A stretch of 41,000 nucleotides of DNA. Source: an uncultured Flavobacteriales bacterium. GTDB lineage: Bacteria > Bacteroidota > Bacteroidia > Flavobacteriales_G > NORP312. Positions 1-41,000 of the stretch are shown here, one piece after another. The stretch lies in assembly GCA_905480125.1 (NCBI GenBank), contig CAJQPE010000042.1:1-41000 (forward strand). The letters are read 5' to 3'. The notes beneath the pieces were generated by a model that saw only the letters and a program-made list of their open reading frames with translations, was not told where the DNA came from and did no database searches. Numbering within the stretch: position 1 is the first letter of the stretch; each line of letters begins with the position of its first letter. The translations under genes and the position numbers were made by a program.

Positions 1-1
1 A

Positions 2-955
2 TCGGTTAGTACTCCGTTTACTTTTAGTGCTGCAGTAAGACCAGATAGTGTACGATGGAATGCAGGAGTTTCGGTTTACACTCCTTTTGGCAGCGGCATA
101 AGCTATGCTGATGATTGGCTAGGCCAATTTGTATTGAGAGAAATGTCGCTTAGAGCAATATTTTACCAACCTACTTTAGGTTTTAAAGTAAGTGATAAAA
201 TTGGAATCGGTGCGGGGTATGTATATGGTTCAGGAGAATTCTATTTAAGAAAAGGAGTGCCATTACAAAATACAGATGGTGAATACGGTGAAGCTGTCTT
301 GCAAGGTATTGGCCAGGGCCATGGATATAACGTTGGAGTTTATTACACACCTATCGAAAACTTGCATATTGGCATAAGCTACCGATCTCGAGTTGGCGTA
401 GATGTGATGCAAGGAACAGCAACTTTTGATATTGTACCATATCTTACAGATTCCTTTCCAGACAGTACTTTTTCCACCAAGCTTACACTACCTGCTGTTT
501 TCAATTTTGGAGCTAGCTACAACCTCTCAGAAAAAATGATGTTAGCAGTAGATCTCAATTATGTTGGCTGGAAAGTTTACGACACCCTCTCTTTTGATTT
601 TGCGCAAAACAGCGAAATTCTTGATGATATCAATTCACCTAGAATGTACAAAAACAGCTACATCGCTCGCCTTGGATTGCAATATGCTATAAAGCCTAAT
701 ATTCAAATAAGAGCAGGTGCATATTTTGATAAATCTCCCGTATTGGATGATTACATTACTCCTGAAACGCCTGACTCTGATAAGCTAGGACTAACCTTTG
801 GAGGCAGCATTCAAGCTAGACGATTACAAGTCGATTTAGCCTTGCTATACATTACTGGTAAAAAAAGAACAGCAATTAACAAAGAAACCGAGTTCGGTGG
901 AACCTGGAAAGCAACTGCTTTTGTTCCGTCCATCAGTTTGGGATATTTATTTTAA
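2..955 (+). CDS. FadL/OmpP1/TodX-type outer membrane transport protein, 5' truncated by window edge
   Basis: The reading frame is open to the first base, so this is the C-terminal part (317 codons) of a longer protein; family members are usually about 450-500 residues. The text SVYTPFGSGISYADDW matches the conserved FadL-family segment in which a small compact side chain pattern precedes a Trp. Downstream, alternating short hydrophobic strands end in an aromatic C-terminal residue (GYLF), as expected for a BamA-inserted beta-barrel. The family carries long-chain fatty acids or other hydrophobic compounds across the outer membrane; the substrate here cannot be read from the sequence. A TTG codon at 134 lies inside the conserved segment and is not the real start. 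The esterase gene begins 15 nt downstream on the same strand, so co-transcription is possible. Confidence 0.85.
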   Translation, partial: SVSTPFTFSAAVRPDSVRWNAGVSVYTPFGSGISYADDWLGQFVLREMSLRAIFYQPTLGFKVSDKIGIGAGYVYGSGEFYLRKGVPLQNTDGEYGEAVLQGIGQGHGYNVGVYYTPIENLHIGISYRSRVGVDVMQGTATFDIVPYLTDSFPDSTFSTKLTLPAVFNFGASYNLSEKMMLAVDLNYVGWKVYDTLSFDFAQNSEILDDINSPRMYKNSYIARLGLQYAIKPNIQIRAGAYFDKSPVLDDYITPETPDSDKLGLTFGGSIQARRLQVDLALLYITGKKRTAINKETEFGGTWKATAFVPSISLGYLF

Positions 956-970
956 CATAAAAACATTGTC

Positions 971-2230
971 ATGAAAAAAATCACTACAGCACTTACTCTA
1001 TTAATCGCCACCTATTCGTTTGCTCAAGATTGCTCGCAGGGGCGATACAAAGAAGAAATATTTTCTACTATTTCAACTACATCAGACATTCAATATGGTT
1101 CTAACCTTGATAAAAATGGAGACAACGTTAATTTATTACTAGATGTCTATACACCTGACGGTGATGCTTTGACTGATCGTGCATTAATAATTATGGCTCA
1201 TGGTGGAAGCTTCATTGCTGGAAGTAAAACAGGCTCAGACGTTGTAGACCTATGCACAGACTTGACAAAAAAAGGTTACGTAGTAGCTTCAATTAATTAT
1301 CGATTAGGAATGAATGGAATTCCTTTCCCTGGTCCTGATTCTGCGGATGCTACAGAATCCGTTTATAGAGCAGTGCAAGATGGTAGAGCGGCTGTTCGAT
1401 ATTTTAGAAAAGACTTTACAGAAAATAATAATATGTTCGGTATCGATACTTCTCAAATATATTTTGGCGGTGTCTCTGCCGGAGGTTTCATCGCTCTGCA
1501 TTTGGCATACTTGGATGACATTTCTGAATTTCCAAATTATGTTGATACGATTGGTCAGCCAGGTCTAACAGGAGGGTTAGAAGGTAATTCAGGTAATCCG
1601 GGATATTCTTCAAAGGTTAATGCAATTGTAAATATTTCTGGGGCACTTGGAGATAAATCTTGGTTAACTGCTGGTGGTGTGCCTGTATTAAATTTACACG
1701 GTAATCAAGACGGAACAGTTCCTTATAACTCAGACATTCTATACATGACAGGCATATTCCCAATCATGGAAGTTCATGGTAGCGCTGCTATTGCTTTACA
1801 AGCAGATATGGTTGGTGTAAACAACTGTTACAAGCAGTTTAATGGAGCCGACCATACGCCGCATGTATCCAATAGCAATTATTACGATACTACTATTACC
1901 TATATGACCGGATTTCTTGCCCAATTTACTTGTGGAGATCCATTTACGTGTTCTGATGCTGCACTATTCATGTCAATCAGCGATTTAAAGATAAACAAAG
2001 CTGAATTCTCAGTTTATCCAAATCCTGCTTCAAAATTTATCACCATAACTTCTGGATTGGTTAACGATTACGATATCGATATTCTTGATTTATTAGGAAA
2101 GAAAGTTTATAGTAGTCACCTAAATAATGACCGTGAAATGATTGACGTAAGCGCATTAAAATCTGGTCAATACATTATTAAACTAAGTGATGAAACAGGC
2201 TCTGCTAATAAGACAGTGGTAATCGAATAA
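971..2230 (+). CDS. Secreted alpha/beta-hydrolase (carboxylesterase-like) with T9SS C-terminal sorting domain
   Basis: A signal peptide (residues 1-19, ending SFAQ) is followed by an alpha/beta-hydrolase domain. The oxyanion-hole motif HGGS is at residues 77-80, the nucleophile elbow GVSAG puts the serine at residue 169, a probable catalytic Asp lies in HGNQDGTVPY (D247) and the His in GADHTPH (H295). This arrangement is typical of the carboxylesterase/BD-FAE branch, which cleaves esters such as acetyl or feruloyl groups on polysaccharides; the substrate is not readable. From about residue 345, the text FSVYPNPASKFITI starts a type A T9SS sorting domain that ends in a strand and KTVVIE. The product should cross the outer membrane through T9SS and be released or surface-anchored. 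The catalytic set looks intact. Confidence 0.9.
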   Translation: MKKITTALTLLIATYSFAQDCSQGRYKEEIFSTISTTSDIQYGSNLDKNGDNVNLLLDVYTPDGDALTDRALIIMAHGGSFIAGSKTGSDVVDLCTDLTKKGYVVASINYRLGMNGIPFPGPDSADATESVYRAVQDGRAAVRYFRKDFTENNNMFGIDTSQIYFGGVSAGGFIALHLAYLDDISEFPNYVDTIGQPGLTGGLEGNSGNPGYSSKVNAIVNISGALGDKSWLTAGGVPVLNLHGNQDGTVPYNSDILYMTGIFPIMEVHGSAAIALQADMVGVNNCYKQFNGADHTPHVSNSNYYDTTITYMTGFLAQFTCGDPFTCSDAALFMSISDLKINKAEFSVYPNPASKFITITSGLVNDYDIDILDLLGKKVYSSHLNNDREMIDVSALKSGQYIIKLSDETGSANKTVVIE

Positions 2231-2240
2231 AGCTTGACAT

Positions 2241-2276
2241 AATATCGCTAACCAACCTCCTTTGGCTAGCGATATT
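2241..2276. terminator. Inverted repeat between convergent genes, probable bidirectional terminator
   Basis: AATATCGCTA at 2241-2250 is the exact reverse complement of TAGCGATATT at 2267-2276, and CCAA/TTGG extend the stem inward after one A/C mismatch, leaving a short CCTCCT-type loop. It starts 10 nt after the esterase stop codon and 31 nt beyond the stop of the convergent lipoprotein gene. There is no long T-run on either side, so termination is inferred from position and stem strength. Confidence 0.6.
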
Positions 2277-2306
2277 ACTCGCTTAATAAACTTCATGGCA
2301 TATAAA

Positions 2307-3638
2307 TTACTCCTTCGGAAATTCAGTGCCTCTGCAATCTGGGCATGTAGTCAAAGGAACTGACGCATCGTACTCTTCATTTATCGCTTCAATAAATTGA
2401 TTTGCGATTAAAGCATAGCCTTTACTTGTCGGGTGATATCCATCTAAACTTATAAATCCTCCACTTACAAATTCTAAATCGTAGTCGACACCATTCCATA
2501 AAACCCCACTTGCTACTTGCTTAAAATAAGCATTGATATCCACAAGGGCAATCCCATGTTCTTGAGCTTTATGAGTTATGTAGCTATTATAGGCATCAAT
2601 AGCGTTTTCAATAATGGCTAATTCATATTGGTCCAAAGAATGAATATCTGGAATTACCCTAGCCAACAAACCAACAAACCAACATTTAACCGAATCCAAT
2701 GGCAATGAAAAAAGTAGTTTATCCCCATCTTTCATCTGCGATACTCCGCTTTGATAAGTACTATCACCAAATACAAAACCATTATCTCCTTCAACAAATC
2801 GAATATGATCAAAATCTGGACCACCAGAAATCATAACATCATTTAACGAATCTGCTTCATTTTGACTCATACTAGCTCCGTTATAGGGTATCAAATTAAA
2901 ATAAGGGAAAGACTCTATTGATGGAATTGTTGCAATTACTCCCTTCCCTCCTGAACTGCTTATTACTTTTAAAATGGAGTCAATTTTTGTATTTTCTGGT
3001 AATGGAATATGTGATCCAGTGCCACCACGCATGGCATAACCATATATTTCTTCCATACCCAGCCACAAAATAGAAAACGTTGGATTTGTAGCCATTACGT
3101 CATCCATAATTGTTGATGATGCAAATCGGCTATAATAAGGGCTACCACCATTGTCGTATGATAATCCTAAAGAAGCATCATCATACTGCGCCATTGTTAC
3201 GTATGGTGTGGCATAATTATGAAACGTCCCCGAAATAGACCCAAGCAACGAAGTTTCAGTTGAGTTAAATAACGATTTTACCGGCCCAAAACTTACTTCA
3301 CCTTCGCAATCTGTTCGATCTCCCAAATGACTTTTAGAATGGAAGTCACTATCCCAAGGTCGTATATTTAATCCCAAACCATCTTCATCGTCAATAGTAG
3401 GTTGGTTAAATTCTCCTCCGCCCGCTTCTTGAAGTTGAATCGCTATTAAATTTGCCAAACTGTTTTCTTGGCTGGTTCTTGAGATTGCACCATCAGAATA
3501 ACCCGACAAATAATTACCTCCAAGAGCTACAATAGAAGTAAAATCTGCTTCACCAGAAGTTGCTTCGTGCGGCTCGAGTTTACTACACGAAATACTCAGT
3601 ATTATAAACAGGTATAAATAAAATGGAATATACTTCAT
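2307..3638 (-). CDS. SGNH/GDSL-fold lipoprotein with degenerate catalytic residues
   Basis: The start at 3638 (MKYIPFYLYL) puts a lipobox SISC at cysteine 18; an in-frame ATG 21 nt upstream only adds residues before the signal peptide. The text VALGGNYLSGYSDG aligns with block I of the Bacteroidota SGNH lipoproteins, normally VAxGNSLTAGYSDG, so the nucleophilic Ser is Asn here (codon 3513-3515). Block III, normally GNND, reads GMEE, so the oxyanion Asn is also lost. Block V, DGYHPTSKGYALIAN, keeps the Asp and His. The family usually hydrolyses lipids or acyl esters; this copy is predicted to be inactive and may bind a ligand instead. A CPDC pair lies near the C-terminus. The gene is monocistronic and convergent with the esterase. 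The family assignment is firm; the inactivity is inferred. Confidence 0.8.
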   Translation of the reverse strand: MKYIPFYLYLFIILSISCSKLEPHEATSGEADFTSIVALGGNYLSGYSDGAISRTSQENSLANLIAIQLQEAGGGEFNQPTIDDEDGLGLNIRPWDSDFHSKSHLGDRTDCEGEVSFGPVKSLFNSTETSLLGSISGTFHNYATPYVTMAQYDDASLGLSYDNGGSPYYSRFASSTIMDDVMATNPTFSILWLGMEEIYGYAMRGGTGSHIPLPENTKIDSILKVISSSGGKGVIATIPSIESFPYFNLIPYNGASMSQNEADSLNDVMISGGPDFDHIRFVEGDNGFVFGDSTYQSGVSQMKDGDKLLFSLPLDSVKCWFVGLLARVIPDIHSLDQYELAIIENAIDAYNSYITHKAQEHGIALVDINAYFKQVASGVLWNGVDYDLEFVSGGFISLDGYHPTSKGYALIANQFIEAINEEYDASVPLTTCPDCRGTEFPKE

Positions 3639-3996
3639 AATTAAACTATTTAGTATCAAATTCTTAGATACCTTTACTTTCGGTAAATTTAATAGAATCT
3701 TTCTAATTTATTAGCTGATTTGTTAAATAATCTAAAGGCCCTATCATTAATTAACAACGTTGTATAAATTGTTTAAACTAAAGGCTTCCAAAATTATAAT
3801 AAACTTAGGGTCATAAGATCTTTTTGCTATTCACATTCACTTGGTATGTTTAATAACTTTAGTTTACTTGCCTTACTATCAATTATCAATGTAACGGATT
3901 TTTGCCAAGAAGACACAGAAAATAGTTTAAGTAGTGCCATAAATGCTTACAGTTCTGAAAAAGATACTATGATGGGAGACGACTTATTTACTTGAA
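3639..3996. other. Intergenic stretch with short palindromes and a possible promoter for rlmF
   Basis: This AT-rich divergent region separates the lipoprotein gene from rlmF. It holds a perfect 10-bp palindrome ACAACGTTGT (3754-3763), a perfect 8-bp palindrome GTTTAAAC (3771-3778), and a promoter-like pair TTG (3824-3826), 18 nt, TATGTTTA (3845-3852), one base away from the Bacteroidota -7 box. The last 150 nt can also be read as a 49-codon ORF. No tRNA or known RNA fold was recognised. Confidence 0.45.
3846..3995 (+). CDS. Possible 49-residue secreted peptide ORF just upstream of rlmF
   Basis: An ATG at 3846 opens a 49-codon frame that stops at 3993-3995, one base before the rlmF start codon. 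The translation begins MFNNFSLLALLSIINVTDFC, a short hydrophobic segment ending near CQED, which resembles a Bacteroidota signal peptide; the rest is acidic and Ser-rich. The tight junction with rlmF would allow translational coupling. Against it, the ATG lies inside a candidate -7 element (3845-3852), so the stretch may simply be the rlmF leader. No family is recognised. I rate it as possible, not probable. Confidence 0.3.
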   Translation: MFNNFSLLALLSIINVTDFCQEDTENSLSSAINAYSSEKDTMMGDDLFT

Positions 3997-4959
3997 ATGA
4001 TCCGTAATAATAATTCCTACAACCAAAAGTCAAAACTGCATCCACGCAATAAACATCAAGACCGGTACGACTTTAAGCAACTTATAGCTTGTTCACCTGA
4101 ACTAGCGGAATTTGTGCAACCCAACAAATATGGTGACGAATCCATCGATTTTTTTAGCGGAAAAGCAGTAAAAGAACTTAACCGTGCCTTACTTAAACTT
4201 CAATACAACGTTTTAAGATGGGATATTCCGAAAGGATACCTTTGCCCACCTATTCCTGGTAGAGCAGATTACATTCATTATGCTGCAGATTTACTGTGCA
4301 CCAGCAACTTTGGGCGACTACCAAACGGTAAAAATATTAAGTGCCTAGACATTGGTGTTGGAGCAAACTGCATCTACCCCATTATAGGCACAATTGAATA
4401 TGGATGGAAATTTGTTGGTTCAGATATTGACCAAATAGCTATCGGAAATGCAACCGAAATAGTTAAAGCTAACGCACAACTGAAAGGGCATATTGAGCTA
4501 CGAATTCAGCCAAATCCAAAAGATATTTTCTATGGTGTCATTAAAAAAGAAGAGTGTATAGACATATCAATTTGTAATCCTCCATTTCATAAGTCTTCGC
4601 AAGAAGCTGAAGCAGGATCAGCAAGAAAAGTAAGTAACCTAACCCATAAAAAAGTGACTAACCCAACGCTTAATTTTGGTGGCCAGGGTAATGAACTTTG
4701 GTGCGATGGTGGCGAGCAAGAATTTATTAGCAAAATGATAGACGAAAGTGCAAAATACTCGACTACTTGTTTTTGGTTTACTTCGCTTATTGCTAAAAAA
4801 ACACATTTAGCAAGCGCTTATAAAAACCTTAAAAGTGCTGGCGCCAATGAAGTAAAAACAATACCTATGGGGCAAGGAAATAAAACAAGTAGAATTATTG
4901 TTTGGACTTTTTTAGACAAAAAACAACAAACAACTTGGAAAAAAGAGAGATGGAAATAA
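3997..4959 (+). CDS. rlmF: 23S rRNA (adenine(1618)-N6)-methyltransferase RlmF
   Basis: The 320-residue product matches RlmF (YbiN, about 308 residues in E. coli), which uses S-adenosylmethionine to methylate N6 of A1618 in 23S rRNA. The N-terminal text LHPRNKHQDRYDF is a family hallmark. The SAM-binding motif I is LDIGVGANCIYPIIG, followed by the acidic GSDID of motif II. The catalytic motif IV of N6-adenine methyltransferases reads CNPPFH near residue 194. The C-terminus is basic, as expected for an rRNA-binding protein. The ATG lies one base after a small upstream frame and about 145 nt after a plausible promoter. No defect is visible. Confidence 0.93.
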   Translation: MIRNNNSYNQKSKLHPRNKHQDRYDFKQLIACSPELAEFVQPNKYGDESIDFFSGKAVKELNRALLKLQYNVLRWDIPKGYLCPPIPGRADYIHYAADLLCTSNFGRLPNGKNIKCLDIGVGANCIYPIIGTIEYGWKFVGSDIDQIAIGNATEIVKANAQLKGHIELRIQPNPKDIFYGVIKKEECIDISICNPPFHKSSQEAEAGSARKVSNLTHKKVTNPTLNFGGQGNELWCDGGEQEFISKMIDESAKYSTTCFWFTSLIAKKTHLASAYKNLKSAGANEVKTIPMGQGNKTSRIIVWTFLDKKQQTTWKKERWK

Positions 4960-4969
4960 GCCTCACTAT

Positions 4970-5004
4970 TTAGTTTATTTATTACTCGCGATAAATAAGA
5001 CTAA
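4970..5004. terminator. Bidirectional hairpin between convergent rlmF and the HIRAN-like gene
   Basis: TTATTTAT (4975-4982) pairs with ATAAATAA (4991-4998) around an 8-nt loop TACTCGCG. TTAGT (4970-4974) and ACTAA (5000-5004) extend the stem past a single bulged G. The right arm includes the stop codon of the minus-strand gene (5001-5003). It is AT-rich, so stability is moderate. Its position between two convergent stop codons suggests a shared terminator. Confidence 0.5.
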
Positions 5005-5381
5005 CTAAGTAGCTGAAAATTCAACGAAATTTGAATGTCATCAGCAGGAAAATATTTTACTTTCTTTAATTTTTTAATTTTCACCCGTACACCATAACCA
5101 GTTTCTAATAAGTCAATCAATCGCTTTGCAGAAATATACGGCAAGTCCCCTAACTTATGAGCCCGGTAATAGACAGAGGCAGATTTTCCTTCAACTTTTA
5201 GCGATAACCTGCGCCCCTCATAAAGATGGTGATAGACGTATGGCATATCGAACTTTGAAATTCCATTTACTGCCGATGCAAATGTTAATGATTTTTCTTG
5301 CTCCTCAGTTTTTTTGAGTGTTCCGAATATTTCGGGAAGCAGTGCTAACAAATTGAAATTGTTAATTGATATAGTATTCAT
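5001..5381 (-). CDS. Small HIRAN-like domain protein
   Basis: This 126-residue protein has no signal peptide or membrane segment. Its C-terminal two thirds reads like a HIRAN-type beta-barrel: YEGRRLSLKVEG, then KLGDLPYISAKRLIDLLETG, then VRVKIKKLKK, which follows the HIRAN order (basic strand, Gly-x-Leu-Pro, small helix with LL..G, basic strand). The acidic N-x-x-D loop common in HIRAN domains is not present, so the assignment is tentative. HIRAN domains bind DNA ends or accompany DNA-processing proteins. The start is set at 5381 (MNTISINNF) because the longer start at 5408 falls inside a promoter-like element. The WYL regulator lies immediately upstream on the same strand, but a separate promoter with a palindromic operator intervenes. 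Confidence 0.65.
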   Translation of the reverse strand: MNTISINNFNLLALLPEIFGTLKKTEEQEKSLTFASAVNGISKFDMPYVYHHLYEGRRLSLKVEGKSASVYYRAHKLGDLPYISAKRLIDLLETGYGVRVKIKKLKKVKYFPADDIQISLNFQLLS

Positions 5382-5405
5382 AGTCTTCGTTTTAAATGTT
5401 GAAAA

Positions 5406-5441
5406 CAATGATATAAAAGTAAAACGTAATCTATTTACGGT
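5406..5441 (-). promoter_or_regulatory. Promoter with 19-bp palindromic operator (copy 1)
   Basis: Read in gene direction (minus strand), the palindrome ACCGTAAATAGATTACGTT occupies 5441-5423. It is followed after exactly 9 nt by TATCATTG (5413-5406), which resembles the -7 box TAnnTTTG. The start codon at 5381 is 24 nt further on. A nearly identical arrangement (17 of 19 palindrome bases, same 9-nt gap, TATTATTG) precedes the small gene at 37234-37557. The palindrome would cover the -33 region, the usual place for a repressor or activator site. The element lies only 18 nt upstream of the stop codon of the WYL gene at 5460. Confidence 0.6.
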
Positions 5442-5459
5442 GTACTTCTAGCGAAAAAT

Positions 5460-6461
5460 CTAGAGATAATTGCTGCTAGCTTTTTTTATCTCTGCAGCAA
5501 TTTGGTTTTTGAGAGATTTTGGTGAAATGACTTTTATACCGCCACCCATTGAAAGAATTTTCATCGCTAACTCTTTAGTAACTACAACTCGTAATCGGAG
5601 TTTACATTCATTTTCGTTATCAATAATAACATTTTGAGACCAATGAAGTGGTTGGCTTTTTAAATAGCTGCCTTCTAATGGCGATGCCGAAAGCAAGATG
5701 TCCTCAGGCTCTTTATCTAATGTCGTTATACCAATGTTGTATTTAAAAAATCGATCATAATCAAAGCCGTCATCAATCTCAAAGGACTTCCCTACTATTA
5801 ATAGTTTAGTGACTCTATCTAAAGAATATGTTTTCACAAAGCCATCAAAATTATCGAAACCAATAACGTACCAGCGATTTTGGTATTCTTTCAATAAATA
5901 AGGATTAATCGATCTATCCTTTTCATCTTCAGCTTGAAATTTTTTGTAACCAATAGTAACCGAAACTTTGTTTTTTATTGCTTGCAATATGTCGCCCAAG
6001 TAACCGGTTCCAACCACAACAGGAGATTTCTCGAACTGAACATATTGTTGAATAGCCTTATCCTGAATATCTGGTGAAATATTTACGCGATCTAAAATTT
6101 TATCAATAGCAGAATGAAATTCGGAAAAGACTTCTGTATTTTTAAATTGAGACAATACGTTTGCAGCCATCTTAATTGCCTCAATTTGATCAGTATTCAA
6201 ATCTATACTATACCCTTCTTCTTCATAATAATAACCGTTGTGCGATCTGCTAAACTTAATGGGCGCATCGTATTCCATCTTCAGGTAATTCAAATCCTTT
6301 TCAATTGTTGAATCAGAAATATTATTACCAGAAATTCCACCGTATAATGATTCTTCACATGCTTGACGTAAACTTTCCTTAGTAGGGTAAGGCTGGTACT
6401 TATTACCTATCTTTTGGTCGATAATCCGATGACGAATCGCAGCATACTTGTTCACAGCCAT
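5460..6461 (-). CDS. WYL-domain transcriptional regulator
   Basis: The 333-residue protein starts with a DNA-binding winged-helix-like region (residues about 1-70, basic, with STIEKDLNYLKMEY typical of the recognition part). A linker and the WYL core follow at about 175-225, containing SINPYLLKEYQNRWYVIGFD and YSLDRVTKL. The C-terminal WCX-like extension ends in a helix. WYL proteins sense nucleotide or nucleic-acid ligands and control defence, DNA-damage or metabolic genes. The three signature residues appear as WYV, a common variant. It is divergent from the acyltransferase gene and sits directly upstream of the HIRAN-like gene with its palindromic promoter. Control of that gene is an attractive guess but not shown; the palindrome is not present in front of the WYL gene itself. 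Confidence 0.88.
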   Translation of the reverse strand: MAVNKYAAIRHRIIDQKIGNKYQPYPTKESLRQACEESLYGGISGNNISDSTIEKDLNYLKMEYDAPIKFSRSHNGYYYEEEGYSIDLNTDQIEAIKMAANVLSQFKNTEVFSEFHSAIDKILDRVNISPDIQDKAIQQYVQFEKSPVVVGTGYLGDILQAIKNKVSVTIGYKKFQAEDEKDRSINPYLLKEYQNRWYVIGFDNFDGFVKTYSLDRVTKLLIVGKSFEIDDGFDYDRFFKYNIGITTLDKEPEDILLSASPLEGSYLKSQPLHWSQNVIIDNENECKLRLRVVVTKELAMKILSMGGGIKVISPKSLKNQIAAEIKKASSNYL

Positions 6462-6538
6462 GAAGCTAAACTATGAAATTAGATTCAATTGTTCTGAGTA
6501 TTATCAATACTTTTAAGCTCTGAAAATTTAGGTCGCCA

Positions 6539-7432
6539 GTGATACTTTTAAACTACTTCTTTTATTACTTGATTATCATACCGATATCAGTACTTCCCTA
6601 TCCGCTTTTATATCTGTTTTCAGACTTTTTATACTTGCTCATGTACCGAGTAATTGGATACCGAAGAAACGTTGTAGAATCAAATCTGAAGAATTCTTTT
6701 CCTGAAAAATCTATAGAAGAGCTCAAAATCATCGAGAAGAAATTCTTTAAACACTTTTGTGATATCATAGTCGAAACACTTAAAACGTTTACTATTTCTG
6801 AAAAAGATATTCGTGAGCGTTTTGCATTCAAAAATGCTGAAATGCTTAACAAATACTATGATAATGGCAATAGTGTAATTGGAGTCACTGCCCATTATGG
6901 AAATTGGGAATGGGGTGCTCTATCTATGGGGATTTTTCTTGAACATAAAACAATGGGGATTTTCCATCAATTAAAAAGTGATTTTTGGGATAAACGATTG
7001 AGGTCTTCTCGTGGAAAATTTGGTCTTGCTTTGGTGCCTACAGACCAGGTTAAACCTTGGTTAAAGGAAAACAATAATACTCCGGTCTTACCTGGTTTTG
7101 TGGGAGACCAAACCCCACACAAAGTTAATAGGTGTCATTGGATGACTTTTCTCAATCAAGAGACACCCGTATTTCTTGGTGCTGAAAAATACGCAAGAGA
7201 AAATAATTGGCCAATGGTTTATGCAGCAATTCGAAAAGAAAAACGAGGATATTACAGCGTTGAAGTTATACTAGTCAGTGATAGTCCGCTTACCGAACAA
7301 CCAACTGCGCTTACTGAAAAACATGTTAAAATACTAGAAGAACAAATAAAAGAGGCGCCAGAATATTGGCTTTGGACACACAGAAGATGGAAGCGCAACA
7401 AACCGGATAATTACGAAACATATCAAGGTTAA
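6539..7432 (+). CDS. LpxL/HtrB-like lysophospholipid (lipid A) acyltransferase family protein
   Basis: The 297-residue product has an N-terminal membrane anchor (residues 1-35) and the family text YRRNVVESNLKNSFPEKS. The catalytic HX4E motif reads HYGNWE, near residue 118, and the C-terminal WLWTHRRWK is the usual ending of Bacteroidota LpxL/HtrB-like enzymes. These transfer an acyl chain from acyl-ACP onto a lipid A precursor or related aminolipid at the inner membrane. The GTG at 6539 is the best start, because the hydrophobic anchor begins immediately afterwards. The upstream sequence has TACTTTTA (6508-6515), one base from the -7 consensus, with TTG at 6489-6491. rarA follows after 5 nt, so the two are probably co-transcribed. 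Confidence 0.88.
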   Translation: MILLNYFFYYLIIIPISVLPYPLLYLFSDFLYLLMYRVIGYRRNVVESNLKNSFPEKSIEELKIIEKKFFKHFCDIIVETLKTFTISEKDIRERFAFKNAEMLNKYYDNGNSVIGVTAHYGNWEWGALSMGIFLEHKTMGIFHQLKSDFWDKRLRSSRGKFGLALVPTDQVKPWLKENNNTPVLPGFVGDQTPHKVNRCHWMTFLNQETPVFLGAEKYARENNWPMVYAAIRKEKRGYYSVEVILVSDSPLTEQPTALTEKHVKILEEQIKEAPEYWLWTHRRWKRNKPDNYETYQG

Positions 7433-7437
7433 TAACT

Positions 7438-8721
7438 ATGCATGTAAATAACATACCTCTTGCCGAGCGGCTGCGACCTAATGATTTCAATAATTACATC
7501 GGACAAGAACATCTAGTAGGAAAAGATAGCGTTCTTAGAAAAGTAATTGATTCTGGGCATTTACCTTCCATAATTTTATGGGGGCCCCCAGGTGTCGGGA
7601 AAACAACATTAGCGAAAATAATTTCAGAAAAACTAGATCGACCTTTTTACACACTAAGTGCTATTAATTCAGGCGTAAAAGACGTTAGAGAAGTCATAGA
7701 AAGGGCAAAAAGTCAAGGATTTTTCGGAACCAATAACCCTATTTTATTCATCGATGAAATTCATAGATTTAGCAAATCCCAGCAGGATTCTTTACTAGGT
7801 GCTGTGGAGAACGGAACTATTACTCTGATCGGTGCTACAACTGAAAATCCATCGTTTGAAGTAATTTCAGCATTACTTTCAAGGTGTCAAGTCTATGTGC
7901 TTAAGTCACTAGAAAAAGAAGACCTTACCGCATTAATTGAGCTTGCCCTAAAAACAGATATTGATCTAAAAAAGAAGAAGGTAATACTTAAAGAAACCGA
8001 ATCACTGCTAAGAATATCTAACGGTGATGCAAGAAAACTATTGAACGCCCTAGAGCTAGTTATTAACGCGGTCGATAAAAAAACAGTTACGATTACTAAT
8101 GAATTGGTTTCAAGTACTATTCAAGCTAATATTGTTCGTTACGACAAAGATGGCGACCAACATTATGATATTATTTCTGCTTTTATCAAGTCAATTAGAG
8201 GAAGTGACCCCAACGCTGCAGTATATTGGCTAGCAAGAATGATTGAGGGTGGTGAAGATCCAAAATTTATTGCACGTAGACTTCTAATTCTTGCTTCTGA
8301 AGATATAGGAAATGCTAACCCCACAGCTCTCGTTATGGCAAATAACTGTTTCCAAGCAGTTAATGTTATTGGGTATCCTGAATGTAGAATTATATTGTCT
8401 CAAACTGTAATTTACTTATCAGTATCGGCTAAAAGCAACTCGAGTTATGAAGCTATAAATAGAGCTCAACAACTCGTAAAACAAACTGGGAACCTTTCTG
8501 TTCCATTAAATATTAGAAATGCTCCGACCTCCTTAATGAAGGATTTAAATCATGGCAAAGATTATAAATACGCCCATGCATATGAAGGAAATTTTACAGA
8601 AGAAGAATTTTTTCCAAATGAACTAGTTGGATCAAGGCTATACGAGCCAAATAAAAATCTTAGAGAAAATGAAATTAGAAAAAATTTAAAACAATGGTGG
8701 AAGTCTAAATATGACTATTAG
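7438..8721 (+). CDS. rarA: Replication-associated recombination protein A (RarA/MgsA), AAA+ ATPase
   Basis: The 427-residue AAA+ protein carries Walker A GPPGVGKT (residues 49-56), Walker B ILFIDEIHRF (101-110), sensor 1 GATTENPSFE, and the arginine-finger region LLSRCQVY. The C-terminal half holds the conserved RarA tetramerisation segment, including SIRGSDPNAAVYWLARM and ASEDIGNANP. RarA acts at stalled replication forks with SSB and the replisome. Length and motifs match the family throughout. The ATG lies 5 nt after the acyltransferase stop codon. The stop codon overlaps the end of the convergent membrane-protein gene by 4 nt, which leaves no room for a conventional terminator. Confidence 0.95.
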   Translation: MHVNNIPLAERLRPNDFNNYIGQEHLVGKDSVLRKVIDSGHLPSIILWGPPGVGKTTLAKIISEKLDRPFYTLSAINSGVKDVREVIERAKSQGFFGTNNPILFIDEIHRFSKSQQDSLLGAVENGTITLIGATTENPSFEVISALLSRCQVYVLKSLEKEDLTALIELALKTDIDLKKKKVILKETESLLRISNGDARKLLNALELVINAVDKKTVTITNELVSSTIQANIVRYDKDGDQHYDIISAFIKSIRGSDPNAAVYWLARMIEGGEDPKFIARRLLILASEDIGNANPTALVMANNCFQAVNVIGYPECRIILSQTVIYLSVSAKSNSSYEAINRAQQLVKQTGNLSVPLNIRNAPTSLMKDLNHGKDYKYAHAYEGNFTEEEFFPNELVGSRLYEPNKNLRENEIRKNLKQWWKSKYDY

Positions 8722-9140
8722 TCAATAATAATTTTTGCCATATCTTTATAAAGCTCATACATATATCCAGCGACCATACCACCAATACCAGTTTCTATTA
8801 TCTGCCACATAAAATCAATAGCAACATGACTCAGCTCATTTCCCTCAGTAAAAGAAATACCCAAAACAAAGGCAACTAAATAAAAGAAAAAACCTAATAC
8901 ACCTCCTAAAAAGCCTCCATTCGCATACTTTTTTGAAGAGAAATTTACTTTAGTTGCCAATACGGTAACAATAAATCCGATACATAGGTAAACAAAAGCT
9001 GCTAAACTATAGTATAACCAAAGTGGATACGTAACTTTATCAATATCATTAAGAAAGACTCCATGCCAAAGAAACGACAACAAAAACATTATCATAGAAG
9101 CTATAAACCATGAACCATAATATCGCTTTCTCCACTTCAT
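8718..9140 (-). CDS. Small four-helix membrane protein, DUF1761-like
   Basis: The 140-residue protein has a basic N-terminus (MKWRKRYYG) and four hydrophobic segments at roughly 10-30, 42-62, 75-95 and 108-130. Features such as the aromatic-Gly pair FLWHG in the first helix, Gly-rich packing in the third, and a short final helix resemble DUF1761-type proteins, but I cannot confirm the family. The function is unknown. The gene is convergent with rarA, overlapping by 4 nt, and divergent from the lipoprotein gene at 9231 across a short intergenic region. Confidence 0.7.
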   Translation of the reverse strand: MKWRKRYYGSWFIASMIMFLLSFLWHGVFLNDIDKVTYPLWLYYSLAAFVYLCIGFIVTVLATKVNFSSKKYANGGFLGGVLGFFFYLVAFVLGISFTEGNELSHVAIDFMWQIIETGIGGMVAGYMYELYKDMAKIIID

Positions 9141-9201
9141 TATTTCAACACAAAACCAAAGAATACATTAGTATTCAGGCAAAAATAAGGCTTTATTTTT
9201 A

Positions 9202-9209
9202 TAGTTTTG
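9202..9209 (+). promoter_or_regulatory. -7 promoter box TAGTTTTG
   Basis: This exact match to the Bacteroidota -7 consensus TAnnTTTG lies 21 nt before the TTG start at 9231 of the following lipoprotein. It overlaps the alternative TTG start at 9207, which argues against that start. No clear -33 TTG is present at the normal distance. Confidence 0.5.
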
Positions 9210-9230
9210 GAACAAAGAATTAAAATTAAA

Positions 9231-10847
9231 TTGTTAGCAAATAAACACATCCCCATTCTCACCTTTCTGTTGTTCTCTCTGAGTATTACTTCTTGCAAAA
9301 AAAGAGACCAAAATCCAAAATGGGATGCAGATGAATTAGTTCCATTAATTAAAACTTCTGTCAATCTTTACGATTTATCTAATTATGATGAACTTAACCC
9401 CGATTCTTCTGGAGCGCTACTTCTTACTTTCAGTAACTCTCTATTTAAGTATAGCTTAGATTCCCTTGTTAGTATACCTGACACTGGGTTATCTGAACGA
9501 ATAGATACATTAATCTTTGTTAGTTTTGCACCAGGTTTTTCTGTTGATCTTGCTCAAAACCAAGAGACTAAACTTAAAATCGGCAATACTGAATTAGTTG
9601 AGGCGATAATAAATTCAGGTAGTATTGATGTTTCAATCGAATCAACATTTAGTGAACCAACTATTGTTAGCTATGAATTATCCTCTGCAACCAAAAATGG
9701 TAGTAAGCTTCTAATTTCTGAATCTATTCCCGCAGGAAGTATATCAGGCCCTTCAGTTGTTTCTGCTTCCTATAATTTATCAAATTATTACCTAGACTTA
9801 AAAGGAGTAAATGGAAATAGCTACAACACAATAGTTGCTCAAATATCGGCGATGGTAGACCCCTTAGGAGACACTTTAGTCAGCCAATTGAATGACTATA
9901 TAGAGATTAGCTACACTTTTAATAATATTCAGCCCAAATATGCCAGAGGTTATTTTGGCAATGATTCATATAGCAACATGGGCGCAGAAGAATTTCATTT
10001 TCTATCAAACTTCACAGGGGGTGATATAGATATCGAATCATTAAATATGAATTTCGAAATAAAAAATGGGGCAGGTGTAGATCTTCAATTAGCTAGTAAT
10101 GATATTTCTATGAGTAATATAGAAACAGGCAGCACAAGTGTTTTAAACAGCACCGCACTTGCTAATTCGCTCAACATTGACCGGGCACAAGAAACTGGAG
10201 TCGCCGCACCACCAGTAATTGCTTCTTCCTACTCTATCGGGCTCGACATCAATAATTCTAATATAGATAAGCTTTTCGAAATTATTCCTAATCAAATTAA
10301 TTATGGTTTCGATTTACAAATAAATCCCTTTGGACATATATCTTCTCATAATGATTTCATATATAAGGACTTTGGCATTGAAGTGCTGCTAGATATGGAA
10401 ATTCCTATGTCAGTTGCCACAAATAAATTTACGCTGAGCGACACTATAGAGTTTGACATTGGAGAAAAAACAATAGACGACCGTTATCTCATTATAGACG
10501 GTTTTATTCACCTGTATGCAGACAACTGGTATCCATTTACTGCTGCTACGCAATTATACCTCCTTGACGAAAGTTATACCATATTTGACTCGATACTTGT
10601 TGAAAATTCAATTATTGAAGCAGGAATACTTGATGATAATAATATTGTTGTTTCCCCTATGCGATCAAAAATTAGTGGGGCAATAAATACATCAAAAATT
10701 GACGCACTATACAATGCAGAATTTATAAAGACCGATTTCACACTTTCAACGCCTGATTACCCAAATTATGTAACGGTTTATGATTATTACAAGATAGATA
10801 TGACACTTGTTGGAGATTTCAATTATGTCATCGATCCCAACAAATGA
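9231..10847 (+). CDS. Large lipoprotein of unknown function
   Basis: Starting at TTG 9231, the protein has a short polar N-region (LANKH), a hydrophobic core and the lipobox ITSC, followed by KKRDQ. An alternative TTG at 9207 would add eight residues but lies in the -7 box. The mature part (about 515 residues) is rich in Ser, Asn, Asp and Ile in alternating patterns that suggest beta-sandwich folds. I recognise no catalytic motif. After the lipid anchor, WDADELVPLIKTSVNLYDL resembles the beginning of other Bacteroidota lipoproteins of unknown function. The stop overlaps the start of the DUF5723-type barrel gene (ATGA), which implies translational coupling. A lipoprotein paired with an outer-membrane barrel suggests an envelope complex. 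Confidence 0.82.
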   Translation: MLANKHIPILTFLLFSLSITSCKKRDQNPKWDADELVPLIKTSVNLYDLSNYDELNPDSSGALLLTFSNSLFKYSLDSLVSIPDTGLSERIDTLIFVSFAPGFSVDLAQNQETKLKIGNTELVEAIINSGSIDVSIESTFSEPTIVSYELSSATKNGSKLLISESIPAGSISGPSVVSASYNLSNYYLDLKGVNGNSYNTIVAQISAMVDPLGDTLVSQLNDYIEISYTFNNIQPKYARGYFGNDSYSNMGAEEFHFLSNFTGGDIDIESLNMNFEIKNGAGVDLQLASNDISMSNIETGSTSVLNSTALANSLNIDRAQETGVAAPPVIASSYSIGLDINNSNIDKLFEIIPNQINYGFDLQINPFGHISSHNDFIYKDFGIEVLLDMEIPMSVATNKFTLSDTIEFDIGEKTIDDRYLIIDGFIHLYADNWYPFTAATQLYLLDESYTIFDSILVENSIIEAGILDDNNIVVSPMRSKISGAINTSKIDALYNAEFIKTDFTLSTPDYPNYVTVYDYYKIDMTLVGDFNYVIDPNK

Positions 10848-12106
10848 GGGTTCTAACTACAATATCAGCAGTAATTTTAGTATTTAATTTAGCACTAGGA
10901 CAAACTGCATTCACACTTCAAATTTATGATTCTGATTCTAGTAAATTTGTGACAGGTGCTTATGGCGAAATTCAATACAATTCGGCAGCCATCACTAACC
11001 TATTTGCAAAAGCATTCTACCAAGGCGAATATCTTACAAAGGAAATAAAAGAAAGTTCTATCAATAAGCTGGGAAATTTTAACCAACTTGGTTTGGATGC
11101 AAACTATGGTGCTTATTCTTCGATTAGGTTAAAAAGTTTCATGGGAAGAAATCCGTATAGACTCAATTGGTTCATGGGCTTATATAATCGAGCACATACT
11201 GACTTGTCTGTTCCTGAAAATTTATTCAGGTTAGTGTTCGAGGGCAACAAACAATTCACTGGCGAATCTATTGATATTAGCGGTTTCGACTTCAAACTAT
11301 TCAATTACCAGCAACTGCATACTGGGTTATACTTTGACAATGGACTTGGTCAAAAAATTGCGATAAGCGCATCATATCTTAATGGTAATAGATACCTCTC
11401 ATACTCAGTACCGCAGCTTAATTTTTTTACCAGTGATATTGGGGATCAAATAGCCATAGATTGGGATTTAACCTATCGACAAGCTAACCTCGAAAATGAA
11501 AGGTATTTACGCTCTAATGGATATGGATTCTCGACTGACTTAATGTATCAATTTAGCTATCATTCTGTTGAGAATTCTAATAATTATATGAAAATTGAGG
11601 TCAATGATTTAGGTTTTATCAACTGGTCATCAAAATCTCAATCTATTACTAGTTCTGATTCTTTATTATATGAAGGTTATTACATTAAAAACATTCAAGA
11701 AATACACGATTCATTAATTCAAGAAGTAAGTGTGGATAGCATTGTCGATTCCCATACCTATCTAAAAACAGATAAATTCACCACTTATCTACCAGCAAGA
11801 ATTTCTCTTGACATAAAGCAACAACATAACGAAAAGTTAGCTATAAATATAGGAATTAGCTATAGAATTAACGCTAACTACACACCATTATTATTTGTTG
11901 AAGAGCAATATAATATTACAAAAAAAATAATTGCATCTGGCAGATTAAGCTATGGGGGCTACACTAAACTTTCTTTTGGAATGAATGTTCGTGCCCAATT
12001 TAAATCAATAGGATTATTTGCAGGAACGAATAACCTTGAAGGCCTTATCCTTTCGAAATATTTTGGTGGATTCAGCGCTTTTGGTGGGATAAATTTTAGA
12101 CTTTAA
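10844..12106 (+). CDS. Outer-membrane beta-barrel protein, DUF5723-like
   Basis: The signal peptide (residues 1-19, ending ALGQ) is followed by a protein of about 400 residues made of amphipathic strands, with a final strand ending in GINFRL, which is compatible with BamA recognition. The pattern of a conserved beginning, a central variable loop (residues about 255-300, Ser- and Asp-rich) and C-terminal repeats of the type SYGGYTKLSFGMNV matches the DUF5723 group of Bacteroidota barrels; this is a recognition by eye. It overlaps the upstream lipoprotein by 4 nt and is followed after 1 nt by a T9SS-sorted protein. The function is unknown. Confidence 0.78.
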   Translation: MRVLTTISAVILVFNLALGQTAFTLQIYDSDSSKFVTGAYGEIQYNSAAITNLFAKAFYQGEYLTKEIKESSINKLGNFNQLGLDANYGAYSSIRLKSFMGRNPYRLNWFMGLYNRAHTDLSVPENLFRLVFEGNKQFTGESIDISGFDFKLFNYQQLHTGLYFDNGLGQKIAISASYLNGNRYLSYSVPQLNFFTSDIGDQIAIDWDLTYRQANLENERYLRSNGYGFSTDLMYQFSYHSVENSNNYMKIEVNDLGFINWSSKSQSITSSDSLLYEGYYIKNIQEIHDSLIQEVSVDSIVDSHTYLKTDKFTTYLPARISLDIKQQHNEKLAINIGISYRINANYTPLLFVEEQYNITKKIIASGRLSYGGYTKLSFGMNVRAQFKSIGLFAGTNNLEGLILSKYFGGFSAFGGINFRL

Positions 12107-12107
12107 A

Positions 12108-13592
12108 ATGAAAACAAAGTTATGCACGCTTTTAATGAGCACTATATTTATTGGAGCATTTAACATATGCGCTCAAGTAAATACGTTTAGACATGTTTTC
12201 GGAGGTGTTGGGGATGATTTCGGCCAGGATATTGAGCAAACTGCAGATGGTGGCTATGTTATTACAGGAGCAACAGGAAGCTTTGGTTACGGTCAATCTG
12301 ATGTATATCTCCTAAAAATTGATTCATTAGGAATTTACGAATGGTCGAAGTCTTATGGTGGATCTAATATTGATTGGGGTTATGATGTAGAAATAACTTC
12401 AGATGGAGGCTATGTTATTGCTGGATACACAAACAGCTTTGGATCTGGCGGTTATGATTTCTATCTTCTTAAAACAGATAGTATCGGAGATACATTATGG
12501 ACAAAAACATATGGTGGCTGGAACTGGGACCGATGTTTTTCTATGGACATTACCTCTGATAATGGATTTGTTCTTGTTGGAGAAACATACAGCTATGGAG
12601 CTGGAGAAACAGATTTCTGGATCGTAAAAACAGACGAATTTGGGGATACACTTTGGACCAAAACTTTTGGCGGCAGCTTAGAGGAAAGAGCTAATTCTAT
12701 ATTTGAAACTTATGATGGCAATCTAATAATATGTGGGAATTCAACAACCTACTCAGATGGAGGTGCAGATGGAATAATTCTAAAAATTGATAATTTAGGT
12801 AACACAGAATGGTTCTCTAATTACGGAGGGCCAGAAAATCAAAATTATAATAGTGTTATTCAATATTATGATACTACTGGTTATATCTGTTTTGGGACTA
12901 ATAACATTAGTTCTACACAGAGCAAAATGTACATGACTAAGTTTGATAATTTTGGCTCATTTGAATGGGATAAACAATATGGTAATGGCACAATTAATAC
13001 TGGGAGTGCCGTTAGTAATAGAGGCAGTGGTTCTATGGTAGTAGCAGGAACAAATGACAACAGCATTAATAGTATTGAAGTCCTTGTAACCAGTCCAACA
13101 GGTGGTTTTTGGGCTAACAATGCAAACATTGGCGGTGCCGATGCAGATGTAGGTAATGATATTATTGTAACATCAGATAATCATTTTGCTATCTTAGGAA
13201 ATACTAAAAGTTTTGGATTCGGCTATTCCGACATATTAGTTTACAAATCATCTAGTTCAATTGAGTCAGACTCATCAAACTACACAGCTCAACAAGACAC
13301 AAATACTGTTAACTATCCTATTCAGTTTAATGGTCATACCGAAAATAATTTAGACAAAAAAATAACCATTTACCCAATACCTAGCTCGAACAGTAAAGTT
13401 AATTTGTCTACAAAAAACATAACAATAATAGATGCTAAGTTATATAACCTTATAGGACAGCTAATTCCAAGTGTTTTACACATTAATAATAATCAAGCAA
13501 CAATAGAAAATCTATCTTTAGTAAAAGGGATATATCTCCTAGAACTTAACTTAGATAACCAAATCGTTTATCAACAAGTTGTTTTCGAGTAA
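12108..13592 (+). CDS. T9SS-sorted repeat protein
   Basis: The signal peptide (1-22, ending ICAQ) is followed by tandem repeats with the pattern DGGYVITGxTxSFGxGxxDxYLLKxDSxGxxxWxKxYGG. Such repeats form beta-propeller-like folds in Bacteroidota secreted proteins; the exact fold is inferred. The C-terminal 75 residues (from ITIYPIPSS) are a type A sorting domain ending in QQVVFE. The protein is therefore expected outside the outer membrane. No enzymatic motif is visible; adhesion or structural roles are most likely. The gene starts 1 nt after the upstream barrel stop and ends in TAATG with the next membrane-protein gene, so all four genes from 9231 to 14965 read as a single transcription unit. 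Confidence 0.88.
   Translation: MKTKLCTLLMSTIFIGAFNICAQVNTFRHVFGGVGDDFGQDIEQTADGGYVITGATGSFGYGQSDVYLLKIDSLGIYEWSKSYGGSNIDWGYDVEITSDGGYVIAGYTNSFGSGGYDFYLLKTDSIGDTLWTKTYGGWNWDRCFSMDITSDNGFVLVGETYSYGAGETDFWIVKTDEFGDTLWTKTFGGSLEERANSIFETYDGNLIICGNSTTYSDGGADGIILKIDNLGNTEWFSNYGGPENQNYNSVIQYYDTTGYICFGTNNISSTQSKMYMTKFDNFGSFEWDKQYGNGTINTGSAVSNRGSGSMVVAGTNDNSINSIEVLVTSPTGGFWANNANIGGADADVGNDIIVTSDNHFAILGNTKSFGFGYSDILVYKSSSSIESDSSNYTAQQDTNTVNYPIQFNGHTENNLDKKITIYPIPSSNSKVNLSTKNITIIDAKLYNLIGQLIPSVLHINNNQATIENLSLVKGIYLLELNLDNQIVYQQVVFE
12240..12863 (+). repeat. Tandem 156-bp (52-codon) coding repeats
   Basis: Four units begin at 12240, 12396, 12552 and 12708, each exactly 156 bp apart. They encode T(A/S)D-GG(Y/F)V...DFYLLKTDSxGDTLWTKTYGG and decay in similarity towards the last unit. 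A further degenerate unit starts near 12864 (YYDTTGYICFG). The constant period with protein-level rather than nucleotide-level conservation points to old duplication inside the gene. Confidence 0.8.
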
Positions 13593-14965
13593 TGAAATTT
13601 CTCATAAGGGCCTCACACTTAATATTCTTAATACTTTTTATTTTATCTCTAATATTCTACGCAGAAAGAGTTGCATTTATTGATTCAGCCTATCATATAT
13701 TTAAGTTAATAAATGCTGAATCTCTAACTTATGAAGCAGGAAGATATGGTGCTTTTCTTACAAAATGGCCAGTAGTTTTATTAGTTAATTTAGGCGCACC
13801 ATTAAAAGTGATATTATTAGTATTTTCAGGCTGGTTTATCCTATGGTATTACCTTATTTTTTTGATTATATCATATGTCCTAAAAAATAAAAAAATAGGA
13901 GTTGCTCTTGCGTTATCTCTAGTTACGGGTTATGGAAGCACGTTTTTCCATTGTGTTACAGAAACCCATCAAGCCTTGGTGTATAGCTTTTTATTTTATG
14001 CCTGGATTTCTTCAACTATAAAACTGAAAACCCTCCTTCGTATTGTTGGTGGACTTCTTTTAATTCTTCTTTCTTTTCTCACCCACCCCATATCACTTAT
14101 AGTCATTCTTACCTTGTTAGGTTTTTATCTTATACAGAATAAAAATTATTCAACATCAACAAGGTATATCTATCCAGTTTTTATAGCAGTTCTGGTTATT
14201 TTAAAGCTCTTATTAACAGAAGGAGAATCATATGAAGGCCATTTTTTTGATCTCAAAGATATCCTATCATCATTCCATGCAAGAATGTTTAATTGGATTT
14301 TCTACTTTAAAAATATTACTTTTTTATACCTTACTTCAACGCTAGCATTGATTTTATTAGCTTTTAACATGTACAAAAGAAAAACATTCGCTCATTTTTA
14401 TACTGTTTTTTCTTCAATTACGCTATTATTCCTTCTTATCCTGTTTTATAAAGGGGGAGCTAGCATAATGAAAGAGAGGGCATTACTTCCATTCTGTTCG
14501 ATTGTTATCTTTTTTCTAGTTGCGGTATTATCAAAAAAGACCCTAGACAAAAGCTATTCTAAAAGCTATTTCATTTTTAGCTCAGTAATTGGCTTAGCAG
14601 CCATTATATCGATGCGAATTGAACACGCCACCATACAAAACAAATACTTGTTTGCGTTTACTAATGAAATATTTAATTCTACAAAAAAGATTATTGTTCC
14701 ACTAAATGAAATTAATGACAATAAAAACACGATAACATGGGCCATTCCTTATGAAACATTGCTCCTTTCTGCTGCCAGCGGGAAAGAAAATTCAAAAACT
14801 ATATACCCTTTACGGGACCAAGAGTTGAATTCTATTAATCTAAATGATAACAATTTAGTACTTGGGGCTCCTTTTTATTTAAAACATAACGCCTCTCTAC
14901 TAAATAAAAACTACTTTATACTTGATCAATCAAGTTACATCAAGCTAAAATCATTTCCCAAATAG
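13592..14965 (+). CDS. Polytopic membrane protein, possibly GT-C-like
   Basis: The 457-residue protein has about ten hydrophobic segments and a soluble C-terminal part of about 90 residues. The first external loop holds an acidic pair in AFIDSAYHIF followed by YEAGRYGAFLTKWPVVL, which recalls the catalytic-loop Asp of GT-C glycosyltransferases, and a second loop has CVTETHQALVY. I do not recognise a named family, so the glycosyltransferase idea is only a hypothesis. The start ATG overlaps the T9SS gene stop (TAATG). The 3' end overlaps the convergent GT4 gene by 15 nt. A membrane-embedded sugar transferase would fit with modification of surface proteins from the same operon. Confidence 0.75.
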   Translation: MKFLIRASHLIFLILFILSLIFYAERVAFIDSAYHIFKLINAESLTYEAGRYGAFLTKWPVVLLVNLGAPLKVILLVFSGWFILWYYLIFLIISYVLKNKKIGVALALSLVTGYGSTFFHCVTETHQALVYSFLFYAWISSTIKLKTLLRIVGGLLLILLSFLTHPISLIVILTLLGFYLIQNKNYSTSTRYIYPVFIAVLVILKLLLTEGESYEGHFFDLKDILSSFHARMFNWIFYFKNITFLYLTSTLALILLAFNMYKRKTFAHFYTVFSSITLLFLLILFYKGGASIMKERALLPFCSIVIFFLVAVLSKKTLDKSYSKSYFIFSSVIGLAAIISMRIEHATIQNKYLFAFTNEIFNSTKKIIVPLNEINDNKNTITWAIPYETLLLSAASGKENSKTIYPLRDQELNSINLNDNNLVLGAPFYLKHNASLLNKNYFILDQSSYIKLKSFPK

Positions 14966-16069
14966 TATCCTCCCAATGTGTTCAGCTGTCTTATCCCAAC
15001 TAAATATTTGAGATTGAAAATTCCCCTTGTTAATTAAATTAGCTCTTAACTCTCCATCGGTTGCCATTTGGAGCATTGCCTTTTTTATCGACTCAACGGA
15101 ATTAGGATCTACCAGCAAAGCAGCATCCCCAGAAACCTCAGGCATCGAGCTTACATTTGATGTTATTACTGGAACTCCGCAATGCATTGCTTCGATTAAT
15201 GGTATGCCAAACCCCTCAAACAGTGAAACGTATGTAAGAGCAAGAGCTGATGCCATCACCTTAACCAAATCTTCTTGCGCCAACCTTCCTGTAAAAACAA
15301 CTTTTTCCTTGTTTTTCATCGATTTATAAATCGACTCCAAATTGGAATCAGACCACATTTTCTCTCCAACTATTAAAAGCTTCGTATTACAATCGGCCGA
15401 TTCGCAAAATAAATCGAACGCTTGCAACAATCGGCCAATATTCTTTCTCGGATTAATAGATCCAGCATATATGAAGTACTGAAAACCATTTGAATAAATA
15501 TCTCGAACAACTTGCTTCTCTGGATCAGATAGTTGAAGATAAAGCGCAGACATTCCATTATAAACAACATCTATTTTATTAGCATCAATTCCATACTGCT
15601 CTATGATATCCCTTTTTGAAAATTCAGAAACGGTTATTATGTTAGTAGCTTTTTGAGCGAATCTTGGAAAAAATCGATTATAATATTTTCTTTCCAAAAA
15701 CGGAATATGCTCTGGAAATTTGAGAAACGCCAAGTCATGAATAACCTGAACCTGACTGATATTCGTGCGCAATGATAAATAACCATCTAGCGAAAAAAAC
15801 ACATCCGCTTTATACTTTTTTAAAATTTTTGGCATCGAAAATTCAAACCATAAATAATAAAGAAAAACATGGCGAGCAGGCGGCCCAATAACTACTGGAG
15901 TAACATTGCTCGAAAAAATGAACTCTTCGCTGTATGCCCTATCAAAAATAAAAATGAACTCATGTTGTGGATGATTAACCGATAATCTTTTAAGTACCTC
16001 ATATGAAAACCACCCTATGCCTTCGAGTTTATCCTTAATTAGCAATCTGGTATTTACAGCAATTCTCAT
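14951..16069 (-). CDS. GT4-family glycosyltransferase
   Basis: The 372-residue protein has the GT-B layout. The N-terminal domain begins MRIAVNTRLL with a glycine-rich acceptor-side loop (LEGIGWFSYEV), followed by VIHDLAFLKFP and ITVSEFSKRDI. The C-terminal domain holds YAGSINPRKNIGRLLQAF and the retaining GT4 signature FEGFGIPLIEAMHCGVPVIT, whose two glutamates are the E-x7-E motif. It should move a sugar from an NDP-sugar onto an exopolysaccharide, lipid or protein acceptor in the cytoplasm; the sugar is unknown. It lies 12 nt downstream of the OmpA-type gene and is probably the last gene of the queE operon. Confidence 0.92.
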   Translation of the reverse strand: MRIAVNTRLLIKDKLEGIGWFSYEVLKRLSVNHPQHEFIFIFDRAYSEEFIFSSNVTPVVIGPPARHVFLYYLWFEFSMPKILKKYKADVFFSLDGYLSLRTNISQVQVIHDLAFLKFPEHIPFLERKYYNRFFPRFAQKATNIITVSEFSKRDIIEQYGIDANKIDVVYNGMSALYLQLSDPEKQVVRDIYSNGFQYFIYAGSINPRKNIGRLLQAFDLFCESADCNTKLLIVGEKMWSDSNLESIYKSMKNKEKVVFTGRLAQEDLVKVMASALALTYVSLFEGFGIPLIEAMHCGVPVITSNVSSMPEVSGDAALLVDPNSVESIKKAMLQMATDGELRANLINKGNFQSQIFSWDKTAEHIGRILFGK

Positions 16070-16081
16070 TCTTATTGAAAG

Positions 16082-18004
16082 CTACTCTAATGCAATGATT
16101 GTAAAATCTGTTCGTCTATTCTGCTGCCGACCTTCGGGTGTGTCGTTGGTAGCAATAGGTTTGGAAGAACCATAGCCTTTAAATTCCAACCTCGACTCTT
16201 CAATTCCATTCTTTACCAAATAATCTAAAACCTCTTTAGCTCTGTTTTCAGATAGAATTTGATTTTTTGCAATATCCCCAACATCATCGGTATGTCCACC
16301 GAGCTCAATCTTCATCATTGCGTTGTCTTTTAAAAATTTTGACAATTTGTTCAATTCTGCTTGTGATTGCGAAAGCAAATCGAACTTATTTGTCTTAAAG
16401 AAAACATTTTTCAAAACAACTGTTCCACCTGCTTTTTTTGGCTGCAAAGGCACATCAAGAATAAACGGGTCTGCTGCACTTCCTTGAGCAGTTAGCGAGA
16501 ATGTTTCGCTATAAAAAAGATATCCATCTTTAGAAACATGCAATGCATAATCATTGTTAATTGGTAAACAAACTAAAAATTCACCGTTTTTTCTATCCGA
16601 TTCAGAGCGAACTACTACCTCTTCTGTTTCCACATTGATGAGTTCAAATATCGCACCCAATGGCAATTTAGTGTACATATCATATACCTTACCTTTTGCG
16701 TAGGTTACCTTTTGCGGCCGGGCATAGGCTGGCAACTCAAAAGAATATAAATCTAACGACCCATAGCCACCCTCTTTTGCAGAAGAAACATAAGCCACCA
16801 ATCCTTCCGAACTTACAGATAATCCATTTTCATCGTTTTTTGAGTTTATCGGATATCCAATATTTATTGGCTTTCCCCATTTCCCATCTACACCTTTTCT
16901 ACTATAGAAAATATCCCTTCCCCCAAGTCCAGGGTGACCGTCCGAAATAAAATATAAAGTTTGTCCATCTGGATGAATGAAAGGTGCTTGTTCTTCTCCA
17001 TCGGTATTAATTTCTTTAATCGGCTCAGGTGTTGCCCATTGCTGAGTAATTACATCAAATTCAGATTTCCAAATATTATTTCCTTTATTCATACTAATTC
17101 CACGAACAAAATATAATGTTTTACCATCAGAGGAGAATGACGGAGCTGTTTCAAACCGACTAGTATTTATAGGTTTTAAGTTCATAGGTGATCTCCATAA
17201 ATCACCATCTTTGATTGCTATATATATATCACAGCTTCCTTTTCCATCTTCCCGATTACAGCCAACAAAGTAAACAAACCTGCCATCAGGTGCAAGAGCA
17301 AGAGCTCCTTCATTTTTCTTTGTATTTATAGGCGGTCCAACATTTTTAGCAAGCCCCCAAGTTCCGTCTTGAGCTTTTTTTGATATATAAAAATCCTCGG
17401 CCATTTTTGGAAATCCATTTGGATAATAACCACTTACAACATTTCTCGTCAGCATAAAAGTTTCCTTGTCAACCGTTTGCGTAGGCCAATATTCTTGATG
17501 CTCCGTATTAATGTTCGAACCCATATTAATCGGATTATAATCTACTGGGTTTTTCATTAATGAATCCCTAAATAATGATAATGTCACTAATTTTTCTACC
17601 CCCACACGTCTAGCTAAAGAAATATTTTTATCCTGCAATGCTATATTAAAACTACTAATCGCACCTTCAAAATCGTTATTCTCCATTTTTGCTCTCCCAA
17701 TCAAAATAAAGCTTTTAACTGCTGGGCGCTTATCTTTGTCAATAGCTAGCTGATAATAATTAATACCCTTCTCATACATATCATTGCTACAATATAGATC
17801 TCCTAGCATATAATATGCATCAATAAAAGCAGAATCTATTTCAATAGTTTCCTTCAATAAAGCTTCATATTCTGTGGGCACTCGAGAACGTTGAGCTTTT
17901 TCGAATGATGTATTCGCCTTCTTATTTTTAGAAACATATTGGGCATATACCCCATTTGAAAAAAGGAAAGCTAAAAACACAATTAATATGCAACGAAACC
18001 TCAT
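16082..18004 (-). CDS. PorE-like TPR/PD40 propeller/OmpA envelope protein
   Basis: Domains in order: a signal peptide (1-21, ending VYAQ), TPRs (about 25-150), PD40/WD40-like propeller blades (about 195-420, for example ALAPDGRFVYFVG, SFSSDGKTLYFVRG, FIHPDGQTLYFISDGHPG), a carboxypeptidase-regulatory-like fold (about 430-515) and a C-terminal OmpA domain (about 530-640). The OmpA domain has GHTDDVGD and QQNRRTDF, the Asp and Arg that hold diaminopimelate in peptidoglycan. This is the architecture and size of PorE of the type IX secretion system, though Bacteroidota carry several paralogues, so T9SS membership is likely but not proved. It lies 1 nt downstream of queE and 12 nt before the GT4 gene. 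Confidence 0.85.
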   Translation of the reverse strand: MRFRCILIVFLAFLFSNGVYAQYVSKNKKANTSFEKAQRSRVPTEYEALLKETIEIDSAFIDAYYMLGDLYCSNDMYEKGINYYQLAIDKDKRPAVKSFILIGRAKMENNDFEGAISSFNIALQDKNISLARRVGVEKLVTLSLFRDSLMKNPVDYNPINMGSNINTEHQEYWPTQTVDKETFMLTRNVVSGYYPNGFPKMAEDFYISKKAQDGTWGLAKNVGPPINTKKNEGALALAPDGRFVYFVGCNREDGKGSCDIYIAIKDGDLWRSPMNLKPINTSRFETAPSFSSDGKTLYFVRGISMNKGNNIWKSEFDVITQQWATPEPIKEINTDGEEQAPFIHPDGQTLYFISDGHPGLGGRDIFYSRKGVDGKWGKPINIGYPINSKNDENGLSVSSEGLVAYVSSAKEGGYGSLDLYSFELPAYARPQKVTYAKGKVYDMYTKLPLGAIFELINVETEEVVVRSESDRKNGEFLVCLPINNDYALHVSKDGYLFYSETFSLTAQGSAADPFILDVPLQPKKAGGTVVLKNVFFKTNKFDLLSQSQAELNKLSKFLKDNAMMKIELGGHTDDVGDIAKNQILSENRAKEVLDYLVKNGIEESRLEFKGYGSSKPIATNDTPEGRQQNRRTDFTIIALE

Positions 18005-18005
18005 C

Positions 18006-18644
18006 TTATGGTATTTTCAAATATTTATGGGTTTGCAACGAAATATTCCATTTAGGATTATCCATTACGTAATTAACGATTATTGGCATAATGTCTTCTC
18101 GTTTACTCCACTCAGGTTGCAAAAACAAACGACAATTCGAATTTACTTTTATTGCATGTTCTTCTGCCCATTTTAAGTCACTGAGGTTATGAACTATAAC
18201 CTTTAATTCATCAGCTATATCATAAACTTCTGCTTGAGGTGGAGCTGTTTTCTTTGGTGATAAGCAAATCCAATGCCAATGACCTGTTAATCGATACGCT
18301 CCAGAAGTTTCAATATATAAACGAATCCCATGGGCTATAAATTGCGATGTTAAATAATCCAAATTATACATGGATGGCTCTCCTCCAGTAATCACAACAG
18401 CTTTTGCTGGATATTTCGCTGCATTAATAACCACCTCATCAACACTTTTAACAGGGTGTAAGTCTGGGTTCCAACTTTCTTTAACATCACACCAGTGGCA
18501 CCCCACGTCACAGCCTCCAATTCTAACAAAATATGCAGGCTTACCAGTATGTCTACCTTCACCTTGAATAGTGTAAAATTCTTCCATTACAGGAAGCATC
18601 TTACCCATATCTAAAAACTTTTTTTGATCTTTTTCCAAAGCCAT
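18006..18644 (-). CDS. queE: 7-carboxy-7-deazaguanine synthase QueE
   Basis: This radical SAM enzyme (212 residues) carries GGCDVGCHWCD, giving the cluster cysteines C45, C49 and C52, and VITGGEPSMYN, the SAM-binding GGE motif. The N-terminal EEFYTIQGEGRHTGKPAYFV is characteristic of QueE. It converts 6-carboxytetrahydropterin into 7-carboxy-7-deazaguanine, the shared precursor of preQ0 and queuosine tRNA modification. The other queuosine genes are not in this window. Codon spacing to the PorE-like gene is 1 nt, so an envelope gene depends on this transcript. Divergent trxB starts 101 nt away. Confidence 0.93.
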   Translation of the reverse strand: MALEKDQKKFLDMGKMLPVMEEFYTIQGEGRHTGKPAYFVRIGGCDVGCHWCDVKESWNPDLHPVKSVDEVVINAAKYPAKAVVITGGEPSMYNLDYLTSQFIAHGIRLYIETSGAYRLTGHWHWICLSPKKTAPPQAEVYDIADELKVIVHNLSDLKWAEEHAIKVNSNCRLFLQPEWSKREDIMPIIVNYVMDNPKWNISLQTHKYLKIP

Positions 18645-18720
18645 GTATCTCTTGGCAAATGTAGTAATCCTAAAGTATCAAATGACTAATAGAAGACAAT
18701 AGTTAAATGGTTTTTAGGTT

Positions 18721-18728
18721 TATATTTG
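18721..18728 (+). promoter_or_regulatory. -7 promoter box TATATTTG of trxB
   Basis: This exact TAnnTTTG match lies 17 nt before the trxB ATG. No good -33 TTG is visible upstream. The short leader is normal for Bacteroidota. Confidence 0.6.
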
Positions 18729-18745
18729 TATCAAATTTAAGTTAG

Positions 18746-19693
18746 ATGAGCGAAGAAATAGAAAAAGTAAAATGTTTAATTATTGGGTCAGGTCCAGCAG
18801 GATATACAGCTGCTATTTATGCCGCTAGAGCAAATATGACTCCTGTATTATATCAAGGCATGCAACCTGGTGGTCAACTTACTACTACCAATGATGTAGA
18901 AAACTTTCCTGGATACCCCGATGGCGTTACTGGGCCTGAAATGATGATTCAATTACAAGCCCAATCAGAAAGATTTGGTGCTGCTGTTAGAACCGGATGG
19001 ATTTCTAAAGTAGACTTTACCGGTCCTATTCATAAGGTTTGGGTAGAGGACAAAAAAGAAATTCATTGCGAAACGGTAATAATTTCAACGGGAGCAGAGG
19101 CTAAATACCTTGGTTTACCCTCTGAACAAAAATACCTTGAACTCGGAGGAGGCGTTTCAGCATGCGCTGTATGTGATGGGTTCTTTTACCGCAATCAAGA
19201 AACTGTTATTGTTGGAGCTGGCGATTCGGCATGTGAAGAAGCGCACTATTTATCGAATATTTGCAGCAAAGTAACCATGCTAGTTAGACGTGATGAATTT
19301 AGAGCATCAAAAATCATGGTAGAAAGAGTCAAAAAAACAGAAAACATAGAAATATTATATAATACGAATACGCTTGAAGTATTGGGTGATGGCGAAGGAG
19401 TTACTGGAGCCAAAGTTAAAAATAGTGTAACTGGTGAAGAACAAGTTATTCAATGCACTGGATTCTTTGTAGCAATTGGACACAAACCGAATACGGACAT
19501 ATTTAAGAGTTGGATTGACCTTGATCAAACGGGTTATATTATTGGAAAACCAGGTTCATCAAAAACAAATGTTCCAGGCGTGTTCGTTTCAGGTGATGCC
19601 TCCGATAAAGAATATCGGCAAGCAATTACAGCTGCAGGAACAGGCTGTATGGCTGCTTTGGATGCAGAACGATATTTAGCGGCTCAAAATTAG
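18746..19693 (+). CDS. trxB: Thioredoxin-disulfide reductase
   Basis: The 315-residue flavoprotein shows the FAD-binding GSGPAG (14-19), the redox-active CAVC (C140 and C143), a second nucleotide-binding motif GAGDSACEEA for NADPH, and the closing FAD motif GVFVSGDASDKEYRQAITAAGTGC. It uses NADPH to reduce thioredoxin in the cytoplasm. The length matches the low-molecular-weight TrxB family and no motif is missing. It is transcribed alone or with the M28 peptidase gene that starts 75 nt downstream. Confidence 0.96.
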   Translation: MSEEIEKVKCLIIGSGPAGYTAAIYAARANMTPVLYQGMQPGGQLTTTNDVENFPGYPDGVTGPEMMIQLQAQSERFGAAVRTGWISKVDFTGPIHKVWVEDKKEIHCETVIISTGAEAKYLGLPSEQKYLELGGGVSACAVCDGFFYRNQETVIVGAGDSACEEAHYLSNICSKVTMLVRRDEFRASKIMVERVKKTENIEILYNTNTLEVLGDGEGVTGAKVKNSVTGEEQVIQCTGFFVAIGHKPNTDIFKSWIDLDQTGYIIGKPGSSKTNVPGVFVSGDASDKEYRQAITAAGTGCMAALDAERYLAAQN

Positions 19694-19768
19694 ACATCAT
19701 AATGGACAGATAGGGGCCATTCGCATTTGTGAATGACTTTTTTATTATATAAACCACAACTATTTACG

Positions 19769-21124
19769 ATGAAAAAATTATTCCTAGTATTAGTTTTTAT
19801 ACCATTTTCTGGAATTTCTCAAGACGTTGATTCGTTAATGGTTCGTGAAATTTATGATGAAATACTTACCAACGGCGAATGCTATGAAAATCTTAGAAGC
19901 TTATGTAAAGATGTTGGAGCTCGACTAAGTGGGTCGCCTGAAGCTGCAAAAGCGGTAGGCTGGGGAGAAGCGTTATTAAACTCCTATAAATTTGACAAAG
20001 TTTGGCTGCAAGAAGTTATGGTTCCGCAATGGAAAAGAGGCAAAAAAGAATCCTGCGTATTGATTGGTCAAGATGACGTTCCATTAAATGTATGTGCCTT
20101 AGGAGGGTCGGTAAACACCAATGGAACTATTTCAGCAAAAGTAGTTATGGTAAACAGCTTCGAAGAATTAGATTCTCTTGGTGAGGCAGCAATAAATGGA
20201 AATATTGTATTCTTCAATACACCAATGGATCAAAAACAAATTAGAACTTTTAATGCATATGGAGGGTGCTATCCCTTTCGATCAAAAGGGCCATCCAAAG
20301 CAGCAAAGTATGGGGCTTTAGCTACTGTTTTGCGCTCTCTAAGTACACTAACAGACCATTCCCCTCACACAGGAGTAATGCGATACGAAGCTGGCATTCC
20401 ACAAATACCTGCTGCAGCTATTGGTACCGCAGATGCTGACATTCTTGAAAATGCAATGCTAGACAAACTAGACATTACACTTCAATTAACAATGCATTGT
20501 CAAACTTTACCAGATGTAAAATCATATAACGTAATTGGAGAAATAACTGGGAACGAACACCCCGATAACTACGTTATTGTTGGCGGACATTTAGACTCTT
20601 GGGATATCGGTGAAGGCGCGCATGACGATGGTGCGGGAATTGTTCATTCAATTGAGGCACTTCGAACATTGAAAGCTATAGGTTATAAACCAAAAAACAC
20701 ATTGCGCGTTGTTCTTTTTATGAATGAAGAAAATGGCGCAAAAGGCGCTCAGAAATATGCTGAAGAAGCTAAAGCAAAAAACGAAAAACATATTGCTGCA
20801 ATTGAAAGCGACAGAGGTGGATTTACACCACGAGGATTCAGTATTTCTGGCACAGAAAAACAATTTAAACAATTGGAAGAATGGGAAAAGATATTAATGC
20901 ATTACGACCTAGAATATATCGTTAAAGGGTTTGCAGGAGTTGATATTGCCCCATTAAAAAATGGAAAAACCGCCTTAATTGGTTTTGCTCCCGATTCTCA
21001 GCGTTATTTTGATCTGCATCATTCAGAAAATGATGTTTTTGAAATGGTTCATGAAAGAGAGTTAAAACTTGGTGCAGCTTCTATTACCGCGCTAATTTAT
21101 TTGATTGACAAGTACGGAATATAA
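19769..21124 (+). CDS. Exported M28-family zinc metallopeptidase
   Basis: The start is placed at 19769 (MKKLFLVLVFIPFSG), because it gives a clean signal peptide ending GISQ; the upstream in-frame ATG at 19733 would put 12 residues ahead of it. The mature protein has a PA-like insert (about 115-230) and the M28 catalytic core. Zinc and catalytic residues appear in GGHLDSWDIG, GAHDDGAG, FMNEENG (Glu pair), ESDRGG and the final LHHSENDVFE. It resembles Bacteroidota carboxypeptidase Q-like enzymes, which remove single residues or dipeptides in the periplasm or outside. It carries no T9SS sorting domain and may therefore be periplasmic. Confidence 0.92.
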   Translation: MKKLFLVLVFIPFSGISQDVDSLMVREIYDEILTNGECYENLRSLCKDVGARLSGSPEAAKAVGWGEALLNSYKFDKVWLQEVMVPQWKRGKKESCVLIGQDDVPLNVCALGGSVNTNGTISAKVVMVNSFEELDSLGEAAINGNIVFFNTPMDQKQIRTFNAYGGCYPFRSKGPSKAAKYGALATVLRSLSTLTDHSPHTGVMRYEAGIPQIPAAAIGTADADILENAMLDKLDITLQLTMHCQTLPDVKSYNVIGEITGNEHPDNYVIVGGHLDSWDIGEGAHDDGAGIVHSIEALRTLKAIGYKPKNTLRVVLFMNEENGAKGAQKYAEEAKAKNEKHIAAIESDRGGFTPRGFSISGTEKQFKQLEEWEKILMHYDLEYIVKGFAGVDIAPLKNGKTALIGFAPDSQRYFDLHHSENDVFEMVHERELKLGAASITALIYLIDKYGI

Positions 21125-21156
21125 AAATCAAATTAGAATTAGCTGTTTATTTAAAA

Positions 21157-21185
21157 TTGCAAGACTAACATAAAAATAAATTTTG
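21157..21185 (+). promoter_or_regulatory. Possible promoter of the giant T9SS gene cluster
   Basis: TTG (21157-21159) and AAATTTTG (21178-21185) are separated by 18 nt. The second element differs from TAnnTTTG at one position. It lies 35 nt before the ATG at 21221 and is the only good candidate in the 96-nt gap. Confidence 0.35.
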
Positions 21186-21220
21186 TAATTTTACATTCCT
21201 AATATTACACTCCCCTTATT

Positions 21221-24200
21221 ATGATTATTAAAAAATTCGCATCTTTACTTACCTTTTCTTTAATTGCTCTATTAACTTGTGTTGGTCAAACCGTAATTTA
21301 CTCTACCGATTTTGGAACTGACGGACTTTTTCCAACAGGTTATACTAATTCATCACAAATACAAATTTCCCAAGTTGGTCCAAGTTCTGGTTATACTGGT
21401 GCCTCCGGAGGTGATTATGTCAATTGTCTAAATAACGTAGGCGCACTTCAAACCCTCACAGTTAACCCCCCTATATCAACTGTAGGTTTCGAAAATATTA
21501 ATGTTATATGGGGAGCAAGACAAAATGACGCTCCTGCAATACAGCTGGAATGGAGTACAGATGGTTTTGTGACTCCATTTGCAGTTACATATACAGAAGT
21601 TGCTAATAATGATACTTGGGATTTTGTTAATGGCGGAACGGCTGTTAACCTTCCTGCAGGTGCAAATGGAGCTGCAAATCTTCAATTTAGATTTTCGTAT
21701 ACTGGATCACTAGACGCTTTACACTATTACAAAATAGATGATTTTACTGTTGAAGGTACTTGCATAGAGCCTACCACACAGCCTTCCTCATTAGCTGCAT
21801 CAATTATTGGTGATGATGCTGCATTATTGAGTTGGGACATCGGGAATGGTGCAAGTCGTTTAATTGCTATTCATGAGGCAACTGCTGTCACAGCGACTCC
21901 AGCAGATAATACTACTTATAACGCAGATAATATCTTTGGCAGTGGTGATGAGTTAGTCCTAGGCAACTTTGAGTATGTTATTTACAATGACCAAGGCACA
22001 TCAGCTACTGTTACTGGGTTAAGTTTGGGAACAGTATACGATTACACAATATTCGAATATAATTGCGATGCAGGTTCGGAAGATTATTTAACTGTTGCAC
22101 CGCCTAATTTTTCATTTACAACTTGTGATGGAAGCTCTCCTGCAGTCGAAGCTTCAACCGATGTTACATCCAACATTGCAGTTTCTAGCTTTCAACTAGA
22201 TTGGACTATTGGAGATGGTGAACGTCGAATCGTTGTAGTTAAGGCAGGTAGCGCTGTTGATGTAAGCCCTACTGATAACACTGTTTATACTGCTGATGCA
22301 GATTTTACATTGGGCCAAGACATCGGTTCTGATAATATTGTTGTATTTAATGGAACAGGAAATTCAGTCACCATAACTGGACTTACAGTAGGTACAGAAT
22401 ACCATTTTAAAGTATTTGAATATAATTGCGAGGGGGACCCAAAGTACCTCACTACTGCCCCATTAACCGGCTCGCAAAGTACTGCCGGTGTATTCTATTC
22501 ACACTCAACAACAGATCTAGATAATGTTATTAACTGGTGGTCAAATAGAGATGGTACAGGCACAAATCCAGCCAATTTCACGGACGACGATAAACAATAT
22601 ATAATTGAAGATGACGGCAGTTCAACAGGAGCCGCATGGACTGTATCTGGTGCAAATAGTAAAGTTATTATTGAAACGGGAATAGGATTCACAGTTACAA
22701 ACGGGAATACCGTAACAGCATCAATAGAATTAGAAGGAACGGGAGCAATTACAATAGATGATGGTACAAACCCCACGCTGGCTGTAATATCGAGTACTAG
22801 CACTGTAACTTACTCCACAAATGCAGCATCCATAGAAACTACGACATATGGTAATTTAGTTATTGATAAAGCACTTTCGCTAAGTGGAGACATTGCAGTT
22901 TCAGGTGCCCTTACATTAAATGATGTTCTTACACTTAATGGTAATATCCTAACATTAGATGGTACTATTGCTGGTGCTAGTACAATCTCTGGCTCAAACG
23001 CTAGTGATATTATTATTGGCGGAACGGGTGCCCTTGGCACTATCGAATTTACAACTGGCAACGAATTATTAGAAAACCTAACAATAAACAGAACAACATC
23101 TGGCACAGTTACACTTGGAAGTGATTTAACGATAGGTGGGGCCACTAGCGGTACTGGAGTGTTAACTTTAACTGATGGATCTCTAGATTTAAATGGCAAT
23201 ACTCTATCCTTTTCAAATTCATCTACCTCCATTGCAGCTGGAACAATTACTGGCTCTAATACTGCTAATATTATAATTAATGGAGCTGGCACTTTCGGAG
23301 ATGGATTAGCAATGGATCAAACTTCAGCAATTACAAAGACTCTTATGACCTTAGATTTTGACAGAGCTGGCCAAGATATTGTTCTTGCTTCTGATTTAAC
23401 TATATCGAATAGTATGATTGGCCGCGACGGTTCATGCTCAATAGGAGCAAATACTTTGTTACTTGAAGGTGATTATACTTCAGTAAGTGGTGATCTTAAA
23501 GGTACAACCTCATCTAACCTTACTATTAATGGGCTTAATCCCATAACTAGCGCTATTGTTTTTGATCTGGGAGAAAATGATTTGGGAACTTTAACAATGA
23601 ATAGGGCTAACGAAACTTTAACACTTGGAACTGATTTAAATATTGCTACAGCACTAGTAATTTCGGCTGGTACCGTATCAAATGGAGGAAATATCATTGA
23701 TGGTAGCACTGGCGCTGCTTTAAATTTAACTGCTGGATCTAACCTAACTTTAGCCGGAACAACAACATTTCCAACATTTACTTCTGAAACCATTGATAGA
23801 ACTTCTACTGTAGAGTATGCTGGTGGAGTACAATCTGTTGCAGTAAAAGATTATGGTCATATCAAATTCTCTGCAGCAGACGTAAAATCGCTAGCAGGCC
23901 CAGGGGGAAGCTTAGCGGGTGAAATGTCTATTACAGGGGGTACATTTAACATGGGGAATCACGCCTTTACGTTTAAATCAGACGCAACCGGAACTGCTCA
24001 ATTACTAGAAATAACATCAGCGGATAATCCAGCATTATTGAACGCAGGAAATGTAACTGTCGAGCGCTATGTTGAGGGGGCTATTGGTTTTAGAATTTTT
24101 AGTCCACCTGGAACGGGGGCAACAATTGCCGATTACAATAATGAAATGGCAATGTCTGGCCCTACTCTTGTTGGCTCCAATGATGACAGCCCAGGTTCAT

Positions 24201-26389
24201 GGCCATCAACATATATGTACAATCAAGGGACACTCACTGGATCTGATCTTGATGCTGATTCTGGTTGGTACAACCCTACCAATGTTTCTCAAACAATGCA
24301 ACATACATCGAATGTAGTTGCAACTTCTGCATCTGCTACTGCTGGAATTGCTACATACCTTACAACGATAACAAGCGCAAGTACCCCAATGCCTTTAACT
24401 ACAGATGTTACTGTAAGCCTAGATAACTCTCAAGGCACCTTTGTATTAAATAATTTAAGCTTCGGCGGCGGTGGAGCTGGTGCACCTATAGCTGGATACC
24501 ATTTAATCGGAAACCCTTACCCCTGCAGTCTAGATTGGAATGAAGTGGTAGCTAACGGAATGACCAATGTAGATGCTTCAAATTCGATATATATTGTTGA
24601 GGGGGCAACTAATAATTTTACCCCATCAACTACTGCTATTCTTGCATCTGGCGAAGGTGGTTTCATAAAAGTATCGAATGGTACAAATCAAATAACTATT
24701 GAAGAAAACGATAAGTTAGGAACGGGTATTGCGGATCCATTTAATAAGACTAACAATAATGGGCTACCCGGATTAGAACTTGTTATAAACGTTGGAACCC
24801 ACTATGACCAGGCCCAAATTGAGTTTAAACAAGGTATGAATGATCTTTATGAACATGAATTTGATGCATTGAAAATGGACAACTTTTCTGGAAAAACAAA
24901 TATAGCCGTTGTTTCAAGTGATAACAAAGACCTCCACTGGAATTATATAGATGACAATGCCAACTCAACTATTCCAATAAAAGTGTATAGAAATTCTAAT
25001 ACTGGCATTGTAGAATCTTACACGTTAGAATTAAACAATGTAGACGAATTAATTCAAAATAACAAGTGTATTAGTTTTGAAGATATAGAGACAGGGATTA
25101 GTTTTCCACTTACAGGTGATACAACTTATACATTTACAATGAATGATACTGTTACCCAGGCAAGACTATTCATTACTATTAACTCTCCTTTAACAACCAA
25201 CCAGACCAATCTAACATGCGAAGGAACAAATGATGGAACCGCATCGGTATTTGGAACTGGACCCGTTGTTCAATATACATGGACAGATCAAGCAGGAAAT
25301 ACTATACCGGTGTTTGGTGGTAACTTAAATAATTTAGCTGCTGGTTATTATTATGTTGAAGTTACTGGCCTTATTGGAAGTTGTTCTGTTGCCAATGCAG
25401 CATTTGAAATAACTGAACCAGCAATGTTACTCGTAAATTCTGAAATTGAAAATGTAATCTGTAATGGTCAAAATACTGGAAGTATTGAATTAACAGCTAC
25501 TGGTGGCGAAGGAACCTCCTACTCTTACAATTGGAGTAATGGATCGAATGGTGCTACTCTTTCTAATTTAAGTGCAGGTAATTACACCGTAAGTGTTGTT
25601 GACAATGAAGGTTGTGAAACAATCGAAAACATAGCTATTACTGAAAATGAATTAATCTCTTTAACTAATTCATCTAATGATGCTACTTGCTTTGGATTAG
25701 ATGATGGTTACATTGATCTAGAAGTAATAACGAGTGGCTCTTTTATATTCGACTATTTGTGGAGCAATGGCGAAACCACGCAAGATATTAGCAATTTATC
25801 AGCAGGGCAATATGATGTAACGGTAACTAATGAAAATGGTTGTGCCTCAATATCTTCTATGTTAATTGATGAGCCTATAGAAATTAATGTTCTTTTCGAA
25901 GCAAGTACTGACACAATTAATTTAGATCAAGGGGCAGTAATCGCTTTCACAAACTTATCAACTGGAACTAATATCTATAACTGGAACTTTGGTGATGGAG
26001 GTACTTCGACAGATATGTCTCCATGGTACGAGTTTTCTTCAATTGGCACTTACATTGTAACCTTAGATGCTAGCAATGGTGGATGTGATGGGGCATTTAG
26101 CTCAAACATCGTGGTAAATAACGTGAGCAATATACCTGCTATCACTAATGAAAATGAAATGAAATTCATTGAAGTTAGTGGTCAACTTTATGCTTATAGT
26201 CAATCGTTAGCAAATGATCAATTCCAAATTTCGATATACAATAGTATCGGCCAATTAGTTAGTTTTTCAGTAGGTATTGCAGATGAAAACAAAATTGAAC
26301 TCGTTTTACCAAAGTCTAAAGGTGTTTATCTAATTAAGTTAGCATCTACAGAGCAAGAATTTATAAAAAAATACATTGTTGCTAATTAA
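21221..26389 (+). CDS. Giant T9SS surface protein with Fn3-like, SprB and PKD domains
   Basis: The 1722-residue protein has a signal peptide (about 1-23, ending CVGQ) and an N-terminal jelly-roll-like domain (about 25-180). Two fibronectin-III-like repeats follow (about 180-420, each ending VTGLxxGTxYxxxxFEYNC). A long Thr/Ser/Gly-rich beta region (about 420-950) repeats TLNGNxLTLDG and IIIGGTGxLGTIEF patterns. GYHLIGNPYPCSLDW marks a common Bacteroidota module near 1100. Three SprB repeats (about 1328-1553, each with W-x-NG-x-LSAGxYxVxVT) are followed by a PKD domain with YNWNFGDGG and a type A-like sorting domain (about 1643-1722). It should be a T9SS-exported adhesin or gliding-type surface protein. 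The PID-CTERM gene starts 26 nt downstream. Confidence 0.9.
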   Translation: MIIKKFASLLTFSLIALLTCVGQTVIYSTDFGTDGLFPTGYTNSSQIQISQVGPSSGYTGASGGDYVNCLNNVGALQTLTVNPPISTVGFENINVIWGARQNDAPAIQLEWSTDGFVTPFAVTYTEVANNDTWDFVNGGTAVNLPAGANGAANLQFRFSYTGSLDALHYYKIDDFTVEGTCIEPTTQPSSLAASIIGDDAALLSWDIGNGASRLIAIHEATAVTATPADNTTYNADNIFGSGDELVLGNFEYVIYNDQGTSATVTGLSLGTVYDYTIFEYNCDAGSEDYLTVAPPNFSFTTCDGSSPAVEASTDVTSNIAVSSFQLDWTIGDGERRIVVVKAGSAVDVSPTDNTVYTADADFTLGQDIGSDNIVVFNGTGNSVTITGLTVGTEYHFKVFEYNCEGDPKYLTTAPLTGSQSTAGVFYSHSTTDLDNVINWWSNRDGTGTNPANFTDDDKQYIIEDDGSSTGAAWTVSGANSKVIIETGIGFTVTNGNTVTASIELEGTGAITIDDGTNPTLAVISSTSTVTYSTNAASIETTTYGNLVIDKALSLSGDIAVSGALTLNDVLTLNGNILTLDGTIAGASTISGSNASDIIIGGTGALGTIEFTTGNELLENLTINRTTSGTVTLGSDLTIGGATSGTGVLTLTDGSLDLNGNTLSFSNSSTSIAAGTITGSNTANIIINGAGTFGDGLAMDQTSAITKTLMTLDFDRAGQDIVLASDLTISNSMIGRDGSCSIGANTLLLEGDYTSVSGDLKGTTSSNLTINGLNPITSAIVFDLGENDLGTLTMNRANETLTLGTDLNIATALVISAGTVSNGGNIIDGSTGAALNLTAGSNLTLAGTTTFPTFTSETIDRTSTVEYAGGVQSVAVKDYGHIKFSAADVKSLAGPGGSLAGEMSITGGTFNMGNHAFTFKSDATGTAQLLEITSADNPALLNAGNVTVERYVEGAIGFRIFSPPGTGATIADYNNEMAMSGPTLVGSNDDSPGSWPSTYMYNQGTLTGSDLDADSGWYNPTNVSQTMQHTSNVVATSASATAGIATYLTTITSASTPMPLTTDVTVSLDNSQGTFVLNNLSFGGGGAGAPIAGYHLIGNPYPCSLDWNEVVANGMTNVDASNSIYIVEGATNNFTPSTTAILASGEGGFIKVSNGTNQITIEENDKLGTGIADPFNKTNNNGLPGLELVINVGTHYDQAQIEFKQGMNDLYEHEFDALKMDNFSGKTNIAVVSSDNKDLHWNYIDDNANSTIPIKVYRNSNTGIVESYTLELNNVDELIQNNKCISFEDIETGISFPLTGDTTYTFTMNDTVTQARLFITINSPLTTNQTNLTCEGTNDGTASVFGTGPVVQYTWTDQAGNTIPVFGGNLNNLAAGYYYVEVTGLIGSCSVANAAFEITEPAMLLVNSEIENVICNGQNTGSIELTATGGEGTSYSYNWSNGSNGATLSNLSAGNYTVSVVDNEGCETIENIAITENELISLTNSSNDATCFGLDDGYIDLEVITSGSFIFDYLWSNGETTQDISNLSAGQYDVTVTNENGCASISSMLIDEPIEINVLFEASTDTINLDQGAVIAFTNLSTGTNIYNWNFGDGGTSTDMSPWYEFSSIGTYIVTLDASNGGCDGAFSSNIVVNNVSNIPAITNENEMKFIEVSGQLYAYSQSLANDQFQISIYNSIGQLVSFSVGIADENKIELVLPKSKGVYLIKLASTEQEFIKKYIVAN

Positions 26390-26415
26390 TATTTTATTAA
26401 TAGCTTTGCCTCCCA

Positions 26416-26652
26416 ATGAAAAGAGTCAATTCTTTTAATTCCAGAGTATTAAAAGTACTTCCAGTACTTTCAGCGCTTATTTTTCTTTCACTAGATAGTA
26501 TGTGCCTAACGTTAGCTCCAGGTGGAGGCCCACCTTGTGGTGGAGTATTTGGAGATTGCATTCCTATTGATGGAGGGGTTTCGTTTCTATTAGCAGCAGG
26601 AGCTGCATATGGTGGAAAAAAAGCTTACGACACTTGGAAAGAAAATTCATAA
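26416..26652 (+). CDS. PID-CTERM sorting-domain mini-protein
   Basis: The 78-residue protein has a signal peptide-like N-terminus (basic MKRVNSFNSRVLK, then a hydrophobic core to about residue 28). A short Gly/Pro/Cys-rich stretch follows (cysteines 30, 41 and 48). The PID-CTERM motif CIPIDGG lies at 48-54, with a hydrophobic helix (about 55-67) and a basic tail GGKKAYDTWKENS. This is the tripartite layout of exosortase substrates. Only about 20 residues remain between the two sorting signals. The exosortase gene starts 17 nt downstream, so this is probably its cognate substrate. I see no other PID-type tail in the window. Confidence 0.85.
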   Translation: MKRVNSFNSRVLKVLPVLSALIFLSLDSMCLTLAPGGGPPCGGVFGDCIPIDGGVSFLLAAGAAYGGKKAYDTWKENS

Positions 26653-26669
26653 CGCATTTTTAAAACTAA

Positions 26670-27203
26670 ATGCTTGAAAAAATTCGAACATTAGTTACAA
26701 ACCCACTGATTTTATTTTTTCTTAAGTCTTCTTTTTTATTTTTATTATGGATAATTGTATACGACTTTTGGATCAATCCAGCTCAAACATTTGATTTATT
26801 TGTAATTGATCAATTATTAACACAGGGGCGTTTTATTCTGGAACTATTAGGATATGAGCTTATTCCTGATGCAGTATATGACACTGATTATCGCACCCTT
26901 GGTTTAGACGGAACGCATGGTGTTTGGGTGGGCGACCCATGTAATGGCATCACTATTTTTGCGTTATTTGTCGGGTTTATAGTTGCATATCCCGGCAAAC
27001 TTTTACAGAAACTATGGTTTATACCCTTTGGTATAATAACCATTCACCTATTAAACGTTATTAGAATTGCCGCTTTATGTATAATACTTTTAGAGGCCCC
27101 AGACAAATTGGAATTTAACCATACATATGTATTTACTACTATAATTTATTCCTATATCTTTTTACTGTGGTACTGGTGGGCTAATAAACTGAGTAATGCA
27201 TAA
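26670..27203 (+). CDS. xrtX: Exosortase family protein, XrtX-like
   Basis: The 177-residue membrane protein has about five hydrophobic segments and the exosortase catalytic set. Cys91 is in WVGDPCNGITIFALFVGF, Arg132 in LLNVIRIAAL and His151 in FNHTYVF. Exosortases cleave CTERM tails at the inner membrane and pass the mature protein on for anchoring or export. The sequence fits the small Bacteroidota-specific branch (XrtF/XrtX); the choice of XrtX rests on memory of the GDPCNG text and on the neighbour. It overlaps the next gene by 8 nt and lies 17 nt after the PID-CTERM gene, giving a compact substrate-enzyme-partner cassette. Confidence 0.88.
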   Translation: MLEKIRTLVTNPLILFFLKSSFLFLLWIIVYDFWINPAQTFDLFVIDQLLTQGRFILELLGYELIPDAVYDTDYRTLGLDGTHGVWVGDPCNGITIFALFVGFIVAYPGKLLQKLWFIPFGIITIHLLNVIRIAALCIILLEAPDKLEFNHTYVFTTIIYSYIFLLWYWWANKLSNA

Positions 27204-27684
27204 ATCCAGATCAAAATTAAATTATGCACTAATCTGTATTATTTCGCTATTTATAATAGGATCTGGGTTCTTAAGAGATTCTATTTTTAGAACTATTAAT
27301 TGGCAAATTACAGCTTTCAAAACGGACAATCCCGCATTAGTAAGGTCTTCTTTCTATAATAAACTATTTCTCCAATTTAGCACGAATGAACTATATGCTG
27401 CTAAATGGATATTGACAATCATTTTTTCTATTTTATTTTTTGTATACACGCTTATTGGAACTCGATTAATATACCAAACGAAACACTATACAAAAATAAT
27501 TGCTATTTTATTCATTTCCGTATTTATTTTGTCTGCTCTAGCTTATGGTATTGGATATTTTACTGACAATTTATCCCAAGGCTATCACTTTGCACGAATA
27601 TTTATGGGTGCAGTACAAAGTCCATTTATTCTTCTGATTCTAATTCCTGCAATTAAACTATCTAAGCTTCAAAACTCTATATAA
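27196..27684 (+). CDS. Exosortase-associated membrane protein
   Basis: The 162-residue protein has a basic N-terminus and about four transmembrane segments (about 10-26, 72-92, 102-122 and 135-155). A conserved-looking periplasmic part lies between the first two, containing NWQITAFKTDNPALVRSSFYNK. Small proteins of this form accompany XrtX/XrtF exosortases in Bacteroidota and carry the name of exosortase-associated membrane proteins. The biochemical role is not known. It overlaps the exosortase gene by 8 nt and overlaps the convergent HTTM gene by 8 nt at its 3' end. Confidence 0.78.
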   Translation: MHKSRSKLNYALICIISLFIIGSGFLRDSIFRTINWQITAFKTDNPALVRSSFYNKLFLQFSTNELYAAKWILTIIFSILFFVYTLIGTRLIYQTKHYTKIIAILFISVFILSALAYGIGYFTDNLSQGYHFARIFMGAVQSPFILLILIPAIKLSKLQNSI

Positions 27685-28597
27685 ACTTAGGAAAAATTAC
27701 TCGGATTCTTTTTGCGGTGCAGTTGTCGATAAACAACAAATAGGAAGCAAGCATTATCAAACCAAAATCAACCAAACCATTTAATACTATAATTCCTACA
27801 TGCATTCCTGCACCAACTAACAACAACCATTTTTTTAAGGGCTTTATCCAAATTAATATCGCAAATGTCAACTGATAACCCAATGCTAAATAGTTACTGA
27901 AATACAATGCCAGGTCAGATTTAAACAGTTGATTTACTAGTGTCTGCTGACTAAAAAATGCAAAGTTCAACGTATAGTAAAATGCTTCACCTTCAAACCA
28001 CTCATTACCTATTAATTTGCTAATACCTGCAACGATGTATAGAATACAAATTTGAAGTTGTGCCATTAAAAAGGAAGTATTTGTAACAAGATTATTTGGA
28101 TAACTAAATATTTGATTGAAAATTGGTTGTTTATTTTCTGACATAAAAACGAAATATATTAACAATAACGAAGTTAATGTTGCGCTTCCATTGGTAATGT
28201 ATTCTCCTTTATTAAATAGATTTTCTGCAAAAAAGTAAACCAATACGCTCATAACTCTTACCAAAGGTTGTAAGCTACCTAAAACAATTGTTAAGAAAAG
28301 ACCGCCTATAAACCACAAGTAATAATCTTGAAACTGCTCTGTAAAAAGCAGCCGCACTGCCCAACCAAACCAATCGGGTACCTGCTCATTGCCATAACGC
28401 AACGATTCTGGTCCGAAAAAATACTTCAAACGAGGAAGAAGCATTAAGAAGTAGATAAAAATTGTTAGGTATACGCCCCTGCGCGCCAACCAAATTCTAT
28501 CTGAATTATCTTTTTCAGTAAACTCAGTAGCTAAACAATCAACTCTTTCTAGAAACCTATTCAATATCGACAATGGGGTACAAATTATCAAGTTCAA
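27677..28597 (-). CDS. HTTM-domain membrane protein (gamma-carboxylase-like)
   Basis: The 306-residue polytopic protein reads like the HTTM family, which shares its core with vitamin K-dependent gamma-glutamyl carboxylase. The text YIVAGISKLIGNEWFEGEAFYYTL matches the signature helix with a conserved Lys and a Trp-x-x-Gly pair. About eight hydrophobic segments follow. The natural function in bacteria is unresolved. The ATG at 28597 lies 41 nt inside the DUF5819-like gene; an in-frame TTG at 28564 would reduce the overlap to 8 nt and is an equally plausible start. Proteins of this kind are often paired with DUF5819-type partners, as here. Confidence 0.85.
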   Translation of the reverse strand: MNLIICTPLSILNRFLERVDCLATEFTEKDNSDRIWLARRGVYLTIFIYFLMLLPRLKYFFGPESLRYGNEQVPDWFGWAVRLLFTEQFQDYYLWFIGGLFLTIVLGSLQPLVRVMSVLVYFFAENLFNKGEYITNGSATLTSLLLIYFVFMSENKQPIFNQIFSYPNNLVTNTSFLMAQLQICILYIVAGISKLIGNEWFEGEAFYYTLNFAFFSQQTLVNQLFKSDLALYFSNYLALGYQLTFAILIWIKPLKKWLLLVGAGMHVGIIVLNGLVDFGLIMLASYLLFIDNCTAKRIRVIFPKFI

Positions 28598-29171
28598 TTT
28601 TTCGCGCTAAATATCTATCCTTCATAGGGTTAAATAACACATTAACAGTTGCAAAACGCAAAGCAATTATATTTTGATTTGGATAATCAATCTCTGACCA
28701 TTGTTGGAAATATTGAACAGCATTTTTATTTGCCCAGGTCGTTTTTAAAATTTCTGGATAATCCTCATGACTTTCATACTTGACTTTATCTTCATAAAGT
28801 AATCTTAAGCTCATGTCGTGTATAACATATCTGTGACCATCAATTCCAAAACGATTTGCTTGATGTTTCGCAATCAATGGTCGAGCTGGATCTCTCCAAT
28901 CAGACCAAGTTTTATCTTCAAATTGAACTTTATAATACATGTAAAGATCCTTCATTGGTGGTTCAGGAGCAAACAACTTCCAGTCTTGATGAAACCATGG
29001 CAACATATAAGCCCCTACATATCTATTAAAAATAGCTGGCGTAAATCGAGCTTCCGTTACATATACAATCGTAGCAAATAAATGCCAGAAAAAAACCGTC
29101 AAAACAGTTAACAATATGAACCTTTTATAGACTTTCAAACCTTTGAAAATTGATCTAAACAAATTAACCAA
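28557..29171 (-). CDS. DUF5819-like membrane-anchored protein
   Basis: The 204-residue protein has one N-terminal transmembrane helix (about 18-38) and a soluble domain outside the membrane. The text YMLPWFHQDWKLFAPEPPMKDLYMYYKV, here quoted only in part as FHQDWKLFAPEPP, is the family hallmark. The conserved Trp-Leu-Phe-Ala-Pro pattern and following W-x-D-W-R-D fit DUF5819. The gene precedes and overlaps the HTTM gene, which suggests a two-protein complex with coupled translation. No catalytic motif is visible. It is divergent from glyA. Confidence 0.8.
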   Translation of the reverse strand: MVNLFRSIFKGLKVYKRFILLTVLTVFFWHLFATIVYVTEARFTPAIFNRYVGAYMLPWFHQDWKLFAPEPPMKDLYMYYKVQFEDKTWSDWRDPARPLIAKHQANRFGIDGHRYVIHDMSLRLLYEDKVKYESHEDYPEILKTTWANKNAVQYFQQWSEIDYPNQNIIALRFATVNVLFNPMKDRYLARKIELDNLYPIVDIE

Positions 29172-29198
29172 AAAAACTGCTATCCTATCTATTATTTC

Positions 29199-29206
29199 TA
29201 ATTTTG
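29199..29206 (+). promoter_or_regulatory. -7 promoter box TAATTTTG of glyA
   Basis: This exact TAnnTTTG match lies 19 nt before the glyA start codon, in the 54-nt divergent gap. No -33 TTG is seen at the usual distance. Confidence 0.6.
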
Positions 29207-29225
29207 CAAAACCAAATCAGATAAA

Positions 29226-30521
29226 ATGGAAACAGACCAGCAAATATTTGACTTAATTGATGATGAATTTGACAGACAAGTTGAAGGAATAGAACTTATC
29301 GCTTCAGAAAATTATGTAAGTGATCAAGTAATGGAAGCCATGGGCTCCGTATTAACTAATAAATATGCTGAAGGACTGCCTGGAAAAAGGTATTATGGAG
29401 GTTGCCAAATTGTCGACCAGGTTGAGCGACTAGCTATCGATAGATTAAAGACCTTATTTAATGCACAATGGGCGAATGTTCAACCGCACTCGGGAGCTAA
29501 TGCGAATGGGGCGGTTATGTTAGGTTTACTTAACCCAGGTGATACTATTTTAGGTTTCGACTTATCGCATGGGGGGCATTTAACTCACGGCTCTCCAGTT
29601 AACTTCTCAGGAAAAACATACAAGGCAACGTTTTATGGTGTTAACAAAACAACTGAACAAGTAGATTATGATGCAATGGAAGCTACAGCCAAAGCTGAAA
29701 AGCCTAAATTAATAATTGCAGGTGCATCCTCTTATTCTAGAGATTGGAATTATGCGAGAATGAGAGAAATAGCGGACGGTATAGGAGCTTTACTAATGGC
29801 TGATATTTCTCACCCTGCGGGCTTAATTTCTAGAGGATTATTAAATGACCCTATGCCTCATTGCCATGTTATTACATCTACAACTCACAAGACTCTTAGA
29901 GGACCTAGAGGTGGGGTAATTATGATGGGTAAAGACTTCGAGAATCCAATGGGTCTTAAAACAATGAAAGGAGCCACTAAAACAATGTCGCAAGTTCTAG
30001 ACGGGGCCGTTTTTCCTGGCACACAAGGTGGGCCACTAGAACATATTATTGCTGCAAAAGCTATTGCTTTTCGTGAAGCATTAACTGACCCCTATATGGA
30101 CTATTGCGTTCAAGTAATGAAAAACGCGAAACTTATGGCTGAATGTTTTGTTGGCAAAGGCTATCATGTTATTTCTGGAGGGACCGATAATCATTCTATG
30201 TTAATTGATTTACGCTCTAAAAACATCACAGGTAAGCTAGCCGAAAACACATTAGGAAAGGCTGATATAACAGTTAATAAAAACATGGTGCCTTTTGATG
30301 ATAAATCACCATTTGTAACTTCTGGCATCCGTATTGGAACTCCTGCTATAACAAGCAGAGGCCTAACAGAAGAGCACATTCCGCAAATTGTAGAGTACAT
30401 TGACGACATTTTAACTTCACCAGAAGACGAAATAAAAATTGCTGCAGCTAAGACTTCAATAAACGAATGGATGGAAAACTACCCCTTATTTTCTCAACAA
30501 AACACAAAAACGCATGCTTAA
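29226..30521 (+). CDS. glyA: Serine hydroxymethyltransferase
   Basis: The 431-residue PLP enzyme interconverts serine and glycine with tetrahydrofolate as one-carbon carrier. Visible hallmarks are [37 protein letters not shown], the ANANGAV substrate loop, DISHPAGLI and the PLP-lysine motif [14 protein letters not shown] (Lys near residue 222). The C-terminal section with [13 protein letters not shown] is complete. It is a cytoplasmic homodimer or tetramer that feeds folate metabolism. Its end overlaps the fahA start by 8 nt, so the two are translationally coupled. The -7 box upstream supports the chosen ATG. Confidence 0.97.
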
Positions 30522-31782
30522 TATTAAAGCTAATAACCCGAATTTAAAATCGTGGGTATCAGTGCCTGAAAACTCTGATTTCCCTATTCAAAATTTACCT
30601 TTCGGAATTTTCTCAATCAATGAAGAATATCCTAGAGTTGGTGTTGCTATTGGTGATAAAATACTAGATCTAAAAGCAATATTTGAACTTGGGCACTTAT
30701 CAGGTCTACCTTTCAAAGCTTCTGATTTCGACTCTGAATACCTTAATTCAATGATGATGCACGGTAAAGAAGGCACCAGAGCTTTGCGCGATAGAATTTC
30801 TGAATTGCTTAATATTGAAAACACAGAATTGAAAGGAGATGCTGAAAAAGTACTCTTCAATCAAAATGAAGCGCAAATGCACCTCCCCGTTATGGTTGGT
30901 GATTATACGGATTTCTATTCTAGCGAGCAACATGCTTATAATGTAGGATGTATGTTTAGAGATCCTGCTAATGCATTATTACCAAACTGGAAGCATATCC
31001 CCGTTGGGTATCACGGAAGGGCTTCTTCTATTATTCCTTCCGGACAATCAATTCACAGACCTAAGGGGCAGCAAAAACCCAGTGAAACTGAACCGCCTGT
31101 TTTTGGACCGTGTAAATTACTAGATTTTGAATTGGAAATGGCTTTCATTACCTATGAGGGTAAAGAGCTTGGAGACTCCATTACGACAGCCGAAGCTGAC
31201 GATTATATTTTTGGAATGACACTATTTAATGATTGGTCAGCAAGAGATATTCAAAAGTGGGAATATGTGCCGTTAGGGCCATTTTTAGCAAAAAACTTCG
31301 CCAGCTCAACTTCTTGTTGGGTCGTTACTTTAGATGCTTTGGAGCCTTATAGAGTTCCTGGACCAATTCAAGACCCTAAAGTTTTATCATACCTAGAATA
31401 CTCAGGTGATAAGCACATTGCTATTGATTTAGAAGTTCTAATCCAACCAGAAAATGGTGAAGAAAATAAAGTATGCCACTCTAACTACAAACACATGTAC
31501 TGGAACATGAACCAGCAATTGGCTCATCATACAGCTAACGGGTGTGATATTCACGCAGGAGACATGATGGCATCAGGTACCATTAGCGGCGGTAAAGAAG
31601 GAGAGTATGGCTCTATGTTGGAAATTTCTTGGAAAGGAACAAAGCCATTTAAAATGAATGATGGCTCTGAGCGCAAATTTATTCAAGATTCTGATACTGT
31701 AATCATGCGAGGATATGCACAAAAAGGTGATTTACGTATTGGATTTGGAGAAGTGAGTAGTAAGGTCTTGCCAGCTAAATAA
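30514..31782 (+). CDS. fahA: Fumarylacetoacetase
   Basis: The 422-residue enzyme performs the last step of tyrosine catabolism, splitting fumarylacetoacetate into fumarate and acetoacetate. The SH3-like N-terminal domain (about 1-120) contains NLPFGIFS. The catalytic domain includes [18 protein letters not shown] (metal Asp and catalytic His), [20 protein letters not shown] with the metal Glu residues, and [14 protein letters not shown]. The closing MASGTISGG and FGEV segments are intact. The overlap with glyA makes co-expression certain if the ATG is correct. No other tyrosine catabolic gene is in the window. Length matches the eukaryotic-type enzyme. Confidence 0.96.
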
Positions 31783-31915
31783 ATTTAAATCTAATTTCTG
31801 ACTTTTGTTTATAAATTAATGATGACGTAAATTAAAAATAGGGGCAAGTAATCCATCTCACAGTAAAACAAAAACCCCTTAACTGCGCATAATGTTCAAT
31901 TACACTCTGTATTAT

Positions 31916-33652
31916 CTAGACCTCTGCTTTGGGTTTATTTAACTCTCTTACGGCTTTAGAAACTGCTTTACGTTTTTGCGTCCAAGCATCAACTTTTACT
32001 TGAACAGCGTCTATTTTCTCTTGCACTTCTGCTTTCATTTTATCAGCAGCAGCGCCTTTTGAGAAACCAAAGAAACTTAAGTTGTTTTCGTACTGTAATA
32101 CCTCTTTGTTTAGCTTATCAATTTGCTCATTGATAAAGCGCTGCTCATCTTTTAAAAGGTGTTCACCGTTATCTTTACCTTTTAAACTATCAATTTTATC
32201 ATTGAATTTCTGCGCTTCGATAGCGTTTTTGTCTAAACCTAATTTATCGTAAAGAGAGTCAATTGCTTTGCGGTACTTTTCATTGATATCACCTAGACTC
32301 TTTTTAGGTACCATGCCTAAATCATCCCACTCGCTGCGATACGTTTTAATTTGTTCAGCACCTTTTTCCTTTTCAATTTTAGCTTTTCCTAAACGAGTAA
32401 TGAAAGCCTCTTTCTTTTTTAAGTTTTCAGCCAATCTATCATCAAGCGTATCGTAGTATTCTTTTTTCGCATTAAAAAAAGCATCACATGCATTTCTAAA
32501 CTTATTCCAAAGATATTGTTCTGCCTTTTGCCCTGCAGGTCCAACATTTTTCCAATCTTTTTGAAGTTTTATCATTTGAAAAGAAGTTTCTTTCCAATCT
32601 GTTAAATTTTTCAGTTTTTCTGCTTGTTCAACTAATTTCTCCTTTTTAGCTTTATTAGTATCCCACTTTTCTTTCTCTACTCCAAAAAATTCTCCTTTTT
32701 TGTCAAAGAAACTGTTACACGCTATTTTAAATTCTTCCCAAATTTTATCATTGTATTTTTTCTCTGCAAATCCTATCGATTTCCATTCCTTTTGAATAGC
32801 CAAAACTTCTTCTGTTTTCTTCTTCCAAGTTTTAACGCTATCAATTTCTTGTCCAACAATAACTGTAACATTAGCAAGTAGCTCTTGCTTCTTTTCTAAG
32901 TTGTTTTTTCTTTGTTCTTTTATATCAGTAAAGTGTGCTTTAATCCGATCATATACTAGCTTAGAAGCTACCCTAAATTCGTCTCGTATGCGCTCCCAAT
33001 CATCTCGGCTAACTGGACCTACCTCATCCCATTCGCTTAAATAAGTTCCAGATAGCGTTCGAGTTGTTTTAATGCTTTTCTCTTCAATAAGAGCTCGCAT
33101 TTTCAAGATTAACTCCTCACGCTGCTTTAGATTCTTTTTGAAATCGTTATCTTTTAGCTCTTTATAAATATTTATGTGGTAGAAAAACTCCTCTAGTAGT
33201 TTACTGTAGTCGTTTTGTAAATCTTTGTAGGCATGAGGAGAAACTTCACCAGTTGCTTTCCATTTATCTTTTACAGCCGTCATGCGGTTAAATGCTTTCG
33301 ATATATTTTCTTCATTATGAATTATATCTCTTAACTCTTCGATAAGGTGCTGTTTAGTCTTAAGATTTTGTTCTTGACCGTTTTTGATATCGTTTTCCTT
33401 CTTTTGCTTTTTATCGTTAACCGTTGCAATCAAACTATCAAATTTCTCCTCTCCTTCCAATTTTGGAGCTATAAAATCTTTTGGTTCCCCACCACCCCCA
33501 ATAAAATCTTCTAAATTTTTATTGGTTTCCGTTTCTAGAGTTTTCCCAAAAGCTCTTTTTAGAGCTTCGACTTCTTTTAGAATATCATTAACATCAACAT
33601 CTCGGTTAACGATTTCTTCAAGTTTGACTAATAATTCATTACGTGCTTCCAT
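31916..33652 (-). CDS. DUF349 repeat protein
   Basis: The 578-residue soluble, charged and helical protein holds five recognisable DUF349 repeats, each of the form W-x-x-(I/V/L)-G-(P/x)...x-(F/Y). Examples are WKATGEVSPHAYKDLQ, WDEVGPVSRDDWERI, WKSIGFAEKKYNDKIWEEF, WKNVGPAGQKAEQYLWNKF and WDDLGMVPKKSLGDI. A long coiled coil follows near the C-terminus. The biochemical function of DUF349 proteins in Bacteroidota is not established. The gene is monocistronic and convergent with fahA. A perfect -7 box is located 22 nt before its ATG, which supports the chosen start. Confidence 0.9.
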   Translation of the reverse strand: MEARNELLVKLEEIVNRDVDVNDILKEVEALKRAFGKTLETETNKNLEDFIGGGGEPKDFIAPKLEGEEKFDSLIATVNDKKQKKENDIKNGQEQNLKTKQHLIEELRDIIHNEENISKAFNRMTAVKDKWKATGEVSPHAYKDLQNDYSKLLEEFFYHINIYKELKDNDFKKNLKQREELILKMRALIEEKSIKTTRTLSGTYLSEWDEVGPVSRDDWERIRDEFRVASKLVYDRIKAHFTDIKEQRKNNLEKKQELLANVTVIVGQEIDSVKTWKKKTEEVLAIQKEWKSIGFAEKKYNDKIWEEFKIACNSFFDKKGEFFGVEKEKWDTNKAKKEKLVEQAEKLKNLTDWKETSFQMIKLQKDWKNVGPAGQKAEQYLWNKFRNACDAFFNAKKEYYDTLDDRLAENLKKKEAFITRLGKAKIEKEKGAEQIKTYRSEWDDLGMVPKKSLGDINEKYRKAIDSLYDKLGLDKNAIEAQKFNDKIDSLKGKDNGEHLLKDEQRFINEQIDKLNKEVLQYENNLSFFGFSKGAAADKMKAEVQEKIDAVQVKVDAWTQKRKAVSKAVRELNKPKAEV

Positions 33653-33674
33653 GATAGTGCATTTACATAGGGCT

Positions 33675-33682
33675 CAAAAGTA
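33675..33682 (-). promoter_or_regulatory. -7 promoter box TACTTTTG of the DUF349 gene
   Basis: Read on the minus strand, the sequence is an exact TAnnTTTG match, 22 nt before the ATG at 33652. No TTG is seen at -33. Confidence 0.6.
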
Positions 33683-33938
33683 AGGAATTGGGTTGTTTAA
33701 ATAAAAATGAAAAGAATCAATTTCATCTTAATCGCACCTTTTTTGTGATTTCAAGCGAATAGAATCATAAATACAAATAGTACCATGAAAATAGATACTA
33801 AATAATTTTAGATAATTCAGCAATAGTTAATAATAAAAAATGCTAATTATAAGAAGGGTTAAAAAATTCAATCTTTCAACTCCTCTAATAATGAAGAACT
33901 AATTAATTTTCTGACCTAAGCAAAGAATAAATATATTG

Positions 33939-33946
33939 TATTTTTG
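33939..33946 (+). promoter_or_regulatory. -7 promoter box TATTTTTG of the SlyD-like gene
   Basis: This exact TAnnTTTG match lies 22 nt before the ATG at 33969. An in-frame ATG-like start at 33936 overlaps the box and can be excluded as the real start. Confidence 0.6.
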
Positions 33947-33968
33947 CACTTTTAAAAACAGAAAACAA

Positions 33969-34454
33969 ATGAAAATTGAAGCAAATACAGTCGTGCATAT
34001 GCACTATAAATTGACCAACGCTAACAATGAGGTGCTCGATAATTCAGAAGGGCAAGAGCCTTTAGCATACATTCATGGAATTGGAAATATAATACCCGGC
34101 CTTGAGAAAGAAATGGAGGGCAAAAAAGTTGGAGATAAAATTTCTGCACGCGTTGCGCCTCAAGATGGATATGGTGAAATTAGAGATGAATTAATTCAAA
34201 TTGTTCCTAAAGCTGGTTTTGATGGTGGTAAAGATGAATTACAAATTGGTATGCAAGTTCAAGTTGAAACAAATGAAGGCGGCCAAGTAGCAAACGTCAC
34301 AAATATTGATGGAGAAGATGTTACTCTTGATCTAAATCATCCTTTAGCTGGTATAGAATTAAATTTTGACGTAGAAGTAATGGAAATAAGAAAAGCCACA
34401 ACTGAGGAATTAGAGCATAAACATGTTCATGGCCCTGGAGGACACCAGCATTAA
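33969..34454 (+). CDS. SlyD-like FKBP-type peptidyl-prolyl isomerase
   Basis: Starting at MKIEANTVVHMHYKL (33969) gives 161 residues. The FKBP half has NNEVLDNSEGQEPLAYIHG and IIPGLEKEMEGKKVGDK. The insert-in-flap chaperone domain lies at about 70-130. It returns with LNHPLAGIELNFDVEVMEI, the hallmark of SlyD proteins. The short His-rich tail HKHVHGPGGHQH could bind nickel or zinc. The enzyme speeds cis-trans proline isomerisation and assists folding in the cytoplasm. The gene is monocistronic, with a strong terminator 15 nt downstream. The chosen start is supported by the -7 box. All core motifs are intact. Confidence 0.93.
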   Translation: MKIEANTVVHMHYKLTNANNEVLDNSEGQEPLAYIHGIGNIIPGLEKEMEGKKVGDKISARVAPQDGYGEIRDELIQIVPKAGFDGGKDELQIGMQVQVETNEGGQVANVTNIDGEDVTLDLNHPLAGIELNFDVEVMEIRKATTEELEHKHVHGPGGHQH

Positions 34455-34469
34455 TAGAGCATTATTGTT

Positions 34470-34507
34470 AAGGCCCTTTTGATATTAGCAGAAGGGCTTT
34501 TTTTTAT
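34470..34507 (+). terminator. Rho-independent terminator of the SlyD-like gene
   Basis: GCCCTT and AAGGGC form a stem that A/T and G/T pairs extend on the outside. The loop has about 13 nt, and a run of eight or more T follows (TTTTTTTTATT). It starts 15 nt after the stop codon. This is the best terminator in the window. Confidence 0.85.
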
Positions 34508-34552
34508 TCCTATGCTTCAAATTGATTAGTTTTACAATTCTAAAATTCGAAG

Positions 34553-36703
34553 ATGACGTTATTAAAATACGCTGCAATATTTACTTTATTATTTCTTACT
34601 GAAATATCCGTTTCGCAAGACAAAATACTAACATTAGAAGATGCCGTATTAAAAAGACGAACAGAACTGAATCCGCAGACAATTAAAAGACTTCATTGGA
34701 CAGAAAAACCTGGTCAATACTGTTTTTCAGAGAAAGACTCATTTTATACGATGGGTCAAGTTTTATCAAATACGACAAATGAGCTAGTTAGCTTATTAGC
34801 GTTAAAAAAACTGATGAACTTACCTGATAGTTCAAACCTAAAAAGACTCCCTTCAATTTCTTGGATTGGGCCAAATGACTTTTCTTTTTATCATAATGGA
34901 GGGTTATATTTATATGATACAGAAAAGAAAAAAATAGCAAAAGCACTTATTTACAGCCCTAAAGCTGCAAATAAATCGTTTGCTAAAAAAACGCTACAAT
35001 TAGCCTACACAGTTGATGATAACTTATTCGTGTCTAATATCGAGGGAGAACAATTAATTACCCGAGATGGTGGTAATGGTATAGTAAATGGTCAAGCGGT
35101 GCACCGTTACGAATTTGGTATAATGAAAGGTATTTTCTGGTCTACACATGAAAACTATATTGCTTTTTATCGTAAAGATGAATCAATGGTAGCAGATTAT
35201 CCGCTCGTTGATATTTCGACAAAGCCAGCTACGTTAAACTCAATAAAATATCCAATGGCTGGAGAAGTGAGTCACCATGTGACTATTGGGATTTATGACG
35301 TAAAAGCCAAGAAAACTATTTTTCTAAAAACTGGAGAACCCAAAGAACAGTATCTCACAAATATTGCATGGGGACCTAATGAAAAATTCATCTATGTAGC
35401 GGTTTTAAATCGAGATCAAAATCATTTAAAATTTAATAAATATGATGTTATCACTGGTGAACTTATAACTACTCTTTTTGAAGAAAAAGACGAAGAGTAT
35501 GTTCAGCCCTTAAATCCAATGTTTTGGTTAAAAAACAGCAATCAGTTTATTTGGAATAGCAGAAGAGATGGCTATAGGCAACTTTTTTTATATGAAGCTA
35601 ATGGAAAATTACTTCGCAAATTAACCAACACAAATTGGGATGTGAAAGATGTTCTCGGTCAAGATAAATCAGGGAAAAATCTTCTTTTCACTGGAACTGG
35701 TGAGAAAGGTTCTGAAACACACGTTTTTTCTGTAGAATTAAAAACTGGTAAAATAACAAACATCAGCAAAATTGAGGGCACACACAGACTTAAGCTAAGT
35801 CCAGATGGCAACTTTTTAATAGATCAATACTCGAGTTTAATTACGGCCAGCGAAACAAGAATACTTAATACAACAGGAAAAATAGCTAAATCGCTACTTA
35901 ATTCTGAAAACCCTCTTACTGGATATAAAATTGGCAGTAACGAAGTTTTTAGCATTAAAGCAGCCGATAACAAAACTGATTTATTCTGCAGAATGATTAA
36001 ACCGCATGATTTTGATACATTGAAAAAGTATCCAGCACTCGTATATGTTTATAACGGACCGGGAGTTCAGTTAATAACTAATTCATACGTTTCGGGTGCA
36101 CCATTATGGATGCACGAATTTGCAAATCGTGGATATATTGTATTTACAGTTGATGGAAGAGGGTCTAGTAATAGAGGTGAAGAATTTGAGCAAGCTACCT
36201 TCCGAAACCTCGGAAATATTGAAATTGAAGACCAACTAAAAGGTGTTGAATATTTAAAATCGCTTTCATATATTAATTCTGATAAATTGGCAGTTCACGG
36301 ATGGAGTTACGGGGGCTTCATGACGACCAGTTTAATGCTTCGCAGCCCCAACACTTTTAAAGTTGGCGTTGCAGGTGGGCCAGTTATCGACTGGAAATAC
36401 TACGAAATAATGTATACCGAAAGATATATGGATACCCCGCAAACTAATCCTAAAGGATATGAAAAATCTTCCCTACTTAACTACGTAGAAAACCTCGAAG
36501 GAAAACTACTAATGATTCACGGAACCGTTGATGACGTTGTTGTCTGGCAGCATAGTCTCGATTTTGTGGAAACATGTGTTAGTAAAGGTGTGCAAATAGA
36601 TTATTTCATGTACCCTCAGCACCCTCATAATGTTAGAGGAAAAGACAGGGTGCATTTAATGACTAAAGTGCTAGACTACATAGATAAAGAATTAAGCAAA
36701 TGA
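34553..36703 (+). CDS. S9B dipeptidyl peptidase IV
   Basis: The 716-residue exported serine peptidase has a signal peptide (about 1-21, ending ISVSQ), an eight-bladed propeller (about 50-450) and a C-terminal alpha/beta-hydrolase domain. The nucleophile is Ser585 in HGWSYGGFM, the acid Asp660 in HGTVDDVV and the His692 in YPQHPHNV. The double-Glu region of DPP IV that holds the substrate N-terminus is seen as YRKDESMV, with the order adapted. It releases Xaa-Pro or Xaa-Ala dipeptides from peptides outside the inner membrane. The product works in the same direction as the M28 and S46 peptidases in this window. The upstream TAGTTTTA (34527-34534) is close to a -7 box. Confidence 0.93.
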   Translation: MTLLKYAAIFTLLFLTEISVSQDKILTLEDAVLKRRTELNPQTIKRLHWTEKPGQYCFSEKDSFYTMGQVLSNTTNELVSLLALKKLMNLPDSSNLKRLPSISWIGPNDFSFYHNGGLYLYDTEKKKIAKALIYSPKAANKSFAKKTLQLAYTVDDNLFVSNIEGEQLITRDGGNGIVNGQAVHRYEFGIMKGIFWSTHENYIAFYRKDESMVADYPLVDISTKPATLNSIKYPMAGEVSHHVTIGIYDVKAKKTIFLKTGEPKEQYLTNIAWGPNEKFIYVAVLNRDQNHLKFNKYDVITGELITTLFEEKDEEYVQPLNPMFWLKNSNQFIWNSRRDGYRQLFLYEANGKLLRKLTNTNWDVKDVLGQDKSGKNLLFTGTGEKGSETHVFSVELKTGKITNISKIEGTHRLKLSPDGNFLIDQYSSLITASETRILNTTGKIAKSLLNSENPLTGYKIGSNEVFSIKAADNKTDLFCRMIKPHDFDTLKKYPALVYVYNGPGVQLITNSYVSGAPLWMHEFANRGYIVFTVDGRGSSNRGEEFEQATFRNLGNIEIEDQLKGVEYLKSLSYINSDKLAVHGWSYGGFMTTSLMLRSPNTFKVGVAGGPVIDWKYYEIMYTERYMDTPQTNPKGYEKSSLLNYVENLEGKLLMIHGTVDDVVVWQHSLDFVETCVSKGVQIDYFMYPQHPHNVRGKDRVHLMTKVLDYIDKELSK

Positions 36704-36766
36704 AAAATTATTATAAATATTACTTTAACAGACATACAAGACGAAAATTTGAATAAAGTGATTTAA

Positions 36767-37123
36767 ATGTCAATAAAAATTATTATAGCAGAAGATGAAT
36801 TGATAATCGCTAAAGCGAACGCAATAATGTTGACTAAATTAGGATATGAGGTCGAGGTTGTGAAAAATGCTGCTGACGTCATTTCGGCTGTAAAAACTTT
36901 TAACCCTGCTATAATTCTGATGGATATTCACTTCAAAAAAGACCAACCAACCGGAATAGATGCTGCAAAGGAAATAAGAAAAAATAATAATGTGCCTATA
37001 ATTTTCACCTCAGGTAATAACCCAGATGGGATTAAAAAGCTTAGCAATGTGTCGCATCTTACAAAGCCTGTGAATATAGAATTACTTAAACAAAAAATCA
37101 TTGAATACACGTCTGATGTGTAA
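36767..37123 (+). CDS. Stand-alone response regulator receiver domain
   Basis: The 118-residue protein contains only a CheY-like receiver domain. The acidic pair is in IIAEDELI, the phosphoacceptor Asp in ILMDIHF (near residue 51), the switch Thr/Ser in IIFTSGN and the Lys in HLTKPV. It has no output domain, so it may act by protein contact with a histidine kinase or another partner. No kinase gene is adjacent. The upstream gene, DPP IV, ends 63 nt before. The start ATG is the only one that keeps the full first strand. Confidence 0.92.
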   Translation: MSIKIIIAEDELIIAKANAIMLTKLGYEVEVVKNAADVISAVKTFNPAIILMDIHFKKDQPTGIDAAKEIRKNNNVPIIFTSGNNPDGIKKLSNVSHLTKPVNIELLKQKIIEYTSDV

Positions 37124-37174
37124 AACAATGAATTGTTATAAATCAGGGTTTTTCAATGCTACTATTATTTTTAT

Positions 37175-37192
37175 ATCAAAAGAATTTTTGAT
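37175..37192. terminator. AT-rich hairpin between convergent genes
   Basis: ATCAAAA (37175-37181) and TTTTGAT (37186-37192) are perfect 7-bp arms around a 4-nt loop GAAT. It lies between the stop codons of the receiver gene and the convergent small gene. With only one G-C pair per arm it is weak. GCTTAA/TTAAGC at 37226-37239 forms a second small inverted repeat at the stop codon of the minus-strand gene. Confidence 0.35.
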
Positions 37193-37233
37193 TATAAATA
37201 ACTTAAAAAAGGCTGTTTTAAATTGGCTTAACT

Positions 37234-37557
37234 TTAAGCAACACTTTTAATTACTCGATAATCGAACGATTCTAGTTCTAAATATTTGTTCTTATCCCCT
37301 TCTCTCTCTAGCAGCCAATCTAGGTGGAATCCTCCAAAAAATTCTGATTCCACATTGGATTCATACGTGCAAGGCTTTTTCGTTCTTGTGTCCACGTACT
37401 TAAGGGTTACTTTACCCACTCCAGAAATATATAGCCAATCTTTTAATTGTTGTTTATCTAAAAACCGTTTTTGCTTGAATTCTTTTCTATAATCTGCCCA
37501 AGGCAGCTTATCGTTTTCTGTATTATTAAGTACTTTGATGTTAATTTGATTATTCAT
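37234..37557 (-). CDS. Small protein of unknown function under the shared palindromic promoter
   Basis: Starting at MNNQINIKV (37557) gives 107 residues, soluble, with high charge. The text LPWADYRKEFKQKRFLDKQQLKDWLYISGVGKVTLKYVD is partly shown here as DKQQLKDWLYIS and GKVTLKYVDTRTKK, suggesting a helix followed by a strand pair; FFGGFHLDWLLERE lies further on. No family or signal peptide is recognised. The longer start at 37587 falls inside the promoter element and is rejected. The promoter palindrome is shared with the HIRAN-like gene at 5001-5381, so the two may be one regulon. Confidence 0.65.
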   Translation of the reverse strand: MNNQINIKVLNNTENDKLPWADYRKEFKQKRFLDKQQLKDWLYISGVGKVTLKYVDTRTKKPCTYESNVESEFFGGFHLDWLLEREGDKNKYLELESFDYRVIKSVA

Positions 37558-37584
37558 GATAATATTTTTTAAAAGTTTACAAGA

Positions 37585-37620
37585 CAATAATACCTGTGCA
37601 AACCGTAATTTATTTACGGT
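37585..37620 (-). promoter_or_regulatory. Promoter with 19-bp palindromic operator (copy 2)
   Basis: Read on the minus strand, ACCGTAAATAAATTACGGT occupies 37620-37602. Its arms ACCGTAA and TTACGGT are perfect 7-bp complements. After exactly 9 nt comes TATTATTG (37592-37585), close to the -7 box. The start codon at 37557 is 27 nt further on. This copy is more symmetrical than copy 1 at 5406-5441. Confidence 0.65.
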
Positions 37621-37741
37621 TAACTTTTTTGAAAAATAATCACAGTTGTTAAGTTCTCGTTCGTAAGTTTTAATAGCTTTACTATATTAACAAGCACGAA
37701 AAAATTATTAGAGTGGCGCCATTACTAAATAAATCAAAGCA

Positions 37742-38410
37742 ATGAGAAATATATTTATTAGCATAAGCGTAATTTTTATTAACACGGTTTTTGCATTTTC
37801 GCAAAATATTTGTGACTCGATAGAATTTTTTTCAGACACTATATATGTCAATCAATCAACTGACGACTCTATACGGATAAAATTTGATTTCGACTGGGCA
37901 ACGGGTTCTGCAGTAGCATATCCGAGTTATTCAATTTCCCTTAATGATACTTCAAATATCATTTTTGATCAAATTTTCATTGGAACTTTTCTTGGACAAC
38001 AAGATTCTATAGACTTTGAAATAAATTATAAGAATCTAAATATTCCACCTAACTATTTTGTTAATGGCACTTTCGACATTTTTGATCCAAATAGTTCACC
38101 TACTTTAATTTGTCAATTTCCGCTTATTATTATTTTTAAAACGCAAGTTTTTGTTTTAAATAATGAGCATAAAACTGATTTTAAAATTTCACCTAACCCT
38201 TTTAAGAATTCGTTTCGATTTCAATGTAATACTGTAAATATTAAAGAATTTTATATTATTGATTTATTCGGGAATTTGTTAATTGATCTTCCACCAATTT
38301 GTAATCAAAAAATAAATATGGATAATTTTAAAAATGGAACATATGTACTCGTCGCAAAAGATGAATTTGGTCAAATTATTATTGCGGAAAAATTAATAAA
38401 ATGTCAATAA
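37742..38410 (+). CDS. Small T9SS-sorted protein
   Basis: The 222-residue protein has a signal peptide (about 1-21, ending AFSQ). A beta-rich middle (about 22-135) without a recognised family follows. A type A sorting domain from about 143 (FKISPNPFKNSFRF, then FYIIDLFGNLL and NGTYVLVAKDE) completes it. It should be exported by T9SS. Nearly two fifths of the mature protein is the sorting domain. It stands alone between two minus-strand genes. Codon use is more AT-rich than in the neighbours. Confidence 0.8.
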   Translation: MRNIFISISVIFINTVFAFSQNICDSIEFFSDTIYVNQSTDDSIRIKFDFDWATGSAVAYPSYSISLNDTSNIIFDQIFIGTFLGQQDSIDFEINYKNLNIPPNYFVNGTFDIFDPNSSPTLICQFPLIIIFKTQVFVLNNEHKTDFKISPNPFKNSFRFQCNTVNIKEFYIIDLFGNLLIDLPPICNQKINMDNFKNGTYVLVAKDEFGQIIIAEKLIKCQ

Positions 38411-38492
38411 ATAACTTTAATACAAATAAACTCAGCTAGAACTATTAATAAATCAACCAATAGCCTGCTATATCAAATAGAAAACTTAAATT

Positions 38493-41000
38493 CTATTCAC
38501 ACCAATTTTCATAAGTTAATTTAGCCCTTTCAGAACCCATTTCCATAGCCTTTTGCATATCTGAACAACCTTCTTTGGAACCCGTTAGAATGTTTTTAGC
38601 AACTCCCCTATTGTTATAAGCCTGCGAATAATCTGGGTTTATTTCGATTGCTTTTGTGAAATCATGTATTGCATCGCCTAACTTATTTAAATCTGCGTTT
38701 ATTTTTCCTCTGTTGTAATATGCTTCAGCGTATTTCGGGTTAACTTCAATCGCTTGAGATAAAATACTGCGGGCATCTTCTAATTCATTGTTTAGCGCCA
38801 TTACTGTAGCCTGATTGAACAAGTAATTAGCCGTTTCAGAATCTAATTCTACGGCCTTTGAAAAATCAGTTAATGCATTATCTAGATTACCTAAACTAAA
38901 ATATGCTAATCCCCTTCTATTAAATGCTTCTGCGTTGTTTGCATCTTTAACTATCTCACCATTCCAATTAGCAATTTCCTCTTGTATTTTTGATCCTTTT
39001 GTAATAACCTTCATTTCTTTTATAAGGTGACCTGCACCAGCAAATTTATCGATGATAAACAATACGTAATTTATATCAACAACTATGTTTCTGCATCGCT
39101 CTTGGTCAAACATCATATCGCTCATTGTGCTCTCCCAACTTCTATCAAAATTAACGCCTATAAGGTGACCATCTCCATTTAATACAGGACTTCCAGAATT
39201 ACCACCCGTAGTATGGTTAGATGCGGTAAAACAAACTCTAACTTCCCCATTTTGCGAGTAAGGTCCATAGTCTTTGGCATTATATATGTCAACCAATTTT
39301 TTAGGCAAAACATAGTCTGGGTTATTTGGGTCATGCTTTTCAATGACTCCATCTAAAGTGGTATAAAAATCATAAACAACACCATCTCTTGGCTCAGAAC
39401 CCTTAACCTGCCCATAGGCTAACCTCAAAGTACTGTTCGCGTCTGGATAATACTTTTTCTCATTTGGTAGCAAAATTTGTAACCCTTCTACATAATACTT
39501 GCTCAACTGCTCAATATCATTAGCATATTCGGCTTGTCTGGGTTTTACCATTTCATAATAAGCTGTTGCAATAGAGTTCATCACTTGATAACCAACATCC
39601 TTTTTCAAAGCAATAGCAGTAGATTCATTCATGTTATTTAGGATATTAGTACATTTTTCTTGATTCACAAAAGACGTTTTTGAATAAATATAATTGGTAA
39701 ATTTTTTATAGTCCATTTTATATTTACCTTCAAGCAAATCAAAGGCTTTTCCATGAAGGCTTTTATCTACATTTTCATAATAAACTTGAAGCAATTGCGC
39801 GAACAGTTTTTTTTCGGTAGGTAGATGCAGATTTTTAAAGTAATTTTTACTCTTAAGTTTCAATCTAGCAACTGCTTTGTCAACTTCTACTGTGTTCTCA
39901 CTATGAGAAGACAATTGCCCTACAATAGGGCGAAAACCAACAGCAAAATTCATCATATCTGGACCTGAGTAATACATAAACTCTAAGAAATACGCTCGAG
40001 CCATAGAATATTTCTCCTTCTCTTTGTATAGCTTTTCAAGCTTGAAAATTATATCACCATATTTCTCGCTATGCGGTGAACTATTTAAAGCCGCTTCGGT
40101 AAATTTCTTTTCCAAATCTTGTTTAGCTGCAATTGCATTTAACTTATTTAACCCTTTTATTTCTCCCTTAAATCGCTTGTAAGAATTACTTACGCTTTTC
40201 TTTTTATGCGAATACTTTAACTTTACATCAGTATTAATATTCATGTCCGCCTCCAATATGGCAAGTGTTTTATCCCTAAAAGCAATACGCTTAGGGTTAT
40301 GAATGTTAATGACATAGTCTAAAGCAAACGAAGAAAGGTATTCGCTAGTTCTTCCTGGAAAACCATAAACCATAGTAAAATCGCCTTCTTTAATTCCTTC
40401 AATATTTACAGGTAAATAGTGTTTAGGTTGATAAGGAACATTAGTTGGAGAATACTTAGCAGGTTTATTTTCTGCATTAGCATATATTCTGAAGATTGAA
40501 AAATCTCCTGTGTGTCTTGGCCACATCCAGTTGTCTGTATCTCCACCAAATTCACCAATAGATGCTGGCGGAGCACCAACCAAGCGTATGTCTGTAAACG
40601 TTTCAGTGATAAACATATAATATTGATTGCCATAATAAAATGGCTTAACAATAGCTTCATAAGCTGTTCCTTTTATAGATTCTTCGCTTACTTCCTTTAT
40701 ATTGTTTTTAATTATTATATTCCTGTCACGGGGTTTCATGTCATTGTTAACACCATCTAAAACCTCATTAGTTACGTCTTCCATTCTAACAATAAAGGTT
40801 ACGTATAATCCTTCGTTTGGCAGCTCATCTGCTTGATTCATTGCCCAAAAGCCACTGTCGAGATAATTTCTTTCTAAAGTGCTGTGCCCTTGTATTTGGC
40901 CATAACCACAATGATGATTAGTAATAAGTAATCCTTGCCCAGAAATAATTTCGCCGGTACAACCCCCATTAAAATGTACAATTGCATCTTTTAAACTGGA
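38493..41000 (-). CDS. S46 dipeptidyl peptidase (DPP11-like) with C-terminal TPR fusion, 5' truncated by window edge
   Basis: The minus-strand frame is open through base 41000; 835 residues are visible and about 55, including the signal peptide, are missing. The catalytic His is in LLITNHHCGYGQIQGH, the Asp in WPRHTGDFSIFR (codon 40503-40505) and the Ser in TGGNSGSPVL (codon 39195-39197). Eighteen residues after the Ser is Arg (codon 39141-39143, in NFDRSWE), the position that gives DPP11 its Asp/Glu preference; DPP7 has Gly there. The peptidase ends near KVITKGSK, as in normal 710-720-residue members. About 165 further residues form three to four TPRs (AFNRRGLAYFSLGNLDNALT, AYYNRGKINADLNKLGDAIH, AYNNRGVAKN). 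The start usually seen near 40841 is internal. It is a periplasmic or surface peptidase. Confidence 0.92.
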   Translation of the reverse strand, partial: SSLKDAIVHFNGGCTGEIISGQGLLITNHHCGYGQIQGHSTLERNYLDSGFWAMNQADELPNEGLYVTFIVRMEDVTNEVLDGVNNDMKPRDRNIIIKNNIKEVSEESIKGTAYEAIVKPFYYGNQYYMFITETFTDIRLVGAPPASIGEFGGDTDNWMWPRHTGDFSIFRIYANAENKPAKYSPTNVPYQPKHYLPVNIEGIKEGDFTMVYGFPGRTSEYLSSFALDYVINIHNPKRIAFRDKTLAILEADMNINTDVKLKYSHKKKSVSNSYKRFKGEIKGLNKLNAIAAKQDLEKKFTEAALNSSPHSEKYGDIIFKLEKLYKEKEKYSMARAYFLEFMYYSGPDMMNFAVGFRPIVGQLSSHSENTVEVDKAVARLKLKSKNYFKNLHLPTEKKLFAQLLQVYYENVDKSLHGKAFDLLEGKYKMDYKKFTNYIYSKTSFVNQEKCTNILNNMNESTAIALKKDVGYQVMNSIATAYYEMVKPRQAEYANDIEQLSKYYVEGLQILLPNEKKYYPDANSTLRLAYGQVKGSEPRDGVVYDFYTTLDGVIEKHDPNNPDYVLPKKLVDIYNAKDYGPYSQNGEVRVCFTASNHTTGGNSGSPVLNGDGHLIGVNFDRSWESTMSDMMFDQERCRNIVVDINYVLFIIDKFAGAGHLIKEMKVITKGSKIQEEIANWNGEIVKDANNAEAFNRRGLAYFSLGNLDNALTDFSKAVELDSETANYLFNQATVMALNNELEDARSILSQAIEVNPKYAEAYYNRGKINADLNKLGDAIHDFTKAIEINPDYSQAYNNRGVAKNILTGSKEGCSDMQKAMEMGSERAKLTYENWCE

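Follow-up and report, generated by a model that had tools for sequence, protein, structure and literature searches.

The window analysed here, a stretch of 41,000 nucleotides from a Flavobacteriales genome (G000; 2.63 Mb, assembly about 83% complete), encodes an exosortase X (XrtX)/PID-CTERM system that appears to serve one dedicated target. This system probably delivers a short peptide with a cysteine pair to the cell envelope or the exopolysaccharide layer, where the peptide would act together with a T9SS-secreted partner in adhesion or biofilm formation.

At the core of the locus are three open reading frames on the plus strand, which the original prediction had correctly recognized as a cassette: a PID-CTERM mini-protein (26416..26652, 78 aa), an exosortase (26670..27203, 177 aa) and an associated membrane protein (27196..27684, 162 aa). 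Its account of the spacing was also accurate, with a 17-nt gap between the PID gene and the exosortase gene and an 8-nt overlap between the exosortase gene and that of the partner. The mini-protein scored 45.3 bits against the NCBIfam model PID_CTERM (NF046080, curated cut-off 26 bits; residues 50-72 of 78), and the exosortase reached 181.2 bits against exosortase X (NF046081, cut-off 170), as compared with 93 bits against the XrtF model. We relied on NCBIfam because the Pfam EpsH model (PF09721) misses XrtX in this genome; the window exosortase scored 18.8 bits with a gathering cut-off of 25.7. The proposed catalytic residues Cys91, Arg132 and His151 proved invariant in 16 aligned XrtX proteins, homologues with 44-64% identity to that of the window.

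The third protein is best regarded as a divergent homologue of the XrtX-associated family (NF046082) and not as a formal member, since its 57.3 bits fall below the cut-off of 75. Three of its relatives stay below this value as well (45.5, 62.2 and 65.8 bits), and an alignment of the homologues revealed conserved residues. The gene adjoins XrtX in 67 of 80 XrtX loci and lies directly downstream of it in the window. A promoter and terminator scan of positions 20900-29400 gave no more matches than shuffled sequences did. The cassette is not a chance arrangement, because the trio is found again in dozens of genomes. NCBI has already catalogued it: NCBIfam contains a family for each of the three proteins.

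How many targets does XrtX have? The original prediction had proposed a count of PID-CTERM tails, and a profile search of the whole genome returned a single match above the cut-off, with 46.1 bits as against 13.6 bits for the runner-up, although a second copy could be missing because the assembly is only about 83% complete. We extended the count to 42 genomes of the window's order and 247 genomes of its class. In the order, all 27 genomes with XrtX above the cut-off have a PID match (weak in G001 and G002), and the 7 genomes without any exosortase match, among them one of the window's own genus (G006), are all devoid of PID. Across the class, 105 of the 106 PID genomes possess an exosortase (Fisher p = 4e-33), whereby genome counts overstate independence because the surveyed genomes are related. 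Among the 73 genomes with a strong XrtX (the other genomes numbering 174), PID exceeded the threshold in 64, occurred exactly once in 54 and lay within 1.5 kb of XrtX in 58. The remaining nine had no PID match by profile. The notion that such genomes have no target was rejected: four of the nine were fetched, and each has a PID gene, divergent in its tail, next to XrtX.

A set of 80 XrtX loci from named genomes, several of them on contigs already covered by the survey of the order, gave a corresponding picture. The PID gene, and with it the motif in orthologous neighbourhoods, is kept in 77 loci by profile and in one more (L169) by eye, and 75 of these genes are adjacent to XrtX on the same strand. 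Given these counts and the existing NCBIfam families, the layout of one substrate beside its enzyme is general and already catalogued. The original prediction had set it against the scattered and numerous substrates of other bacteria. It is not peculiar to this genome, however, and exosortase X shows it as a rule across the whole class. That is, the exosortase, its candidate substrate and the partner stood up to analysis, the supposed peculiarity did not, and the unit turned out to be larger than three genes.

Some loci deviate from the common layout. In two relatives, at L078 (G020, 9097-9756) and L077 (G027), the PID gene is inverted and lies beyond the associated gene, and the XrtX frame of G020 is interrupted by a stop. 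G094 and G204 (L200-L207) have four to five PID matches each, mostly unlinked to XrtX, in what looks like an expanded multi-target version; their small PID matches all lack cysteines, and their XrtX scores are the highest found (249 bits). We also considered whether PID tails sort large proteins elsewhere. The sole large candidate was L198 (G204:C1, 1615-4536), a membrane protein of 973 aa whose tail is PID-like. It was set aside because of its weak VIT-domain match and its resemblance to targets of exosortase N, to which it presumably belongs.

The mini-protein itself consists of a signal peptide, a Gly/Pro-rich stretch, the cysteines Cys41 and Cys48, the PIDGG motif (residues 50-54; 26563..26577, plus strand), a transmembrane helix and a basic end. 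All 78 XrtX-linked mini-proteins that we analysed share this build, each with a PID-like motif and with the cysteine pair just before it (78/78). In 59 of the 78 the spacing is C-x4-C-x1-PID (consensus CWPPPC-[IV]-PIDGG), and the window protein has the rarer form C-x6-C-x1-PID (PPCGGVFGDCIPIDGG). In seven PID mini-proteins from XrtF-type genomes no cysteine pair precedes the motif. The stretch from signal peptide to PID measures 18-38 residues in the XrtX-linked proteins, as estimated with an approximate rule whose values are often too high. Judged from sequence, whatever XrtX releases or attaches would be a short peptide and not a protein domain. In the hinge of IgG, proline-spaced cysteine pairs join two chains. 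The cysteines of the mini-protein, likewise spaced by prolines, resemble this hinge, a similarity that we offer as an idea only. A reading of the mini-protein as a lipoprotein with Cys30 as its lipidated residue was discarded, as the closest relative does not share Cys30 and there is no good lipobox.

Since it is very short, is always encoded beside the enzyme and has only one copy in most genomes with XrtX, the mini-protein might also be a permanent small membrane subunit of an XrtX complex, with the PID tail as its second helix, and not a substrate at all. Yet it has the three-part sorting tail of exosortase targets (motif, helix and basic end), and in other exosortase genomes the PID gene is unlinked or multi-copy, as would be expected of targets. 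We therefore consider a structural role very unlikely and favour that of a substrate. The mini-protein would be exported by Sec and lose its signal peptide, while its C-terminal helix and basic end anchor it in the inner membrane. XrtX, probably assisted by the associated membrane protein, would then cut with Cys91, Arg132 and His151 in the PID|GG region; the position of the cut is predicted. The new C-terminus might be passed to an acceptor, as is thought for exosortases, or be set free. Either way, the expected product is a Gly/Pro-rich peptide of about 20-30 residues with the cysteine pair right before the cut, which would be lodged in the cell envelope or the exopolysaccharide layer.

Beyond the cassette, the conserved neighbourhood takes in an upstream gene for a T9SS cargo protein and, downstream, a convergent gene pair. 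The cargo gene (21221..26389, plus strand) is separated from the PID gene by 26 nt and is probably the first gene of the operon. Its product, a secreted protein of 1722 aa, contains SprB repeats and a PKD domain and carries a C-terminal T9SS sorting tail of type A. A same-strand gene of at least 200 aa lies directly upstream in 38 of the 80 loci, and 37 of the 39 upstream genes scanned (those of the 38 loci and of the window) carry the T9SS type A tail. Such an upstream gene is not obligatory, as about half of the XrtX loci lack one. The window's genome contains about 110 T9SS type A tails versus one PID tail. Further tails of this type are found in the window at 2012-2224, 13368-13583 and 38186-38401; the region 12108-14962 encodes a 494-aa protein, whose T9SS tail is weak, and directly after it a 457-aa protein without a Pfam match.

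In the wider neighbourhood, a divergent Wzc-type exopolysaccharide kinase gene is located upstream in 45/80 loci, in line with the classical link between exosortases and exopolysaccharide, and glyA is located downstream in 44/80. These flanking genes indicate that the XrtX locus is largely inherited vertically. No Wzc-like gene was found beside the cassette in the window. The mature peptide and the T9SS-secreted product of the upstream gene probably act together when cells adhere to surfaces or form biofilms. In F. johnsoniae, loss of XrtF or of its partner reduces biofilm formation and surface colonization (PMC10936215); we propose the biofilm role on the basis of these deletion data and of the PEP-CTERM work summarized in PMC12188702.

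Downstream, two genes on the minus strand converge on the cassette. The first encodes an SdpB-like/HTTM membrane protein of 306 aa with a vitamin-K-carboxylase fold (27677..28597; TIGR04033, 54.4 bits, E 1.4e-14). With a curated cut-off of 178.4 bits, this score makes it, by sequence comparison, a remote relative only of SdpB. The second encodes a membrane-anchored DUF5819 protein in an SdpA-like position (28557..29171; PF19136, 39.7 bits, gathering cut-off 27.1 bits) that contains a conserved FAP[ED]PP motif. The SdpB-like gene stands tail-to-tail with the cassette, its 3' end overlapping that of the associated gene by 8 nt; the same orientation occurs in 12 of the 80 loci, and in 3 of the 80 the gene follows just after glyA. 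All 20 genomes of the class with a Pfam match to DUF5819 are strong XrtX genomes. A more sensitive DUF5819 profile detected 32 genomes, namely 30 of the 73 with strong XrtX versus 2 of the 174 others (p = 2.5e-16). The link is weaker at the level of families (11/25 versus 1/40, p = 5e-5). In 11 genomes no more than 8 kb separate the DUF5819-like gene from XrtX, and in the distant cases whose flanks were fetched (L188, L191, L192 and L196), the two genes of the pair stay together. The pair is not obligatory, because most XrtX genomes lack it, nor is its tie to XrtX absolute, since a 99%-complete genome without XrtX and PID encodes the pair (G024:C10:82968-84361).

Could the pair and the upstream T9SS gene simply be passengers of a stable gene order beside glyA, with no functional tie to XrtX? 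The glyA neighbourhood is kept in 44/80 loci regardless of the pair, and the pair of G024 exists without XrtX. Against this, the co-occurrence holds where the pair is distant or on another contig (for example in G066, G105, G173, G196 and G204), Pfam DUF5819 coincides with XrtX in 20 of 20 genomes, the pair occupies two different positions relative to glyA, and a T9SS gene also precedes the PID-XrtF pair of G011. We consider such passenger status rather unlikely and favour a functional connection, in which the DUF5819/SdpB-like pair would make or modify a product of the XrtX pathway in a subset of lineages, including that of the window.

The profile of the SdpB-like protein matches vitamin K gamma-carboxylase (GGCX) in the PDB (E 1e-7), and its AlphaFold model (pLDDT 86) was matched by Foldseek to GGCX structures with a probability of 1.00 and to nothing else of note. 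Lys194 is invariant in the SdpB-like proteins and aligns with Lys218 of GGCX, which we take to be the catalytic base; the PDB contains a GGCX entry with K217A/K218A. The match ends at GGCX residue 329, and the protein lacks the C-terminal half of GGCX with its propeptide and Glu-substrate sites (306 versus about 758 aa). For the DUF5819 model, no fold match was found in the PDB. We rejected the idea that the SdpB-like protein gamma-carboxylates the mini-peptide: in the window, the stretch that separates the signal peptide from PID contains no Glu, so gamma-carboxylation, if present, would have another target.

In Bacillus, the processing of SdpC that yields the SDP toxin depends on both SdpA and SdpB (PMC6818787). 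By analogy, the mini-protein could be the precursor of a secreted, cysteine-linked toxin or signal peptide that XrtX frees from its membrane tail and that the SdpB-like/DUF5819 pair completes, as SdpA/SdpB do for SDP. A mature part of only about 20-30 residues fits this scheme, as does the co-occurrence of the pair with XrtX, often in adjacent positions. However, the CWPPPC core is nearly invariant across the class, whereas bacteriocins vary, and the locus mostly keeps its chromosomal neighbours (glyA and the Wzc-like gene), whereas bacteriocins move. In addition, no immunity gene was seen, and the pair is missing from most XrtX genomes. A secreted toxin or signal is thus quite unlikely in our view. 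An envelope-bound peptide could still pass through two enzymes: XrtX would trim the mini-protein to the 20-30-residue peptide with the cysteine pair, and the SdpB-like/DUF5819 pair would modify or finish either this peptide or its T9SS partner. We hold this extension to be fairly improbable. If true, it would mean that Bacteroidota make a surface peptide which depends on an exosortase and is modified after translation.

Within the literature searched, we found no report of PID-CTERM cleavage and no paper using the term PID-CTERM; the term DUF5819 likewise appeared in no paper in an open-access search. The cysteine pair, the T9SS neighbour and the link to the carboxylase-like pair may for this reason be unreported, an open-access search being no proof. 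A single, tiny and adjacent target offers the simplest setting for learning how an exosortase acts on a protein C-terminus. Furthermore, specific partners are suggested by the cysteine pair, by the gene for the T9SS cargo and by the carboxylase-like pair, and the conserved neighbours provide new, testable hints on the fate of the target.

Compared with known systems, the window cassette is closest to the exosortase X/PID-CTERM/associated protein system of NCBIfam, with the same three genes in the same order and with enzyme and tail above the cut-offs. It differs in the associated protein (57 versus 75 bits) and in the cysteine spacing C-x6-C-x1-PID, which is rarer than CWPPPC. With the PEP-CTERM/EpsH exosortases it shares the signal peptide, the tail of motif, helix and basic end, the catalytic Cys/Arg/His and the link to exopolysaccharide genes, but it has one small target instead of many, and the EpsH model is not reached. 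The Bacillus SdpA/SdpB system likewise combines a multi-pass HTTM protein with a neighbouring single-helix protein; the window's protein scores far below the SdpB cut-off, and no SdpC-like gene was found beside the pair. In fold and invariant lysine, the SdpB-like protein matches GGCX.

The XrtF system (TIGR04128 and TIGR04127; Fjoh_1448/1449 in F. johnsoniae) also resembles the window in its related enzyme with an adjacent partner. The two are told apart by the model scores of the window enzyme (181 bits for XrtX, 93 for XrtF) and by the cysteine pair, which the PID mini-proteins of XrtF-type genomes lack (n=7). An intermediate enzyme occurs in L208 (G171, 4759-5555), where a 59-aa PID mini-protein without Cys lies directly upstream of an exosortase that scores almost equally for XrtF (107 bits) and XrtX (106 bits). 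A 2025 paper described the targets of XrtF as unknown (PMC12188702). In G011, whose second cassette, elsewhere in the genome, is of the XrtX type, the XrtF locus L093 (G011:C19:175000-193000, 8429-13315) encodes a T9SS cargo protein, a 57-aa PID mini-protein, XrtF and the XrtF-associated protein, in the same order as in the window. The same logic thus gives XrtF a candidate target, namely the PID mini-protein, in those lineages that have one.
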